Assembly (NCBI GenBank): GCA_947626275.1
Contig: CANQRL010000001.1
Location: 124,001 to 188,000, forward strand
From: an uncultured Bacilli bacterium
GTDB lineage: Bacteria; Bacillota_I; Bacilli_A; RF39; UBA660
DNA length: 64,000 nt
Reading direction: 5' to 3'
Shown here: positions 1 through 64,000 of the stretch, piece after piece
How the letters are laid out: each line of letters begins with the position of its first letter
Position numbering within the stretch: the stretch's first letter is position 1
Notes under the pieces: generated by a model
The model's database searches: none
What the model saw: only the letters and a program-made list of their open reading frames with translations
What the model was told of the DNA's origin: nothing
Position numbers and translations under genes: made by a program

Positions 1-404
1 GTTGTGGCGATGACAACACCAGCGGAACCTGAGATAATCCCACAGATATCCCCAATAACATCCTGACAAAAACTAGATACCTTATTGGCATTTCTCTTTA
101 AAATAACTCCTACTTTGGCTGATTTTATTCCTCTTGAACTCATCGAATGAAGAGGCGCTTCAGCTGCAGTTGCAACAGCCATCCCTACCATATCAAATAA
201 AACACCAATTAAAACAAAGCATAATACAATAATCGAACTAATCAGTAAACTAGCATTTTTCATGGCTACTTCTGATAAAAAGGAGAAAGAAAAAGAAATG
301 GCAAAAGCAAGGATGGTTAGCTTCAAGGACCATTTATAATTTTCCCATTTTTTCCTTTTTTTCTCTTCATATACATCTAGTTTTTTCTTCTCTTTTGTTT
401 TCAA
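1..404 (-). CDS. CNNM/DUF21-like membrane protein, 3' end outside window
   Basis: The frame opens at a TTG at 404 with AGAGGG five bases upstream and runs off the window edge, so only about 134 N-terminal residues are visible. A Lys/Glu-rich start is followed by two hydrophobic segments (about residues 30-70), then a stretch containing AAEAPLHSMSSRG and a Lys-rich turn before another hydrophobic segment. This resembles the membrane domain of CNNM/CorB (DUF21) proteins, which are linked to Mg2+ handling or efflux. No CBS domain can be seen because the C-terminus is missing. It lies 42 bases downstream of the GT2 gene on the same strand. The family call rests on pattern only and could be wrong. 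Confidence 0.5.
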   Translation of the reverse strand, partial: MKTKEKKKLDVYEEKKRKKWENYKWSLKLTILAFAISFSFSFLSEVAMKNASLLISSIIVLCFVLIGVLFDMVGMAVATAAEAPLHSMSSRGIKSAKVGVILKRNANKVSSFCQDVIGDICGIISGSAGVVIAT

Positions 405-446
405 TTTATCCCTCTTAACCACATAGACATTCTACCGAAATTTCCA

Positions 447-1406
447 TTATTTGTCAATGTTAGGAAGGATATCCTCTTCTGTTTCTTTCACGATATAAAT
501 TGGTCTTTTCTTTGTCTCTAAATATGTTTTAGCCATATATTCCCCCATAATACCGGTACAGAAAAGTTGAATTCCACTTAAGAAAAACATAATACAAATC
601 GTGGAAGGCCATCCCGCAACAGGATCTCCCCAAATAAGGGTTTTCGCAATAATCACAATAATGGCAATAAAGGAAACAAAACAGAATAAGATTCCTAAAA
701 AAGCTGCGATTAGCAAAGGTGTGGTAGAAAAACCGACAATTCCTTCAATAGCATACGCAAATAGTTTACGGAAATTGAATTTGGTAACACCTGCATTTCG
801 TTCTTGATTTTCAAACTCAATCCATTTCGTATCGAAACCAACAAAACTAAATAAGCCTTTGGAATAACGGTTATACTCTTGAACTTCTAGAATGGCATCG
901 ACCATTTTTCTTCGCATTAAGCGAAAATCTCTCGCTCCCGCAACCATCTCCACACTAGAAATTTTCGCAATAATTTTATAAAACCAGCCAGTAAAAATTT
1001 TACGAAGGAAAGAATATCCATTACGGCTAACACTTCTCGCCGCCACACAGTCATATCCTTCTTCTTTGATAGATTGATACATCTCGATCAATAATCGTGG
1101 TGGATCTTGTAAATCGACATCCATAATCGTTACATAATCCCCTTTTGCCGCTTTTAAGCCAGCATACATAGCCGCTTCTTTACCAAAATTACGAGAAAAG
1201 GATATGTAATGAATATTTTTCTTCTCTTTAGCAAGTTCGCGCATTTTATCAAGCGTGTGATCTTTTGACCCATCATTGACAAAATAAATTTCATAGGCTA
1301 CATTTTTCATCGTCTTCATTGTCTCATTGACCGCTTCATAAAATGGAAAAATATTTTCTTCTTCATTCATGCAGGGAACGACAATGGAAATTAATTCTTT
1401 TTTCAT
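447..1406 (-). CDS. GtrB-type polyprenyl-phosphate glycosyltransferase (GT2)
   Basis: This 319-residue protein has an N-terminal GT2 domain: VPCMNEEENI near the start, NDGSKD for nucleotide binding and DVDLQDPP as the metal-binding acidic motif. Two C-terminal membrane helices (about 228-255 and 268-290) are followed by the typical KKRPIYIVKE tail. That architecture is the DPM1/GtrB/CsbB class, which moves a sugar from a nucleotide donor onto undecaprenyl phosphate. Its start overlaps the stop of the upstream GT-C gene by four bases (ATGA), so the two are translationally coupled. The lipid-linked sugar is likely the donor for that GT-C enzyme; this pairing is inference. A second GtrB-type gene lies at 15774. 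Confidence 0.88.
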   Translation of the reverse strand: MKKELISIVVPCMNEEENIFPFYEAVNETMKTMKNVAYEIYFVNDGSKDHTLDKMRELAKEKKNIHYISFSRNFGKEAAMYAGLKAAKGDYVTIMDVDLQDPPRLLIEMYQSIKEEGYDCVAARSVSRNGYSFLRKIFTGWFYKIIAKISSVEMVAGARDFRLMRRKMVDAILEVQEYNRYSKGLFSFVGFDTKWIEFENQERNAGVTKFNFRKLFAYAIEGIVGFSTTPLLIAAFLGILFCFVSFIAIIVIIAKTLIWGDPVAGWPSTICIMFFLSGIQLFCTGIMGEYMAKTYLETKKRPIYIVKETEEDILPNIDK

Positions 1407-2914
1407 AAATCCTCCTTCAATTGGTATAGCACATATTTTACAGGCTTATGGTCATATTCCTGATATACCTCATCTACAAATTCATAGTTTTCATTTAAAT
1501 AAGGAATGTGATGATTCCGTCTATCTGTTTTATCTCCTAAGCGAACAACGACAAACTCGACTCTCTTCTCCTTAATCGCTTCTATCTGAGAATCTTTATT
1601 TTCTGGGAATACCTCATAATTGATATTTACTTTTTCAAAATATTTTTCCGTAGGTAAAATATCCGCAACCGTATAAAATCCTCCGTCGATTTTACCATAA
1701 TTTAACAAGGTTGGATGTTCTTCCCGGTTCATAATCTCCGCAAAACGAAACTGAGCTAAATCGCTTTTTTGAAACTTTAAAAAATAAATATTGGGTCCAA
1801 AAGCATAGACAAATATCCATAAAATAGGAATCGTTATAATCACGAGATAACGCGTTGGAAAAATCGTTTTGGTCGCTAGTCTAGCAACAAACAATCCAAA
1901 GAAAACAACAAAAGGCGCCATCACAAAGAAATAATAACGATAGTTCTTTAAACCGATATAGTTGAAAAAGAAGGTAGATAAGAATAGAACAAAAATGGTC
2001 ACTTTGTAACTTCTCTTCAAAACTAGTTTATCTTTTAGAACAAAGAGCAATCCTACCAATAAAGAGAAGGAAAAAATAGCGTTTTCAAAAATATTTCCTT
2101 TAAAAATCTTCCACAATTGATAAAACCGATTTCCTATCGTAATGACTTCTCCCTTATTAGGATAAAGAAAAATATTCAAATAAAAATACGTATGCCATAA
2201 ATCTCCTAAAGCATGATGATATCCAAAATAAAGAAGAAGTGGCAAAGTAATCGTCAACAGTCCTAAGGAGTAATAGAGGATTGCTTGTCCTAACAACTTC
2301 CATTTATGATTTTTGACAAAGAAAATAAAAAGCAAAAAGACAAAACCAATCCAAAACCCTAACAGGATAAATTTCGTCCAAAGTACTATCGCGACGATTA
2401 ATCCTTCAATATAATAAATCTTCCGATTTTCTTCCAAATACTTCTTATCCTTCATAAGAAGTAAAAAGTGATAAAGACTAACTGCAAAACATGGTAAGAG
2501 AAGTTCTTCTACACTCCCACCATGGACAAAGGCTGACATCGTTAAAAGAACTGCCATCACAAAAGGAGAGGCAATATAAAAGCCTTTCTCATAGTGATAA
2601 AGTTTTAAAATTTTATAAAAATAAGATAAGAAAAAGGTCATGGATATTATCTCGATAAGATAAATTCCAAAAAAAGTTTTATGAGATAGAAGATAACCTA
2701 TCCCATAGACAATATATAAAATTGGTCCTTTCTGTTCAAATAAATCTTTGAAGGGAATGAGACCATGAATCCATCCTTTTCCCATCGTAAAAAAAGCATT
2801 CGCATCTACCCAATCATTCATCGCATATAAAGGAGAAGATTTTGTTCCTATCCATAAAAAGAAAGCAGATAGGAAAAGCGAATAAATAACAATTTTTGTT
2901 TTTTCTTGTTTCAT
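1403..2914 (-). CDS. polytopic GT-C-type glycosyltransferase, paralogue 1
   Basis: This protein of about 503 residues has many membrane helices and a short soluble C-terminal part. Near the N-terminus it carries NDWVDANAFF and FEQKGPILYIVYG, a signature of Bacillota membrane proteins related to family 39/GT-C transferases, which use lipid-linked sugars outside the membrane. The acidic residue in the first outer loop would be catalytic. I place the start at the ATG at 2914. A TTG 45 bases upstream is in frame but lies in the -35 box of a consensus promoter, so it would not be transcribed. It is a close paralogue of the next gene upstream; both share a long identical stretch around YHHALGDLWHTYFYLNIFLY. 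Confidence 0.75.
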   Translation of the reverse strand: MKQEKTKIVIYSLFLSAFFLWIGTKSSPLYAMNDWVDANAFFTMGKGWIHGLIPFKDLFEQKGPILYIVYGIGYLLSHKTFFGIYLIEIISMTFFLSYFYKILKLYHYEKGFYIASPFVMAVLLTMSAFVHGGSVEELLLPCFAVSLYHFLLLMKDKKYLEENRKIYYIEGLIVAIVLWTKFILLGFWIGFVFLLFIFFVKNHKWKLLGQAILYYSLGLLTITLPLLLYFGYHHALGDLWHTYFYLNIFLYPNKGEVITIGNRFYQLWKIFKGNIFENAIFSFSLLVGLLFVLKDKLVLKRSYKVTIFVLFLSTFFFNYIGLKNYRYYFFVMAPFVVFFGLFVARLATKTIFPTRYLVIITIPILWIFVYAFGPNIYFLKFQKSDLAQFRFAEIMNREEHPTLLNYGKIDGGFYTVADILPTEKYFEKVNINYEVFPENKDSQIEAIKEKRVEFVVVRLGDKTDRRNHHIPYLNENYEFVDEVYQEYDHKPVKYVLYQLKEDL

Positions 2915-2930
2915 AACTCCCACTGCTCTT

Positions 2931-2959
2931 AGTATAACACATCTAATAGCTTCTTTCAA
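2931..2959 (-). promoter_or_regulatory. SigA-type promoter for the GT-C gene at 2914
   Basis: TTGAAA at 2954-2959 and TATACT at 2931-2936 are separated by exactly 17 bases. The leader would be only about 10 nt, with GGGAG just two bases before the ATG. The -35 hexamer contains the TTG that gives a falsely extended reading frame. Confidence 0.75.
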
Positions 2960-2980
2960 CTTGATAATCTTAGAAAACTC

Positions 2981-4474
2981 TTAAGTTTCTCTTAATTTAT
3001 ATAGGAAATAGGTAACATCCCAAATCTCGTATTTCTGGGTATGAGAGGTAACCAGTTGATATTTTTCTAACAAATTAGATAGATAGCTATCCTCTACCAT
3101 GTCCCCCTCCTCTTTTCTAAAGATTACAAAATCTACTTTTCCTTCTTGAATGGCCTGACGTTGCGCATCCAAATTATCGGGATAAACCGCATAATTAATG
3201 TTAATCTTGGAAAAATATTTTTCACGAGGAAGGATATCGGCGGTTAAATAGAAGCCTGCATCAATTCCTCCATAGTAGAGAATGCTTGGGTTTTCTACTT
3301 TATTGATTTCCTCTAGAAATAAATACTGCGCATAATCTTCTTTTTTTAATGTAAGACTCGAAATATTATCATTCAAGGCATATACACCAAGAAAAGTAAG
3401 GGGAAGAAGAAAGATCAACATAGCATTTTTAATGAGCTGATGTTTCTCACCATAATGAATAATCTCTAACATTCCAAAAACGAGAAAAGGCGCCATGATG
3501 AGAAAGTAGTAGCGGTAACTAACACATCCTAAATAGGCAAAAAAATAAAGTAGAAGAAACAAAAGTGGAAAGGCCCATTTCTTTTTAGAAAGGGATTTAT
3601 CGCGAAAAAGAAAGATAATTCCTAATCCCAAACCAATTGTATAAAAAAGATGATTCTTGAAATTGACGAGTAATAGATAATAGATAATTCCTATCTTTGT
3701 AAGAAGACTATTTTGAGCCATAGACTCTGCATGATATAAGAAAATATTGAGATAAAAATACGTATGCCACAAGTCTCCTAAAGCATGATGATATCCAAAA
3801 TAAAGAAGAACTGGTAGGGTTACCAAAATCATGCCCCCTAAATAACAGAGGAGAAAAGAAAAAAGCTTTTTCCAGTTTTTATTTTTGATGAATAGAATGA
3901 GAAAAAGAAGTCCATACCCTATCCAAAAGCCAAGTAACGTATATTTCATCCAAAGAATCATTCCCGCTAGAATACCATCGATTAAATAATAAATTTTAGC
4001 GTTTTGATAACGATCCTCTTTTAGCAAGAATAGAACATGATAAAGACTAATCATAATAAGAGGTAATGAAAACTCCTCTACCGATCCTCCATGAAAGAAG
4101 GAACGCATAGTTAATATCAGCATTAAAAAAATAGGGGCACTGAGATAAAAACTGTTTTCATAATGATAGAGTTTTAAAATCTTATAAAAAAATACTAAAA
4201 CAAGCGTAAACGCTAAAACTTCTAAGATAAAGATTCCAAAAAAGCTCTGATGAGATAAGAGATATCCTATTCCATAGAGAAAATATAAAATAGGACCTTT
4301 CTGTTCAAATAGATCACGATAAGGAACTAGTCCATTCATCATTCCCTTACCCATAGTAAAAAAAGTATTCGCATCCCCCCAGTCATTTAATACATAAAGA
4401 GGAGAAGACTTCGTTGCTATGAGTAAAAAGAAAAAAGACAGTAGTAAACTATATCCTAAAACACGTTTCTTCAT
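2981..4474 (-). CDS. polytopic GT-C-type glycosyltransferase, paralogue 2
   Basis: This protein of about 497 residues is a paralogue of the gene at 1403-2914 and shares its layout: NDWGDANTFF and FEQKGPILYFLYG near the start, about ten hydrophobic helices, and a C-terminal soluble part that includes IDAGFYLTADILPREKYF. I choose the ATG at 4474, which has AGGTGG four bases upstream. The longer in-frame TTG at 4519 lies inside the -35 box of the gene's own promoter. Each paralogue has its own promoter, so they look like a tandem duplication with separate expression. The sugar and acceptor are unknown; the neighbourhood suggests decoration of a wall polymer. Confidence 0.75.
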   Translation of the reverse strand: MKKRVLGYSLLLSFFFLLIATKSSPLYVLNDWGDANTFFTMGKGMMNGLVPYRDLFEQKGPILYFLYGIGYLLSHQSFFGIFILEVLAFTLVLVFFYKILKLYHYENSFYLSAPIFLMLILTMRSFFHGGSVEEFSLPLIMISLYHVLFLLKEDRYQNAKIYYLIDGILAGMILWMKYTLLGFWIGYGLLFLILFIKNKNWKKLFSFLLCYLGGMILVTLPVLLYFGYHHALGDLWHTYFYLNIFLYHAESMAQNSLLTKIGIIYYLLLVNFKNHLFYTIGLGLGIIFLFRDKSLSKKKWAFPLLFLLLYFFAYLGCVSYRYYFLIMAPFLVFGMLEIIHYGEKHQLIKNAMLIFLLPLTFLGVYALNDNISSLTLKKEDYAQYLFLEEINKVENPSILYYGGIDAGFYLTADILPREKYFSKININYAVYPDNLDAQRQAIQEGKVDFVIFRKEEGDMVEDSYLSNLLEKYQLVTSHTQKYEIWDVTYFLYKLRET

Positions 4475-4490
4475 ATTGCCACCTAGTGTT

Positions 4491-4519
4491 AGTATAACAT
4501 GATTTTTAAGCGAATTCAA
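4491..4519 (-). promoter_or_regulatory. SigA-type promoter for the GT-C gene at 4474
   Basis: TTGAAT at 4514-4519 and TATACT at 4491-4496 are 17 bases apart. It begins only a few bases after the terminator of the non-coding RNA, so the two transcripts are insulated. Confidence 0.75.
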
Positions 4520-4525
4520 GGCACG

Positions 4526-4546
4526 AAAAAAAGGACAAAGTCCTTT
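4526..4546 (-). terminator. intrinsic terminator of the large non-coding RNA
   Basis: A seven-base-pair stem (AAAGGAC / GTCCTTT, three-base loop) is followed by a run of seven T on the minus strand. Confidence 0.8.
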
Positions 4547-5126
4547 ATTTTACTTCGAAAAATGGCGATTAACATAGTTAACTTTGCGTCATAGGTCAAG
4601 CAGAATTTCTCTAGTTTCCACATCACGTTACCATGGTTGCGGTTCCCCTTTAAGAAAACTAATATATTGTTTCCATATATATGGCTTGATTACCACTTAG
4701 TACGCACTGCAATCCTATATTAATGACACTCTAGGAGTTTTCCTCACCAATCGTCTATTGTTAGTTCTTTTTTGCAATATATGTTTCAAATAGCGATACT
4801 TAACTAATTCTAGCTATAAACTAGGTAAGTTGAACAATTATCCCCATATACCACGCAAGACAAGCTACACTACCCATAACTTTCGCCACGCGATAGGTTC
4901 ACGCCATAACTGTATTTTATCAATGGTAAAACACATGGTATGGTCTCCATGAATGCTGGGTCATTTGCGTATGCCATTACGGACGCCCAACACTCTACCT
5001 TCCAGCATCCACCCCAAACTGGGCGTAAGAAGCAAACACCAGAAGTTTCACAGATGTGCTCTTTAACAGCGTTTTAATTCTGTCTTCTCAATAGACATTA
5101 TTGACTAGAATAATGTGCCACCAACG
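4526..5126 (-). ncRNA. large structured non-coding RNA of about 600 nt, class unknown
   Basis: There is no credible reading frame across these 600 bases, which lie between a TTGACA-N17-TAAAAT promoter and an intrinsic terminator. Clear helices can be drawn: a 5' hairpin (5096-5102 with 5109-5115); a 7-bp GC-rich helix (5020-5026 with 4983-4989); and a 9-bp helix with one G-U (5002-5010 with 4951-4959) that crosses it and so would form a pseudoknot. Shorter hairpins such as CCATATATATGG follow. I see no hallmarks of RNase P RNA, tmRNA, 6S or a T-box. Size, gut-Bacillota flavour and lack of a fixed protein partner would fit ROOL; OLE RNA is similar in size, but no OapA gene is nearby. The class call is a guess; that it is a structured transcript is much firmer. 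Confidence 0.75.
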
Positions 5127-5132
5127 AGTATC

Positions 5133-5161
5133 ATTTTATCAAATTTAACAGAAATTGTCAA
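5133..5161 (-). promoter_or_regulatory. promoter of the large non-coding RNA
   Basis: TTGACA at 5156-5161 and TAAAAT at 5133-5138 are 17 bases apart. The start of transcription would be near 5126. It lies 40 bases past the end of the TagD-like gene, after which no terminator is visible. Confidence 0.8.
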
Positions 5162-5202
5162 ATTTATACTACTATATGATACGTCTTCAAAAGAAATGAC
5201 AA

Positions 5203-5610
5203 TTATTTATCACTAGTATATTCATCAATATGTTTACGGAATTCTGTAGAAGACCAAGTATAAGGACGTTTGGTATAAGCCACCTCACAGTATTTTCTTA
5301 AAGATTCAAATCTCTCGTCACCTTCCCAATCGCTTCCCATTACTAAAAGATCTACGCCGTATTTTTTAATATCATCTGGTTTTTGATCCCATTCTTTTTC
5401 AGGAATAACCTCATCTACATATTTAATTGCTTCTAAGACAAATTTTCTCTCTTCATAGGTCAAATATGCCTTTTTATGCTTAATAGCATTAAACTCGTCT
5501 GTGGATACTCCCACAATGAGATAGTCTCCCATGGCTTTTGCATCTCTTAAATGTTCAATATGTCCTGGTGTAATTAAATCATAGGTTCCATACGTTAAAA
5601 CTTTTTTCAT
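5203..5610 (-). CDS. tagD: TagD-like glycerol-3-phosphate cytidylyltransferase with altered motifs
   Basis: This 135-residue protein matches TagD in length and sequence (MKKVLTYGTYDL at the start, STDEFNAIK, YVDEVIPEKEWDQK, VMGSDWEG). TagD makes CDP-glycerol from CTP and glycerol 3-phosphate for teichoic acid synthesis. Two signature motifs differ from the Bacillus subtilis form as I recall it: the HxGH nucleotide-binding motif reads TPGH (residues 14-17), and the RTEGISTT region reads RPYTWSST. The bases confirm the TPGH reading. It overlaps the upstream TagF-like gene by four bases (ATGA) and so belongs to the tagB-tagF-tagD operon starting at 8082. It may be a diverged subfamily, a changed substrate or reduced activity. 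Confidence 0.8.
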   Translation of the reverse strand: MKKVLTYGTYDLITPGHIEHLRDAKAMGDYLIVGVSTDEFNAIKHKKAYLTYEERKFVLEAIKYVDEVIPEKEWDQKPDDIKKYGVDLLVMGSDWEGDERFESLRKYCEVAYTKRPYTWSSTEFRKHIDEYTSDK

Positions 5611-6908
5611 TTTATCACTCCTTTAAATATTTCAGCAATTACTCGTTCACTGGCATGCCCATCATCTAAATAATTAAACTTTTTATTAAACTTTTCATAC
5701 TTCTTTTGATATTTTGGAAATATCGTATCAATATTTTCCAAATTGTATTCCAATTCTTCTTGGGTTTTAGCAATTGGTCCAGGAAGTTCATCCAGAGAAA
5801 TGTAAAAGTCTCTTAAATTTCCTTTATAATCATCATAATCATACATATAAAATAACATTGGTCTTTTTAAATTCGCATAATCAAAGAAAACACTAGAATA
5901 ATCCGTCATAATGATATCACTCGCTAAATACAATTCATTAATTTCATCATAGTGCGCAACATTAATAATAAATCCTTTATATTTTGATAAGTCAATGGTA
6001 TTAGCAATAAAATAATGAGGGCTGAATAAAATAACATACTTCTTACCAAATTTCTTCTTTAATCGATCAAAGTCGATAGCTAAATTATAGGTATACCCTA
6101 CCCCAGAGGTATGTTGATTATCGCGAAAAGTAGGAAGATAAAAAATAGCTTTTTTCCCTTTTGGAATTCCTAACTTCTTCTTAATAGCCTCGATATCTTC
6201 TTTTGACTTTCCAAATAGAAAATCATTTCTAGGATATCCTTTTTCAATCATGATGTCGCCTTTTCCCAAAGCTTTTAAATTAAAAGCGGAAGTAAATTTC
6301 TCGGTACAATACTTAGAAGGAGAAATAAAAAAGTCAAACCGAGAAGCATCAATATCATTTCTTTTTCTAATTTCTTCTACCGTATTCAAAACCGCTCCAT
6401 TTACTTCAATATCATATCTTAATCGTTTTAATGGCGTTCCATGCCAACATTGGACATAGATTTGATTTTCCTTTTTTTCAACTGCTTCTGGCATAATAGA
6501 ATTTACAATCCAGTACTTCGCCATAGAACAATATTTATAATAATCATCAGAACCACTTTTCACAATTTCTAAGTTTTGAAAAGGAGCTACTTCGTGATCA
6601 GCTGGATTGGTAAACGCCCACACCATCTTATAGTCTTGAAATTCATCCATAGTAATCATTTTTTCATAAATTGCCTTTGGCGAGCAAGTATAGTTTCTTC
6701 CTCCAAAAGCTTCAAAGAGAATAAGATGATCATCTACTTCATATTTATTATAAAATTTTTTATAGCGGCTAGACCTTTCCATGGCCATTCCTTTCCGCAT
6801 AATTTTACGTAAAAACTTGCTTTTCTTTGCCACATCCCCAGCAATTTTTTTTGCCTTTTTCGTAGCTTTTTTAGTTATCGAACTTTTCGAATTTTCCATT
6901 TCACTCAT
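5607..6908 (-). CDS. TagF/TagB-family CDP-glycerol glycerophosphotransferase
   Basis: This 433-residue protein has the hallmarks of the CDP-glycerol:polyglycerophosphate transferases: WHGTPLKRL with the first catalytic-type His, FSPHYF with the second, and TDYSSVFFDYANLKRP, which binds the CDP-glycerol phosphate. The first 40 residues are very Lys-rich and probably sit on the membrane surface, as these enzymes act on lipid-linked acceptors. The ATG at 6908 has AAGGAG seven bases upstream. It overlaps the preceding gene by eight bases and the tagD-like gene by four. It either primes or extends a glycerol-phosphate polymer; sequence alone does not decide which. Confidence 0.87.
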   Translation of the reverse strand: MSEMENSKSSITKKATKKAKKIAGDVAKKSKFLRKIMRKGMAMERSSRYKKFYNKYEVDDHLILFEAFGGRNYTCSPKAIYEKMITMDEFQDYKMVWAFTNPADHEVAPFQNLEIVKSGSDDYYKYCSMAKYWIVNSIMPEAVEKKENQIYVQCWHGTPLKRLRYDIEVNGAVLNTVEEIRKRNDIDASRFDFFISPSKYCTEKFTSAFNLKALGKGDIMIEKGYPRNDFLFGKSKEDIEAIKKKLGIPKGKKAIFYLPTFRDNQHTSGVGYTYNLAIDFDRLKKKFGKKYVILFSPHYFIANTIDLSKYKGFIINVAHYDEINELYLASDIIMTDYSSVFFDYANLKRPMLFYMYDYDDYKGNLRDFYISLDELPGPIAKTQEELEYNLENIDTIFPKYQKKYEKFNKKFNYLDDGHASERVIAEIFKGVIK

Positions 6909-8082
6909 ATAAACACTCCTTTATTAATTTCATGATTTCTTCTGTACTGCTTTTTATATTAGGAACGTATTTTGCCTTAAATGCTTTATATTCTTTTTCA
7001 TCATAAAGATTGTTCAAAATGGTCTCAACAATTTTTTTACCAGATTTAGAAGCGAGATGAGGGTAATCCTCTAATAAATGGATATTAAGTCCATTATCCT
7101 CTTCATACTTTTCATAATCATAAACATATAACAATATTTTTTTATTGGCTACGGCGGCATCTATCATTAAAGCCGAATAATCGGTAATTACATAATCGAC
7201 CATTTTTACAATATCAAAGGTAGAAAATTCTTCCCGATCAATCACTAAGATTCGATCATCCGCAATACTATTCTCCACTTTAGGATGGAATGTTATAAGC
7301 AAATTGGCTTTTTCAAAGTCAAAATATTTTACTAATTCTTCTAAATTTTGGCGTTTATCATTGCGAAACGTAGGAGAATATAAAACATTGATTTTCTCTT
7401 TCATAGATGGATATTTTTTTGCTATTTTAGCAGCTATTTTTTTATCTTTCATTCGCATATAATCAACCGTCGGGGTTCCAATCGGTAACACTTTCTCTTC
7501 GTTTACATGAAAGGCTTCTGCAAAAAATGGATTCATTCCAACACTGCCAGATAAAACGTAGTCATAATTTGCATGCATCTTTAGAATTTTAGCAACTTTT
7601 GGAGAAATACCATCTTTTCTTCCTATCGTTTGATAACCAAACTGTTTAATAGCTCCTAACGCATGCCACATTTGAATGACTTTTGTTCCTTTTTTATGTT
7701 TTAATAAACTAACTGGTAAATTGTAGCCATCGACAATGACAACTTTGGATTGCGCAATATATCGCATTTGTTTATATAAGTCAAAATAATAGCCAAGAGC
7801 AGAGTGAAAATGAGAAAATGTTTTTTTCAAAAAAGAAAAAGTATTAGAATAATTTCCCTGCGTTCTAATGCTATCATTAATATTAGCATTTACCTTTTTA
7901 CAAATAAATTTATAAGGAATTTTTTCATCCTCTAGCCTCTTCATGATTGCTTGATAATTGAGTGATGGTTCATCAAATTGTCGACTCAAAAAGAAGACTT
8001 GATTTTTTCTTCTATGGAGAAGTTTGATAAAAAAATAAACCGAAATCAAATGTATTTTTAGCAAGTATAAAAAGATTGTCAT
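6901..8082 (-). CDS. TagB-like CDP-glycerol glycerophosphotransferase
   Basis: This 393-residue protein starts with a hydrophobic segment (about residues 1-20) and then shows the glycerophosphotransferase motifs: MWHALGAIKQFG, where HA replaces the HGTP of TagF as in TagB-type primases, TFHPKV with the second His, and TDYSALMIDAAVANKK. It is the first gene of a three-gene operon (this gene, the TagF-like gene, tagD) led by a good promoter at 8102-8130, and GGAGA precedes its ATG. A TagB-like role, adding the first glycerol phosphate to the lipid-linked disaccharide, fits the motif variant but is inference. Confidence 0.82.
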   Translation of the reverse strand: MTIFLYLLKIHLISVYFFIKLLHRRKNQVFFLSRQFDEPSLNYQAIMKRLEDEKIPYKFICKKVNANINDSIRTQGNYSNTFSFLKKTFSHFHSALGYYFDLYKQMRYIAQSKVVIVDGYNLPVSLLKHKKGTKVIQMWHALGAIKQFGYQTIGRKDGISPKVAKILKMHANYDYVLSGSVGMNPFFAEAFHVNEEKVLPIGTPTVDYMRMKDKKIAAKIAKKYPSMKEKINVLYSPTFRNDKRQNLEELVKYFDFEKANLLITFHPKVENSIADDRILVIDREEFSTFDIVKMVDYVITDYSALMIDAAVANKKILLYVYDYEKYEEDNGLNIHLLEDYPHLASKSGKKIVETILNNLYDEKEYKAFKAKYVPNIKSSTEEIMKLIKECLYE

Positions 8083-8101
8083 CTAAATCTCTCCTATCGT
8101 C

Positions 8102-8130
8102 ATTATAACAAAATAATACATGAGAAGCAA
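8102..8130 (-). promoter_or_regulatory. SigA-type promoter of the tagB-tagF-tagD operon
   Basis: TTGCTT at 8125-8130 and TATAAT at 8102-8107 are 17 bases apart, followed by a leader of about 15 nt with GGAGA before the ATG at 8082. Confidence 0.75.
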
Positions 8131-8132
8131 CA

Positions 8133-9086
8133 CTATTTCCTCTTTCCATGGATTTGCGGCTTTAACAACCAATAAGATTTCCAGTAGTAATAAAAGTGTG
8201 TATTTTTAAAATAAAAATTGTGGTGCCACTGAGAATCAAAAGAATTTAAAAGGGAAAAAGATTCATCCACAAATTCTTTTTTAATTGGTAATTCCTTCCA
8301 AGTAACCTTCGTATTAAAACGAGCAAAAATATGTTTTAAAAATATATAAGTTAAATACTCTTTGGGAATCGCATCGCCATAATATTCTATCAATAAGGAA
8401 GCAACATCAAAGAAAGCAAAATATTTTTTCGAAAATCCTTGCGTTAGAGAAGTCCCATCATCACGGGTAACATAGAAATATAAAGGTTCAAAAACTTTGG
8501 ATATCTTATTAGCCCATCGATAAGTTTTATAGACAAACAATAAATCTTCAAATACCTTATGGCTTGTAAACTCGATATGATTCTTGAAAAGGAAGTCTCT
8601 CTTATAAATATGAGCCCAACAGAAAACAGTCGATTTCACGATAATATCCGGATTTTCTACTACGCTTTCATCAAAGCCGTCTACTTTCTCCGTTCTCTTT
8701 TCTTTTAAAGTGTTTCCGGTAACCGTATAATAACCACAAGTAACAACATCGGAATGATTTTTTTTCGCTTGTTGATACATTTTTAAATACATATCTTGAT
8801 CTACATAATCATCACTATCAACAAAACCAATATATTCTCCTTTGGCCTTCCTTAATCCTACATTTCTAGCGTTTCCTACTCCACCATTTGGAATTTCAAT
8901 CGATTGAATGAGATTAGGATATTTTTTTTGATAAGATTTAATGATTTTTTTACTGTTATCCGTAGAACCATCATTCACAAGAATAATTTCTATTTCTTTT
9001 AAACTTTGAGAAACGAGAGAATCAAGACATTTCGCTAAATATTTCTCTACGTTATATACTGGTACAATTATTGAGACTTTTACCAT
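8133..9086 (-). CDS. GT2 glycosyltransferase
   Basis: This 317-residue soluble protein is a family 2 glycosyltransferase with a GT-A fold: VSIIVPVYNVEKYL at the N-terminus, NDGSTDNS, and DSDDYV as the acidic metal-binding motif. No membrane helices are apparent. The C-terminal third is rich in aromatic residues, as in capsule and teichoic acid side-chain transferases. A TATAAT at 9107-9112 lies just upstream but without a convincing -35 box. The preceding gene ends in a terminator, so this gene is probably transcribed alone. The sugar it transfers cannot be read from the sequence. Confidence 0.85.
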   Translation of the reverse strand: MVKVSIIVPVYNVEKYLAKCLDSLVSQSLKEIEIILVNDGSTDNSKKIIKSYQKKYPNLIQSIEIPNGGVGNARNVGLRKAKGEYIGFVDSDDYVDQDMYLKMYQQAKKNHSDVVTCGYYTVTGNTLKEKRTEKVDGFDESVVENPDIIVKSTVFCWAHIYKRDFLFKNHIEFTSHKVFEDLLFVYKTYRWANKISKVFEPLYFYVTRDDGTSLTQGFSKKYFAFFDVASLLIEYYGDAIPKEYLTYIFLKHIFARFNTKVTWKELPIKKEFVDESFSLLNSFDSQWHHNFYFKNTHFYYYWKSYWLLKPQIHGKRK

Positions 9087-9128
9087 TCAGCACCATCCTT
9101 TTTTCCATTATAACATTTTTATCGACAT

Positions 9129-9155
9129 GAAAAAAGAGGGAGATTTATTCCCTCT
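9129..9155 (-). terminator. intrinsic terminator of the GT2/TagF fusion gene
   Basis: A seven-base-pair stem (9135-9141 with 9149-9155) is followed by six T on the minus strand. It overlaps the last codons of the gene. Confidence 0.75.
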
Positions 9156-11808
9156 CTGCCAATTTCAAAATTTCTTCATAAATTCTTTTACAATTATTTT
9201 GATCGATATATTCGTAGAATTTTTCAATTCTCTTCTTATATTTTTCTTCCAAGATACAATCGTTTTCAATCGCCTTAATAATCGCATCTACCGTATCTTC
9301 TAAAGTAAGCGTTACTGGTCCCATACCATCCTTATCATAATCATAAAATCCCTTATCGTAAATTTGACCAGCATAGAAATCCTCTCGATCAAATTGACAA
9401 AAAATGACTGGCTTTTTTAAATAACAGAAGTCGAAGGCAACACTAGAATAGTCTGTTACTAACAATTTGTTTTCCTTAAACTCATGGCTATATTTTACAT
9501 TATCTACTAAAAAATCTACATACTCATTTTTTTCAAAATCAGAAATTTGAGCTTTCATATTATTATGTGGAATAAATTTAATACGATAGCCTGCTTTCTT
9601 CACTGCCTTAATTAAACGCTTATCATTAATTAGACTATTATAGAACTTAAAATATTCCGTCTGTTTAAACTTGCTATTATAGAAAATTTCTCCTGTTTGC
9701 CTATTCGTAACTCCTGCCAATTTCGTCCGCCAAGTTGGCATAATGAGGATTTGTTTTTTAAGATCACAATCCTGTTTCAGTAACTTATCATAACGAGCAA
9801 GTCCCGTTAGCTTTACCCACTCTTTTGGAAAGCCATAACAATAGTTACCAGAAGAAATAGAACGATATTCTTCTTTAGCGCAAGTAATAAACAAATCAAT
9901 GATAATGCTGTTAATATTTAACCATGGCGATAAATCATCTTTCGTAATTCCATGTTGTAAAAAGACGTACTTAAAACGATATAGATCGGATAAATAGTAC
10001 TTTCCCTTTCCAAACAAATTAATGACAATTTGATCGGCATGAGCAGATACAATTCTATCCGCATTCAAATGTAACAATTTATGTCTAAAAGAATTATAGC
10101 CAATTACGTTCTTATACTTTGCTTTTAATTCCTGATAACTTTTCGTATTCTTCGAAATAGCGAAGTAAAATTTTCGCTTCTTATCGTGAATCGTATTCAA
10201 ATATTCGAAAAAGGCTTGTCCATTATCTTCTGCCGCCGCTACTCGGTCAGATAAAATCCATATTTCTTTTCGTTTGAAGGCACCAAGAACTAAAGCTAAA
10301 AAGCGATAAATAAAACTCTTGAATTTCTTTTCTTTTAAAATGCCAACCAAACAAGACGTTTCTAATTTGATAGAATTTTTAAACCCTTTTTTATAGATGG
10401 AAAAATGATTATCAAAAGCACGAACATAGTAATCTTTGGCACGTAAATAAAGTTTATCAAACTCATTATTAAAATGGCAATGATAACTAAAAGTTAAATT
10501 CAAACCAATCCGTTTTTTTCCTTTTACCCCATACAGTGACAAACATTTTGAATCGGATAAATCGATAGAAAAATGAAATCCTTTGGTTGGAAAATTTAAT
10601 TCTTTTTGTATGGCTAGGAAATTTTTAGCTGTCGTTGCTAAATCATAATGCTCGCAGGAAAACGTCTTCCCCTTCTCATCTTCCATCACAACATCTTCTA
10701 AAACATGAGGAATAAGCGGTAACTTTCCATAAATTTGCATAACATTTTTTTCGATAAAAACAGTATCAATGGTAACTGGCAAATTAGAAAAATCGCAAAT
10801 GGTAGAATCCTCGATAGAAACGGTATGATCTTTTAATTGATATACCTTATTATCCTGATGCTTAAAGTTTAAAAAGTAGAGTCTCTCATGCATTTTCATC
10901 ATTGAGAAAGAAGCAATTACCTCATCATCTAAAAACTTCATGGTATTTAAAAGTAACTTATAATATTGATTCGCTTCTTTCTTTGATAAATAATTTTTAG
11001 GGTCCGTACTTAACCGCCAATGTAAGTCATAAATCAATATATATTGCACGTATTTTAAAACTTTCCCATATTTTTTTATCGATAGATCAATTATTTCTTG
11101 CCAGAAATACTTAGGAATATCCAAATACCAGGTTGTATCTGTCAAAAGAGATTGCATAGTAGAAGATTGATTCTTTCGTTTTCGATAGTTGTAATTACAA
11201 TCAGAAATCATGATATTAATGGGATTCTCTAAAGCAATTTCCGTAACTAATTTGGAATCTTCCGCTACTTTTAATGTTTGCGAAAAAGAATGATTTTCTA
11301 AAACGGTTCTTCGAAATAATATAGAACAGCTACTCATTTTAATAAGGGAATAATCTTCACGAATATCATAACGTCTCGTTTTCGTAAACATGGGATGCAA
11401 TGTATGGAAAGCTGTAGACCCTTCAAAATACTTCATTGGGTAGATTGCAAATCCTGTTTCTGGATACTTTTCTAAAAGAGAAACACCCTTTTTAAAAGCT
11501 TCTTTATCCCATTTATCATCACTATCTAAAAAGTTTACATACTTACCAGTCGCATACCGTAAGCCGTGATTTCGAGCAGCAGAAACCCCCGCATTCTCTT
11601 GTTTAATATAAACCACATTATCTGGATATTTCTCCTTATATTCTAAGCAGATTTTCTCACTATTATCCGGAGATCCATCATTCACTAAAATTAATTGAAT
11701 TTTATCGAATCCGAGGGTTTGATGGATAACACTTTCAATTGTCTCTCTTAAGTAATTTTCTACCTTGTATACGGGAATAATAACCGACACCGTAAAAGAC
11801 TTATTCAT
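9145..11808 (-). CDS. bifunctional GT2 glycosyltransferase / glycerophosphotransferase fusion
   Basis: This 887-residue protein joins two enzymes. Residues 1 to about 220 are a GT2 domain (VIIPVYKVENYL, NDGSPDNS, DSDDKW). Residues from about 530 are a CDP-glycerol glycerophosphotransferase domain with FLQHGITKDD, KFIPHNN and TDYSSVAFDFCYLKKP. The middle section (about 330-500) is a beta-rich stretch I do not recognise, perhaps the TPR-poor linker seen in large Tag/Tar polymerases. Such fusions build repeating units in which sugar and glycerol phosphate alternate, which suggests a glycosylated polyglycerol-phosphate polymer here. The gene has its own promoter at 11841-11869 and its own terminator. 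Confidence 0.85.
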   Translation of the reverse strand: MNKSFTVSVIIPVYKVENYLRETIESVIHQTLGFDKIQLILVNDGSPDNSEKICLEYKEKYPDNVVYIKQENAGVSAARNHGLRYATGKYVNFLDSDDKWDKEAFKKGVSLLEKYPETGFAIYPMKYFEGSTAFHTLHPMFTKTRRYDIREDYSLIKMSSCSILFRRTVLENHSFSQTLKVAEDSKLVTEIALENPINIMISDCNYNYRKRKNQSSTMQSLLTDTTWYLDIPKYFWQEIIDLSIKKYGKVLKYVQYILIYDLHWRLSTDPKNYLSKKEANQYYKLLLNTMKFLDDEVIASFSMMKMHERLYFLNFKHQDNKVYQLKDHTVSIEDSTICDFSNLPVTIDTVFIEKNVMQIYGKLPLIPHVLEDVVMEDEKGKTFSCEHYDLATTAKNFLAIQKELNFPTKGFHFSIDLSDSKCLSLYGVKGKKRIGLNLTFSYHCHFNNEFDKLYLRAKDYYVRAFDNHFSIYKKGFKNSIKLETSCLVGILKEKKFKSFIYRFLALVLGAFKRKEIWILSDRVAAAEDNGQAFFEYLNTIHDKKRKFYFAISKNTKSYQELKAKYKNVIGYNSFRHKLLHLNADRIVSAHADQIVINLFGKGKYYLSDLYRFKYVFLQHGITKDDLSPWLNINSIIIDLFITCAKEEYRSISSGNYCYGFPKEWVKLTGLARYDKLLKQDCDLKKQILIMPTWRTKLAGVTNRQTGEIFYNSKFKQTEYFKFYNSLINDKRLIKAVKKAGYRIKFIPHNNMKAQISDFEKNEYVDFLVDNVKYSHEFKENKLLVTDYSSVAFDFCYLKKPVIFCQFDREDFYAGQIYDKGFYDYDKDGMGPVTLTLEDTVDAIIKAIENDCILEEKYKKRIEKFYEYIDQNNCKRIYEEILKLAERE

Positions 11809-11840
11809 AAATCACCTCAATCTTAAATTAATATTATTTT

Positions 11841-11869
11841 ATTATATCAAATAACGAAAGGATAAGCAA
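11841..11869 (-). promoter_or_regulatory. SigA-type promoter of the GT2/TagF fusion gene
   Basis: TTGCTT at 11864-11869 and TATAAT at 11841-11846 are 17 bases apart. The -10 is also of the extended type (TGATATAAT). Confidence 0.75.
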
Positions 11870-11874
11870 ACAAG

Positions 11875-13281
11875 TTAAAATCTAAAATAGATAAATGGAT
11901 TATAACTATTATTAATAAGATAAAGTATGCAAAGGACAAATAGGACTAATAGTCCTATATTGGAAAGAATTTTCTTTCCAAATTCACTAGACATTTTATG
12001 GTCCATCCATTTCACAATTGGAAAACTACATAGAAAAGCAATTGGTATATAAAAGACATAATTTAATAAATAATAATTATGCGCAATATCCATCCATAAA
12101 TCGCCTTTCTTGAGTGAAAATAGATTAGAAAATAAAGTGAATAAATTTTGAACATTCTCTACCCTAAAAATTAACCATCCTAAATTGATAAATAGGAAAG
12201 CATAACACCAACGTATGATTCCAGGAAGACGATCTAAGAACTTCTTTAAGAATAGTTTTTCAATTAATAATAGGACGAAGAAATACAATCCCCATATAAT
12301 GAAATTCCAACTAGCTCCATGCCATAGACCAGTAAGGAACCAAACGACAAATAGATTAAAAAGCCAACGTAATTTAGAGCAACGATTACCTCCAAGAGGA
12401 ATATATACATAGTCACGAAACCAAGTCGATAAAGAGATATGCCATCTCCGCCAAAAGTCTGTGATACTCTCAGAGATATAAGGATAATTAAAGTTCTCTA
12501 AGAAATCAAATCCAAACATCTTTCCAAGTCCAATCGCCATATCACTATAACCAGAAAAATCAAAATAGATTTGGAAAGTATAGGATAAAATAGCGCTTAA
12601 AAGAATCAAAAAGCCATATTCTGTAACATGCGCACTATTAAAAATCGTATCGGCAATAAGAGCCATGTTATTCGCAATAATTACCTTCTTCCCTAGTCCA
12701 ATTACAAATCGTTTCAACCCACTTGTAAACTTTTCTAAGGAATGATCTCGCTTTTTTAATTGCTCTTCAATCGTACTATAACGGACAATTGGTCCAGCAA
12801 TTAATTGTGGGAACAAGGAAATATAGGTTCCTAGAGTAATGATATTTTTCTGTACCCCTACTTCTCCCCTATATACGTCGATAACATAAGATAGAATTTG
12901 AAAAGTATAAAAACTAATTCCTATCGGTAACGCTAATTCCAAAGAAGCAAGACGAAGATGGAAAAGAGAGTTTACAATATCAATTAAAAAGTTCGCATAT
13001 TTAAAGACAAATAACATGAAAATGTTAAATACTATCGCTAAGATAAGGAGTCCTTTTTTCTTCATTCTTTGGTTTTTAAATTTATCAATGAAAAGAGCAA
13101 TGATATAATTGACGATAATGGATACCATCATCAAAACGATGTATTTTGGCTCACCCCAAGCATAAAAGAGAAAAGAAGCAATGCACAGAATAACATTCTT
13201 ATATTTTTCTTTTGCGATATAGTAAAGTATTAATAAAATCGGTAGGAAGAAAAAGAGAAAAGTCAAGCTACTAAACAACAT
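11875..13281 (-). CDS. MBOAT-family O-acyltransferase (AlgI/DltB/PatA-like)
   Basis: This 468-residue protein has about ten membrane helices and the MBOAT signatures: FWRRWHISLSTWFRDYVYIP and TGLWHGASWNF, the latter with the invariant His of the acyltransferase site. MBOAT proteins pass acyl groups across the membrane onto surface polymers or peptidoglycan. The start, with GAGGTAG seven bases upstream, lies three bases past the stop of the DHHW gene, and an SGNH hydrolase gene precedes that, so the three genes form the membrane, accessory and hydrolase set usual for AlgI/AlgJ-like O-acetylation. The acceptor is probably the polymer made by this locus (inference). It could equally be a DltB homologue, but no dltA or dltC is visible. 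Confidence 0.88.
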   Translation of the reverse strand: MLFSSLTFLFFFLPILLILYYIAKEKYKNVILCIASFLFYAWGEPKYIVLMMVSIIVNYIIALFIDKFKNQRMKKKGLLILAIVFNIFMLFVFKYANFLIDIVNSLFHLRLASLELALPIGISFYTFQILSYVIDVYRGEVGVQKNIITLGTYISLFPQLIAGPIVRYSTIEEQLKKRDHSLEKFTSGLKRFVIGLGKKVIIANNMALIADTIFNSAHVTEYGFLILLSAILSYTFQIYFDFSGYSDMAIGLGKMFGFDFLENFNYPYISESITDFWRRWHISLSTWFRDYVYIPLGGNRCSKLRWLFNLFVVWFLTGLWHGASWNFIIWGLYFFVLLLIEKLFLKKFLDRLPGIIRWCYAFLFINLGWLIFRVENVQNLFTLFSNLFSLKKGDLWMDIAHNYYLLNYVFYIPIAFLCSFPIVKWMDHKMSSEFGKKILSNIGLLVLFVLCILYLINNSYNPFIYFRF

Positions 13282-13283
13282 AA

Positions 13284-14471
13284 TTATTCTACCTCCGCTC
13301 TATTAAAATCTTCATATGCTACTACTTCGGTAGAAGCGAGTACTAAAATTTTTGTGATGTGATGAGCTTTCACATATTCTTCAAAATTAATTTTGTTGTA
13401 AAACCGCATATCTACCACAAAAGTTTGATTAAAATGCGAAGCAATTAAACGGTTAATTGGATTCGAATAAGAAGATGCCAAAATCATCAAATTTTCTTTT
13501 TCATCTTGATTGAAGTCATACATAATTTCAGATACATCATTACCGTATACCTTGGAATAGTAATTAAAGTATGGAACATTGTTACTCTTTATTTCATAAT
13601 TCCCATAATTTTGAAGTTTTCCCTCTACATACACAACATGTTCTGGAAGAGAAAATGTATAGTATTGAAATGGTTCTGAAATGTCCCATTGTTTCGTTTC
13701 TTTGGCATTTGATCCTACAAAAGGTTGTCCTTTTACCGTCACAATACCAGTAGGAACTAAAGGAGTATCTGATGGTTTTAGCATTTTCATAATTTCTAAA
13801 TAACCTAAATAAGAACCATATAAATTCCAATGATGGTCTCCTTTATAAAAGTACTTTTTAACCTCCTCAAAAGTATTATGATCAAATTTGGCAATGTGAT
13901 AATTTCCCTTTAAATTTTTGGAAAGAATATCATAAACATCAATCGCTAATTTTCCTTCTTCAAAATTATAAGCATTTGAACGCTCCAATACATAATAGTA
14001 AGTGTCCGCTAACGCATTCAACTCATTATAATAAGAAAGATGGTTTGCAATATTATCCTTGTAAAGTTCCGCATCTATAGGCAATTGAAGAATGGTATCC
14101 GCACAATTAAAGATAGCGTGGTCTTCGTTGATAGCCACATAGCGATTTTGACATATCTTTTCTGGAATACTTCGATAGTCCATAAAATTTAAGACGTTTC
14201 CCATAACGGATTTAATTTTTCTACTGTATGGGAATTGATCCGCATAAGCAGATTCTAGATTATCTTGAAATTGTCCATTGAAAAAAGTGGATATGGTAGG
14301 AAGAGAAAATTTCTTTAGTCCTCTATTTTCAAGACTACTCTTGTCCTTTGGCTCTAAAAAAATCGTAAGAAAACCTATTCCCATAATGAAAAAAATGGAA
14401 AAAAGGAAAAAAGCATCCATCATTTTTAAAGAATCTTTTTTCAACCTTTTATAAAAATCTACTATTCTCAT
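13284..14471 (-). CDS. DHHW-family protein, AlgJ/DltD-like O-acylation partner
   Basis: This 395-residue protein has one N-terminal membrane helix (about 19-38) and a large outer domain. The GDHHW motif at residues 211-215 names the family, and the later LASSYSNP supplies the usual serine. These proteins belong to the SGNH superfamily and work beside MBOAT acyltransferases, as AlgJ does with AlgI. The next gene on the transcript is the MBOAT gene, almost without a gap. The best ribosome site, AAGGAG, lies 12 bases before the ATG, a little far, so expression may be modest. Confidence 0.83.
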   Translation of the reverse strand: MRIVDFYKRLKKDSLKMMDAFFLFSIFFIMGIGFLTIFLEPKDKSSLENRGLKKFSLPTISTFFNGQFQDNLESAYADQFPYSRKIKSVMGNVLNFMDYRSIPEKICQNRYVAINEDHAIFNCADTILQLPIDAELYKDNIANHLSYYNELNALADTYYYVLERSNAYNFEEGKLAIDVYDILSKNLKGNYHIAKFDHNTFEEVKKYFYKGDHHWNLYGSYLGYLEIMKMLKPSDTPLVPTGIVTVKGQPFVGSNAKETKQWDISEPFQYYTFSLPEHVVYVEGKLQNYGNYEIKSNNVPYFNYYSKVYGNDVSEIMYDFNQDEKENLMILASSYSNPINRLIASHFNQTFVVDMRFYNKINFEEYVKAHHITKILVLASTEVVAYEDFNRAEVE

Positions 14472-14532
14472 TTCTTATTACAGCTCCTTTTCTTTGAATA
14501 TCTTTTCATGTTAAATTAAGAAAGCTTTTTAA

Positions 14533-15276
14533 TCAGAATTCTCTTTCAGCTTCTATATCTCTTTTACATTTTTCTATCTTCTCTATAATGTCTTTGTAAG
14601 TTTCCTCACTATAGTGAAGTCCATCAGTAGTTTCATATCCCTCATCGATTAGCTGATGGAAGGTATCACAGTAAAAGGTATCCTTTTCAGTTACTTTGCT
14701 TGCCACTTTTGCATTAAATTCTTCCACTTTTTGATTGGTACTCATTTTCAAGTCTTTATATTTTCCAGACTTTAAGACATCCTCATCTAGCGGGTTAACA
14801 GATACAAAAAAGAAATTGTGAGTAGGCCATTTTTCTTTTAGTTTTATATAATAATCCGCATAAGTATCCGCATCGCATATCGTTTTACTATCTACTTCTT
14901 TTTGACGATTCTCCCATTCCCATCTATCCAAATCATTAATGCCTAAATTTAAGAAGATGGTAAAGTGATCATCAGGATATTGCTTTAAAATAGCTTCTGC
15001 CTCAGGAACAGCTTCTTCCCAAAGATAATTACAGGTTGTTCCATTTTTCGCAACAAAAAATACATTATCTAAAGAAACTACTTTACTAGCTCCAACCATT
15101 CTAGAATCACCAATGATTAAAATTTTATTAGATGAATAGTATTCGGGCATCTCATTGGGCACCTGATCCAAATGACTACTATCAGGAAAAAAGATAGATT
15201 CTTTATTATTATGGATAAACACAAATAAAATAGTAATCAATAATAAAAAAGAAAGGGAAAGAATGATTCTCCTCAT
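14533..15276 (-). CDS. membrane-anchored SGNH/GDSL hydrolase
   Basis: This protein of about 247 residues has an N-terminal hydrophobic anchor and then the SGNH blocks: IIGDSR with the nucleophilic serine, LGINDLD with the Asn of block III, and DGLHYS with the Asp and His of block V. Such enzymes transfer or remove O-acetyl groups. I place the start at the ATG at 15276, nine bases after AAGGAG; an ATG nine bases earlier directly abuts that site. It lies between gtrA and the DHHW/MBOAT genes on the same strand, which suggests a role in the same O-acetylation step. Confidence 0.8.
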   Translation of the reverse strand: MRRIILSLSFLLLITILFVFIHNNKESIFFPDSSHLDQVPNEMPEYYSSNKILIIGDSRMVGASKVVSLDNVFFVAKNGTTCNYLWEEAVPEAEAILKQYPDDHFTIFLNLGINDLDRWEWENRQKEVDSKTICDADTYADYYIKLKEKWPTHNFFFVSVNPLDEDVLKSGKYKDLKMSTNQKVEEFNAKVASKVTEKDTFYCDTFHQLIDEGYETTDGLHYSEETYKDIIEKIEKCKRDIEAEREF

Positions 15277-15328
15277 GATTTTCATCTCCTTGTTTCATAA
15301 TAACAAAAACTTATTACCACAATCTTTT

Positions 15329-15784
15329 TTATTTTTTCTTATTCGCAAAGACTAAAAATTTACTTAAAACATAATTTCCTATCATGATTAAAACTTGGCT
15401 TACAATCGTCCAAATAACCACATAGAAATCCGAATTCAATTTTAAGAAAGTGATGAAAAACCAAAGAAACACGGATTCCATCACAAGGGTTGCGATTCTG
15501 GAAGATACAAACATCGAAAGTTCTTTTAAAATGTTTTTATTCTTGCTTTGAAAGACAAAGGTACGATTAGCAACATAGGCAAAAGCAACAGCTAGAATCC
15601 AAGAAAGAACAACAGATATTTGTAACTGTAATGGATTTTTGGCATCTAAAATCGTAAATAATAAAGCGTATTTACTAACTAAAGATACTACGGTTGTCAT
15701 CACACCAATCACTAAATAACGAATGATTTCCCCATATTTATGAAATAATTCTTTTCCTATTTCTAGTAAACTTTTATTCTTCAT
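15329..15784 (-). CDS. GtrA-family membrane protein
   Basis: This 151-residue protein has four membrane helices and the GtrA pattern: GEIIRYLVIGVMTT at the start, AYVANRTFVF in the middle, and YVLSKFLVF at the end. GtrA proteins are thought to help flip or present undecaprenyl-phosphate sugars. The gene overlaps the preceding GtrB-type gene by 11 bases, the usual pairing for this two-protein step. The start has GAGGAG about 10 bases upstream. Confidence 0.85.
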   Translation of the reverse strand: MKNKSLLEIGKELFHKYGEIIRYLVIGVMTTVVSLVSKYALLFTILDAKNPLQLQISVVLSWILAVAFAYVANRTFVFQSKNKNILKELSMFVSSRIATLVMESVFLWFFITFLKLNSDFYVVIWTIVSQVLIMIGNYVLSKFLVFANKKK

Positions 15785-16751
15785 CTTGCAAATTCTCCTC
15801 TTTATTACTTAAAATTTCTTTGGCAATATAAATTGGTCTATCTTTGACTTCCACGTAAATTCTAGCGATATACTCCCCAATGATTCCAAGCGCAAATAAA
15901 ATGATTCCGCCGATTAATAAAAGACAAGCAATTAAAGTGGCATATCCTGGAATATCAATGGAAAAGAATAACTTTTGAATGACCACAACAAAAAGATAGA
16001 TAAAAGATAACAACGAAAATAAAGTACCAGTAAAAGTCACAAAACGAATTGGCGCGATAGAAAAAGAAAAGATACCAGAAAAGGCATATTGGAATAACCC
16101 TTTCATATTAAAACTACTTTTTCCATAAACCCGTGCTTCTGGAACATAAGGTAAATAATAAGTTTGAAAGCCAATCCAGCTAAATATTCCCTTTGAAAAA
16201 CGATTTTTCTCTCCTAATGATAAAATAGAATCGACTACATATTTTCGAAATGTTCGAAAATCAGATGCCCCGTCGACAAAATTAATTTTTGATAATTTTG
16301 ATATCGTTTTATAAAATGATTTTTTTAAGAAGGATACGATTCTACCTTCTTTTCTCTTTTCTTGGTAGTAACATACACAGTCGTAATTTTCATCCTTTTC
16401 TAGAATGTCTACCATCTTTAAAATTAACTCGGGTTGTTGCTGCAAATCAGCATCAATAATAGTGACATAATCCCCACTTACATTTTTTAATCCTGCATAC
16501 ATCGCTGCTTCTTTACCAAAATTACGAGAAAAATTAATAGCCTTGATTAGAAATCTATCTTGCTTTAAAGAAACTAGTTTCTTCAATTCTTTCATGGTTC
16601 CATCTTTAGAACCATCATTTACAAATACAAGTTCTACATTCATATTAAAATTTTGAAAGGCTTTTTGACAGGCTTCGTAGAATAACGTTACATTTCCTTC
16701 CTCATTGTAGCAAGGAATGACCAATGATAATGTCTTTTTACTTTTCTTCAT
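15774..16751 (-). CDS. GtrB-type polyprenyl-phosphate glycosyltransferase (GT2)
   Basis: This protein of about 325 residues has a GT2 domain (LVIPCYNEEGNV, NDGSKDG, DADLQQQP) and two C-terminal helices ending in VKDRPIYIAKE. It would load a sugar onto undecaprenyl phosphate, which the GtrA protein next door would help move across the membrane. The ATG at 16751 is preferred to an upstream TTG because a GTGGTG stretch lies just before it. It is related to, but clearly different from, the GtrB-type enzyme at 447-1406, so the locus probably handles two different lipid-linked sugars. Confidence 0.87.
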   Translation of the reverse strand: MKKSKKTLSLVIPCYNEEGNVTLFYEACQKAFQNFNMNVELVFVNDGSKDGTMKELKKLVSLKQDRFLIKAINFSRNFGKEAAMYAGLKNVSGDYVTIIDADLQQQPELILKMVDILEKDENYDCVCYYQEKRKEGRIVSFLKKSFYKTISKLSKINFVDGASDFRTFRKYVVDSILSLGEKNRFSKGIFSWIGFQTYYLPYVPEARVYGKSSFNMKGLFQYAFSGIFSFSIAPIRFVTFTGTLFSLLSFIYLFVVVIQKLFFSIDIPGYATLIACLLLIGGIILFALGIIGEYIARIYVEVKDRPIYIAKEILSNKEENLQDEE

Positions 16752-16786
16752 TTGTTCACCACTTCCCATAAACAAGAAAAAAATCT

Positions 16787-17905
16787 TTAAGATTTTTTCT
16801 TTTTACTTTCTTTTTTCTTACTTGTTTTTGATTCTTCCTTTTTCTTTGGAGTTTCTACTACTACTTCTTCTACCACTTTATTATGATCAAAAATAACATC
16901 CGTTTTACAGGCAAAGACGAAAATACAGAAGAGTAAAATACCATATAAAATATATCCTAATTTAGCATCCACTAACACATAAATGATAGACGCACTCGCA
17001 AAAAGAGCGGTTGCGATATAAATAATAATGACAGTAGTGCGTTGACTAAGATGTCTTTTTAATAATTGATGATGAATATGCATTTTATCGGGTTTTGAAA
17101 TGCTTTCCCCCTTCAACTTTCTTCTGACAATTGCAAATAAGGTATCAGAGATAGGTATCGTTAAAAGCAAAAGAGGTACGATAATAGAAGTCATCATAAT
17201 ATTTTTAAATCCTAAAAGAGTAATCACAGAGATAATAAATCCCAAAAACATCGATCCCGAATCTCCCATAAAAATAGAAGCGGGATAAAAATTATGAAAC
17301 AAGAACCCAAGACAAGATCCAAACATGATAAATGCTAGGAGAAAAGCTAGTCCATATTGTCCCTTACAAGCAGCAATAATGCCAATGGTGAGGAAAAAGA
17401 TAGAAGCAATCCCACCGGCTAGTCCATCTAATCCATCGATTAAATTGATACAATTCACACATCCTAAAATGAAAAAAATGGTAATAGGATAAGCCAAAAT
17501 GCCAAAATTGATATAAATTCCAAAGGCATCAATTTTTTGAAGTAATAGCCCTCCATAGAAGACAACAATCAAAGTGGATACCAATTGTCCTAAAAACTTA
17601 TGAGATGCTTTTAATGGTTTGATGTCATCTATCACCCCTGTTAAAACGATGACAAAACTAGCAATTAAAATGGAGTTCATCAAAGCATCTTCTTTACCAA
17701 ATAACATGTAACCCAATAAAAAGCCAAAATAAATTCCTAATCCCCCTAATCTAGGAATAGGGACTTTATGTACCTTTCTTTCATTTGGTTCATCGATAGC
17801 GCCGATATGAGCCGCTAATTTCTTTATAAAAGGAATCGCCACGGTAACAAATAGACATGGGATTACAATCAATTTTAAAATGTATAAAATGAGTTCTTGA
17901 TTCAT
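16787..17905 (-). CDS. tagO: TagO/WecA-type undecaprenyl-phosphate sugar-phosphate transferase
   Basis: This 372-residue polytopic protein belongs to the MraY/WecA/TagO family: NERKVHKVPIPRLGG near the start, GVIDDIKPLKASHKF, NLIDGLDGLAGG and GDSGSMFLGF with the catalytic-type aspartates, and IHHQLLKRHLS near the sugar-binding loop. TagO starts teichoic acid synthesis by moving GlcNAc-1-phosphate onto undecaprenyl phosphate. The C-terminus adds a strongly Lys-rich tail of about 25 residues. It appears to be the first gene of the transcript that runs to the MBOAT gene, with an extended -10 promoter upstream. The family call is firm; the exact substrate is inferred from the tag genes nearby. 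Confidence 0.85.
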   Translation of the reverse strand: MNQELILYILKLIVIPCLFVTVAIPFIKKLAAHIGAIDEPNERKVHKVPIPRLGGLGIYFGFLLGYMLFGKEDALMNSILIASFVIVLTGVIDDIKPLKASHKFLGQLVSTLIVVFYGGLLLQKIDAFGIYINFGILAYPITIFFILGCVNCINLIDGLDGLAGGIASIFFLTIGIIAACKGQYGLAFLLAFIMFGSCLGFLFHNFYPASIFMGDSGSMFLGFIISVITLLGFKNIMMTSIIVPLLLLTIPISDTLFAIVRRKLKGESISKPDKMHIHHQLLKRHLSQRTTVIIIYIATALFASASIIYVLVDAKLGYILYGILLFCIFVFACKTDVIFDHNKVVEEVVVETPKKKEESKTSKKKESKKKKS

Positions 17906-17920
17906 AAAACCACCGATTTC

Positions 17921-17929
17921 ATTATATCA
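17921..17929 (-). promoter_or_regulatory. extended -10 promoter upstream of tagO
   Basis: The minus strand reads TGATATAAT, an extended -10 element, 16 bases before the tagO ATG. No -35 box at the right distance is convincing. Confidence 0.5.
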
Positions 17930-18031
17930 TAAAATTCGTCAATTTACTACCATACTGTAAAGGAGAAAAGGTTTCTAGAAAATGGCTTTATTTCTCTTTT
18001 TATTTTTTGTATAATAATAATGGAGGATAGT

Positions 18032-19039
18032 ATGAAAAAGAATAATGATAAAAATGAACCTATGACACGAAGTGAAAGAAGAGCGAAAATGGAAGAAGAA
18101 GAAAAACGCATTTCACAAGAACCTTCTAATCCAGAACCAGAAACCAAAGAAAAACCATTAGAAGAGATACCAGCTGAGTCCCCTACTCCACTAAATACGG
18201 TTGAAGATTCCACGCCTATTACAGAAACGAATACGGAAGAAATTCAAGTAGGTGAAATTGAAAAAGCGATAGATGTTTCGGCTTCTCCAGCTAATCTTCC
18301 TAATCAAATAGATCAAAATACTTTAGAAAACTTATTCTATGACGAGCCACTAGAAAAAGAAAAATCATCCTTTAATCCTATTACATGGATTGGAATTTCT
18401 ATGATTGGATGTTTTGCTTTCTTCATCTATTTAGTTATCGGTACGGAATACGATGAAAAACTGCTTCTTTTTATCGATAGCATTTTTCTATTAGGAATTG
18501 TCTTTCTCTTCTGTGTTTCTATCTTATGTAATCGAAAATGGATGAAAGTTTTCTCTTTCCTAAACCTTTTTATTATCCTAGGCTATATCGGAACTAATGC
18601 TTACTTATTTTATGACTGGAATGAAGGATTAGAAAAACAAACTTCTAATGATCAACCAAAAGAAGAGAAAATCGTTCAAAAAAATTATACTTGTGAAAAA
18701 GAAGAAGATCATATTTCTTCTCTGATTACAACAGAAAACGAATATATCATCTCTATTACGAGAAAAGAAACTTTTGATACGGAAGAATTATTAGAAGAGA
18801 CGAAAGCTTTCTTCCAAGAAACAGATGGCTTAACCATTTCAAGTGAAGATAACGTTTTAACACTTACTTTTGATTTTAAAAAATTAGATATCAATGAATA
18901 TAAAAATATGATTCGAGATTATTTAGAGAGTAAACGAGAAACAACGGATTTTAATTATATCGTCGATGATAAATTAGTATATACCTCTTACATAAAAGAA
19001 CAGTTAGATGGATTTACTTGTCAAGAAAAAGAAGGATAA
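18032..19039 (+). CDS. membrane protein with acidic N-terminal region, function unknown
   Basis: I do not recognise this protein of about 335 residues. The N-terminal 100 residues are charged, proline-rich and probably disordered, beginning with a TRSERRAKM motif near residue 12. Three hydrophobic segments (about 115-200) follow, and then a soluble domain of about 130 residues with two Cys and a mixed alpha/beta pattern. GGAGG five bases before the ATG at 18032 fixes the start; an ATG at 18020 overlaps that site. A TATAAT at 18010-18015 lies directly upstream. It is a lone plus-strand gene between two minus-strand operons, closed by a two-way terminator. Confidence 0.75.
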   Translation: MKKNNDKNEPMTRSERRAKMEEEEKRISQEPSNPEPETKEKPLEEIPAESPTPLNTVEDSTPITETNTEEIQVGEIEKAIDVSASPANLPNQIDQNTLENLFYDEPLEKEKSSFNPITWIGISMIGCFAFFIYLVIGTEYDEKLLLFIDSIFLLGIVFLFCVSILCNRKWMKVFSFLNLFIILGYIGTNAYLFYDWNEGLEKQTSNDQPKEEKIVQKNYTCEKEEDHISSLITTENEYIISITRKETFDTEELLEETKAFFQETDGLTISSEDNVLTLTFDFKKLDINEYKNMIRDYLESKRETTDFNYIVDDKLVYTSYIKEQLDGFTCQEKEG

Positions 19040-19056
19040 AAACTATCCTTCTTTTT
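19026..19056. terminator. bidirectional intrinsic terminator
   Basis: An inverted repeat (AAAAAGAAGGATA / TATCCTTCTTTTT, five-base loop) carries A and T runs on both flanks. It contains the stop codon of the plus-strand gene and lies between convergent genes. A second hairpin (AAAGAGATG / CATCTCTTT) follows at about 19066-19087 and overlaps the end of the cohesin gene. Confidence 0.8.
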
Positions 19057-19074
19057 GATATTAAGAAAGAGATG

Positions 19075-20388
19075 TTACATCTCTTTTTCCATATGTTTTT
19101 TTACCTTTGCTACATAGATTAATAGGAATACAATAATGAGGAAACTAGAAGCACTTAAAAGAGCAATCAAAAGTAGAAAGCGCTCATTTTTTAAGGTTAA
19201 TGCTTCCATTTGACTATTATCAAACTTCTGCAAAGTCCTCTCTTCTGCATCATAGGAATACCAGTTCGTTTTTCCTGTTTCAATATTGATTCCATAAATT
19301 AATGGATAGGTATCATTTTTAGAAGTATAAATTGGTACTTCCCGTAAATCAATTATAGTAGTCTTCTTCGTTTCATAGCCTTTTGGAATATCTTCCTTCT
19401 TTGGTGTTAAAACAAAAATCGTAATGCCATTAAATGTGGTTTCTTGATAAGGAATATATCCCCCATTTTCTTCCATCTTGAAGAAAGATATTTGTCCTTC
19501 TTTATCCTTAAGAGCTATAATGCGATATCCAGTGATTTCCGATTCAAAAATAGGGACTTCTTCTTCCTCGATAAAGGTTGTCGATTCGGTAAAAGTCGAA
19601 GGAATGGATAATCCTTCTGTCTTTCTTAAAACCGTATATTCTTCCCCATCTACGGTGACATAAACCGGATTCAGTTCTTTCACATGAATATTGACGACAT
19701 AATCTTTGGTCGTACCATTTTCCGCAATGACACGAATCTTAAATTGGTTATCTCCCTCTGTTAGTTGCTTGACGCCTGTTCCATTAATGCTCGCTTTAGA
19801 ATCTTCTGCTTTGGCATTAATCTTTACGGATTCAACACCGTTTTCTAGTTCTAGCGAATATTCTAGCGTATCTTTTGAAAATTTTGGTTGGAGTTCATAA
19901 CCATCTACACTAAGACTACTTAAGTTATTGTTTTTAGAGTAGCTAGCTTCTAATTGTTGTTGGGTAATAAGATTGAAGGTATAACTACCATTCGAAGAGG
20001 ATAGTTCTGCTTCTCCATAGCTATATACCAAAGAGTTTGCTACCCATACCTTCGCGCTTCCAGATGCTTTTGCCCGAAAAGTAATGGTGTAAGTTTTACT
20101 TTTGGTACTTCCATTAGGAGCGTATCCTACAGATCTAGTACTTCCCTCTAAGTTAGAACTGACAAATGTTAGCTTAGAAGAATCGTATTTCACATCAAAA
20201 CTCCAACTACCTAAATTCGTCGAAGAAGAAACGGTAATTGTCGCTCTTACTGTATTTCCAACGACAACTGTCTTATTAGCACCTGTAACACGAATACTCG
20301 CACTAGCTGCATGTGCCCGCGATGTTGGAAAGAATAGAAATAAACCAATGACGAAAATAAATAATAATCCTTTTGGCATTCTTTTCAT
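19075..20388 (-). CDS. membrane-anchored cohesin-domain protein
   Basis: This 437-residue protein has a signal peptide ending near AHA at residue 27. A cohesin-type domain (about 30-140) follows, with GSWSFDVKYDSSKLTFVSS and the beta-sandwich pattern typical of cohesins. A cadherin-like beta-sandwich domain (about 155-235) contains YSLELENGVESVKI and a GTTKDYVVNIHV end. A long outer region leads to a C-terminal membrane helix (about 403-425) and a short basic tail. Cohesins bind dockerins. The gene just upstream in the same operon, 11 bases away, encodes a secreted enzyme ending in a dockerin, so this is very likely its surface anchor. GGAGGGG precedes the ATG. Confidence 0.8.
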   Translation of the reverse strand: MKRMPKGLLFIFVIGLFLFFPTSRAHAASASIRVTGANKTVVVGNTVRATITVSSSTNLGSWSFDVKYDSSKLTFVSSNLEGSTRSVGYAPNGSTKSKTYTITFRAKASGSAKVWVANSLVYSYGEAELSSSNGSYTFNLITQQQLEASYSKNNNLSSLSVDGYELQPKFSKDTLEYSLELENGVESVKINAKAEDSKASINGTGVKQLTEGDNQFKIRVIAENGTTKDYVVNIHVKELNPVYVTVDGEEYTVLRKTEGLSIPSTFTESTTFIEEEEVPIFESEITGYRIIALKDKEGQISFFKMEENGGYIPYQETTFNGITIFVLTPKKEDIPKGYETKKTTIIDLREVPIYTSKNDTYPLIYGINIETGKTNWYSYDAEERTLQKFDNSQMEALTLKNERFLLLIALLSASSFLIIVFLLIYVAKVKKHMEKEM

Positions 20389-20399
20389 GATACCCCTCC

Positions 20400-22481
20400 T
20401 TATTTTTGACTAATATAGCTTGTTCCCAATAAATGTTTTTGAACTTTTAATAAATCCAAAATGGTCACTTCGCCATCCTTGCTGACATCGGCAGCCTCTT
20501 TATAAGCTCCTGTTAAATTAGATGTCTTTAGTAAGTATTTTTGAACCTTTAATAAATCTAAAATGGTAATTTGTCCATCGCCACTCACATCGCCATAAAG
20601 AACAACTGTAAAACTTTTTGTCTCTTCTCCACTGGTAATGGTAACGGTATCACCCGTTATGAGATTGCCAGAAGTCTTTTCTTTACTTCCATCTTTTACC
20701 GTAACTTTAGCAGTAGAAGAAGCCTTTAAAATCTTTTCTTTGAAATCCGATACCTTAGTCGTTAACGTAAGATTTACGATATAGTTATTTCTGGTAGAGA
20801 CTTCGGCTTTCTTTAAAATTTCTTCTACTGTTGGATAAACAATTTCTCCCTCATCTACTTTTTCTTTTCGGTTAATCGTAATCGTATAGTCTTGAATATC
20901 GCCATTTTGAGCCTTTACCTTAACCGTAATTTTATTATCTCCTACATCTAGAGGAACCGTTCCCGTTCCCGTTACCGTAGCAGCAGAAACAATTGGGGTT
21001 GCCCCAATAGAAACATTTTCCTTTTCGTATTCAACAACCATTTGATAATCCATTTTAGAAGAAGCAAATCCTTCTACTTGCGTACCATCCACCGTCAACT
21101 TCTTTAAACGATTGTTAGGATTTCCAAGAGGTGGTAAACTAGATACTTCCTCTGGCATATTCTTATAGACAGGAATATGAAACTCTAAAGCAAAATCGAG
21201 TAAGCCAATACTAGCATACGTTCTAAAGGTTTTATCTGCTTCCGTCGTAGGTGCTTGAATATTTGTCATATATTGATGGTTATAATAACTAGGTCCTACA
21301 ATATCCCACTTTTGCGTATATCCCGTATTTTGACCTACCGAAATATATCCACTGGAAAGGAAGTTTGCTCCTCCAGCAATCGCACTTTGAGGAGTATTCC
21401 ATGGTCTTCCATAGGTTTTACTCTGCGAAGTTAGATCAGAACTATATCCCGTAGCATAGAAAAGTCCTCTATCCGTTGCGCCTTTTCCATCGGTTGCTCC
21501 AATATTGAAAAAGTTATAATAACCAGAAAAAGTCTTGGTTTCTGTTTTTCCCGTTTTCGGATTTTGATAAGTATAGGTAAACTCTTTTCCACTTACCATT
21601 TTCGTTGGCGTCGTGCTCGTTCCAATTTCTTGACGAGAACGAGCCGCTAAGAAAACAGCATTGATGTTATACTTTTTTCCAGCATCGACAAAATCCTGGG
21701 CGAATGTACCGATATAGGCATTTCCTAAAAGATTGGTAATTGCCTCTAACGTCTGTAATTCTTCATTAAAACTTAAGTATTCAAATTGGAAAACATACAT
21801 ATCGATTAAAAAGTTTCGAGGATCCAAATAGTAGGCAATCGTCGCATCATTTGCCGCATGCCAATTACTACCATCATAGACTTTAAATGTATTCGTATCC
21901 CAATTATAATGTTCTGGTTTTGTCGATAAGTAGCCTTGGGTAGAAGAACTCGTCGATTGAATTAAACTCTTCGAACCTTTTTCATTTTCTAAGACATCTT
22001 TCCACTCCAAATTAGTTTGAACAGCTACAAATTTCCATGTCGGATGAGCTTCTTTTAGAATCGCTAAAGATTCCCAATAGCTCTCTGGAAAACCAGCCTC
22101 TGTAAATTCTTTTTGCAATTCTTCACTGATTTTTGCAATATGAAGATTATCCGTACATAGCCATCCTTTATAATCCTTATTTCGTGTATTGACATTGACA
22201 TAAGAAAAAGTTGTCTTACATTCACTACCATTTCCACTGGTTGGTGCAGGAACTGGGGCTTTACTTGATAAAACCGTAACTGGATCTCCTGTATCTACCC
22301 AAAAGACATTGTTTACTAACTCTTGAAAAGTCGTATCTTTATAAAAACAGTTTCCGGTTGAATTACTCCTTAAATCACAAGTTCCGGTTGCGATAAATTT
22401 AGCCTCATAATCAGCCAAAACATTCTTAGGCAATAGGAAAAAAACAAATAGAAAACCAAATAGGAAAATTTTTCGTTTCAT
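20400..22481 (-). CDS. secreted glucosaminidase with C-terminal dockerin
   Basis: This 693-residue protein begins with a signal peptide ending in VLA (residue 23). Residues 24-115 look like an SH3-type wall-binding region. Residues about 125-455 match LytG/GH73-type glucosaminidases, with ARSRQEIG placing the likely catalytic Glu at 285. A cadherin-like domain (about 460-545) follows, then a linker domain, and from residue 629 a type I dockerin: two calcium-loop repeats, GDVSGDGQITILDLLKVQK and ADVSKDGEVTILDLLKVQK. It would cut the glycan chains of peptidoglycan while held by a cohesin. The next gene on the transcript encodes a membrane-anchored cohesin. A TATAAT lies upstream near 22507, without a clear -35. 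Confidence 0.85.
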   Translation of the reverse strand: MKRKIFLFGFLFVFFLLPKNVLADYEAKFIATGTCDLRSNSTGNCFYKDTTFQELVNNVFWVDTGDPVTVLSSKAPVPAPTSGNGSECKTTFSYVNVNTRNKDYKGWLCTDNLHIAKISEELQKEFTEAGFPESYWESLAILKEAHPTWKFVAVQTNLEWKDVLENEKGSKSLIQSTSSSTQGYLSTKPEHYNWDTNTFKVYDGSNWHAANDATIAYYLDPRNFLIDMYVFQFEYLSFNEELQTLEAITNLLGNAYIGTFAQDFVDAGKKYNINAVFLAARSRQEIGTSTTPTKMVSGKEFTYTYQNPKTGKTETKTFSGYYNFFNIGATDGKGATDRGLFYATGYSSDLTSQSKTYGRPWNTPQSAIAGGANFLSSGYISVGQNTGYTQKWDIVGPSYYNHQYMTNIQAPTTEADKTFRTYASIGLLDFALEFHIPVYKNMPEEVSSLPPLGNPNNRLKKLTVDGTQVEGFASSKMDYQMVVEYEKENVSIGATPIVSAATVTGTGTVPLDVGDNKITVKVKAQNGDIQDYTITINRKEKVDEGEIVYPTVEEILKKAEVSTRNNYIVNLTLTTKVSDFKEKILKASSTAKVTVKDGSKEKTSGNLITGDTVTITSGEETKSFTVVLYGDVSGDGQITILDLLKVQKYLLKTSNLTGAYKEAADVSKDGEVTILDLLKVQKHLLGTSYISQK

Positions 22482-22522
22482 TCTATCGCCTACCTCTCTT
22501 ATTCATTATAACAAAATACGAC

Positions 22523-22550
22523 AAAAAAAGAAAGGATAGACATCCTTTCT
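22523..22550 (-). terminator. intrinsic terminator of rsmD
   Basis: A nine-base-pair stem (22529-22537 with 22542-22550) is followed by a run of seven T on the minus strand. Confidence 0.8.
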
Positions 22551-23082
22551 ATGGTAAGTAGATGTAAATAGCAATCTTTTTTTCTCCGTATTGCTTTTCT
22601 TTCCACAACGTATAGTCTGTATCCCCTTCGATTCGTTCCTTCTCATACTCACAAACAACGATACTTCCCTTTTTTAAAATTCTTTTTATCAACTGTAAGG
22701 TAGGCGTAATGAGATTAAAAGAATAAGGGGGATCTAAAAAGATGATATCAAAAAGAATTTGCTTTTCTTGAAAAAGAGAAATAGCGCTTTTCGCATCCAT
22801 TTCGAAACTATGAGCATTTTCTATCTCTTCTAAATTCTTTTTTAAGACTTTTTGAATCGTTTTTCCAGAATCGACAAAGTATGCTTCTTTTGCGCCATTC
22901 GATAAAGCTTCAATGCCAAGAGCCCCACTTCCAGCGAATAAGTCTAACACTATAGCGTCTTTTATTTTTCCCTGAATCATCGCAAATAAAGATTCTTTGA
23001 CGCGGTCCATCGTTGGTCTTGTTCCCTCAACCGTGAATCCTTCTAGCTTTTTTCCTTTGTACTTTCCACTAATAACCCGCAT
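22549..23082 (-). CDS. rsmD: 16S rRNA (guanine(966)-N(2))-methyltransferase RsmD
   Basis: This 177-residue protein starts with MRVISGKYKGKKL and carries the SAM-binding stretch LDLFAGSGALGIEALS and the catalytic motif DPPY, in full agreement with RsmD/YlbH. It methylates G966 of 16S rRNA during small-subunit assembly. It follows ylbD and ylbE, as in Bacillus subtilis, but a terminator and a strong promoter separate it from them. No coaD follows, although it does in Bacillus. Confidence 0.93.
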   Translation of the reverse strand: MRVISGKYKGKKLEGFTVEGTRPTMDRVKESLFAMIQGKIKDAIVLDLFAGSGALGIEALSNGAKEAYFVDSGKTIQKVLKKNLEEIENAHSFEMDAKSAISLFQEKQILFDIIFLDPPYSFNLITPTLQLIKRILKKGSIVVCEYEKERIEGDTDYTLWKEKQYGEKKIAIYIYLP

Positions 23083-23111
23083 CTTCTTATCCGCCTTTCG
23101 TTATCAAAAAA

Positions 23112-23140
23112 ATTATATCATACCCCACCATTCTTTTCAA
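23112..23140 (-). promoter_or_regulatory. SigA-type promoter of rsmD
   Basis: TTGAAA at 23135-23140 and TATAAT at 23112-23117 are 17 bases apart. The -10 is also extended (TGATATAAT). Confidence 0.8.
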
Positions 23141-23142
23141 TT

Positions 23143-23167
23143 GAAAAAGCAGTCTTTTTAAGACTGC
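23143..23167 (-). terminator. intrinsic terminator of ylbD-ylbE
   Basis: An eight-base-pair stem (GCAGTCTT / AAGACTGC) is followed by five T on the minus strand. It overlaps the end of ylbE. Confidence 0.8.
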
Positions 23168-23382
23168 ATCGCACTCATCAATTGAGAGAAAAAGGTAATT
23201 GCATCCATTGCTTTATTAAGCTTATCAGTAGGACGTAATTGATAATCTTTTCGCATCGCCTCGCGGAAAAGAGAAAAGGAAGAAGGGTCACGAATTAATC
23301 GCTTATACCAAATACTATTTTCCCGTAAATATTTTTTATATAGGGGATTTTCTTTTAATTTTAATTGAAGTTCATAAGGCAT
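23158..23382 (-). CDS. ylbE: YlbE-like protein
   Basis: This 74-residue protein (LKENPLYKKYLRENSIWYK near the start, RDPSSFSLF, and a C-terminal helix) matches the YlbE-like family of Bacillus, whose function is unknown. Its ATG overlaps the stop of the ylbD-like gene by one base, and rsmD follows, so the Bacillus gene order is kept. No membrane segment or signal peptide is seen. Confidence 0.75.
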   Translation of the reverse strand: MPYELQLKLKENPLYKKYLRENSIWYKRLIRDPSSFSLFREAMRKDYQLRPTDKLNKAMDAITFFSQLMSAMQS

Positions 23383-23720
23383 TAGTCATCAAAGTGTTTA
23401 TAGATAGGTTTCGGTTCTCGAATGTTTTTAGGAGTTTCTTCTTTCGCAACCGCTAAATCCCCTAATACCCCTAATACTCGTTGAATACTCGCAATCGATT
23501 CTTGAACGGAATCTAAATTGATATTTTTAAAATATTCCATCAAATCTTTTTTCGGTTCCGCCTTTTTAGGCTCTACCAAATACGAATTCCATACCTCGTG
23601 ATCCTCTCCATACATGTCATACATCTCATAAAATTTTTGCCAATTCATCTCTCCTTGATTCACATAAGTAACCAATTTCGGATGTTTTCTAACAAATGCT
23701 TTAAACGTTTCTTTTGACAT
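23382..23720 (-). CDS. ylbD: YlbD-like protein
   Basis: This 112-residue protein has an N-terminal helical segment with FVRKHPKLV and NQGEMNWQKFYEMYDMYGEDHEVW, a Lys-rich linker, and a second helical part. This fits the YlbD family, sometimes called a putative coat protein in Bacillus. The neighbours ylbE and rsmD support the call. A spore-coat role is doubtful without other spore genes in view. Confidence 0.72.
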   Translation of the reverse strand: MSKETFKAFVRKHPKLVTYVNQGEMNWQKFYEMYDMYGEDHEVWNSYLVEPKKAEPKKDLMEYFKNINLDSVQESIASIQRVLGVLGDLAVAKEETPKNIREPKPIYKHFDD

Positions 23721-23743
23721 AGAACCACCTATCCTAGTATATG

Positions 23744-23774
23744 AAAAAAGATAGTTTTTTGAACTATCTTTTTT
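23744..23774 (-). terminator. intrinsic terminator of parC
   Basis: A 13-base-pair A/T-flanked stem (23744-23756 with 23762-23774) ends in six T on the minus strand and would work in both directions. Confidence 0.8.
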
Positions 23775-26295
23775 CGTCTATGTCAAAATTATCAAGGAAG
23801 TCATCAATGGTCATGATTCTCTCATCTACACTGCTGAGGGAAACTTCTGGTTCTTCCTCTTCTTCTTCCTCAAATTCTTTTAAATCAGCAACTACATAAG
23901 CATCATCTAGTTTTTGTTTCGTAATCGCCGTACCAGTTGAATAACGATCAGCAATTGGAAGTTCTGTTACCTTGATTTCCGTAATATCGTTTTGGGCTTT
24001 TAGACCAATCATCGGTTTATGAGAAAGAGCAAAAGCTCTCAAAATATAGTATGGATTGGTCTTGACATCACGAATCATCTGTATTCCTTTACGGGCCCGA
24101 CTCGTCTTTTCAAACTCGGATAATTTCACCCGTTTACCAGTTCCTTTTGTCGTGATAACGGCTAAGAATTCCGCATCATCAAATTGAGAAAAACTAACGA
24201 CAAAATCGTTCTTCAAACTGATTGCTTTGACACCACTACTACGAACTCCCGTAATTGGTACTTCTCCTGTTTCATAGGCAAGTCCATATCCGTTATGCGT
24301 AGCGAGGAATAAATTTTTACCCTTGGATAAAATAGCCCCAATTAGCGTATCTTTTTCTTTTAGCTTCATCGCTACCATCGGTTTCGTATAGCGTTGTACT
24401 TTAAAATCTGATAAAAGAGTGCGCTTAATCATCCCATCATGAGATACTAAAGTAATCGCTTCTTTTTCACTAAATTTCGTAACCGGAATACTAGCAACAA
24501 TGTTTTCTCCAGAACTAATTTGAATGATGTTGCTGATATGTTTTCCCATATCCTTCCATTTTAAATCTGGCAATTCATGGACTGGGACATAGAGATAGTT
24601 TCCTAAATCCGTAAAGAGTAAAATCGTATCTAGCGTATTTAACTCATAAAGGCCTAAGACATAGTCTCCTTCTTTTACCATAGTATTTTCATTGGTAGAA
24701 GAATAACTTCTTAAAGAAACTCTCTTAACATATCCATCTTTCGTTACCACAACGACACAGTCTTCCTTTGGAATCATTGAGATGGTATCTACCTTAAATT
24801 CGGTAATCTCATCTCTAATCTCGGTCTTACGAGGAGTTCCATACTCATTTTTAATCTTTCGTAATTCTTCTTTCATAACACTCTTTAATTTATTCTCATC
24901 CGCTAAAATCGCTTCTAATCCTTGAATGATGAGTAATAGATTATTATATTCTTCTTTTAGAACATCGACGTCGGTATTCGTCAAACGGTATAGTTGTAAA
25001 TTGACAATCGCTTCGGCTTGCTTTTCCGTAAACTCATATTTTTTAACGAGATTATCAATCGCATCTTGTTTATTCTTACTATGACGGATCGTATGAATAA
25101 CTTCGTCTAGAATATCAAGAGCTTTAATCAAACCTTCGACAATATGCATACGAGCTTTGGCATGTTCCAAATCAAATTTTGTCCGTCTCGTGATGACTTC
25201 TTTTTGATGACGAATATACGCATCTAGGATATCTAGGATACCAACCACCATTGGTCTACGATTCACAATAGCGACCATATTATAGTTATAATTAATTTTT
25301 AATTCGGTATTTTTAAACAGATAGTTTAAAATGTTATCCGCATTGGCATCTTTTTTTAGATCGATAACAATTCGAACTTTTTCTTCCCGGTCGGATTCAT
25401 CACGAATTTCCGTCATTCCTTCGATTTTTTTATCGTAAATAATATCCGATATTTTCTTTACGAGTAAAGCCTTATTCACTTCGAAAGGAATTTCATGGAA
25501 AATAATCTGGCGTTTGCCCTTTTCTTCGACAATCTCATGTTTCGAACAAATGACGATTTTTCCCCGACCGGTTTCTAGACATTCCGCAATTTCTTTTTTA
25601 CCCTCGACAATCGCTCCTGTTGGAAAATCCGGTCCCTTTACAATCTCTAGAATCGTATCTAGATGACAATTTGGACTATCAATTCGCTTGATGGTGGCAT
25701 CGATTACTTCACTTAAATTGTGAGGAGGAATCTCGGTTGCATAACCGGCACTGATACCTTTAGAACCATTGACTAATAAGTTTGGATATTTAGCCGGTAA
25801 AACAATGGGTTCATAAAGGGTATCATCAAAGTTAGGAGCCCATTCAATCGTATCTTTGTCGATATCCTTTAAAAGTTCTCCACTAATCTTGGAAAGTCTT
25901 GCCTCGGTATAACGCATAGCAGCAGCGCCATCGCCGTCCATAGAACCATTGTTTCCATGCATGTCTATATAGCATTCGTTTTGTTTCCACCACTGGCTCA
26001 TGTGAACCATGGCTTCATAGATGGAAGAATCCCCATGTGGGTGATAATGACCCATGACATTACCGACAGCAGTTGCCGATTTCTTATGAGCCTTCTCATA
26101 GGTATTCTTATCGCGAAACATCGCATATAAAATACGTCTTTGAACGGGTTTTAAACCATCTCGAACGTCTGGGATGGCTCTATTTTGAATAATATCTTTC
26201 GCATACTGTCCAAAACGATCCCCCATAATATCTTCTAGGGTGTAATCATAGATTTTTCCTAGGATTGTTTTTTCTTCTTCTTGTTTCTTTTTCAT
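23764..26295 (-). CDS. parC: DNA topoisomerase IV subunit A
   Basis: This 843-residue protein is a type IIA topoisomerase A subunit. RAIPDVRDGLKPVQRRILY is in the N-terminal winged-helix domain, AAMRYTEARLS carries the catalytic tyrosine, and C-terminal beta-pinwheel repeats follow. HGNNGSMDGDGAAAMRYTE is the ParC rather than the GyrA form as I know it. It lies eight bases after parE and shares its promoter. Together they separate linked daughter chromosomes. The last 40 residues are very acidic. GyrA is the alternative, but pairing with a ParE-type B subunit favours ParC. Confidence 0.88.
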   Translation of the reverse strand: MKKKQEEEKTILGKIYDYTLEDIMGDRFGQYAKDIIQNRAIPDVRDGLKPVQRRILYAMFRDKNTYEKAHKKSATAVGNVMGHYHPHGDSSIYEAMVHMSQWWKQNECYIDMHGNNGSMDGDGAAAMRYTEARLSKISGELLKDIDKDTIEWAPNFDDTLYEPIVLPAKYPNLLVNGSKGISAGYATEIPPHNLSEVIDATIKRIDSPNCHLDTILEIVKGPDFPTGAIVEGKKEIAECLETGRGKIVICSKHEIVEEKGKRQIIFHEIPFEVNKALLVKKISDIIYDKKIEGMTEIRDESDREEKVRIVIDLKKDANADNILNYLFKNTELKINYNYNMVAIVNRRPMVVGILDILDAYIRHQKEVITRRTKFDLEHAKARMHIVEGLIKALDILDEVIHTIRHSKNKQDAIDNLVKKYEFTEKQAEAIVNLQLYRLTNTDVDVLKEEYNNLLLIIQGLEAILADENKLKSVMKEELRKIKNEYGTPRKTEIRDEITEFKVDTISMIPKEDCVVVVTKDGYVKRVSLRSYSSTNENTMVKEGDYVLGLYELNTLDTILLFTDLGNYLYVPVHELPDLKWKDMGKHISNIIQISSGENIVASIPVTKFSEKEAITLVSHDGMIKRTLLSDFKVQRYTKPMVAMKLKEKDTLIGAILSKGKNLFLATHNGYGLAYETGEVPITGVRSSGVKAISLKNDFVVSFSQFDDAEFLAVITTKGTGKRVKLSEFEKTSRARKGIQMIRDVKTNPYYILRAFALSHKPMIGLKAQNDITEIKVTELPIADRYSTGTAITKQKLDDAYVVADLKEFEEEEEEEPEVSLSSVDERIMTIDDFLDNFDIDEKR

Positions 26296-26303
26296 ACATC
26301 CCC

Positions 26304-28214
26304 CTAATCAATTTTATAGTTATCCTCTAGTGAGAATTCTACATTTTCTTCTATCCAATCTTTTCGAGGCGCAACCTTATCGCCCATCAAAACGGATACT
26401 CTTTTTTCAGCTAAAGCCGCATCATTAATACTAACTTTGATTAAACTTCTGGTTCTTGGGTCCATCGTTGTTTCCCATAATTGGGTCGCATCCATCTCTC
26501 CTAAACCTTTATAGCGTTGCGTCTTAGTCTGTTTTCCTTTATATTTCTCCAAAAGGTTCTTTCGATCTTCTTCTGTCCACGCATATTCTCCTTCTTTACC
26601 ACACTCAATTTTATAAAGAGGAGGCATCGCGATATAGAGGTGTCCCTGTTCAATTAACGGTCTCATATAACGATAGAAAAAGGTAAGGAGTAGAATTTGA
26701 ATGTGCGAACCATCGACATCGGCATCGGTCATAATGATAACCTTATCGTAATTGCTATCTTCAATTTCAAAACTACTTCCTACTCCAGCCCCTATCGCAT
26801 GAATCATCGTATTGATTTCTTCATTCTTATAAGCATCGTCTAAAGAAGCTTTTTCGGTGTTTAAAACCTTTCCTCGAAGAGGTAGGATAGCCTGATACTT
26901 TCTATCTCTTCCGGTCTTGGCCGAACCACCCGCAGAATCTCCCTCGACTAAGAATAGTTCATTAATCGATGGGTTCTTCGATTGAGCAGGTGTCAATTTT
27001 CCACTTAACACCCTCTCCTTTTTCTGCTTATCCTTGCCATTTCGAGCTTCATCACGAGCCTTTCTGGCCGCTTCTCTTGCTACTTTACTACGAAGCATTT
27101 TATTTAAGATATTCGTAGCGGCTTCTTTATTCTCCTCTAAGAAATACTCTAGCTTTTCGGATGTAATCGCCTCTACAACGGTACGTGCAACAGGTGTTCC
27201 TAATTTGGATTTGGTCTGTCCTTCAAACTGTAACAAATTTTCGGGAATTTTTAAACTGATAACAGCCGTAAGACCTTCTCTGGTATCCGGACCCTCTAAG
27301 TTTTTATCCTTGGCTTTTAAAAATCCATTTGCTTTGGCATAATCATTAAATACTTTGGTAAGAGCTGTTTTAAAGCCGACTTCGTGAGATCCACCATCTG
27401 TCGTTTTGACATTGTTGACAAAAGAGATAATACTCTCAGAATACGTAGTATTGTACTGAAAGGCAATGTCAACATCAATTTTATTTTTCACCCCCGTAAA
27501 TTCGACGATGTTATGAAGACAATCTTTATCCTCATTAATATACTCTACAAAAGATTTCAATCCATTTTCATAGTGAAATACCTCTTGTTTTTGATCTTCT
27601 TCATCGATTACTTCAATCGTCAACCCTTGTAATAAGAAAGCACTTTCTTGCATTCTTTCACAAACCGTTGTAAAAGAAAACATCGTCGTCTGAAAGATTT
27701 CTGGATCTGGCATAAACTGTACTTTCGTACCCGTCTTAGACGTTTTATCTAATCGCGTCAATGGTTGATCAACATGTCCCCCATCTTTAAAAGTAATAAC
27801 ATGTTCATAGCCATCTCTTTTAATGGTTACTTTCATCCATTTTGATAAGGCATTGACAACGGAAGCACCTACTCCATGGAGTCCTCCAGATACACTATAT
27901 CCACTCGATTCAAACTTTCCTCCTGCATGGAGTACCGTATAGATGACTTCTGGCGTATCTTTCCCAGACGCGTGTTTTCCAACCGGAACCCCACGACCTT
28001 CATCTTCTACAGAAACACTATGGTCGGCATGAAGAATAATCCGAATCTTCTTTCCATATCCATTAATTACTTCATCGATAGAGTTATCGACAATCTCCCA
28101 TATTAGGTGATGAAGTCCTTTTTTGTCAGTTGATCCGATGTACATTCCTGGACGTTTTCGAACTGCTTCTAACCCCTCTAATATCTTTATTGAGCTTTCA
28201 TCATATTTTGCCAT
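26304..28214 (-). CDS. parE: DNA topoisomerase IV subunit B
   Basis: This protein of about 636 residues has the GHKL ATPase domain (ILEGLEAVRKRPGMYIGST, DEGRGVPVG, GGLHGVGASVVNALS) and the Toprim domain (LVEGDSAGGSAKTGRDR, MTDADVDGSHI). Its length and paired ParC match ParE. I place the start at the ATG at 28214, six bases after AAGGTG; a GTG nine bases earlier is part of that ribosome site. A TTGGAA-N17-TATAAT promoter precedes it and drives parE-parC. Confidence 0.9.
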   Translation of the reverse strand: MAKYDESSIKILEGLEAVRKRPGMYIGSTDKKGLHHLIWEIVDNSIDEVINGYGKKIRIILHADHSVSVEDEGRGVPVGKHASGKDTPEVIYTVLHAGGKFESSGYSVSGGLHGVGASVVNALSKWMKVTIKRDGYEHVITFKDGGHVDQPLTRLDKTSKTGTKVQFMPDPEIFQTTMFSFTTVCERMQESAFLLQGLTIEVIDEEDQKQEVFHYENGLKSFVEYINEDKDCLHNIVEFTGVKNKIDVDIAFQYNTTYSESIISFVNNVKTTDGGSHEVGFKTALTKVFNDYAKANGFLKAKDKNLEGPDTREGLTAVISLKIPENLLQFEGQTKSKLGTPVARTVVEAITSEKLEYFLEENKEAATNILNKMLRSKVAREAARKARDEARNGKDKQKKERVLSGKLTPAQSKNPSINELFLVEGDSAGGSAKTGRDRKYQAILPLRGKVLNTEKASLDDAYKNEEINTMIHAIGAGVGSSFEIEDSNYDKVIIMTDADVDGSHIQILLLTFFYRYMRPLIEQGHLYIAMPPLYKIECGKEGEYAWTEEDRKNLLEKYKGKQTKTQRYKGLGEMDATQLWETTMDPRTRSLIKVSINDAALAEKRVSVLMGDKVAPRKDWIEENVEFSLEDNYKID

Positions 28215-28230
28215 ACTTTTCACCTTACAC

Positions 28231-28259
28231 CATTATACCAAATTTTTCTTTAATTTCCA
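28231..28259 (-). promoter_or_regulatory. SigA-type promoter of parE-parC
   Basis: TTGGAA at 28254-28259 and TATAAT at 28231-28236 are 17 bases apart. Confidence 0.78.
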
Positions 28260-28265
28260 AACAAA

Positions 28266-28297
28266 AAGAAAAAAAGAAGGCTTTTTTGCCCTCTTTT
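28266..28297 (-). terminator. intrinsic terminator of the prepilin pair
   Basis: A seven-base-pair stem with one G-U (28275-28281 with 28288-28294) is followed by seven T on the minus strand. Confidence 0.75.
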
Positions 28298-28721
28298 AAG
28301 AACCGGTTGTACAAGTTGTACTAGCACATCCACTATCCTCTACATAAGTGAATAGATAATTGCTGAAAAACTTGCTACTATTAGGGATAGTATCCGGTTT
28401 TGTTTGGTAATACGTTACCGTAATCGCATGACTGCCAAACCCTTCGACTTGGGTATTGATCTCACTTTTTAAAAGGCCTGCACAAATGAGAGATGTCGCA
28501 CATATCTTCGAGGTTGGTTCCTCCGATGTTGGTAAGCTACTTGGATTTTTCTGAACATAATCATAGGCAGCATTTAAAACGGTATCAATATTGACATCGT
28601 CTTTTTCTTTTCTAGCGTCACGAATCGATTTCGTAACAGCAGGAACGGTTACCAATGCCATTATACCAATAATGACCAAAACCGCTAAAATTTCTACTAG
28701 TGTAAACCCATTTCTTTTCAT
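28296..28721 (-). CDS. type IV prepilin-like protein
   Basis: This 141-residue protein begins with the class III prepilin signal NGFTLVEILAVLVIIGIMAL: a short basic leader, Gly, then Phe and Glu5, and a hydrophobic helix. The rest is a small globular head with five Cys, two of them near the C-terminus, which suggests disulphides outside the cell. It starts in a TAATG overlap with the preceding prepilin gene, with GGAGGG upstream. It would be cut by the prepilin peptidase at 41064 and assembled by PilB/PilC. Confidence 0.82.
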   Translation of the reverse strand: MKRNGFTLVEILAVLVIIGIMALVTVPAVTKSIRDARKEKDDVNIDTVLNAAYDYVQKNPSSLPTSEEPTSKICATSLICAGLLKSEINTQVEGFGSHAITVTYYQTKPDTIPNSSKFFSNYLFTYVEDSGCASTTCTTGS

Positions 28722-29197
28722 TAGCCCTCCAAATAATTCTCCGTTAACTGATAAAAATATTCTCCGTCGTATTTTCCTTTCAAATCTTGATATTGTGATT
28801 TTGTAGCAGCTGTTACTTTGACGATAGATACATAAGAAGTTGCCATATTCAACGTCTTATCCAATTTTGGATTTTTAACGGTCTCTTCGACAATTCCTTC
28901 GTCGTGTAAAAACTGAAGAGTAACTCTAACCTCACATACATTGGTAGCTGGTGACCCTCCAGGATATGTAACAGTTGAACATCCACTCGTTCCCTTCACA
29001 ACATCTGGTAATCCCACTTTACTAGTTGGAACATAGGAAATAGCAGAACTTAAAATGCTATCTCTTTGAATATCTTCTGCTTTCTCTTTGTTTTCCCGAT
29101 TGACAATATCTAAAGCTTCAAAGGTAGCTACCGCTAAAATCGCTAAGATGGTAATGACCCCCAAAAGTTCTACTAAAGTAAACCCATCATTCTTCAT
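28721..29197 (-). CDS. type IV prepilin-like protein
   Basis: This protein of about 158 residues starts with a prepilin signal (NDGFTLVELLGVITILAILA) and an N-terminal helix that continues into an alpha-helical spine; the head has two Cys (near residues 78 and 94). I place the start at the ATG at 29197, behind AGGTGAT; an ATG 18 bases earlier lies before that site. It is the first gene of a two-gene prepilin operon with its own consensus promoter. Which is the major and which the minor pilin cannot be told from sequence. Confidence 0.82.
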   Translation of the reverse strand: MKNDGFTLVELLGVITILAILAVATFEALDIVNRENKEKAEDIQRDSILSSAISYVPTSKVGLPDVVKGTSGCSTVTYPGGSPATNVCEVRVTLQFLHDEGIVEETVKNPKLDKTLNMATSYVSIVKVTAATKSQYQDLKGKYDGEYFYQLTENYLEG

Positions 29198-29213
29198 ATT
29201 ATCACCTATTATC

Positions 29214-29242
29214 ATTATAAAAAAAGAGCCTTACAAAGTCAA
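29214..29242 (-). promoter_or_regulatory. SigA-type promoter of the prepilin pair
   Basis: TTGACT at 29237-29242 and TATAAT at 29214-29219 are 17 bases apart. The -35 box lies within the T-rich tail of the mutS terminator. Confidence 0.8.
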
Positions 29243-29269
29243 GAAAAGAAGGCAAATAACCGCCTCCTT
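29243..29269 (-). terminator. intrinsic terminator of mutS
   Basis: An eight-base-pair stem with one G-U (29246-29253 with 29262-29269) is followed by a T-rich but interrupted tail on the minus strand. Confidence 0.6.
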
Positions 29270-31812
29270 TACAGATTCTTTTTACTTAATTCTTTTAACT
29301 CCACAAGTAGGTTTAATGCTTCCATTGGTGTTACCTCAAGAGGATTCAAATGATTGACAAACTCTCGTAATTTATCCTCTTTAGGAAGTAGATCATCAAG
29401 AGGAAGTGTCTCCTGAATCTTAATATCCCGTTTCTTTTCTTTATTTTCATAGATAGCTAAAATCTTAGTAGCGCGATCGATTAAGCTATTTGGCAAATCC
29501 GCTAACCGCGCAACATGGATACCGTAGCTTTTATCAACGCTTCCCTCTTTAATCTTGTGAAGGAACGTAATATTTCCATTTTCCTCATAGGCACTGACAT
29601 GAATATTTTTAAGATGGTCCAACGTATTTTCCAAATCGGTTAACTCATGGTAGTGGGTAGAAAACATCGTCTTCGCATGAATTTCATCATGAATGTATTC
29701 GATAATAGCTTGCGCTAGAGCCATTCCATCAAAAGTAGCCGTTCCTCTTCCTAATTCATCAAAGAGAATCAAACTGTTTTCCGTCGCATTGCTGACAGCA
29801 TCATTCGCTTCTTTCATCTCCACCATGAAAGTTGATTCTCCACTTACTAAATCATCACTAGCGCCAATTCTAGTATAAATCGCATCAAAAATAGGCATCG
29901 TTGCTTCTTTAGCAGGAACAAAGCAACCGATTTGAGCCATGATCACAGTAATGGCAAACTGTCGCATATAAGTACTTTTACCAGCCATATTTGGTCCGGT
30001 AATCAAGAGAATATTCGTCTTTTCATCCATCAAGATATCATTAGAGACATACTCACTTTCGAGTACCTTTTCCACGACTGCATGACGATTCTCTAAAATT
30101 CGTACTTCCCTTTTATCCACTAAGTTTGGTCTTACATAATTATTTTCTTCTGATACCGTTGCGAAAGACTGAAGGACATCAATCTCACTAATAATTTTAG
30201 AAATTTCTTGAATCTGTGGAATAAATTCTTTAACCTTATCCCGTATCTCAATAAATAATTGGTACTCCAATTCGATAATTCGCTCTTCCGCATTCAATAT
30301 CAAAGCTTCTTTTTCTTTCAAAATAGGACTAATGTAGCGTTCACAGTTCGTGAGTGTCTGTTTTCTTTCATAGCCATATTCTTCCTTAACTTGATGAACG
30401 GCCCCTTTCGATACCTCAATATAGTAGCCAAATACTTTATTATATCCTACCTTTAACGTTTTAATTCCGGTCCGCTCTTTTTCTTCTTGCTCAAACCGAG
30501 CGACGAAATCTTTTCCCCCTTTTCTTAGATCTTTTAGTTCATCTAGTTCTTGCGAATAGCCTAGTTTGATTAAAGAGCCTTCCTTAATACTAATAGGTGG
30601 ATCATCATAGATACTTTTCTCTAAAAGGTCATATAATTCCGTTAACGGTTCAAAAGTCGTATAGGAAAGAGCATGTAAAATATTAGCAATATCCGGTAAT
30701 ACTTTTAAACTATTCTTTAATTGATTCAAATCGCGAGCATTTGCATTTCCAAAAGCAATTCGACCACTTAAACGCTCTAGGTCATAAACCTCATATAAGA
30801 GTCCCTTTAAATCTTCCTTAAGAAGAAATTCCTCAGAGAGTTTTTCTACCATGTCGTAGCGTTCATTGATTTTCTCTTTAGAGATTAGCGGGTTTTCGAT
30901 ATAACTTTTTAACATCCGAGAACCCATCGCTGTCTTCGTTTTATCTAGTAGCCAAATCAAAGAAAAGTTTCGTTGTTTTAATCGCAAAGTCTCTGTTAAT
31001 TCCAGATTTCTCTTCGTATGCATATCCATTTTTAAAACGTCTTTGGTCTCTCGAACAACTGCCTTTTGCATATGGTCTAGTGACTTCATCTGGGTTTCTG
31101 TTATATAGGTAAGAAGATGTTCAATCGCTTTTTTTAACCGTTCATCCGTGATATCGGCATAAACAGATTGATAAGCAGGATTTTCTTCTATGGCATCACT
31201 AATCGTTACTAAAATCTTAAATTGATTTTCTAATATATGAATAATGCTTCGATCTACTTTAGAAGAAGCGACAATCTCTTTGATATTTAAAGAGACGATT
31301 TCACTAACCAATTTGGTTCCTTGATGAGGAAGTAACATAACCGATAAAGAACCGGTCGTAATATCGGAATAACAAACGGCATAGGCGTGATCAAAATCTA
31401 AGATGTTTCCAATATAGTTAAAATCTTTTTCATCGAGTGCTTCCCCACTCATCACTGTTCCTTTACTGATGATTTGAGTAAGTCCTCTTTCAACTAATCC
31501 TTTGGCATCTTTTGGATCTTCTAATTGTTCACAAATTCCAACCCGGTATCCTTTTTCTACTAACTTTTCAATATAGATATCAACGGCATGATGAGGCACT
31601 CCACACATTGGTACTCTTTCTTCTAGTCCTGCATTTCGTCCTGTTAGCGTTAGTTCTAATTCTCGTGATACAACAACCGCATCTTCGAAAAATACTTCAT
31701 AAAAATCGCCTAGACGAAAGAAGACAAAAATGTCAGGATGAGCTCTTTTAATATCGATATATTGTCTCATCATTGGCGTTATTTTACTCTCATCTACCTC
31801 ATTCATCTTCAT
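29269..31812 (-). CDS. mutS: DNA mismatch repair protein MutS
   Basis: This 847-residue protein has the MutS1 mismatch-binding N-terminus (DIFVFFRLGDFYEVFFEDA, with the Phe-x-Glu wedge), the lever and clamp regions, and the ATPase domain with TGPNMAGKSTYMRQ (Walker A), DELGRGT (Walker B) and STHYHEL. Full length suggests an active mismatch recognition protein. No mutL is seen in the window. It is transcribed alone from an extended -10 promoter. The prepilin pair downstream has its own promoter. Confidence 0.95.
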   Translation of the reverse strand: MKMNEVDESKITPMMRQYIDIKRAHPDIFVFFRLGDFYEVFFEDAVVVSRELELTLTGRNAGLEERVPMCGVPHHAVDIYIEKLVEKGYRVGICEQLEDPKDAKGLVERGLTQIISKGTVMSGEALDEKDFNYIGNILDFDHAYAVCYSDITTGSLSVMLLPHQGTKLVSEIVSLNIKEIVASSKVDRSIIHILENQFKILVTISDAIEENPAYQSVYADITDERLKKAIEHLLTYITETQMKSLDHMQKAVVRETKDVLKMDMHTKRNLELTETLRLKQRNFSLIWLLDKTKTAMGSRMLKSYIENPLISKEKINERYDMVEKLSEEFLLKEDLKGLLYEVYDLERLSGRIAFGNANARDLNQLKNSLKVLPDIANILHALSYTTFEPLTELYDLLEKSIYDDPPISIKEGSLIKLGYSQELDELKDLRKGGKDFVARFEQEEKERTGIKTLKVGYNKVFGYYIEVSKGAVHQVKEEYGYERKQTLTNCERYISPILKEKEALILNAEERIIELEYQLFIEIRDKVKEFIPQIQEISKIISEIDVLQSFATVSEENNYVRPNLVDKREVRILENRHAVVEKVLESEYVSNDILMDEKTNILLITGPNMAGKSTYMRQFAITVIMAQIGCFVPAKEATMPIFDAIYTRIGASDDLVSGESTFMVEMKEANDAVSNATENSLILFDELGRGTATFDGMALAQAIIEYIHDEIHAKTMFSTHYHELTDLENTLDHLKNIHVSAYEENGNITFLHKIKEGSVDKSYGIHVARLADLPNSLIDRATKILAIYENKEKKRDIKIQETLPLDDLLPKEDKLREFVNHLNPLEVTPMEALNLLVELKELSKKNL

Positions 31813-31828
31813 AAAACCACCTAGACTT

Positions 31829-31837
31829 ATTATATCA
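31829..31837 (-). promoter_or_regulatory. extended -10 promoter of mutS
   Basis: The minus strand reads TGATATAAT 17 bases before the mutS ATG, directly after the terminator of the upstream gene. No good -35 box is present. Confidence 0.55.
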
Positions 31838-31861
31838 AAAAAAATAGACTTTCGTCTATTT
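31835..31861 (-). terminator. intrinsic terminator of the secreted repeat-protein gene at 31878
   Basis: An eight-base-pair stem (AAATAGAC / GTCTATTT, GAAA-type loop) is followed by eight T on the minus strand. Confidence 0.82.
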
Positions 31862-31877
31862 TCTTTTTCGTTTGCTC

Positions 31878-32867
31878 TTATTTCGCATCTTCCATTTTAA
31901 TGGCTTTTTGATAACTATTTAGGGCTTCGATAGAAGCGATAGCATACTCTGGACTAGAATATAAGAATCCATAAGCTCCATAGTATAATTCACTTCTTTT
32001 AACCCCTGCACTGACAAAGTATCCCGCATTGTAGATTTTCGCATATTCTTCAAAACTAGCAGCAGTTCCATATACTCCTACATAAACGCCATCTTTCATG
32101 CGAGCATTTGGAAATTCTCGCCAAGTTAGATATTCTTCTAACATGACTTTATCGCGCCAAACGGTTCCATTACTACCAAGTTCTGTATATCCTACTTCAG
32201 CAAGAGTACTTTGGCAACTTGGATAACTTGGATAGTTTGGATGATTAGGACGATAAGCAAGTTCTGCTTCCCAATCGCGATATTCCTCATAAGAATGAGC
32301 AAGGGTTCCATCACTACATTGATAGATAATGGAATTTTCTTTCGCATAATCCATATAATTTTGTTCATCAATCCATAGTTGACCTTCTGGTGACATAAAT
32401 ACCGTTACCGCTAAAGTAGCCTTTGTTCTGGTAAATGGACGAAGCGTAGATAATTTTTTCTTATAAATCTCAAAAGAATTTTTATCGATAACTGGAGTCG
32501 CATTGGGATAAGCATAGATTAAACGGAATGTAATGAGATCATACTTGGAATTTTTTACCCGTTTTTCACCAAGGCATTCATAAATGGCCTCTTTTAATTC
32601 TTGACTCGCATCGTCTTTATCAACGACTGCCAATCCAGAAGAACTAACCCGTACTTCTATTTCATGATTAACCTCTTGATTTCCCCATGCTGAATTATAA
32701 GGAACATAAGCATAATCAGCAGCCATGACAGGCATTGCCATTCCGAATAAAAGAGAAAGGGTCAAGGCTCCACTAGCTGTCAACACTACTGCCTTTTTCC
32801 CAAAATTTTGTAACGCATTACTAGCTTTTCCTTGCAATTTGGAAATTACTTTTTTATTTACTTGCAT
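31878..32867 (-). CDS. secreted protein with degenerate DG-W-EEY repeats
   Basis: I do not recognise this 329-residue protein. It starts with a long basic region (about 25 residues) and a hydrophobic core ending in PVMAA near residue 50, so it is probably secreted. A first domain (about 55-150) is unlike anything I know. After it come units that look like worn copies of the repeat found in the genes at 34547 and 36229: SPEGQLWIDEQNYMDY, CSDGTLAHSYEEYRDW, GSNGTVWRDKVMLEEY and two weaker ones. It has its own promoter (TTGCAA-N17-TAAAAT), GGGGG before the ATG and a strong terminator. A surface role is likely; the ligand is unknown. Confidence 0.75.
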   Translation of the reverse strand: MQVNKKVISKLQGKASNALQNFGKKAVVLTASGALTLSLLFGMAMPVMAADYAYVPYNSAWGNQEVNHEIEVRVSSSGLAVVDKDDASQELKEAIYECLGEKRVKNSKYDLITFRLIYAYPNATPVIDKNSFEIYKKKLSTLRPFTRTKATLAVTVFMSPEGQLWIDEQNYMDYAKENSIIYQCSDGTLAHSYEEYRDWEAELAYRPNHPNYPSYPSCQSTLAEVGYTELGSNGTVWRDKVMLEEYLTWREFPNARMKDGVYVGVYGTAASFEEYAKIYNAGYFVSAGVKRSELYYGAYGFLYSSPEYAIASIEALNSYQKAIKMEDAK

Positions 32868-32890
32868 CGATAAGCCCCCTAACTAGGAGT

Positions 32891-32919
32891 ATTTTAACAC
32901 AAAAAAAGAGGGATTGCAA
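32891..32919 (-). promoter_or_regulatory. SigA-type promoter of the gene at 32867
   Basis: TTGCAA at 32914-32919 and TAAAAT at 32891-32896 are 17 bases apart. The box pair overlaps the terminator of ylbL. Confidence 0.72.
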
Positions 32920-32935
32920 ATTATTTTCCTCTCTT
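32899..32935 (-). terminator. intrinsic terminator of ylbL
   Basis: An eight-base-pair stem with one G-U and a 15-base loop (32905-32912 with 32928-32935) is followed by seven T on the minus strand. Confidence 0.6.
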
Positions 32936-33919
32936 TTCTAAATAGGTTAAAGCCTCTTCAAAAGTAGAAACAGGAACAATCTCAATATCATATCCTTTTT
33001 CTTTTTTTAAAGCCATCGCTTCTTCGTAATTTTCACCAGCTGGAACGAAGAAAATATCGGCTTTTTTGGAAGCACCCTTCAACTTGTAGTCAACGCCACC
33101 AATCTCTCCTACTTTCCCTTCAGCATCGATGGTTCCCGTTCCGACAATCGTAAGTCCATGCGTGATATCTTCTTCGACCAAAGCATTATATATGGCAAGA
33201 GCCATCATCAAGCCTCCACTAGGACCTGACTCGGAATCTTCATAGTATAGCTGAATTTCAGGATCTGTCTGATACTCTCTTAAGAGAGAAGGAACAATAC
33301 CAATCAATTTCGTACCTTCTATTTCTAATACCTCGGCTTGCCGAGTAATCGCTTTTCCTTCTCGTAATACTTCCATGGTCACGATATCGCCAACCTCTTT
33401 TGTCCGGACATAAGAAGTAAGTTCTTCAATAGAAGAAATACTTGTTCCATCAACAGATAAAATTTGATCTCCCATCTTTAAGTCTGTTTTAGAACCCTCT
33501 GCAACATAGAGAACAAAAACGCTACTTTTGGTAATCGTAACCTCTTTTCCTGCCTTTTGATAAGCCAAAATAACCGCATCCGCGTACGCTTGTTGTAACC
33601 ATAAGCGATCGCGAATCAAAGTATCATCATAAGTCGCAACAGAAGTAGTTTCCGTATTTTTAGGATACAAATCCCAACTAGGAAGAAGATAAGAAAGTAA
33701 AATCATTGGAAGAGTCGCCTCGTACTCCGAAACATAAGCAAGATTAAAACTTCCTTTGCTTTCATATCCTCCTTTAATTTGAATGCGATTAGTGACATCG
33801 ATTAACCCACCAGGTGCATCAATATAATACGGGAATTTATAAAAAGCAGAAAAAAGAATAAGTGCATAAAAAATAAGAAATAGGTAGTGATGTTTGATAA
33901 ATGAAAGAATTTTTTTCAA
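32921..33919 (-). CDS. ylbL: YlbL/SepM-type membrane PDZ-Lon (S16) protease
   Basis: This 332-residue protein has an N-terminal membrane helix (about 12-30), a PDZ domain (about 130-210, with KMGDQILSVDGTSI) and a Lon-type serine protease domain: SGPSGGLMMALAIYN with the catalytic Ser and GGVDYKLKGA with the Lys of the Ser-Lys dyad. This is the YlbL/SepM architecture, which trims secreted peptides or membrane proteins from outside. It starts at a TTG at 33919 with GAGGAA eight bases upstream. In Bacillus ylbL sits close to rsmD; here repeat-protein genes surround it. Confidence 0.88.
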   Translation of the reverse strand: MKKILSFIKHHYLFLIFYALILFSAFYKFPYYIDAPGGLIDVTNRIQIKGGYESKGSFNLAYVSEYEATLPMILLSYLLPSWDLYPKNTETTSVATYDDTLIRDRLWLQQAYADAVILAYQKAGKEVTITKSSVFVLYVAEGSKTDLKMGDQILSVDGTSISSIEELTSYVRTKEVGDIVTMEVLREGKAITRQAEVLEIEGTKLIGIVPSLLREYQTDPEIQLYYEDSESGPSGGLMMALAIYNALVEEDITHGLTIVGTGTIDAEGKVGEIGGVDYKLKGASKKADIFFVPAGENYEEAMALKKEKGYDIEIVPVSTFEEALTYLEKRGK

Positions 33920-33933
33920 ATGATTTTCCTCAT

Positions 33934-33957
33934 CAAAAAAAGATAAAAATTATCTTT
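33934..33957 (-). terminator. intrinsic terminator of the gene at 33950
   Basis: An eight-base-pair stem (AAAGATAA / TTATCTTT) is followed by seven T on the minus strand. ylbL starts just after it, so read-through or an unseen promoter must serve ylbL. Confidence 0.75.
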
Positions 33958-34207
33958 GTGATTCCAAATAGCGATACTCATTTTGCCAAATGGTTCCATC
34001 GGGAGCTGTATAGTAATTTGGATTCTCTTCTAAGGCCTCGTAATTTTCTCTATCTACCCATAGTTGACCATTTTTATCTTCATAATATTCCTTATTTCCA
34101 GCATTCGTAATACTTGTTCTAGCGTTTTTAGGATCAAAAGAAAGAACAGCAATAGCTCCTAATCCTAAAATAATAATAGAATACGCAATTTTTTTACTCT
34201 GACTCAT
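33950..34207 (-). CDS. small membrane-anchored protein with two DG-W-Y repeats
   Basis: This 85-residue protein has an N-terminal membrane helix (about 8-24) with no clear cleavage site, and then only two repeat units: DKNGQLWVDRENYEAL and TAPDGTIWQNEYRYLE. They match the consensus of the long repeat proteins at 34547 and 36229, so this may be a minimal, membrane-bound member of the same family. GGAGG four bases before the ATG is a strong ribosome site. It follows the small gene at 34216 by eight bases and belongs to its transcript. Confidence 0.78.
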   Translation of the reverse strand: MSQSKKIAYSIIILGLGAIAVLSFDPKNARTSITNAGNKEYYEDKNGQLWVDRENYEALEENPNYYTAPDGTIWQNEYRYLESQR

Positions 34208-34215
34208 AGATCCTC

Positions 34216-34455
34216 CTATCGTACTTTTTCTTTTTCTTCTTGTGTGAGAAGCGCACTAGCAAATGATTTTCGAACATGATACCGTAAACTCTCTTCTTGT
34301 AGTTGACGATATCCAGCAAAGCCATCTTTGGTAAGAACCGTAAGTGGCCACATCCCTGCAAATACTTCCCTCATACAATTTTTTCTCTGAACCCCCACTG
34401 GGGATATCTGTGCAGTAACAAAGGCACGGAAGTTTACAAACTTTATTTTATTCAT
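34216..34455 (-). CDS. small protein of unknown function
   Basis: I do not recognise this 79-residue basic protein. It has two Arg-rich helical stretches and no signal peptide or membrane helix. Support for its being real comes from AAGGAG five bases before the ATG, from a promoter (TTGTTT-N17-TATGAT) just upstream, and from tight spacing to the membrane-anchored repeat protein that follows. It may regulate or assist that protein; nothing in the sequence shows how. Confidence 0.6.
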   Translation of the reverse strand: MNKIKFVNFRAFVTAQISPVGVQRKNCMREVFAGMWPLTVLTKDGFAGYRQLQEESLRYHVRKSFASALLTQEEKEKVR

Positions 34456-34487
34456 ACTATCTCCTTATGGTTACTATCATCACTATT

Positions 34488-34516
34488 ATCATACCACATT
34501 TTTTCATTTTAAACAA
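34488..34516 (-). promoter_or_regulatory. promoter of the small-gene pair at 34455
   Basis: TTGTTT at 34511-34516 and TATGAT at 34488-34493 are 17 bases apart, shortly after the terminator of the preceding gene. Confidence 0.6.
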
Positions 34517-34545
34517 TAAAAAAATCAAGAAGCTATTCTTGATCT
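34517..34545 (-). terminator. intrinsic terminator of the repeat-protein gene at 34547
   Basis: An eight-base-pair stem (ATCAAGAA / TTCTTGAT, four-base loop) is followed by seven T on the minus strand. Confidence 0.8.
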
Positions 34546-34546
34546 T

Positions 34547-36073
34547 TTAATAAGTCTTTCCTTCGTCTTCTAATTCAGAAGTGGCTTGTAAAGAATCCAT
34601 GTAGAGATGATACTCTTCCTCACTTGCCCAAACCGTTCCATCAGGAGCTGTATAGAAATCCTCTATCGAACCACTTAGATCTTCCCCTGTCGTTTCTTCT
34701 TGTTGTTCTCCTTCTTGAACAGTCGTTTCTTCTGTTACCGTTGCTTCTCCTTCTGGGATTGTATCAAAAACAGCGGCGTCTCCTTCATAAGATGTCTCAG
34801 CAACTTGAGAGTTTACAAACCAATTGTATTCCTCTTCACTTGCCCAATACGTTCCATCAGGAGCAAGATAGTAGTTAGAATCTTCTGTATAAGTATCATC
34901 ATCCGTATAGGTGATTTCATTCTCTCCTGTTTCCGCATAGGTTGTAGTAGCTGATTCAGCGTTCAAATAATCTTGATAATCAGATTCAGATGCCCATGTC
35001 GTTCCATCGGGAGCTGTATAATAATCAGAAGCTCCTAAATCCTCACCATAATCTTCTTCATAGTTTCCATTAGTATCAGCTGGGTTAGCACTTTGATAAC
35101 CGCTTTGAAGATTGAGATAATCTTGCTGAGATTCATAAACGGCTCCATCTATCCAGTAGTAACCATCTTGGTAATATCCTCCGTATTCGTCTCTTTCCAC
35201 GGTTTCTGTCGTTTCATAAGTTTCCCCTTCATTAGTAGTAGCATGACTTCCACTAATAAACGCATTATATTCATCTTCACTCGTCCAGTAGGTACCATCA
35301 GGCGCACGGTATCCTTCTCCTTGTTCAACGATTTCCCCACTACCTGGTGTCACAACAGTACCGTTATTAGATTGTACGTACTTATTATATTCCTCTTCGC
35401 TTGTCCAAACAGATCCATCAGGCGCTGTCCATCCAGAATCCGTCGTAATGATGGTTTCGCCATTTTGACCTTGCATATATTTTTGATATTCTTCCTCGCT
35501 TGTCCAAGCACTTCCATCAGGAGCAATATAAGCATCTCCCGTAATCGTTACGGTCTCCGCACCAGCTTCGGCATCTAGTAAGCCAGCATCCTTTGCTTCC
35601 TGATAATCTTGTTCGCTGGCCCAAGTATCTCCACCACCTGTTGGAGTATACGTAGGACCTGTATAGGTATCTCCATATTGTTCGTTCAATTCTGCCGCTA
35701 CTTGCTCTGGCGTTTTCATATCGTTTGTTACGCCTATTTTTCCTAAGACACCATCCAAGGAATCGGCAGGTAGCACAAAAGAGAATTCTTCCCCTTCTCC
35801 TTCTAGCGCACCCGTATCCGCATCATCTGCTAATTGCGTATTTTCTGCCGCTGGATTATCTTCTACCTTAGGAGTCGCATTACAACCTACCAAAGCAACT
35901 GCCAAAGAAGTTGCAGCGGTTCCTAGTAAAACAGCTTCACGAGCTTTTATTACGTACCTTTTTCTTTTCTTAGTGGATGGAGTAAACAGACGAGAAAGAG
36001 CCGCATCATTCGTTCTTACAATATCATTGTTTACTCTTATACTTCCTAATACTTTATCTAAATCTTGATCCAT
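34547..36073 (-). CDS. surface protein with eight APDG-W-EEY repeats, lipobox-like signal
   Basis: This protein of about 508 residues begins with a long basic region and a hydrophobic stretch ending in ALVGC (Cys64), a lipobox-like site, followed by an acidic linker. Between residues 149 and 493 it carries six clear copies of a unit of about 18 residues (aromatic-x-APDG-x-x-W-x-SEEEY-x-x-aromatic) and two degenerate ones, separated by acidic, Thr-rich linkers. I know no family with this unit. I start it at the ATG at 36073, eight bases after AAGGGAG. It has its own promoter and terminator. It is a paralogue of the gene at 36229; residues about 133-170 are nearly identical in both. Confidence 0.8.
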   Translation of the reverse strand: MDQDLDKVLGSIRVNNDIVRTNDAALSRLFTPSTKKRKRYVIKAREAVLLGTAATSLAVALVGCNATPKVEDNPAAENTQLADDADTGALEGEGEEFSFVLPADSLDGVLGKIGVTNDMKTPEQVAAELNEQYGDTYTGPTYTPTGGGDTWASEQDYQEAKDAGLLDAEAGAETVTITGDAYIAPDGSAWTSEEEYQKYMQGQNGETIITTDSGWTAPDGSVWTSEEEYNKYVQSNNGTVVTPGSGEIVEQGEGYRAPDGTYWTSEDEYNAFISGSHATTNEGETYETTETVERDEYGGYYQDGYYWIDGAVYESQQDYLNLQSGYQSANPADTNGNYEEDYGEDLGASDYYTAPDGTTWASESDYQDYLNAESATTTYAETGENEITYTDDDTYTEDSNYYLAPDGTYWASEEEYNWFVNSQVAETSYEGDAAVFDTIPEGEATVTEETTVQEGEQQEETTGEDLSGSIEDFYTAPDGTVWASEEEYHLYMDSLQATSELEDEGKTY

Positions 36074-36148
36074 GAAAATTTCTCCCTTCTCACTAAGACG
36101 TGGATTCATTCCCAATTTCCCTATGGTATGGTAAATCTTACTATTTAA

Positions 36149-36177
36149 AGTATATAATTTTTTAGAAAAATAGTCAA
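36149..36177 (-). promoter_or_regulatory. SigA-type promoter of the gene at 36073
   Basis: TTGACT at 36172-36177 and TATACT at 36149-36154 are 17 bases apart. The leader is about 70 nt. Confidence 0.78.
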
Positions 36178-36205
36178 TTCTTTTTTACGTAATCCCTTCG
36201 ACAAA

Positions 36206-36230
36206 CAAAAAAAGGTCTAAGACCTTTTTT
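36206..36230 (-). terminator. intrinsic terminator of the repeat-protein gene at 36229
   Basis: A nine-base-pair stem (AAAAAGGTC / GACCTTTTT, three-base loop) is followed by more T on the minus strand. Confidence 0.82.
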
Positions 36231-37377
36231 ATTTTGCATATCCATTTTCTGCCGTAAGAGAATCTTCATACATTCTATATTCTTCTTCACTTGTCCAAAC
36301 AGATCCATCTGGAGCCGTATAGAAGTCACTAGATGCTTCATATTGTGGAGTATCATCCCCTACTTCGTTTTGTTGTCCACCATATAATAAATCTAAATAA
36401 TCTTGCTTAGAAGCATAAACTTCTCCATTAACCCAGTAATATCCATCTTGATAGTATCCACCGTATTCATCGGTTTCTCTTTGTTCGGTGCTTGGAGAAT
36501 AATCCTCATAATCATCTTGGTAATAATCATCTTGATAAGTATCATCATAATATTCAGTTGTTTGATTAACGCCAGAGATGTATTTTAACCATTCTTCTTG
36601 GCTTTCCCAGTAAGTACCATCTGGAGCAAGGTATCCTTCTCCACGTTCTACTACTTCCCCACTACCTGGAGTAACGACTGTACCGTTTTGAGATTGTACA
36701 TACTTGTTATATTCTTCTTCACTTGTCCAAACAGATCCATCTGGAGCAACCCAACCAGAATCTGTCGTAACAACTGTATCTCCCTTTTGTCCTTCAACAT
36801 ATTTTTTATATTCTGCTTCACTTGTCCAAGCACTTCCATCTGGAGCAATGTAAGCATCTCCTGTGATGGTTACTTTCTCCGTTCCAGCTGCTGCATCTAG
36901 TAAACCAGCATCCTTAGCTTCCTGATAATCTTGTTCACTTGCCCAAGTATCTCCACCTTTTTCTGGTGTATAGGTAGGACCAGTATACGTATCTCCATAC
37001 TTCTCGTTTAATTCTGCTATCACTTGTTCAGGTGTTTTCATAGTGTTTTTAATAGAAACTGTTCCTAATTTTCCATTTAAGATATCCGCAGGCATTTCAA
37101 AAGTAAAGCTATCGTCATCTCCTGTTAACTCACCGGTATCGGCATCATCTGCACCTTGTGTATTGGTTGCTTCTGGATTTTCTGGAACCGCACTAGAAGA
37201 AGCTTGGTTCGCACCACATCCCACTAAACTAGCAATGATAGAAACACCAATAGTAGCCTTTAAAATATTCTCTCTCGTTACTACTTTTTTTCTTCCATTT
37301 CCTTGAAAAAATTTAGCCTTTGTATTTACTACAATCGTTCCTAAATTAGAACGAATTCTCGATAAAATGTTTCTCAT
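36229..37377 (-). CDS. surface protein with APDG-W-EEY repeats, paralogue 2
   Basis: This 382-residue protein is a shorter paralogue of the gene at 34547. A long basic start leads to a hydrophobic stretch ending in SLVGC (Cys54), again lipobox-like. A shared region with TPEQVIAELNEKYGDTYTG follows, then five good repeat units (such as YIAPDGSAWTSEAEY and FYTAPDGSVWTSEEEY) and two degenerate ones. A Tyr/Asp-rich linker (DDYYQDDYEDY) lies before the last units. It has a consensus promoter and GGGGG upstream of the ATG. The acidic, aromatic repeats could bind wall glycans, metal ions or each other; this is open. Confidence 0.8.
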   Translation of the reverse strand: MRNILSRIRSNLGTIVVNTKAKFFQGNGRKKVVTRENILKATIGVSIIASLVGCGANQASSSAVPENPEATNTQGADDADTGELTGDDDSFTFEMPADILNGKLGTVSIKNTMKTPEQVIAELNEKYGDTYTGPTYTPEKGGDTWASEQDYQEAKDAGLLDAAAGTEKVTITGDAYIAPDGSAWTSEAEYKKYVEGQKGDTVVTTDSGWVAPDGSVWTSEEEYNKYVQSQNGTVVTPGSGEVVERGEGYLAPDGTYWESQEEWLKYISGVNQTTEYYDDTYQDDYYQDDYEDYSPSTEQRETDEYGGYYQDGYYWVNGEVYASKQDYLDLLYGGQQNEVGDDTPQYEASSDFYTAPDGSVWTSEEEYRMYEDSLTAENGYAK

Positions 37378-37408
37378 AAAATTTCCCCCTCTTTCAAAAG
37401 ACTGCTAT

Positions 37409-37437
37409 ATCCTACCATTTTTTTCTTTATTTGTCAA
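37409..37437 (-). promoter_or_regulatory. SigA-type promoter of the gene at 37377
   Basis: TTGACA at 37432-37437 and TAGGAT at 37409-37414 are 17 bases apart. Confidence 0.72.
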
Positions 37438-37466
37438 ATTTATTTTGAAAAGAAATAAAATAAACT

Positions 37467-38327
37467 ATGAAAACAAAAATCTACGCTAGTCTATTATTGG
37501 CATTCCTAATCAGTATTCTCCTAAAAGCAGGTGTCGTAAAAGAACAAATTCTAACCGCGGTTAGTCTCTTTGAAACCAAAGTATTTCCAAGCTTATTTCC
37601 CTTTTTAGTACTCTCACCTTTCTTTATTCAATATGGTCTTTTTGATTTCATCAAAAAAGTCTTTGGACCACTTGTGAGAAAGATTTTTCGCATCTCTGAA
37701 AATGGTGCTTATCTCTTTTTTATGAGTATGATTTCGGGATTTCCTTCCAGCGCAGGATACGCCAAAAATTTGGAAGAGAAAAACCTTTTATCACAAAAAG
37801 AAGCTACCCATATTCTTTTATTCTCCCATTTTTCCAATCCTCTTTTTATCTTCTCCATGGTTTCTACAAGACCGCTTCTAGTCTTAACATGTCACTATCT
37901 TGGAAACGTCATATTAGGCTTTGTCTTTCGCTTCTTTTCGCCTATAGAAGACAAACAAAAAGAAACCCTTCTTCCACCGAAAAGTTTCTTTGAAATTTTT
38001 TCTTCTTCTATCCACCATGCCATGGAAAACCTCCTATTTATCCTAGGAGTAATTGTCTTTTTCTTCTGTGTCAATGCCATATTTCCAAATCCTATTACCA
38101 ATTTTTGTCTCGAACTAAGTCAAGGACTACACTATCTTAATACCCTGAACATTTCGCCCAAAATGGTAGCCGTTCTCTCCTGCTTTTTACTATCCTTTGG
38201 AGGATTCAGTGTCCATTTACAAACCTTTGGAATCTTAGCAGAGTGGAAAATTTCTTACCTACCTTATTTAGCAACTAGAATCATCCATGGTGTCCTTTCC
38301 TCTATTTGTTTGCTTTTTCTTTATTGA
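37467..38327 (+). CDS. ylbJ: YlbJ-like membrane protein (Gate domain)
   Basis: This 286-residue protein has about eight membrane helices. It shows the YlbJ pattern: FPSLFPFLVLSPFFI near the start, MISGFPSSAGYAKNLEEKNLL and FSHFSNPLFIFSMV in the middle, all typical of the nucleoside-recognition Gate domain. In Bacillus YlbJ is a sporulation membrane protein encoded near ylbL and rsmD, so the wider neighbourhood agrees. No good ribosome site precedes the ATG, and a TTGTCA/TAAAAT pair with 19-base spacing would place the transcript start almost on the ATG. Its stop lies inside the convergent pilin gene by seven bases. Confidence 0.72.
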   Translation: MKTKIYASLLLAFLISILLKAGVVKEQILTAVSLFETKVFPSLFPFLVLSPFFIQYGLFDFIKKVFGPLVRKIFRISENGAYLFFMSMISGFPSSAGYAKNLEEKNLLSQKEATHILLFSHFSNPLFIFSMVSTRPLLVLTCHYLGNVILGFVFRFFSPIEDKQKETLLPPKSFFEIFSSSIHHAMENLLFILGVIVFFFCVNAIFPNPITNFCLELSQGLHYLNTLNISPKMVAVLSCFLLSFGGFSVHLQTFGILAEWKISYLPYLATRIIHGVLSSICLLFLY

Positions 38328-38836
38328 GTAAGGGTTACAGAAGCAGACGAGTTATAAAGATAAACAACTGATACGCCAAAGTTTTGCGATTCAAACATCG
38401 TAGAGGTAATCGAAATATCTATATAAAGATAAGAGTAATTACCAGTTTGTGTCTTCTTATCGACTTTATTCACTTTAATAACTGGGGAAGCCTCCGTTAC
38501 TAATTGATAATTAAACGTTTCGCCATTTCCTGAATAGGTAATAGAACTACCCGTTACTTTTAAATTTTTTGTAAACTGTGTCCCATCGCTTTTTCGAAAA
38601 GTAAACGTGTAGTTTCCCCCACTACCAGTAGCAGAAACAAGAGTATACTCCATCGCATCATAGTTTAACTGATCACTTAAAAGTGACTGTTGTAAGACAA
38701 GCTCACTTCGAAGAGAAGAATTGATGTAGTTCTCTTTAATAATGACAATAATATTGAATAAAAATACTAAAACTACTGTCGATAGCGTAAAAGAAGTCAA
38801 TAGTTCTATGATTGTAAATCCCTTTTGATTCTTCAT
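38321..38836 (-). CDS. prepilin-like protein
   Basis: This 171-residue protein has a type III prepilin signal (QKGFTIIELLTSFTLSTVV) with Glu5, a long N-terminal helix to about residue 50, and a beta-rich head rich in Ser, Thr and Tyr. It resembles minor pseudopilins of the ComGF/GspJ kind. It follows the other pilin-like gene by three bases and is probably co-transcribed with it. The end overlaps the ylbJ-like gene on the other strand. Confidence 0.78.
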   Translation of the reverse strand: MKNQKGFTIIELLTSFTLSTVVLVFLFNIIVIIKENYINSSLRSELVLQQSLLSDQLNYDAMEYTLVSATGSGGNYTFTFRKSDGTQFTKNLKVTGSSITYSGNGETFNYQLVTEASPVIKVNKVDKKTQTGNYSYLYIDISITSTMFESQNFGVSVVYLYNSSASVTLTQ

Positions 38837-38839
38837 CTT

Positions 38840-39382
38840 TTAAGCCCCCTCACTCATTTGAAAGCTGATGGCAGCAAATCGGAACAAAGATGGAGTTGAC
38901 CCATATTTGACGAAAATCTGATAAGTAGTACCTGTATCTTCTTCCTCGATTTTTGGAAGAGCAACGGTATTCATAAAAGGACGGAAGGTACTATCAACAG
39001 CAATGACTTTCTCTTTTAAAGCTTGAAATTCTTCAGCCGTAGTGCCCTTCTCTACTTTGACCATATAAAATCCCGTTACGCCTAAATCGGATAGTAACGA
39101 AGACCATAGACTCCCAACCGCCGCACTAGACAAATTCTTTACGGTACCACTGTCTATATCTTGATAAAATGCCGTCGGTGCATTCTCCACAAGATATCGT
39201 TTCAAAGCATCAGCGTGATAAATATCATTCACGGTATTATACCGATATAACCGCGTATAAGAATCGCCAATTGCCGAGTACTGAACAAAGATATATACTA
39301 AGATTCCAGCAATAGTTAACGATACCAATAATGTCTCCATTAACAAGAATCCACGATTGTCGAATTGGACATTTTTTTTCAT
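38840..39382 (-). CDS. prepilin-like minor pilin
   Basis: This 180-residue protein has an unusual prepilin start: NRGFLLMETLLVSLTIAGIL, with Gly before Phe and a Glu at position 5 but Leu-Met rather than Thr-Leu-Val. The N-terminal helix then leads to a mixed head domain without Cys. AGGAGTG lies eight bases before the ATG. It is divergent from pilB, and the intergenic region of about 110 bases should hold both promoters. It may be a minor pilin that starts pilus assembly. Confidence 0.72.
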   Translation of the reverse strand: MKKNVQFDNRGFLLMETLLVSLTIAGILVYIFVQYSAIGDSYTRLYRYNTVNDIYHADALKRYLVENAPTAFYQDIDSGTVKNLSSAAVGSLWSSLLSDLGVTGFYMVKVEKGTTAEEFQALKEKVIAVDSTFRPFMNTVALPKIEEEDTGTTYQIFVKYGSTPSLFRFAAISFQMSEGA

Positions 39383-39401
39383 AGAATTGTCACTCCTCGT
39401 A

Positions 39402-39430
39402 TTGTATTTAACACAAGAATATTATATAAT
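39402..39430 (+). promoter_or_regulatory. SigA-type promoter of pilB
   Basis: TTGTAT at 39402-39407 and TATAAT at 39425-39430 are 17 bases apart. The -10 is nearly palindromic and may also serve the divergent pilin gene. Confidence 0.72.
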
Positions 39431-39494
39431 ATATTCAGGATAAAATCTAGTCCTAAAGAATAAAAGAAACAAAAGTAAGAAGGGATTGACTAAG

Positions 39495-41024
39495 ATGCTT
39501 AGAGTATTTGACTATGAGAAAATACCAATCGTCGAAATTGTTAACGACATTATGTTAGATGCTTCTAAAAGAGGAGCGAGTGATATTCACTTTGACCCTC
39601 ATAAAGACAACATGATTATAAGAATCCGTATCGACGGAGCCCTTATCAACTATGCAGAAGTACCAGCACTTTTTCAAAAAAACCTAGTTACCCGTGTTAA
39701 AATTATCTCTGGGATGAATATTACAGAGTCAAGATTGCCACAGGATGGTGCGATTAAAACCAATTTACAAGGAACCAACCTAGATATGCGTGTTTCTTGT
39801 TTACCTACCAATTTAGGAGAGAAGATCGTTATCCGTATCATGGACTATAGTTTAAGTGGTACCGGTATTGAAAATTTGGGATTCTCCCCTTCCAATTACG
39901 AAAAAATATTAAAAATGTTGAAATTGCCAAACGGTATTATCATGGTAACCGGTGCTACAGGTAGTGGTAAATCAACTACTGTATACGCCATGTTGCAAAA
40001 ATTAAATAAAGAGGATACCAACATCATTTCCGTTGAGGACCCAGTCGAAATGAATATCGAAGGAATCAACCAAGTTCAGACGAACAGTGAAATCGGATTA
40101 GACTTCGCAACTGTTCTTCGTTCTATCTTGCGTCAAGACCCCAACGTTATCATGATTGGAGAGATTCGTGATACCGAAACAGCAAAAATAGCCGTTCGTG
40201 CTTCTATTACGGGACACTTAGTTCTCTCTACTATCCACACCAACGATGCTTTAAACACGATTGAACGTCTTTTGGATATGGATGTTGAAAGATACTTATT
40301 AGCGAGTGCCCTAGAAGGAATTATCGCTCAGAAATTAGCGCGTAAGTTATGTGAAAAATGTCGAAAGAAACGTCCTGCTACTCAATATGAAAAAGACTTA
40401 TTTAGGGATGCCCTAAACAAAGATATCGATTATCTATATTCAGCCGAAGGGTGCGAAGAATGTCATCACGGATATAAAGGAAGAATTCCTATTCATGAAG
40501 TTCTTCTTATCAATACGACGATTAGAGATGGTATCACAGCCAATCTTCGAAAAGATGAATTAAGACATCTCGTATATTCTCAAGACGTTACTTCCCTACT
40601 ACAAGATGGTTTGATGAAAGTAGAACAAGGACTTACAACCGTGGAAGAGTTATTAAAACTTATCGACCTTGAAAACGACGAGACCAATAAAGACTCTGTT
40701 ATCGGATTAAAAGAATCTCTACGTTTAGCGCATGAAAAAGAATTAGAAAACAATCATAAGAAAGAAACGGAAGAAAAGAAAGTAGAAAAGGTAGAGCCAA
40801 AGAAAACTGCTAATAAAGAGGACGATGAATTACTAAGTGCTTTAAAATCTCTCAATATTGACTTACCAACCGAAGAAAAGAAAGAACCAGTAAAAGAAAA
40901 GCCAGCTCCAGCGAAAGAAGAACTAACAGATCGAACGAATGAGATTGATGATATTTTAGCCGGTATTGACTTTGGAGAAATGGATGGATTATCCGAAGAT
41001 ACCTTACGAGATTTATTAAAATAA
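39495..41024 (+). CDS. pilB: PilB/GspE-type pilus assembly ATPase with C-terminal extension
   Basis: This protein of about 509 residues is a type II secretion/type IV pilus ATPase: GATGSGKSTT (Walker A, about 156-165), IGEIRDTETA (Walker B region), STIHTND, and a four-Cys zinc site (CEKC ... CEEC). The usual N-terminal MshEN domain is absent; the protein starts directly at the DIHFDP region, as in ComGA. After about residue 390 it adds a charged Lys/Glu-rich tail of about 120 residues ending in acidic helical blocks with DDELLSAL and DEIDDILAG, not usual for the family. I start it at the ATG at 39495, nine bases after AAGGGA. Confidence 0.88.
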   Translation: MLRVFDYEKIPIVEIVNDIMLDASKRGASDIHFDPHKDNMIIRIRIDGALINYAEVPALFQKNLVTRVKIISGMNITESRLPQDGAIKTNLQGTNLDMRVSCLPTNLGEKIVIRIMDYSLSGTGIENLGFSPSNYEKILKMLKLPNGIIMVTGATGSGKSTTVYAMLQKLNKEDTNIISVEDPVEMNIEGINQVQTNSEIGLDFATVLRSILRQDPNVIMIGEIRDTETAKIAVRASITGHLVLSTIHTNDALNTIERLLDMDVERYLLASALEGIIAQKLARKLCEKCRKKRPATQYEKDLFRDALNKDIDYLYSAEGCEECHHGYKGRIPIHEVLLINTTIRDGITANLRKDELRHLVYSQDVTSLLQDGLMKVEQGLTTVEELLKLIDLENDETNKDSVIGLKESLRLAHEKELENNHKKETEEKKVEKVEPKKTANKEDDELLSALKSLNIDLPTEEKKEPVKEKPAPAKEELTDRTNEIDDILAGIDFGEMDGLSEDTLRDLLK

Positions 41025-41031
41025 AAAGAAA

Positions 41032-41061
41032 AAAGAATGAAATGTAATAATTTCATTCTTT
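41032..41061. terminator. bidirectional intrinsic terminator between pilB and pilD
   Basis: A 12-base-pair stem (41032-41043 with 41050-41061) has A and T runs on its two sides and lies between convergent genes. Confidence 0.82.
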
Positions 41062-41063
41062 TT

Positions 41064-41867
41064 TTAAGCAAATACCAGAAGGACGTCTAACCAACTACAT
41101 TGTAAGAAGAAAAGGATAAGGGTCGCAACACTTAAGAACGGTCCAAAAGGAATAACATGAGTAGATTTTCGAAGGAGAAGAACAAAGGCTATCGGTAATC
41201 CAATAATACTAGCTACAAAGATAGTAACGATAGAAAGTGGAAAACCTAACACCATTCCGACTAGGAACATCAGTTTAATATCTCCCCCACCCATCGATTC
41301 CTTTTTAAATAGGAAATCGCCAAATAATTTTACTCCGTACATCAAAAGAAAAGCGAAAAAGCCATCCCGTAAAGCAATCCATAATTGGTAAAAAGCACCG
41401 GAAAAAGAGAAATCCTTTAAAGAGCCTCCTCCCAAAAAGAAAGCACCAATCGCTAAAAGAATAGCCCCTACTATCACAATTTCATCTGGAATAATGTAGT
41501 ACTTGTAATCACTAATAATAATGATAACTAAAATGGAAGATAGAACTAATGCGATAAAGCAAGAAGCACTAAAACCAAAAATTAAATAAGAGAGTAAAAA
41601 TAAGAACCCTGTTAATAATTCAAAAATGGTATAGTACCAAGAAATCTTTGCCTTACAGTGTTTACATTTTCCTCCTTGAATGAGGAAAGATAAAACAGGA
41701 ATCAGTTCTAGTGGTCCTAATTTATGATTACATACCGTACAATGAGAAGAAGGAAACACTAAGGATTCCTTCTTCGGTAAACGATATCCAACGACATTGT
41801 AAAAAGAGCCAAATATTAATCCAAAGATGAAAAATACAACTGCATAATATATGACCAAACCAATCAC
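41064..41867 (-). CDS. pilD: prepilin peptidase / methyltransferase
   Basis: This 267-residue membrane protein has the bifunctional PilD/ComC layout: an N-terminal cytoplasmic loop with two CxxC pairs (CTVC, CKHC) after GSFYNVVGYRLP, then membrane helices with the two catalytic aspartates in SDYKYYIIPDE and GGGDIKLM. It cuts prepilin leaders after Gly and methylates the new N-terminus. It overlaps pilC by four bases (ATGA). The four prepilin-like proteins in this window are its obvious substrates. Confidence 0.92.
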   Translation of the reverse strand: MIGLVIYYAVVFFIFGLIFGSFYNVVGYRLPKKESLVFPSSHCTVCNHKLGPLELIPVLSFLIQGGKCKHCKAKISWYYTIFELLTGFLFLLSYLIFGFSASCFIALVLSSILVIIIISDYKYYIIPDEIVIVGAILLAIGAFFLGGGSLKDFSFSGAFYQLWIALRDGFFAFLLMYGVKLFGDFLFKKESMGGGDIKLMFLVGMVLGFPLSIVTIFVASIIGLPIAFVLLLRKSTHVIPFGPFLSVATLILFFLQCSWLDVLLVFA

Positions 41868-43825
41868 CCCGCCATACTAGATACTTGACTATACATACTA
41901 AACATAGGGATTACAATAGCAAGAACGATTGTACCAACAATAGCGGTTAAGAAGACGATGATAATTGGTTCCATCAAGGACTTAACTCTCGCTACCATGT
42001 TCTTATGCTCATCTTGATAATAATCGGCAACCTTTGCCATCATCTCGGCTAATTGACCCGTTTTCTCTCCTGTTACAATCATTTCATAAGCAGGAACTGG
42101 GAATGCCCAGTGATCTTTGAAAGCGGTTGATATCTTTTCTCCAGATGCCAAATTATTAACGGTATCTAAGATCATAATTTTATAGATTTCATTATTCGTT
42201 ATCTTCTTCAAGATATTCATACTATCTGTAATAAATACGTTGTGGGATAACAAAGAAGCAAACGTCTTACTAAACATCATAACTTCTTTATAAATGATGA
42301 TACTACCAACAACTGGGATATGCATTAAAATCCATTGCATTAACGTTCTTAAAATCTTAATGTTTCGGTAACAGTAAAGAACAATGATGATAACGACAAC
42401 AACCCAGAACAAAATGCTAAGCAAATTGTGTTTCATGAAATCACTGGCCGCCATAACCATCAACGTAAATTTTGGAATCGCACTAGAATCCATAGACTCA
42501 TAGATTTCAACGAACTGAGGAACGATATAAACCATCATGAAAATCGTAACACCAATCGCCATCATGAATACAATGGTAGGATAGGTAAGAGCACTTACCA
42601 TTTCCTTATGGGTCTTCTCCATCTCTGAGAAATACTCAGCCATATCGTCTAAGGCTTCTGGAAGTTCTCCTGTTAGTTCTGATGACTTAACCATGTTGAT
42701 AAGAATAGCTGGGAAAGAATTTCCCTGATTTTCCATCGCCTTGGAGAAACTTTCTCCCATCGTTAAGTCATACATCATCGAACGGAACATTCTTTGATAA
42801 TTTTTATTTTTAAATTGTCTTGTCAAGATATTCATAGATTCTACTAGTGGAATACCAGACTTAACGTAGGTAGATAACTGGGTTAAGAAGAAGATCAAAT
42901 CTTTTCTCTTCATCTTCGCACCATTACCATTGACACTACTATACATCGTCTGAATCCATTTGTTCGTACGAATACTATAAACCGTCATACCCTCACTCAT
43001 AAGGAATGAGTGAACTTCCAATCTAGAATAAGCTGCGAAGTATCCTTTAACCGTTTTTCCTTCTGGGTTCCGGCAAACATACTCCCACATAACCTTTTTC
43101 TCTTCTTTTTCTGCATCAGCACCCTCAAAGTCAATCATGAGTGCTTGACGGTTGATATCTTTTTTATTCTTTGCTTGACGCATAACGGTAGATTCTTCAA
43201 AAGACTTCTTCATATGCTCATAAGCACTTTTTGGAATATTGAAGATTTTTTCTAGGACATCATTGATGTGATCCCCAATGCCTTTTTTCTGATCGGCATA
43301 GTCATCAGATATATAGACAAAATCGTCTTTTGGAACAGCCTCTTTTACAGTAGCTGGTTTTTCCTTCTCTGGTTCCACCTTTTCCGGTTTGATAATAGAG
43401 TCTAACCGTAATCCTTTTAATTTTTCTTGTTCTGGTGTTAATTTTTTCTTTTCTTTTTCTTTATATTTTTCAGGATGTTTCGCTCTTTCTGCAGCCAATT
43501 TCTTTGCTCTTTTTTCCTGCTTTATCTTATCCCTTCGGTTCATCTCTTCTTCACGTTTAATCTTCGCTTGATTTTGATAATCCAAAAGTTTCAAATAAAT
43601 CTTTCCAAGCAAACTAAAAAGTAGACTAATTGGTAACGTCACACCGATAAAGGCATAACGGAAAAAATGATATACCTTTATACAAAGCCAAAGGCAACCA
43701 TTCGTAAAACTCTCTCCTAGTTTACCAAATTTATCACCGACTTTTCCTAATTTCTTTCCTATAAATTGTACCAATTTAACCGGTGACAGGATGATAGAGA
43801 TAATAATATCTACAATTGCTGCCAT
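41864..43825 (-). CDS. pilC: PilC/GspF-type pilus platform protein with long N-terminal extension
   Basis: This 653-residue protein has a normal PilC/GspF core in its C-terminal 380 residues: two T2SSF repeats (FLTQLSTYVKSGIPLVESM and FSKTFASLLSHNVFITDSM) and the usual three membrane helices. Before it lies an extension of about 270 residues that PilC proteins normally lack: two hydrophobic segments within the first 85 residues, then a very charged Lys/Glu-rich linker with RREEMNRRDKIKQEKRAKK-like composition. The extension may tie the platform to the membrane or to the equally extended PilB. It starts the pilC-pilD operon. Confidence 0.88.
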   Translation of the reverse strand: MAAIVDIIISIILSPVKLVQFIGKKLGKVGDKFGKLGESFTNGCLWLCIKVYHFFRYAFIGVTLPISLLFSLLGKIYLKLLDYQNQAKIKREEEMNRRDKIKQEKRAKKLAAERAKHPEKYKEKEKKKLTPEQEKLKGLRLDSIIKPEKVEPEKEKPATVKEAVPKDDFVYISDDYADQKKGIGDHINDVLEKIFNIPKSAYEHMKKSFEESTVMRQAKNKKDINRQALMIDFEGADAEKEEKKVMWEYVCRNPEGKTVKGYFAAYSRLEVHSFLMSEGMTVYSIRTNKWIQTMYSSVNGNGAKMKRKDLIFFLTQLSTYVKSGIPLVESMNILTRQFKNKNYQRMFRSMMYDLTMGESFSKAMENQGNSFPAILINMVKSSELTGELPEALDDMAEYFSEMEKTHKEMVSALTYPTIVFMMAIGVTIFMMVYIVPQFVEIYESMDSSAIPKFTLMVMAASDFMKHNLLSILFWVVVVIIIVLYCYRNIKILRTLMQWILMHIPVVGSIIIYKEVMMFSKTFASLLSHNVFITDSMNILKKITNNEIYKIMILDTVNNLASGEKISTAFKDHWAFPVPAYEMIVTGEKTGQLAEMMAKVADYYQDEHKNMVARVKSLMEPIIIVFLTAIVGTIVLAIVIPMFSMYSQVSSMAG

Positions 43826-43946
43826 AAAACACCTACCTCTTTATTCTTACACTATAATGATTATAGCATACTTTTCGACAAATAGAAAACATTTTTTTCA
43901 AAAATACATAGAATATTTTAGAAACCATTTTTTAAAGGAGGAAATC

Positions 43947-44258
43947 ATGAATTTTTATAATCCTTATTTCTATTCTGTGCCAGCAGCAACGTCTAGTGGA
44001 CTACTCAGTAGAATTAGTTTTGGTTCTATTTTAAACGGCGCAACAAGAGTACTGAACTTTGCTAATCAAGCGATACCGATGTTCAAGCAGATTTCTCCTG
44101 TTGTGAAAAACGCGAAAACGATGTTCAAAGTAATGAATGAATTTCGAAAAAACGATACCGATACGAAGCCTAGTCCTAGTGAAACAAGTCCCGTAGTTGA
44201 AAGAGAAAACCAAACTTTTTCAACCGTCTCTTCAAACGGTCCAACCTTCTTCTTATAA
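43947..44258 (+). CDS. yqfQ: YqfQ-like small protein
   Basis: This 103-residue protein has a Tyr/Phe-rich start, a Ser/Gly stretch and a helix with FANQAIPMFKQISPVVKNAK followed by FKVMNEFRK, which fits the YqfQ family of Bacillus. Its function is unknown. GGAGG five bases before the ATG at 43947 is decisive for the start; the frame is open for 156 bases upstream but without a ribosome site. The neighbours trmK, sigA and dnaG are also its Bacillus neighbours. The tail is polar and low in complexity. A hairpin at about 44259-44300 may end the transcript. Confidence 0.62.
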   Translation: MNFYNPYFYSVPAATSSGLLSRISFGSILNGATRVLNFANQAIPMFKQISPVVKNAKTMFKVMNEFRKNDTDTKPSPSETSPVVERENQTFSTVSSNGPTFFL

Positions 44259-44265
44259 AAAAGAA

Positions 44266-44904
44266 CTAGAGATTCTTTCTTAAATCTTCTAGTTCTTTTA
44301 AAATTCTTTTCTTTTTTTCTAATTCGGTATCACCAGTTGGAATTTGTTCTATAATTTCTAGTACCTTATCTCGTTCATTTTCAATAAAGCGTAGATTTTT
44401 TTTAAGGACAGGTCCAAACCGATAATCCTCTTCTTGGTAGTTTTCTTGCCCTCTTACAAAATCGATAATGACATACGTCTTTTTCTTTTCTTCTACATAT
44501 TTTTCATCCTGAATACGATATCCTAAAGAAGTGACATATCTTCTTAAGTCTTCAAAATCAGTTTGTGTTCCAATAATCATTCTCTTTGGTAACTTACGTC
44601 CCTCTAAAATATGTTCAATCGTAAGAGTTCCCATGCCAGAAATAACGATGATATCATCATCTGAAATAGGAATTCCTTCCAATCCATCCGCTAACAGGAT
44701 GGTAATCGTTTTGACCTGGAAGCGCAAGATATTATAACGAGCTTGGTCTAAAGCACTTTGATTGATATCGGTAGCGATACATTCGCATCCCTTCTCTTGC
44801 GACAAATAAATATCTAAAAGAGCATGGTCACATCCGACATCGATTACCTTGCTATGACTAGGGATAAGCTCAGCAATCGTCTCTAATCTTTTCGATATTT
44901 TCAT
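44266..44904 (-). CDS. trmK: tRNA (adenine(22)-N(1))-methyltransferase TrmK
   Basis: This 212-residue protein starts with ISKRLETIAELIPSHSKVIDVG and has DVGCDHALLDIYL for SAM binding and ISGMGTLTIEHIL, both typical of TrmK/YqfN. It methylates A22 of tRNAs. Its ATG overlaps the stop of sigA by one base, and dnaG lies before sigA, the same order as in Bacillus subtilis. Confidence 0.92.
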   Translation of the reverse strand: MKISKRLETIAELIPSHSKVIDVGCDHALLDIYLSQEKGCECIATDINQSALDQARYNILRFQVKTITILLADGLEGIPISDDDIIVISGMGTLTIEHILEGRKLPKRMIIGTQTDFEDLRRYVTSLGYRIQDEKYVEEKKKTYVIIDFVRGQENYQEEDYRFGPVLKKNLRFIENERDKVLEIIEQIPTGDTELEKKKRILKELEDLRKNL

Positions 44905-45977
44905 TATTCAGCCATATAGTCACGCAATTTGCGACTTCTAGATGGGTGACGTAACTTTCTTAAGGCTTTTGCTTCAATCTGACGAATTCTCTCCCTAGTA
45001 ACACCAAACATCTGACCAACCTCTTCTAGGGTTCTTGGCTTTCCATCCTCTAAACCGAAACGTAACCGAACCACTTTTTCTTCTCTTTCTGTTAACGTTA
45101 ATAAGACCTCACTAATCTCATCTTTTAACATCTCATTCGTTGCAAACTCTTCAGGGCTTAAGTTTCTCTCATCTTTGATGAAATCGCCTAAGTGAGAATC
45201 ATCCTCTTCCCCGATTGGCGTTTCCAAGCTGACAGGATCTTGACTAATTTTATAGATTTCCCGAATCTTATCAACGCTGGTATTCATTTTTTTAGCAAGT
45301 TCTTCTTCACTTGGCTCCCGATTGAGCTCTAGTGTCAATTGACGTTGAACTCGCGCTAATTTGTTAATTGTTTCCACCATGTGAACAGGAACACGGATGG
45401 TTCTTGCTTGATCAGCGATAGCTCTGGTAATCGCCTGTCTAATCCACCAAGTCGCATAGGTAGAAAACTTATATCCTTTTGATACATCGAATTTATCGAC
45501 AGCTTTCATAAGACCGATGTTTCCTTCTTGGATAAGGTCTAAGAATAACATTCCTCTTCCTACATACCGTTTAGCGATAGAAACGACTAGACGAAGGTTT
45601 GCTTCCGCTAAAATGTTTTTAGCTTCTGGATCCCCCTCTGCAATGCGGTCTGCTAAAGCAGCCTCCTCTTCTAGCGTCAACAACTTAATTTGACCAATCT
45701 CTTTCAAGTACATCCGAACAGGGTCATTGATGGTCAAATCTTTCGTCAAAGTACTATCATCTAATAATAACTTATCTCCACCATCTGAGTCGTCCTCTTC
45801 TGAAACAATCGCAATATTGTTTTCGTTAAAGACATTGTATAAGTCATCCAAAGTATCGGCATCTAATTCTAAGCCCTTTAAAGAAGCTGCTAACTCTTCA
45901 TAAGTGATAAACCCTTTTTCTTTTCCTTTTTTAACTAGCTCTTCTTTTCTCTTCTCGTAACTTTTAATCTCTTCCAT
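44904..45977 (-). CDS. sigA: primary sigma factor SigA/RpoD
   Basis: This protein of about 357 residues has a short region 1.1 ([20 protein letters not shown]), region 2 ([18 protein letters not shown] and [19 protein letters not shown]), region 3, and region 4 ([28 protein letters not shown]). It directs RNA polymerase to the TTGACA/TATAAT-type promoters seen across this window. I prefer the ATG at 45977, preceded by AGAGG, over an in-frame GTG four codons earlier. The gene overlaps the end of dnaG by 14 bases. Confidence 0.95.
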
Positions 45978-47715
45978 TATCCTCTTCACTCCTCTTTTTA
46001 TACGACACTAACTTTTGCGCTAACTCTATTTTTCTATCATAATTATCCGAATTGGATAATTCATGACGATATTTATCCATTTGCAACCCTTCATTGTATT
46101 CTTTAATATTTCTTAGATAATCATCTATCTCTTCGGGAATCATCTCTTCTCGAAGGGAAATCATCGATAGCTCCCCGATGGTTTCTACCGCTTCTTCATC
46201 ATCTCGTAATTCTGTTAGTAAATCTGCTATATCAATATATCCGTATTGCCTAAAGAAAGAACTAATTTGAAACCCTAATCTTCGATATTTATCGGTAGGC
46301 ATATGCGTAATCTTCTTATCATACATTTTAATAGCATTCGCATTCCGAAGCATATAGTAGAGTAAATTTCTCTCTGATTTTTCCCATTTCGTCAACTTTT
46401 TCTTTTCTTTTGGCAGAAGCAATTCCGTCTTTTTTTCTTTCTTACCAATCTTACTTCGAATAAAATCAAGCGATAACTTTGTCTCTTCACTCAATTTGGT
46501 AATGCTGACCTCACGAAGCGTATCATCTTCCATTTTGCTAATTTCTTCTATCATAGCATTCGCGTAATTGGCAAGATCAACCGGATTATTTAAATCGGTT
46601 GACGATTTTAGTAGAAACTCTTTAAATTCGACTGGATTCATCGCATTTTCCAGCTTTTTTAAAAAAGTTTCTTTTCCATATTTTTGAATGTATTCATCAG
46701 GATCTAAATCATCCTCTAGGCGAACGATTCGTGGCTCTATTCCAACCTTGGTTAATTCTTCTAAGGCTGCCTTTGTTGCCTTTAAACCAGCCGCATCTCC
46801 ATCAAAACATAAGATGACATGACTAGATAATTTTCTTATCAGCATCGCATGTTCGCTACCAAACGCCGTTCCTAGACTAGCTACGACATTTTCTACCCCA
46901 ATCGTGTAAGCCCGAATAACATCCATTGGTCCTTCCATGACGATAATCTCTTTTTTCACCCGAGCACTCTCTTTAGCTCGATGATAATTATATAAAACAT
47001 CTCTTTTCTTAAAAATCGGTGTTTCTTTCGAATTGACATATTTATTCGTCGCTTCTCCGTGATAAGCTCGACCATTATAACCAATGACTCTTCCACGAAT
47101 ATCATGGAGAGGAAACATAATCCGGTTACGGTAAAGGTCATAGAGTTCCATACCGCGCTCTTCTTCTCCTACTAAACCACTCATCAAAAGGGTCTTGTCC
47201 GAATAATTTTTCTTTTTCAACAATTTCGTAAGAAGATTCGAAGCTTTTAAAGAAAGTCCAATTTCAAATGTCTTGATGATATCATCCGTCAAGTTTCGAT
47301 TATGAAGATATTCTTTCGCCTCTTTTGCTTCTACACTATTCATATTATTTTGATAAAACTTCTGACTAATCTCATAAATATCAAATAAGTCCTGATATTT
47401 TTCTTCTCTTTTCTCTTTTTTATTAGAAAGTGTTAAAGGAATACCCGCTATCTCGGCACATCTAGCTACCGCTTCTAGAAAGGAAATGTTTTCATAGTCT
47501 TGTAAGAATTTAAAAACATTACCCGTTGCTCCACAAGAAAAGCAAGTATAGATTTGTTTTTCCTTGGAAACACTCATACTAGGAGAGTGATCATCGTGAA
47601 AAGGACACACTCCAAAATAGTTTTTCCCGCGAGCTGTCAAGGGTACATAGCTTGAGATTACTTCAACGATGTCAACAGCATTCCGAATATCATTGATAAC
47701 ACTATTGTCAAGCAT
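45964..47715 (-). CDS. dnaG: DNA primase DnaG
   Basis: This protein of about 583 residues has the CHC2 zinc finger ([11 protein letters not shown] ... [10 protein letters not shown]), the Toprim core ([28 protein letters not shown]) and a C-terminal helicase-binding region. It makes RNA primers for replication. Several in-frame starts exist (GTG, ATG, ATG at the beginning); the ATG at 47715 has AGGAA nine bases upstream and is preferred. It heads the dnaG-sigA-trmK operon, the classic macromolecular synthesis group. Confidence 0.95.
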
Positions 47716-47830
47716 TCTCATCACTTCCTAAAAAAACCCTACATTTATAATATACGAGGAAACTTGTCCATTTCCTTTTTTTTGACAAAAAAATTTAAAA
47801 TTTTTCCCAATTGATAGCTATTATATCATA

Positions 47831-47861
47831 AAAAAGAAAAAAGGAAAGAGTAAATCTTTCC
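47831..47861 (-). terminator. second terminator after comEC
   Basis: A six-base-pair stem (47843-47848 with 47856-47861) is followed by a T-rich tail on the minus strand. The rest of the gap to dnaG is AT-rich with no clear promoter. Confidence 0.65.
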
Positions 47862-47873
47862 ATCTATATAAAA

Positions 47874-47890
47874 CGCTAACGCGGTTAGCG
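47874..47890 (-). terminator. terminator hairpin overlapping the comEC stop
   Basis: A seven-base-pair stem (CGCTAAC / GTTAGCG, three-base loop) is followed by TTTTATAT on the minus strand and contains the stop codon of comEC. Confidence 0.65.
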
Positions 47891-49867
47891 TACCCTTTGA
47901 ACAAGCATGGAAGAACCTAACTTTACTTTAACGGCTCCTCCCATGCTCGTCACATAGGTGTCACAAGATTGCAAACGACTGAGTGTCTCTTCATGTGGGT
48001 GCCCGTAACGGTTATTTACCCCTGCCGATATGAGACAAACTTCCGGATTGATTGCTTTTATAAATTCCTCACTGGTACTATATTTCGAACCATGATGTCC
48101 GACTTTCAAAAGATCGATGGAGAGATTGTATTTCTCTAATAACTCTTCTTCTACGGGAAAGCCACTATCGCCCATCAAGAGAAGAGAGTGTCCACGAATT
48201 TGTAAATAAAGAACAAGGCTATCTTCATTCTCCTCTTCCTGTCCAGGATTTAAAAAATAAAATTGTTCTCCTCGATAGGAAATCTTTGCCTGTGATACTT
48301 GACGATAAGAAATGTTTTTCGTCTTTAAATAGTCTATCAGTTTTTCTTCTAATTCCGTATACGAGCCACTATTTAGAAAAACCTGTCTCACCGAGATTTT
48401 CTCTAAAAGAGAGATGGCTTCTCCCATGTGATCCTGATCGCCATGCGTGAGGACTAACCAATCCAATTTCGAAATACCATAGGCATGAAGGGTTGGTATT
48501 AACACACGTTCCGCTATTTTTCCTTCATTTCCAGTCCCTCCCGTATCGACCAAGATAGATAATCGGCGATGGGGGTAAAGTAGAAGGATACTATCCCCCT
48601 GTCCTACATCTAAGAGGATTACTTCTCCTCGTGGGGACAAAAAAGGTCGGATCCAAAGAATTCCAAGAAGCAAGATAAAACCTACAATATATTTATATTC
48701 TTTCCTTTTTATTTTGTGCAACAAAAAAAGAAAATATGCATAATAAAGAAGAACTCCCCAAAGAGGAATATGGGGAAAGATAATAGGTTGAAACCAAGAC
48801 GATAGCATCCTACTACTATTTTCTAAAATGGTCATCAAAAAAGCATAAACAGTATCGCAAACAGGAAAGAGAAGGGCGAAAAAAGAAAAAGGAAATAAAA
48901 AAAGACTGACAATCGGTACAAAAAGAAGGTTCCAAACAGGACCTAGGAGAGAAACAGAAAAAGAAGTATTAATTTGGATAGGAAGACTAGCCAAAAAAGA
49001 AAGACAAGAGATAAGAAAAAGTGGCTTCTTAGGATAATCTTCTAAGAAGCAGAGAAAAAAACTGATGGTAAAGCTATAAAGAAATCCTGTGTGATAAAGA
49101 TAATAAGGATTATAAAGGAGAAAAAGGCAAGTGAAGAAAAGAAAACACTTCTTTTTGGAAAGTCCTAATTTTTCTCCTGCTAATAAGAAGAAAGGAAATA
49201 GCCATGCTCTTAAAAAAGAAGGAGAAAAAGAAACGAGAAAGGCATAGAATAGTAAAAAGAGAAATAATCCTAAAGAAAGCTTTCGCTTTTTTTGAAGAAA
49301 GAAAAAAAGAGCAAAGAAAAACTGAATGTGCATACCAGAAACAGCGAACAAATGACGAATCCCATTTTTTTGATAACTCGTTAAAACTTCATCGCTCATC
49401 TCTTCTGTGCTTCCTAATAAGAAGGCTTTTAGATATCGACTACTCTTCCTCTTCTCAATTACCTTTTCTATTTTTTCTTTAATAGCATACCAAAAAGAGC
49501 GATTAGTTTTTTCTACTGTACATTCCCCATTCATAATGTAATAAATTTTTTTACTAGCTAAATACTTTCGATAGTCAAATAAGTAAAAGTTTGTCGATGA
49601 AGTAGGATACTCTATTTTTCCCTCACAGGAAAGTCGATCTCCCAAAGAAAATGCTTTATCTGTATAAACAAGCGTAGAACCAATAACAAGTTCTATCGTA
49701 TCTTCCTTTTTCTTTTGTTCCTTTAAAACACCTTTGATAGAATGAGAAGTAAGAACTTGGTCATCTCCTAATGGTTTTTGAAAAATCACATAGCAGTAAC
49801 ATCCCGTAAAAAGAATGAAAAAAATAAGAAAGAGATTAGACGGTGATATCGTCTTTAATCTTTTCAT
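47885..49867 (-). CDS. comEC: ComEC DNA-uptake channel protein
   Basis: This protein of about 660 residues has a full ComEC layout: an N-terminal outer OB-like domain (DUF4131), the competence membrane domain (LFAVSGMHIQFFFAL and about ten helices), and a C-terminal metallo-beta-lactamase domain (LDVGQGDSILL, LTHGDQDHMGE, LLKVGHHGSKYS). It would pass single-stranded DNA through the membrane. I prefer the ATG at 49867; a GTG four codons earlier is part of the ribosome-site region. The start overlaps the end of comEA by 32 bases, so the two are coupled. Confidence 0.93.
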   Translation of the reverse strand: MKRLKTISPSNLFLIFFILFTGCYCYVIFQKPLGDDQVLTSHSIKGVLKEQKKKEDTIELVIGSTLVYTDKAFSLGDRLSCEGKIEYPTSSTNFYLFDYRKYLASKKIYYIMNGECTVEKTNRSFWYAIKEKIEKVIEKRKSSRYLKAFLLGSTEEMSDEVLTSYQKNGIRHLFAVSGMHIQFFFALFFFLQKKRKLSLGLFLFLLFYAFLVSFSPSFLRAWLFPFFLLAGEKLGLSKKKCFLFFTCLFLLYNPYYLYHTGFLYSFTISFFLCFLEDYPKKPLFLISCLSFLASLPIQINTSFSVSLLGPVWNLLFVPIVSLFLFPFSFFALLFPVCDTVYAFLMTILENSSRMLSSWFQPIIFPHIPLWGVLLYYAYFLFLLHKIKRKEYKYIVGFILLLGILWIRPFLSPRGEVILLDVGQGDSILLLYPHRRLSILVDTGGTGNEGKIAERVLIPTLHAYGISKLDWLVLTHGDQDHMGEAISLLEKISVRQVFLNSGSYTELEEKLIDYLKTKNISYRQVSQAKISYRGEQFYFLNPGQEEENEDSLVLYLQIRGHSLLLMGDSGFPVEEELLEKYNLSIDLLKVGHHGSKYSTSEEFIKAINPEVCLISAGVNNRYGHPHEETLSRLQSCDTYVTSMGGAVKVKLGSSMLVQRVR

Positions 49868-50459
49868 AGACGCTATCACCTATTCCAGACACATTTTTAA
49901 TATCTTCTATCTTTTGAAATTTGGTCTTTTTTCGATAGGTTATAATCGCATCTGCCTTCGCTTCACCAATGCCAGATAAGCGCATGAGTTCTTCTTTAGA
50001 GGCCGTATTAATATTCACTTTAGAAGAGACCTCTCCTTCTTCTAGACAAGCTGCATTTTTCACATCAGGACAATGACAGGCTTCTTGAACGTATTCCACT
50101 ATCGTTTTATTTTCTGTTAGGGAAGCAATTTCTTGATTCGTATATACCCAAAGCATTTCTCCGTCTTCTACTTTTTTACTTAAATTGAGAAAATCGGTAT
50201 TGGCATCTTTACTTAATCCACCTGCTTTCTCAATCACATCGATGACACGAGAATCTTTAGGAACTTGATAGACGCCAGGATGAAGAACCGCTCCTTTCAT
50301 GTCAACAGAATAGGTTTCTACCTCGACTATCTCCTCTTCTTTTTCTTCTTCTTTGGTTTCTAGATGAATTTCTTCTTCTTGGTGCGTACAAGTATAACAA
50401 ACACTTAAAAAGAAAAGAACAAGGGCAACCCCTAAAATAATTTTTGCTTTTTGTTTCAT
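49836..50459 (-). CDS. comEA: ComEA-type DNA receptor
   Basis: This 207-residue protein has an N-terminal membrane helix (about 6-24), a Glu-rich stalk, an SLBB-type domain (VDMKGAVLHPGVYQVPKDSR) and a C-terminal helix-hairpin-helix domain (VNINTASKEELMRLSGIGEAKA ... NVSGIGDSVYEKI). This is ComEA, which binds incoming double-stranded DNA outside the membrane. AGGAGG lies before the ATG. comEC follows directly. An extra pair of Cys (CHCPDVKNAAC region) between the two domains is not something I would expect in ComEA. Confidence 0.92.
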   Translation of the reverse strand: MKQKAKIILGVALVLFFLSVCYTCTHQEEEIHLETKEEEKEEEIVEVETYSVDMKGAVLHPGVYQVPKDSRVIDVIEKAGGLSKDANTDFLNLSKKVEDGEMLWVYTNQEIASLTENKTIVEYVQEACHCPDVKNAACLEEGEVSSKVNINTASKEELMRLSGIGEAKADAIITYRKKTKFQKIEDIKNVSGIGDSVYEKIKDDITV

Positions 50460-50560
50460 AGGATACCTCCTATAGAATTATTATTGTTTTTTTACCGATT
50501 TCCTTTTATTTTTAGGATAGTTCCTGTATAATAAAGGTAATCATAGAAAGGATTGATAGT

Positions 50561-52354
50561 ATGTGTGGCATTGTTGGCTATCTAGGAAAAGAAAATGCCT
50601 TAGAGAAAATTATTACAGGACTGGAGACTCTCGAATATCGTGGATACGATTCAGCTGGAGTTGCCTATGTTCTTAACAATCAAATAAAAGTGATAAAAAG
50701 AGAAGGACGAATTCAAAACTTAAAAGAAGCGATTCCTTGGCAAGATCATCCTACCATTGGAATTGGTCATACTAGATGGGCTACTCATGGAGAACCTAAC
50801 GAACAAAATGCTCATCCTCATCAATATGGAAAATTTACGATTGTCCACAATGGAATTATTGAAAATTACCAGGAACTAAAAAAAATCTTAGAGGAAAACG
50901 GCTACCAGATGAAGTCTGATACCGATACCGAAGTAGCTTGTGCCCTACTCGACTTTCTCTACCAAGAAGAACAAAATGTTTTAAAGACACTGGAAAAAGC
51001 GAGAAAACTACTAAAAGGAAGTTATGCATTTGGCATTCTTTGTGCCGATGAATTAGAAACACTATATGCCATTCGTAATTCTAGTCCGCTAATTATTGCA
51101 ACCAAAGGAAATGAGAAATTTTTAGCCTCTGATGTCCCTGCAATTTTAGAATATACCAACGAATACTATCTATTAGATGACTACGATATTGCCGTATTAA
51201 AAAAAGACTCTCTTACTTTCTATCACGATTTAAAAGAAATTACCAAAGAGAAACAAATATTTGAAGGAAGTGTTGAATCCTCTAAAAAAGAAGGATTTCC
51301 TCACTTCATGTTAAAAGAAATCTATGAACAACCAAAAGTGGTAAAAGATACCATCGCCTTTTACTTTGATGGGACCAAAGATTCGCTTTACCAAAAATTA
51401 CCAGCGTTAGACAAATATGAAACGATTCATATCGTTGCCTGTGGAAGTGCTTACCATACCGGTTTAGTTGCCCGTACCCTTATCGAAGAGATTGTAGGAC
51501 TTCCTGTCACAGTTGAAATTGCTTCCGAATATCGCTACAAAAAAGTGTTCTACGATGAAAAAACATTGGTGATTGTCATTTCACAATCTGGTGAAACAGC
51601 AGATACGCTAGCATCTTTACGAAAAGCAAATCAAGATGGAATTGATACGTTAGCTATTGTCAATGTCGTCGGTTCTTCGATTGCTAGAGAAGCGAAAAAA
51701 GTTCTCTATATTAAAGCAGGATGTGAAATTGCAGTGGCAACAACGAAAGCCTATTCTGCTCAGCTAGCTCTTCTTAGTTTATTGACCCTCAAATTAGCGC
51801 TTATTCACCACACAATCGAGGAAGAAGAATTCTTAGAAATTCGAAATGCCATAGCAGCCTTACCAGAACAAATAGAATCTCTTCTCGACAACCCACAATA
51901 TAAGAAAATCGCCCAGCAGATTTATCAACGGGAAGATATCTTCTATCTCGGAAGAAAATTAGACTACTCTATCAGTATGGAGGGAGCTTTAAAGTTAAAA
52001 GAGATTTCCTACATCAACAGTGTTGCCTATCCAGCTGGGGAATTAAAACATGGAACCATCTCTCTTGTAGAAGAAGGAACTCCTGTTATTGGCATTGTTA
52101 CCGATTCAGAAATGCGTGATAAAACCCTTAGTAATCTAAAAGAAACCGCCGCTAGAGGCTCTTACATCATTCTCATCTGTAACGAAGAAGAAAAGGAAGG
52201 AAACGAATGCCTTCTCATTCCGAAAACGCATCCTATCCTACAGTCTATGTTAACGATTGTACCTCTTCAATTACTCGCTTATGAGATTGCAAAAGCAAGA
52301 GGGTGTGATATCGATAAGCCAAGAAATCTTGCCAAATCTGTTACTGTTGAATAA
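50561..52354 (+). CDS. glmS: glutamine-fructose-6-phosphate aminotransferase GlmS
   Basis: This 597-residue protein has Cys2 as the glutaminase nucleophile (MCGIVGYLG), GHTRWATHG and HNGIIENY in the glutamine domain, and two SIS domains (VACGSAYHTG, ISQSGETADT, KLKEISYINSVAYPAGELKHG). It makes glucosamine 6-phosphate for wall precursors. A TATAAT lies at 50527-50532, so the leader is only about 20 nt and cannot contain the glmS ribozyme found in many Gram-positives. AAGGA precedes the ATG. Confidence 0.96.
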   Translation: MCGIVGYLGKENALEKIITGLETLEYRGYDSAGVAYVLNNQIKVIKREGRIQNLKEAIPWQDHPTIGIGHTRWATHGEPNEQNAHPHQYGKFTIVHNGIIENYQELKKILEENGYQMKSDTDTEVACALLDFLYQEEQNVLKTLEKARKLLKGSYAFGILCADELETLYAIRNSSPLIIATKGNEKFLASDVPAILEYTNEYYLLDDYDIAVLKKDSLTFYHDLKEITKEKQIFEGSVESSKKEGFPHFMLKEIYEQPKVVKDTIAFYFDGTKDSLYQKLPALDKYETIHIVACGSAYHTGLVARTLIEEIVGLPVTVEIASEYRYKKVFYDEKTLVIVISQSGETADTLASLRKANQDGIDTLAIVNVVGSSIAREAKKVLYIKAGCEIAVATTKAYSAQLALLSLLTLKLALIHHTIEEEEFLEIRNAIAALPEQIESLLDNPQYKKIAQQIYQREDIFYLGRKLDYSISMEGALKLKEISYINSVAYPAGELKHGTISLVEEGTPVIGIVTDSEMRDKTLSNLKETAARGSYIILICNEEEKEGNECLLIPKTHPILQSMLTIVPLQLLAYEIAKARGCDIDKPRNLAKSVTVE

Positions 52355-52388
52355 AAAAGAATCTCCTTTTAAAAAGGAGATTCTTTTT
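52353..52388. terminator. bidirectional intrinsic terminator after glmS
   Basis: A long inverted repeat (AAAGAATCTCCTTTT / AAAAGGAGATTCTTT) with A and T flanks serves glmS and the convergent gene at 52401. Confidence 0.85.
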
Positions 52389-52400
52389 ATCTTTCTTATT

Positions 52401-53387
52401 CTATTCTTCTTTAGGACTAGCCATTGTCAATTTTTTTACTTTTTCTTTTTCATCTAATTTTCGGATTTGTTCCTCGATTTGAAGAATTTCACCACTGATA
52501 TTAGAAGCCTCTTCTAGCAAAAGACTCCGTTTTTGGGTTAGCCTTTGCTGTTTTAAAAGCAATTGACTTCGTAAAAGATCTGGTTCCTTTGGTGGAAGTG
52601 GCTCTAGTAGATCAATACCAATCATCGAAGCTGTCTCTAAAAATTGCGGAGAAATGTGATAGCCATTTTGAAGAGATCTTCTTAAATCCGCAATCGAAGG
52701 AATTCTCGCAAGTCCAGAATACCACGGATAATCCTTAAGTTGCAGAAGCCAACTCGCACTAGAACGATCAATATCCTCTTTAGAAGAAGAAGCAACAATC
52801 TCTTTTCGCTTTTCAAAAGGTAATTCTTCAATAAATGAAAAGCCTAACGCATGAGCTCCTTCTAACAATTTACATCTTCCTACTTCGCCTAAGCGAAAAT
52901 CCCCTAACCCATGACAAGAGAGATTTGCCACAGTTATGACATTTTTTCGACGCATCTCTCCTAATGTTCTCGCTTGTAAACCTAATTCCCAAACAATTTT
53001 ATTACGCAATTCTTGTAATAAATTTTTTTGCTCAACAGAGGACATCTTATCAAGAGGCGCTAACTTTGCCTTGGGAATATCTCCTAATATCAATTCTAGA
53101 TCTTGCGCTAAAGCATTAGACATCTGACAAGCGTTTACATAACTTGTATGGCAATGACTGGCTACTGATCTTGCTGATTGCCAAACTCCATCATGATAGA
53201 TGCCATAAAAGATACGAAAAGCTTCCGTCCTCTTTTCACTTAAAATACTAACTTTCTTCAGTGATAAATCATAGAGCTGATTGACAAAACATTTTGCCTC
53301 TTCCCGATAGAACTCTGGATGTTCTTCCTCTTTCGTATACGTTTCAAAGAAGTAATTGGCTAGCTCTTCTTTCGTATATTTTGTCAT
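52401..53387 (-). CDS. unrecognised protein with HTH-like and alpha-CTD-like segments
   Basis: I do not know this 328-residue protein as a family. Residues about 48-100 are helical and look like sigma region 4 or another helix-turn-helix. Residues 135-185 follow the RNA polymerase alpha-CTD pattern: ARTLGEMRRKNVITVANL, an aspartate turn, then GEVGRCKLLEGAHALGF, that is, two helices around a helix-hairpin-helix. Residues about 222-262 (LARIPSIADLRRSL ... SMIGIDLLEPL) look like a weaker second copy. A coiled coil (about 270-318) ends the protein. It may bind DNA or RNA polymerase as a regulator. It has its own good promoter and shares the glmS terminator. Confidence 0.7.
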   Translation of the reverse strand: MTKYTKEELANYFFETYTKEEEHPEFYREEAKCFVNQLYDLSLKKVSILSEKRTEAFRIFYGIYHDGVWQSARSVASHCHTSYVNACQMSNALAQDLELILGDIPKAKLAPLDKMSSVEQKNLLQELRNKIVWELGLQARTLGEMRRKNVITVANLSCHGLGDFRLGEVGRCKLLEGAHALGFSFIEELPFEKRKEIVASSSKEDIDRSSASWLLQLKDYPWYSGLARIPSIADLRRSLQNGYHISPQFLETASMIGIDLLEPLPPKEPDLLRSQLLLKQQRLTQKRSLLLEEASNISGEILQIEEQIRKLDEKEKVKKLTMASPKEE

Positions 53388-53417
53388 AAAATCCCCCTTT
53401 TTTAAAAAACATTGTTG

Positions 53418-53446
53418 ATTATATCAAAGAGCAAGAAAAAAAGCAA
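53418..53446 (-). promoter_or_regulatory. SigA-type promoter of the gene at 53387
   Basis: TTGCTT at 53441-53446 and TATAAT at 53418-53423 are 17 bases apart, with an extended TGATATAAT. The -35 box lies in the terminator of aspS. Confidence 0.78.
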
Positions 53447-53460
53447 CTTTGTGCTTTTTT
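53434..53460 (-). terminator. intrinsic terminator of aspS
   Basis: An eight-base-pair stem (AAAAAGCA / TGCTTTTT) is followed by more T on the minus strand. Confidence 0.75.
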
Positions 53461-53461
53461 A

Positions 53462-55204
53462 TCAGTCTCGAACTTTAATATGAACTTCTCTTAACTGTTG
53501 TTCTTCTAGTTCACTAGGACACCCCATCATTAAATCTTGACCACTCACACTCATTGGGAATGCTTGTACTTCTCTTAAGTTTTTCTCATCTCTCAAGAGC
53601 ATAATCATTCGGTCAATTCCAGGAGCCATCCCTGCATGAGGAGGAACACCATATTGAAAAGCATGATATAGTGAGCGGAAACGTTCTTCTACCACCGTCT
53701 TATCATAACCAACTAATTCAAAGGCTTTTTCTAGACAAGCAATATCATGATTTCGAACGGCTCCACTAGCCATCTCAAACCCATTACATACAAAGTCGTA
53801 TTGATAAGCTAAAATTTTCTCCATATCGCCTTTTTCTAAAGCCGCTAACCCACCTTGTGGCATACTAAAAGGGTTATGGCAGAAGTCGTATTTTCGTTTT
53901 TCTTCATCGTATTCAAACATTGGAAAATCATTGATGATACAAAATTCATAACGTTCTTTATCGATTAGTCCTAATTTATTCCCTAAAAAGGTACGGATGA
54001 ATCCTGCTTGCGTAGCTGCCATGCGTTCTTTTTTATCCGCAATAAAGAATAAGACACTTCCCTCTTTTAAAGAGGCTCTACCAATCAATCTCTTTCTATC
54101 TTCTTCTGTTAAAAATTTATCGATAGGACCTTTCAAAGCAAAGTTTTCTTCCACACTAATATATCCGATTCCAGGCATGCCAATCGTCTTCGCATACTCG
54201 ACAATCTCATTAAACCAACTATTTGATTTATAGGCGATTCCATCTACGGCAATCGCTCTTACAACAGAACCCCGGAATGGTTTAAAATTACTTTCGACAA
54301 AAAGATCACTCAAATCGATAATTTCTAGAGGATTTCGAAGATCTGGTTTATCGGTTCCATATTTCAACATCGCTTCGCGGTAAGAAATCCGCCGAAATGG
54401 TCTTGGACTGACAGGACGGTTACTGAAATGGGTGAAGGTATCATAGAAGATTTCTTCTCCGATTTCGTAGACATCCTTTTCTTCTACAAAAGCCATCTCA
54501 AAATCTAATTGATAGAACTCGAGTGTTCGATCACTTCGACAGTCCTCATCTCGAAAACAAGGAGCAATTTGATAATACTTATCAAAATTGCTGACCATCA
54601 ACAATTCTTTAAAGACTTGAGGAGCTTGTGGTAAGGCATAGAATTTTCCTTTAAACTTTCGAGAAGGAATAATAAAATCTCTCGCTCCTTCTGGACTAGA
54701 TGCCGTAATAATAGGGGTCTGTACTTCGGTAAATCCTAGTTGATCCATTTTATTTCTTAAATATTTCAAAAGCTCACTACGAAAGCGAATATTGCTATGA
54801 ACCTTCTCATTTCGAAGATCGAGATAACGATATTTTAACCGTACTTCTTCGGATACATTGGTCGATGTCATAATTTCAAAAGGTAGTTCCGATAACGAAC
54901 GACCTAATACTTCTATTTTCGCAACTAAAATTTCCACCGTTCCCGTTGCGATTTTAGGGTTATAATCATCCTCTGCTCTTTTTCGAACCGTACCCGTTAC
55001 GGTAACAGAAGATTCTTTCGTAAGATGAAGAAAGATCGTATCATCATTACTTACTAGTTGAACCATTCCTGTTTCATCCCGGACATCGACAAAAATAACG
55101 CCGCCATGGTCACGAATATTCGCTACCCATCCCGCTACTTTTACGTCTTGACCAATCGAGTCTTCGCTAACATTTCCACAGTAAACGCTACGATACTTAC
55201 TCAT
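53462..55204 (-). CDS. aspS: aspartyl-tRNA synthetase
   Basis: This 580-residue protein is a bacterial-type class II AspRS. It has an N-terminal OB-fold anticodon domain (VAGWVANIRDHGGVIFVDVRDE), motif 2 (CFRDEDCRSDRTLEFYQLD), the GAD insertion domain and motif 3 (GMAPGIDRMIMLL). It is the last gene of the T-box operon and lies 20 bases after asnS. Because asnS is also present, AspRS need not mischarge tRNA-Asn; whether it discriminates cannot be judged by eye. Confidence 0.93.
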   Translation of the reverse strand: MSKYRSVYCGNVSEDSIGQDVKVAGWVANIRDHGGVIFVDVRDETGMVQLVSNDDTIFLHLTKESSVTVTGTVRKRAEDDYNPKIATGTVEILVAKIEVLGRSLSELPFEIMTSTNVSEEVRLKYRYLDLRNEKVHSNIRFRSELLKYLRNKMDQLGFTEVQTPIITASSPEGARDFIIPSRKFKGKFYALPQAPQVFKELLMVSNFDKYYQIAPCFRDEDCRSDRTLEFYQLDFEMAFVEEKDVYEIGEEIFYDTFTHFSNRPVSPRPFRRISYREAMLKYGTDKPDLRNPLEIIDLSDLFVESNFKPFRGSVVRAIAVDGIAYKSNSWFNEIVEYAKTIGMPGIGYISVEENFALKGPIDKFLTEEDRKRLIGRASLKEGSVLFFIADKKERMAATQAGFIRTFLGNKLGLIDKERYEFCIINDFPMFEYDEEKRKYDFCHNPFSMPQGGLAALEKGDMEKILAYQYDFVCNGFEMASGAVRNHDIACLEKAFELVGYDKTVVEERFRSLYHAFQYGVPPHAGMAPGIDRMIMLLRDEKNLREVQAFPMSVSGQDLMMGCPSELEEQQLREVHIKVRD

Positions 55205-55224
55205 CTTATCACTCCTATCTCTTT

Positions 55225-56604
55225 TTAAAATTCACAATTATTTGGAGTTCTTGGATAAGGGATAACATCCCTAATATTTTCAACTCCCGTTAAATAGATT
55301 AATAATCTTTCAAATCCCATTCCAAATCCGGAATGAACGCATCCTCCATACTTTCTTAGATTTAAATACCACTCTAAACCTTCTGTTCCCATCTTTAGTT
55401 CTTGCATTCTCGCTACTAATTTTTCATAAGATTCCTCTCTTTGGGAACCTCCCATTAGCTCTCCTGCTCCCGGAACTTCTAAGTCAACGGCAGCAACCGT
55501 TTTACCATCTGGGTTTTGTTTCATATAGAAGGCTTTAATATCCTTTGGCCAGTTTTTAATAAATACTGGTCCTTGAAAGTATTCGGTAATATACTTTTCA
55601 TGTTCTTTGGCAATATCTTCACCGTATTGTGGTTCAAACTCCCACGCAATATCAGCTTTTTTCAAAATAGATATAACCTCTTCATGGTCAATTCGTGTAA
55701 ATTTACTGTTTACTAATTTTGTCAATTTTTCCTTTAATCCCTTCTCGACAAATTGATCAAAGAAATCAATCTCCGAAGGGCAATGTTCTAACACATAAGA
55801 TACGATATATTTCAACATATCTTCCATGATATCCATATCCCCTTCTAGATCACAGAAGGCAATTTCTGGCTCAATCATCCAGAACTCAGAAGCATGGGTC
55901 TTCGTATTGGAATTCTCAGCTCGGAAAGTTGGCCCAAAAGTATAAGTTTTCTTATACGCTAACGCAAACGTTTCTGCTTGAAGTTGTCCCGATACGGTAA
56001 GAGAAGCTTTTTTTCCAAAAAAGTCTCTTTCATATTCTACTTTTCCAAGAGAAGCAATCTTATCGAGGTCTAAAGTTGTTACTTGAAACATCTCCCCTGC
56101 TCCTTCACAGTCACTTGCTGTAATAATAGGGGCATGGAAATAAACGTATCCTCTTTCCTGAAAATAGGTATGGATGGCATGAGCTGCCACACTTCTCACC
56201 CGGAAAACGGCTTGAAATAAATTCGTCCGTGGACGTAAATAAGCACATTCCCGTAAGAATTCCCGGGTATGTCTTTTTGGTTGAATAGGATAATCTTCAG
56301 GTGCATCTCCTTCTAATACTAAAGAAGTAAGTTGAAGTTCTACACTCTGTCCTTCTTTGGGAGAAGGAATGAGTTTTCCTGTTGCGGTAATCGCACTTCC
56401 AATATGAAGTTTCGTAATCTCTTCAAAATTGGAAAGCGTATTATCATAGACAATTTGTAAATGTTTAAAATCGGTTCCATCACTAAAATCGATAAAACCA
56501 AATTCTTTTTGTTTTCGATGATTCCGAATCCATCCCTGAACCGTTACTTCTTGATTTTCATATTTCTTTTCTTCTCGAAAAATGTCTCTTAAATCTAATT
56601 TCAT
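55225..56604 (-). CDS. asnS: asparaginyl-tRNA synthetase
   Basis: This 459-residue protein is a class IIb AsnRS: OB-fold with VQGWIRNHRKQKEFGFIDF, motif 2 region with TFRAENSNTKTHASEFWMIEPE, and the C-terminal FGMGFERLLIYLTGVENIRDVIPYPRTP. I give the ATG at 56604; a TTG one codon earlier has better spacing from GGAG and may be used instead. It follows gatB with almost no gap. Its presence gives direct charging of tRNA-Asn, the tRNA encoded at the head of the same operon. Confidence 0.94.
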   Translation of the reverse strand: MKLDLRDIFREEKKYENQEVTVQGWIRNHRKQKEFGFIDFSDGTDFKHLQIVYDNTLSNFEEITKLHIGSAITATGKLIPSPKEGQSVELQLTSLVLEGDAPEDYPIQPKRHTREFLRECAYLRPRTNLFQAVFRVRSVAAHAIHTYFQERGYVYFHAPIITASDCEGAGEMFQVTTLDLDKIASLGKVEYERDFFGKKASLTVSGQLQAETFALAYKKTYTFGPTFRAENSNTKTHASEFWMIEPEIAFCDLEGDMDIMEDMLKYIVSYVLEHCPSEIDFFDQFVEKGLKEKLTKLVNSKFTRIDHEEVISILKKADIAWEFEPQYGEDIAKEHEKYITEYFQGPVFIKNWPKDIKAFYMKQNPDGKTVAAVDLEVPGAGELMGGSQREESYEKLVARMQELKMGTEGLEWYLNLRKYGGCVHSGFGMGFERLLIYLTGVENIRDVIPYPRTPNNCEF

Positions 56605-56607
56605 CAA

Positions 56608-58065
56608 TTATCGCAACTCCATTTCTTCCCGAATAATTTGGGCGGTTAAACTTGGATTCGCTTGCCCACGTGTCGCTTTCATGACTTGTCCAACGAAGAA
56701 ATCAAAAGTATTCTTTCCCTTACGATGGTCTTCAATTAAATCAGGGTGTTCATCGAGTAACTTGGTAACTATATCACGGATTGTCTTATCATCCCCAATT
56801 TGTTTCATCCCTGATTCTTCGACAATGGTAGCTGGATCTTTTTTCTGTTCTAAGACCTTATTTAATACTTCTTTACTCTGTTTAGAAGAAATTTTTCCTT
56901 CTTGAACCATTTTCATGATATCGACTAACATCTTTGGCGTAAGGTACAAATCCTCTATCGCCATTTCCTCTTTGTTTAAATATCCTAAAATAACACTAGT
57001 AATCCAGTTAGCAGCGCCTTTTGGATCGGCTCCTAAAGAAATTGTCTCTTCATAGTAATCAGAAACTGGTTTTTCCTTGATAAGGACTTTCGCATCATAC
57101 TCAGAAAGGCCGTATTCGTTTTGATAGATTTCTTTTCGTTCACTCGCTAGTTTTGGAATACTTTTACGAATGGATTCTTTCCATTCTTCGCTAATCCGAT
57201 ACTTTGGAATATTTGGTTCGACAAAATAACGGTAGTCAATCGCATCTACTTTACTACGCATATAAATGGTAGTGAAAGTATCCTCATCCCAACGTCTCGT
57301 TTGTTGTTCCATCTCATCATACGTACCATCTTCTTTAAGCGCTACTTGTCTTTCAATTTCATAGTTAATCGCATCGCGAACGCCTCCAAAAGAGTTCACG
57401 TTTTTAATCTCCACTTTCGTTCCCCAGTTTTTAGGATCCATTGGATCTTTATCCTTTTCCATAATAGAGACATTGACATCACAACGGATTTGTCCCTTTC
57501 GACTATCCGCATCACTGATTTCCGCATATTGGTAAATGGATCTCATCGTCTCTAAGAATGCTACTGCCTCTTCCGCCGAATGCATATCTGGTTCCGTTAC
57601 TAATTCTAGAAGAGGAACTCCTGCCCGGTTATAGTCAATCGTTGAAAATCCTGGATAATGGTCTAGGCTAGCCGCATCTTCCTCTAAGTGAATATTATTG
57701 ATACGAACCGTTTTCTTCGTTCCATTAAAATCATAGGTTAAAGAACCATAGATTCCAACAGGAATTGGTTTGGTTTCCTGTGTAATTTGATAATTTTTAG
57801 GCATATCTGGATAGTAGTAGTTCTTTCTTTCAAAATACATGTATTCTGGTTGTTGACACCCTAAAATCATACTTGCCTTTAAAGCCATCTCTACGGCCTT
57901 TTTATTGACAACTGGAAGCGTACCTGGAAAACCCATATCGAGTGGTCGAATAAAAGAATTGGCTTCTTCACTATATCCATTTCGCGCACTAGAGAATACT
58001 TTGGTATTCGTTTTACTAATCTCGCAGTGCATCTCTAAACCGATTAATACTTGATAGTTTTCCAT
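56608..58065 (-). CDS. gatB: Asp/Glu-tRNA amidotransferase subunit B
   Basis: This 485-residue protein is GatB: VLIGLEMHCEISKTNTKVFSSARN at the start (kinase/amidase cradle), FNRAGVPLLELVTEPDM-like core (here YNRAGVPLLELVTEPDM), DVNVSI, and the C-terminal YqeY-like tail domain (FFVGQVMKATRGQANP). With GatA and GatC it turns Glu-tRNA-Gln into Gln-tRNA-Gln, or Asp-tRNA-Asn into Asn-tRNA-Asn. AAAGGAGG lies seven bases before its ATG, which overlaps the gatA stop (TAATG). Confidence 0.95.
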   Translation of the reverse strand: MENYQVLIGLEMHCEISKTNTKVFSSARNGYSEEANSFIRPLDMGFPGTLPVVNKKAVEMALKASMILGCQQPEYMYFERKNYYYPDMPKNYQITQETKPIPVGIYGSLTYDFNGTKKTVRINNIHLEEDAASLDHYPGFSTIDYNRAGVPLLELVTEPDMHSAEEAVAFLETMRSIYQYAEISDADSRKGQIRCDVNVSIMEKDKDPMDPKNWGTKVEIKNVNSFGGVRDAINYEIERQVALKEDGTYDEMEQQTRRWDEDTFTTIYMRSKVDAIDYRYFVEPNIPKYRISEEWKESIRKSIPKLASERKEIYQNEYGLSEYDAKVLIKEKPVSDYYEETISLGADPKGAANWITSVILGYLNKEEMAIEDLYLTPKMLVDIMKMVQEGKISSKQSKEVLNKVLEQKKDPATIVEESGMKQIGDDKTIRDIVTKLLDEHPDLIEDHRKGKNTFDFFVGQVMKATRGQANPSLTAQIIREEMELR

Positions 58066-59516
58066 TAGCGTACCTCCTTTGCGATTTGATTCTTATAAGG
58101 CATCGTACTTTCTAAGGCATAAGCGAGATTGAGTACTTTACTATCCTCATAACAATTTCCGGTAATATTAATACCAACAGGAAGATCATGGATAAATCCA
58201 TCAGGAATGGTAATGGAAGGGAATCCTCCAAAGTTACCAATTTGTAAGTGTTCTTCTAATACGGCTGTATTTTCATCTAGAATATCGTTATCTTGATCAA
58301 ACTTTTTAGCAGGTCCGCTACCAACTGGTAAAACAACCGCATCATACGTTTGAAAAATCTCTTTCCAACGATCTACTAACAATCTTCTTACCCGTTGGGC
58401 ATTATAGAAGTAACGATTCTTATTTTCTGCTTGAAGGACATAAGAACCGATGACAAATCTTCTCTTAATCAAAGGAGAAAATCCTTCGGTACGATACTTT
58501 TTCATCATATCGATATAGTTATCCGCATCCGCTCTAGGTCCGAAAACAATTCCTGTTAAGTTAGACATATTAGAAGTCGCTTCCGCACAAGAGATAACAA
58601 CATAAACAGAAGGTTCGGCATTTAATAATGTAGAGTCGACAGAAACTTCTTCTACTTCTACTCCTAATTCTTCAAAGTGTTTTAAAGTTTTATGGAAGTT
58701 TTCTAAGTGTTCTTTTAACTCATCAGAAGCATGAGGATACATGGAGATATCCGCAATTTCTTTAATCGTACATACCTTCATTCCCCGAACGTCCTTAGTA
58801 AGCGAGTCATGGAGATGAATATGACTAGAATCCCAACTCGTCATATCGTTTTTATCGATTCCTTTCATGGCATCTACGACGATACTAGCATCTTCGACAC
58901 TACGAGTTAAAACCCCACAATGGTCTAAGCTAGAGGCAAATGGAAAAAGTCCATATCGAGAAATCATTCCATAAGTTGGTTTATATCCAACAATACCACA
59001 ATAGGCTGCTGGTTTACGGATGGAATCTCCCGTATCAGAACCAGTCGCATAAGGATAAACTCCTGCCGCTACGGCACAAGCAGAACCGGCACTAGAACCG
59101 GCACACATCCTTGTAGGATTCCATGGATTTTTTACAATTCCGGTATGTCCAGTCGTTCCTGTACCACCCATTCCAAATTCATCTAGAACCGTTTTATTAA
59201 CTGGTACGGCCCCATGACGAGATAAATTCTCAATAGAAGTAGCGGTAAAGAAAGGAACATAATCTTTAAGGGTATTACTAGATCCTGTACTAAGAATTCC
59301 TTTGGTACTGTAGTTATCCTTAATTCCATAAGGAATGCCGGATAGAATATCATCCGTTACTTCTTTTGCTTTCGCATCCTCTAAAATGGTAACAAAGGCA
59401 TTGTACTTTTCTTGTACTTCTTTTGATTTTTCTAAGGACTCCTTGATTAATTCCTCAGAAGTTACTTCTCCTTTTTTCAAAGCTTCATGAAGCTCTACTA
59501 AACCTTTTTCCATCAT
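58065..59516 (-). CDS. gatA: Asp/Glu-tRNA amidotransferase subunit A
   Basis: This protein of about 483 residues is an amidase-signature enzyme: IPYGIKDNYSTKG with the catalytic Lys, and GSSAGSACAVAAG and SDTGDSIRKPAA with the Ser-cisSer pair. It frees ammonia from glutamine for the transamidation. The reading frame is open for 51 more bases into gatC, but I start it at the ATG at 59516, one base past the gatC stop, because AGGTGG lies just before it and this gives the usual GatA length. Confidence 0.94.
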   Translation of the reverse strand: MMEKGLVELHEALKKGEVTSEELIKESLEKSKEVQEKYNAFVTILEDAKAKEVTDDILSGIPYGIKDNYSTKGILSTGSSNTLKDYVPFFTATSIENLSRHGAVPVNKTVLDEFGMGGTGTTGHTGIVKNPWNPTRMCAGSSAGSACAVAAGVYPYATGSDTGDSIRKPAAYCGIVGYKPTYGMISRYGLFPFASSLDHCGVLTRSVEDASIVVDAMKGIDKNDMTSWDSSHIHLHDSLTKDVRGMKVCTIKEIADISMYPHASDELKEHLENFHKTLKHFEELGVEVEEVSVDSTLLNAEPSVYVVISCAEATSNMSNLTGIVFGPRADADNYIDMMKKYRTEGFSPLIKRRFVIGSYVLQAENKNRYFYNAQRVRRLLVDRWKEIFQTYDAVVLPVGSGPAKKFDQDNDILDENTAVLEEHLQIGNFGGFPSITIPDGFIHDLPVGINITGNCYEDSKVLNLAYALESTMPYKNQIAKEVR

Positions 59517-59517
59517 C

Positions 59518-59820
59518 TTATCCCACCACCTTTGGTACTTTAATTTCTGATCCGACATAGTCATCACAGTTTGCTAGAGCATCGTCAATAGAAACAGACT
59601 CTTCTTCCTCGTCTTCTCTTAACTCATAGACAAAATCATCCAAACAATGAGCCATTGGTTCTACTTTATCAATATCAGGTATCTTATTGATAATATCGAT
59701 TTGGGCATCGATGACATCAAATTCATCTAATACCATTTGGTTTTCCTCGCTTGTTAGGCCAATCAATAACTTATCGGCATAGTCATCTACCATTTCCTTT
59801 GTAAATTTTCTCGCTTCCAT
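59518..59820 (-). CDS. gatC: Asp/Glu-tRNA amidotransferase subunit C
   Basis: This 100-residue protein matches GatC: a helical start with DDYADKLLIGLTSEENQMVL, a central VEPMAHCLDD, LREDE, and a C-terminal VPKVV. It holds GatA and GatB together. GGAGG precedes the ATG. A hairpin terminator lies between the two tRNA genes and this gene, so its expression depends on read-through or on a promoter I cannot see. Confidence 0.92.
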   Translation of the reverse strand: MEARKFTKEMVDDYADKLLIGLTSEENQMVLDEFDVIDAQIDIINKIPDIDKVEPMAHCLDDFVYELREDEEEESVSIDDALANCDDYVGSEIKVPKVVG

Positions 59821-59833
59821 AAATCCTCCTTAC

Positions 59834-59871
59834 AATAAAAATAAGTCCTACTACGAATAATAGGACTTATT
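59834..59871 (-). terminator. terminator-like hairpin between tRNA-Asn genes and gatC
   Basis: An 11-base-pair stem (59840-59850 with 59861-59871, ten-base loop) is followed by TTTTATT on the minus strand. It should end a large part of transcripts after the tRNAs. Confidence 0.65.
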
Positions 59872-59881
59872 AATTCACGAA

Positions 59882-59957
59882 TGGCGCCTGATGTAGGACT
59901 CGGACCTACGACCTGCCGGTTAACAGCCGGATGCTCTACCAACTGAGCTAATCAGGC
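59882..59957 (-). tRNA. tRNA-Asn (GUU), copy 2
   Basis: A full cloverleaf of 76 bases with encoded CCA can be drawn. The acceptor stem is GCCTGAT / ATCAGGC, the anticodon loop CTGTTAA gives GUU, and the T-stem is GTAGG / CCTAC. Position 55 in the T-loop is C (loop TCCGAGT) instead of the nearly universal T, and positions 27 and 43 do not pair. The body is identical to the copy at 59964; only the acceptor stem differs. Confidence 0.93.
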
Positions 59958-59963
59958 AACGAA

Positions 59964-60039
59964 TGGCGCTCAATGTAGGACTCGGACCTACGACCTGCCG
60001 GTTAACAGCCGGATGCTCTACCAACTGAGCTAATTGAGC
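59964..60039 (-). tRNA. tRNA-Asn (GUU), copy 1
   Basis: A full cloverleaf of 76 bases with encoded CCA. The acceptor stem is GCTCAAT / ATTGAGC; all else, including the C at position 55, equals the copy at 59882. It lies directly after the T-box terminator, so its transcription is under the control of that riboswitch. Confidence 0.93.
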
Positions 60040-60296
60040 AAATAAATAATCGTCCTATCATGGGACGAATCAAAATCCGCGGTACCACCCAATTTGTCAC
60101 TTCTGTGACCACTCTATCGATTTCAAAAAAAATCGTGTAACAAGGTAACGGGTTACTACCGATTAAATCTACTCGAATTCTTTCGACTTAACAACTAGTG
60201 GGTGTTATTCGAAACAAGCGTCATTGTTAGCTCTCACCATACCTAACTCGCTTCTACTCGTTTTTGTTTTTACTTCTCCCACGTCAAAACGCTTAT
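60040..60296 (-). promoter_or_regulatory. T-box riboswitch leader, Asn-specific
   Basis: The minus strand holds the T-box sequence GGGTGGTACCGCGG (within 60077-60094) before a terminator stem (60051-60055 with 60063-60067). Upstream is stem I: an AAGCG / CGCTT helix around a GTTAG / CTAAC helix, with the distal GGTGAGAG loop and an ATGA bulge. On its 3' side AAC at 60204-60206, followed by A, sits where the specifier should be. AAC is an Asn codon and pairs with the GUU anticodon of the tRNAs encoded next. Uncharged tRNA-Asn would bind and allow transcription of the tRNAs and gatCAB-asnS-aspS. The single-base-shifted triplets are not GAA, so I see no sign of the two-codon Asn/Glu type known from Clostridium. 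Confidence 0.9.
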
Positions 60297-60302
60297 GAAT
60301 TC

Positions 60303-60331
60303 ATTATAGAGCAATCTCCTTCTTTTGTCAA
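60303..60331 (-). promoter_or_regulatory. consensus promoter of the T-box operon
   Basis: TTGACA at 60326-60331 and TATAAT at 60303-60308 are 17 bases apart, a perfect consensus. The transcript should start near 60296. Confidence 0.9.
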
Positions 60332-60354
60332 TAACTTGCTAGCGAAAAAAATCG

Positions 60355-60382
60355 TCGAAAAAAGAGAGATTATTCTTCTCCC
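60355..60382 (-). terminator. intrinsic terminator of the TPR protein gene
   Basis: A six-base-pair stem with one G-U (60364-60369 with 60377-60382) is followed by six T on the minus strand. Confidence 0.65.
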
Positions 60383-62571
60383 TTTTGATTTTCTATCATT
60401 TCCTGATTGTCAAAGTCAGCTTTTTCTTTCTTTTTATGATTTAACATCTCGGTTTGTAAAATTCGTTTAATAAGATTATATCCTAAATTTTGCTCCCGAT
60501 TAATAGATTCTGCTTGTTGTAAATACTTGAGTGTCTTAAACGTTTTTCCCATTTTTTTATAACACTCTGATAAATTCAAGTAGACAGAAATGGACTCTTT
60601 TGGATAAAACTCATTATATGTTAAGTAACAGAAAATCGCATCATTCCATCTCTTCTGTTTATAATAAATTTCTCCTAAGAAATAATAGGCATCGGGATCC
60701 GGTGAAAGGCTATTCGCTTCGATAAAGGAAGCAATCGCTTCTTTATACTTTCCAAGCTGCATTTCGATATACCCTTTTAAAATCCAGCCTTTTGGATTTT
60801 TCGTCTGATCTAATTGTTGATAATACGTCAAATAAGATAACGCATTTTCTAATCGGTTGTGACGCATCTCGTTATAAGCATAAGCATACATCTTTTCTTT
60901 TTCTTGGACACGTTCCACCGGCTCCAATAAGTCCATACTCATAACTTCTAGTGCGTAATAAAACTGATCTAATCTTTTAATAATTCGATTCATATGGAGA
61001 AGTTGATCATACTGCGTAAGCCAATACCTAGCCTCTTCAATATGCATTACTTGATAGTATTGAAGAAAATAAGTAAAGTATTCATGCGTTGGAAGAGTGT
61101 GGAAGAGCAATGGTTCCACAGGATAGAAGACTTCTTCTTGGTCTTCCTCTACTTCCAATTCTTCCCCATCTTCCAACTCTTCTTCCCTACTCTCAACTTC
61201 TATTTTTTCTTCCAAAATAGGAGGTTCTAAAGCAGGTGGTTCTTCTACAACTAAATCGTCTAACGCTAGTTTTTCCTGAACAGGAAAACTAAGTTGTTGT
61301 GGTTCTTCTGTTTCCTTATTAAGAGATGGTTGATTTTGTTCTAGTTTCATACCAGCTTCAAATAAATCTTGAAGCAGTCTTTTCTCATAAGGAACCAACC
61401 GTTCTTCATTTTCTTGATAGACTTGAAAAGCATGGGTATAATGCATTTTTGAGATATTGACTTGAATGATTTGATAAGTAATATCTACCTCTTTTTGTCT
61501 TTCCTCTAAAACAGTGAAGAAATATTCAAGCAAAGATACATAAACCGAAACCTTTAGTTTTGGTATCTCTTTATCAAACATCTTTCGCCGGCAACGTTTT
61601 CCAGCTTCTAAAGCATGTTCATAGTCCCCTAGAGAAATCGCTTCTTGAAAAGTGTAAAAAGCATCCTTCTCCTTTGGATAGTCATGTTCTACTTTGGTAT
61701 ATTCAAAAGTAGGATTGGCAACAACAGCTTCCAACATTTCAAGAAGCTCTAAAAAGAGATATCCGACATAATTATCCTTAGAAGCCGCTTCCCGATAGGC
61801 TAGAAAACGAGTTAACTCTTCTTTTGCCTTAGGAAGATTTCGCTCCTGAACTGCTTGGATAAAGGCTTCTACTCTACTCTCTTCTAACACTTTCTCCTGT
61901 TCTTCTTTTTGATGTTGTAACTCCTTTTTCCTCTCTATCACTAAGTCTAAGAGACGCTCTGCAATCTCTAAAGGAAGATAGTTTTTTTTCATCTGCAAAC
62001 AAGACTTTAATTCGTCCAAAGCTTCTGCGTAGTCTTCTTCCTCCAATCTTTCTAGAAAAGATTGATATCTCCCATTATAAGAATTTTTTTGAACTACAAT
62101 CCGTTTGGGAGAAGGCGCTAGTAAATCCTCTAACACTTCTACCTCATAGTCTTTTTCCATTTGACCATAAAGCTTCAAATAGAGACGGTAAAACTCATCT
62201 TCTTCCCTCGTCTTCTTCGTTTCAATCGCTTTTTGTAAATAAGGAAATCCCTCTTCCCCTAAAAAGAGACTCGTAATAAACTTCGCTAAAAAAAGCGAAC
62301 TAGAATGTTGAGAAGTAGGAAGAATTTGATCGATTAGAATCGTTGCGCCTACATAATTTTCATCTTCTATTTGCTTCCAAATAGACTCTAATATGCCTAC
62401 AAAAGCATATCGATTATCTCCTACTTGTAAAGCATAAACTGATGACTCCAAAAAGGGGATTCCATTTACGAAAACCATGAGATTTTGTCGAGTTAATTTC
62501 TTCTTTTTAACGGAGATAATCTCTACCATATCGAGGTTCTTCCACTTGTTATTTGTTAATACACTTCTCAT
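60370..62571 (-). CDS. large TPR-repeat protein of unknown function
   Basis: This 733-residue protein has no signal peptide. The N-terminal 420 residues are helical and Glu/Lys-rich with weak TPR-like repeats. An acidic, proline-rich linker (about 425-490) follows. The C-terminal part (about 590-690) has clear TPR units: KGWILKGYIEMQLGKYKEAIASF, DAYYFLGEIYYKQKRWNDAI and VYLNLSECYKKMGKTFKTLKYL. TPR domains serve as protein-binding scaffolds; the partner is unknown. The first ATG has GGGGG six bases upstream. An 18-base-spaced TTGCTA / TATAAT promoter drives it, apparently alone. Confidence 0.8.
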   Translation of the reverse strand: MRSVLTNNKWKNLDMVEIISVKKKKLTRQNLMVFVNGIPFLESSVYALQVGDNRYAFVGILESIWKQIEDENYVGATILIDQILPTSQHSSSLFLAKFITSLFLGEEGFPYLQKAIETKKTREEDEFYRLYLKLYGQMEKDYEVEVLEDLLAPSPKRIVVQKNSYNGRYQSFLERLEEEDYAEALDELKSCLQMKKNYLPLEIAERLLDLVIERKKELQHQKEEQEKVLEESRVEAFIQAVQERNLPKAKEELTRFLAYREAASKDNYVGYLFLELLEMLEAVVANPTFEYTKVEHDYPKEKDAFYTFQEAISLGDYEHALEAGKRCRRKMFDKEIPKLKVSVYVSLLEYFFTVLEERQKEVDITYQIIQVNISKMHYTHAFQVYQENEERLVPYEKRLLQDLFEAGMKLEQNQPSLNKETEEPQQLSFPVQEKLALDDLVVEEPPALEPPILEEKIEVESREEELEDGEELEVEEDQEEVFYPVEPLLFHTLPTHEYFTYFLQYYQVMHIEEARYWLTQYDQLLHMNRIIKRLDQFYYALEVMSMDLLEPVERVQEKEKMYAYAYNEMRHNRLENALSYLTYYQQLDQTKNPKGWILKGYIEMQLGKYKEAIASFIEANSLSPDPDAYYFLGEIYYKQKRWNDAIFCYLTYNEFYPKESISVYLNLSECYKKMGKTFKTLKYLQQAESINREQNLGYNLIKRILQTEMLNHKKKEKADFDNQEMIENQKGEE

Positions 62572-62602
62572 ACATTGCCCCCAATAATACTAATTGCTTT
62601 CT

Positions 62603-62632
62603 ATTATAGCAAAACTGACTAGCAAATAGCAA
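62603..62632 (-). promoter_or_regulatory. promoter of the TPR protein gene
   Basis: TTGCTA at 62627-62632 and TATAAT at 62603-62608 are 18 bases apart. Confidence 0.7.
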
Positions 62633-62662
62633 GAAAAAAAGTATAAAATTTCTTTTATACTT
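62631..62662 (-). terminator. intrinsic terminator of the RNase J gene
   Basis: A ten-base-pair stem (62639-62648 with 62653-62662) is followed by seven T on the minus strand and overlaps the last codons. Confidence 0.78.
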
Positions 62663-64000
62663 CTTGAACAACAACAATAATCATTGGTTTAGAAGAAGTC
62701 TCCTTATAGAAGTACTTTCCTAATTTCTCTCTAATTCCTAATTTAATCTTATTAAAATCAATATAATTAGGATTGATAAATTCATTGACTACTTCTAAGG
62801 AAATTTTTTCTGCCTCTTTAATGAGATCACTGTTATCTTTTACATAGATAAATCCTCGGGTTAAAATTTCTGGACCTGCTAGTACCTTTTTCGTCGCCTT
62901 ATCTAGGGTTGTTGTCACAATGACAATACCATTTTCTCCTAGTAATTCTCGATCTTTTAAAACGAGGTCTCCAACATCTCCGGCTTGCTTTCCATCGATG
63001 AGAAGTTCGTCTACTTTAACTTTCTCACCGGTATCAACTGCTTCCCCATTGATAAGCGTTACAACATCTCCGTTTAGTTTTAAGAAGACATGGTCTTCAT
63101 CCATTCCAAGACGGTACGCTAAACGGGCATTCTCGACTTGATCCCGATATTCTCCAATAATTGGAAAATAATACTTTGGTTGTAACATATTGATCATCAT
63201 CATGATATCTTCTTTAGATGCATGAGGAGATCGATACTGTTTTTTCGAAAGAACCACTAGATTACAACCGATTTTAGCAATACTATCAAATACTTGCGTA
63301 GAAGTTACTTCAATACTATCATAGATAGGAGAAGCAAAAACAACTGTATCCTCTTCCGTTAATGTAACAAACTTGTCATAACCTCTTAAAATTCTCTTCA
63401 TATTGGAATAAGGAGCTTCTCGTTCATTTGATACAATCACAATGACTCCTTCATCCATCACGTGATGAATACTTTTAATTTGACTTTTATCAAAGGAAAT
63501 ATACCCACAATCAATCGCTTTTAGAATGATAGCTTCGAGCTTTTTTCCCATGATAACGACGCTACGATTAGTCTTCTTTACTTCCTCTAATAACTCTTGA
63601 ATACGAAAGATCTGAGCCTGCATAATATTGATGAGGATTCTTCCCTCATGTTTATTGATAACCTCTCTAATAATATCCCGCGCACGATGGTTAGGAGACG
63701 TAAATCCCGTCTTAGAAGCATAGATAGATTCTCCAAGTAAACATAAAACCCCTTGCTTTCCAACATAAGCAATTTTACCAATATCGGAACCAAAGGCATC
63801 CATCATCGATGGATCAAAAACATAGTTTCCAGTAAATACCAAAGCGCCATCTTCCGTATATAAAACATACATCAAAGAATCTGGAATAGAATGGGATACG
63901 CGAATAGGAAAAATACTATTCTTTCCAAACGTTACTTTGCGATGGAGTTTTAACTCTACCAAGTTCGCATCCGTAATCCCTTCCTCTTCTAAATCCTGTC
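62655..64000 (-). CDS. RNase J paralogue with degraded active site, 5' end outside window
   Basis: The frame is open to the window edge, so the N-terminal part, including the HxHxDH metal motif, is not visible. About 448 residues remain: the end of the metallo-beta-lactamase domain (SHSIPDSLMYV, FTGNYVFD), the beta-CASP domain and the C-terminal domain. In active RNase J the segment after FTG carries an Asp that binds metal; here it is Asn (FTGNY, confirmed in the bases). The HxSGH motif of the beta-CASP region reads YRSPH. This suggests a non-catalytic RNase J2-like partner. A TTG at 63962 is not the real start. Confidence 0.82.
   Translation of the reverse strand, partial: QDLEEEGITDANLVELKLHRKVTFGKNSIFPIRVSHSIPDSLMYVLYTEDGALVFTGNYVFDPSMMDAFGSDIGKIAYVGKQGVLCLLGESIYASKTGFTSPNHRARDIIREVINKHEGRILINIMQAQIFRIQELLEEVKKTNRSVVIMGKKLEAIILKAIDCGYISFDKSQIKSIHHVMDEGVIVIVSNEREAPYSNMKRILRGYDKFVTLTEEDTVVFASPIYDSIEVTSTQVFDSIAKIGCNLVVLSKKQYRSPHASKEDIMMMINMLQPKYYFPIIGEYRDQVENARLAYRLGMDEDHVFLKLNGDVVTLINGEAVDTGEKVKVDELLIDGKQAGDVGDLVLKDRELLGENGIVIVTTTLDKATKKVLAGPEILTRGFIYVKDNSDLIKEAEKISLEVVNEFINPNYIDFNKIKLGIREKLGKYFYKETSSKPMIIVVVQEV

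Follow-up and report, generated by a model that had tools for sequence, protein, structure and literature searches.

The window analysed here, a stretch of 64,000 nucleotides from a contig of an uncultured Bacilli bacterium, holds close to its left edge some 600 bases devoid of genes in the midst of genes for wall-polymer synthesis, and the question that this locus raises is which RNA these bases encode and what it might do in such company. A sequence-only reading had described positions 4526-5126 as a gene-free interval encoding a large structured RNA, with a promoter and a terminator of its own, inside a teichoic-acid-type locus, and this description proved right; the region 4520-5202 has no credible protein gene, the longest open frames being 31-45 aa. 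As to class, ROOL or a new class had been suggested, together with a search using the ROOL, OLE, GOLLD and HEARO covariance models. When the whole window was scanned against all Rfam families, OLE, one of the four named, was found on the minus strand (RF01071, 384.4 bits against a gathering cut-off of 50 bits, E = 2.1e-109), and the match spans model positions 1-616 of 616, i.e., it is full-length. A permissive scan of the interval alone returned no Rfam family except OLE at E <= 1, and the ROOL covariance model, too, gave no match to the interval at that threshold. We conclude that the interval is very probably the ole gene of an uncultured Bacilli bacterium with a small genome and a further example of a known RNA class; the earlier observation of the sequence was mostly right and its guess at the class was wrong. 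The genome (a 1.4-Mb assembly in 30 contigs) contains a single OLE copy, and OLE was found in 23 of the 57 relatives searched, all 23 belonging to the same family.

The integrity of this copy was assessed in an alignment of 51 distinct OLE RNAs that was built without structure. The closest relatives are 88% identical to the window's OLE over aligned positions, and the latter keeps 171 of the 171 columns that are conserved at >=97% in the 50 relatives. Standard pairs are present at 138 of its 153 modelled pairs. With the Rfam structure placed on all 51 RNAs, 87.7% of cells were standard pairs in comparison to 36-47% in slid versions, changes on both sides were seen in 117 of the 153 pairs, and the covariation score was 0.440 as against 0.193 for shuffled and 0.09-0.12 for slid versions; since the structure tested was that of the known family, this covariation confirms membership and is not the discovery of a fold. 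Folding gave a minimum free energy of -165.5 kcal/mol, with z = -2.3 relative to 20 shuffles. The arms of the P7-P8 region are short, and the score of 384 bits is slightly below the 390 of the 'full-length' class of one paper, which was set with another model and is not directly comparable. The L9.3 loop is self-complementary (AGCU inside UAGCUA), and a simple pattern count found 4-nt palindromes in the L9.3 loop region of all 51 rows, with GGCC the commonest; GGCC, GAUC and AGCU are the published alternatives for this dimer contact (PMC12286853).

Both ends of the putative transcript carry recognisable signals (Table 1). The claim that TTGACA-N17-TAAAAT bounds the interval was borne out on the minus strand with a match of 11/12 (hexamers at 5161-5156 and 5138-5133, the second preceded by TG), which places the predicted transcription start near 5126, and the seven-base-pair terminator with its T run was likewise confirmed (AAAGGAC-TTT-GTCCTTT followed by TTTTCG), so that the transcript would probably run from about 5126 to about 4530. 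Within the window's first 8.2 kb, the two best promoter matches are those of ole and of oapA, the gene for OLE-associated protein A. Taken by themselves, promoter-like and terminator-like patterns occur in shuffled sequence at least as often as in the region; the promoter and the terminator nonetheless recur at the same place in relatives. Of 76 distinct loci, nearly all have a near-consensus promoter immediately before OLE, its -10 box some 26-37 nt ahead of a CUAGUC motif, and an intrinsic terminator, identified by a strict rule, follows OLE at 30 of 83 loci, most of the genus among them, compared with 0.24% of shuffled flanks. In the genus oapA mostly has its own TTGACA-N17-TAAAAT or TAGAAT promoter; in relatives outside the genus ole leads straight into oapA, leaving a second promoter little room, if any. 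In H. halodurans, ole forms part of a large operon and has a promoter of its own as well (PMC9723947).

Table 1. Features of the ole-oapA region, in window coordinates.
Feature	Position	Strand	Remarks
oapA, 5' part	1..422	-	OLE-associated protein A type; 198 aa; remainder left of window
oapA promoter, TTGACA-N17-TAGAAT	429..457	-	Similar promoter in G003, G005, G007, G009, G010, G011
Family 2 glycosyltransferase, third intervening gene	447..1406	-	319 aa; best NCBIfam match PgfS, below cut-off
Paralogous membrane protein, second intervening gene	1403..2959	-	518 aa; 49% identical to first
Membrane protein, first intervening gene	2981..4474	-	No Pfam/NCBIfam match
ole intrinsic terminator	4530..4546	-	7-bp stem, 3-nt loop, T run
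OLE RNA (RF01071)	4546..5137	-	Covariance-model match, conserved columns, covarying structure in 51 sequences
ole promoter, TTGACA-N17-TAAAAT	5133..5161	-	11/12 match; near-consensus promoter at same place in relatives
TagD-like glycerol-3-phosphate cytidylyltransferase	5203..5610	-	TIGR01518, E 7e-44, below equivalog cut-off; directly upstream of ole
TarF-like glycerophosphotransferase	5607..6908	-	PF04464
TarB-like glycerophosphotransferase	6901..8082	-	PF04464
Family 2 glycosyltransferase	8133..9086	-	
Two-domain protein, family 2 glycosyltransferase + glycerophosphotransferase	9145..11808	-	PF00535 + PF04464
MBOAT O-acyltransferase, same polymer locus	11875..13281	-	

The protein partner of OLE, OapA, appears to be encoded close by. 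The oapA gene occupies G000:C1:123826-124422, so that only its first 422 bases fall at the left edge of the window, and OapA is single and intact in its own genome (E 1e-89, G000:C1:123835-124413) and encoded in 12 of 12 genomes of the genus. The family consists of membrane proteins of about 170-230 aa, found after ole in 20 of the 23 loci that were retrieved; its resemblance to CNNM is weak (E 0.11), in line with what has been published for OapA (PMC11332333), and a comparison by sequence with solved structures gave no match. Three lines of evidence speak for the putative assignment to OapA: synteny, co-occurrence and the weak likeness to CNNM. A scan of public genomes with the OapA-family alignment, from which 80 loci were retained, showed OLE upstream on the same strand in 75, at <=200 nt in 71 of those 75 (distances of about 1.2 kb, which arose for the most part because open frames extended back into ole, were not used); for the five loci without OLE nearby, it was on another contig in three genomes and none was found in two. 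One OLE-oapA locus (L089) is filed under a Methanosphaera assembly, most likely through a binning error.

In the window oapA does not directly follow ole, and three genes and 4.1 kb stand between them. The first of these encodes about 497 aa from an ATG at 4474, or 512 aa from a TTG at 4519, and has a homologue (62%) at the same place in the sister species G009, where all three genes recur in unchanged order at 58-83% identity. In G001 one such membrane protein and the glycosyltransferase precede oapA, with ole on another contig. Given that the window's species, G009 and G001 form one clade in the OapA tree (support 100/99), a single origin of the split arrangement in this three-species clade would be the simplest reading. 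The two genes are on different contigs also in G014 (= G095), G092 and G093, so that their linkage can be lost. In a member of another genus (L092/L137, on G070:C10) ole and oapA are separated by one gene of 330 aa, with MBOAT, glycerophosphotransferase and TagGH-like genes in the surroundings.

The genes upstream of ole resemble those of a teichoic acid pathway, and several of the enzymes score below curated equivalog cut-offs, too low to specify the polymer exactly. Behind oapA come the genes for an ABC permease and a TagH-like ATPase, together a TagGH-like exporter, and then folD, a gene that is near ole in three Clostridia and has been retained downstream in the window's genome. It was a fair remark that the position between tagD and wall glycosyltransferases is notable, and it can now be refined, in that ole and oapA are themselves split by wall-type genes. 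Of the 10 genus genomes where ole could be placed, 6 have glycerophosphotransferase genes no more than 10 kb away from it, with only 1-6 such matches per genome, and the TagGH-like exporter directly follows oapA in most of the genus and is near oapA in G070. Outside the genus, G070 is alone among some 35 oapA-bearing family genomes in having a glycerophosphotransferase within 10 kb, and in G082 one is about 14 kb away; a family-wide link was not found beyond these two and was given up. Weak TagH matches in 27 of 75 loci were mostly low-scoring generic ABC ATPases and were left out of the counts. The wall-polymer setting of ole thus holds for most of the genus and not for the family, and shared descent is a sufficient explanation of the association within the genus. 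Cell-wall genes (dltE, yqhY) have been reported among the commoner neighbours of ole (PMC12265935), and the OLE literature searched had no mention of OLE RNA and teichoic acid together.

Two further observations concern other parts of the window. At 19075-22481 (minus strand) a gene for a cohesin-domain protein adjoins one for a dockerin-domain protein, both with cadherin-like domains, and homologous pairs occur near ole or oapA in G001, G008 and G009. At 59882-60296 (minus strand) a T-box leader stands immediately before a pair of near-identical tRNA-Asn genes, behind which come gatC, gatA and gatB, so that both tRNA-Asn and the amidotransferase seem to be under T-box control; a similar arrangement is known in Clostridium.

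With respect to the other OLE partners, no L7Ae-type protein (OapC family) was found in the 12 genus genomes, and in the window's own genome there was neither a recognisable OapB-type protein, the KOW matches being L24, encoded in the ribosomal operon, a protein the size of NusG and two weaker matches within large frames, nor a CNNM/MpfA protein above the cut-off. Five sister species have a CNNM protein. As the genome is estimated to be 93% complete, absence of these partners is likely and not certain. OapB is found in about 60% and OapC in about 45% of OLE hosts, neither being obligatory, and reduced-genome gut clades with OLE and OapA and without OapB or OapC have been described (PMC11332333). 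The absence of an MpfA-type protein fits its published anticorrelation with OLE.

Several other readings of the interval were weighed against these data. That it represents ROOL or a new large RNA class held by a pseudoknot of two crossing helices, as originally proposed, has its size on its side, and both complementary pairs are indeed present and exact, TGGGCGT/ACGCCCA (5020-5026 with 4983-4989) and a second of 9 bp with one G-U (5002-5010 with 4951-4959). In the 51 OLE RNAs, however, the crossing helices pair in 79.0% of cells and their shuffled counterparts in 78.4 +/- 0.3%, double changes affect 4 of their pairs where 3.2 are expected, and most of their bases partner in other, covarying Rfam OLE helices, with which the proposed helices compete. 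In three relatives (L035, L039 and L041) GGG/CCC has changed jointly to GGA/UCC, tracking the Rfam helix, and the loop proposed as the alternative partner stays unchanged. The pseudoknot is thus unsupported and was discarded, since its covariation does not exceed that of shuffles; the invariant GCCC/GGGC complementarity, taken as a putative tertiary contact, is neither supported nor excluded. Given in addition that OLE matches end to end, with no other family at E <= 1, the ROOL or new-class reading is refuted by the covariance-model search and has hardly any probability at all. A decaying relic, stranded as polymer genes entered between ole and oapA, might be suspected from the loss of adjacency here and from the location of the two genes on different contigs in the sister species G001, but pseudogene status was rejected because every strongly conserved position is intact; the largely standard pairing, the intact promoter and terminator, the presence of only one ole copy and the single, intact OapA also speak against it and make decay very improbable. 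Equally slight is the chance that OLE acts as a cis leader controlling the membrane-protein and glycosyltransferase genes downstream: the next gene, which has the same orientation, does begin 27-70 nt after ole, yet a strong terminator follows the RNA, a further promoter-like site (TTGAAT-17-TATACT, 4519-4491) precedes that next gene, and in almost all relatives the downstream gene is oapA instead.

The remaining alternative gives the OLE particle a direct job in the synthesis or export of a teichoic acid-type wall polymer in this genus, so that co-location would reflect function. The frequency of glycerophosphotransferase genes near ole in genomes with so few of them, the placement of the TagGH-like exporter, the reported dltE and yqhY neighbours and a membrane-spanning OLE model in the literature are all points in its favour. 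Against these stand the common ancestry of the genus members, whose cases are not independent, the near absence of such genes around ole in the rest of the family, the separate transcription unit of ole, and an upstream gene content that varies by species, as is usual along the margins of variable polysaccharide islands. On balance we consider such a job unlikely. The more specific proposal that the OLE-OapA particle of this gut Bacilli genus acts on the assembly and export of wall polymer at the membrane, or is attuned to these processes, with the repeated placement of polymer synthesis and TagGH-like export genes next to ole and oapA and between them as the genomic trace of this, is in our view decidedly doubtful.

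The reading that we prefer is that of a known RNA class in an unusual gene setting, which is possibly informative. The strong housekeeping promoter would start an RNA of about 600 nt near 5126 that would end at the terminator near 4530, take the OLE fold and pair with a second OLE molecule through conserved loops such as L9.3. This RNA would bind OapA, made from its own promoter 4.1 kb downstream, to give a membrane-bound OLE ribonucleoprotein; the dimeric, OapA-bound membrane particle is inferred from the H. halodurans literature and the cryo-EM dimer. Since OapB-, OapC- and MpfA-type proteins were not found, the window's OLE is probably an OapA-only particle, which would carry out the stress and metal-balance job of MpfA-type proteins elsewhere. 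In H. halodurans, OLE particles help against cold, alcohol, high Mg2+ and poor carbon sources. As a feature of the genus, the ole-oapA pair adjoins genes for the synthesis of wall polymer and for a TagGH-like exporter. Since ole and oapA belong to separate predicted transcription units, polymer genes could enter between them, an insertion that may have happened once, in the ancestor of the three species. OLE is among the largest bacterial RNAs without a known biochemical activity, and a lineage with all conserved positions, OapA and an ole-oapA split, and without OapB, OapC or MpfA, would be a natural minimal particle. The wall-polymer setting adds a testable hint to the earlier reports of cell-wall genes near ole, one that shared ancestry within the genus may explain.

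Compared with the known systems, the window's OLE is like that of Halalkalibacterium halodurans and Clostridium acetobutylicum in its full-length match, conserved positions, covarying helices, palindromic L9.3 loop and own promoter, and in having a genome-encoded OapA and folD nearby; it differs from them in the three wall-type genes between ole and oapA, the shorter P7-P8 region, the separate predicted transcription units of ole and oapA, the teichoic-acid-type locus and the lack of a found OapB or OapC. With ROOL RNA it shares the character of a large structured non-coding RNA of gut Bacillota, whereas the ROOL model has no match in the window. The Variant 1/2 OLE RNAs of reduced-genome gut Bacillota (TANB77 and RF39 clades), whose bit-score classes were set with another model, are similar to it in small genome size, in shortened arms, and in the presence of OapA where OapB and OapC were not found (PMC11332333).
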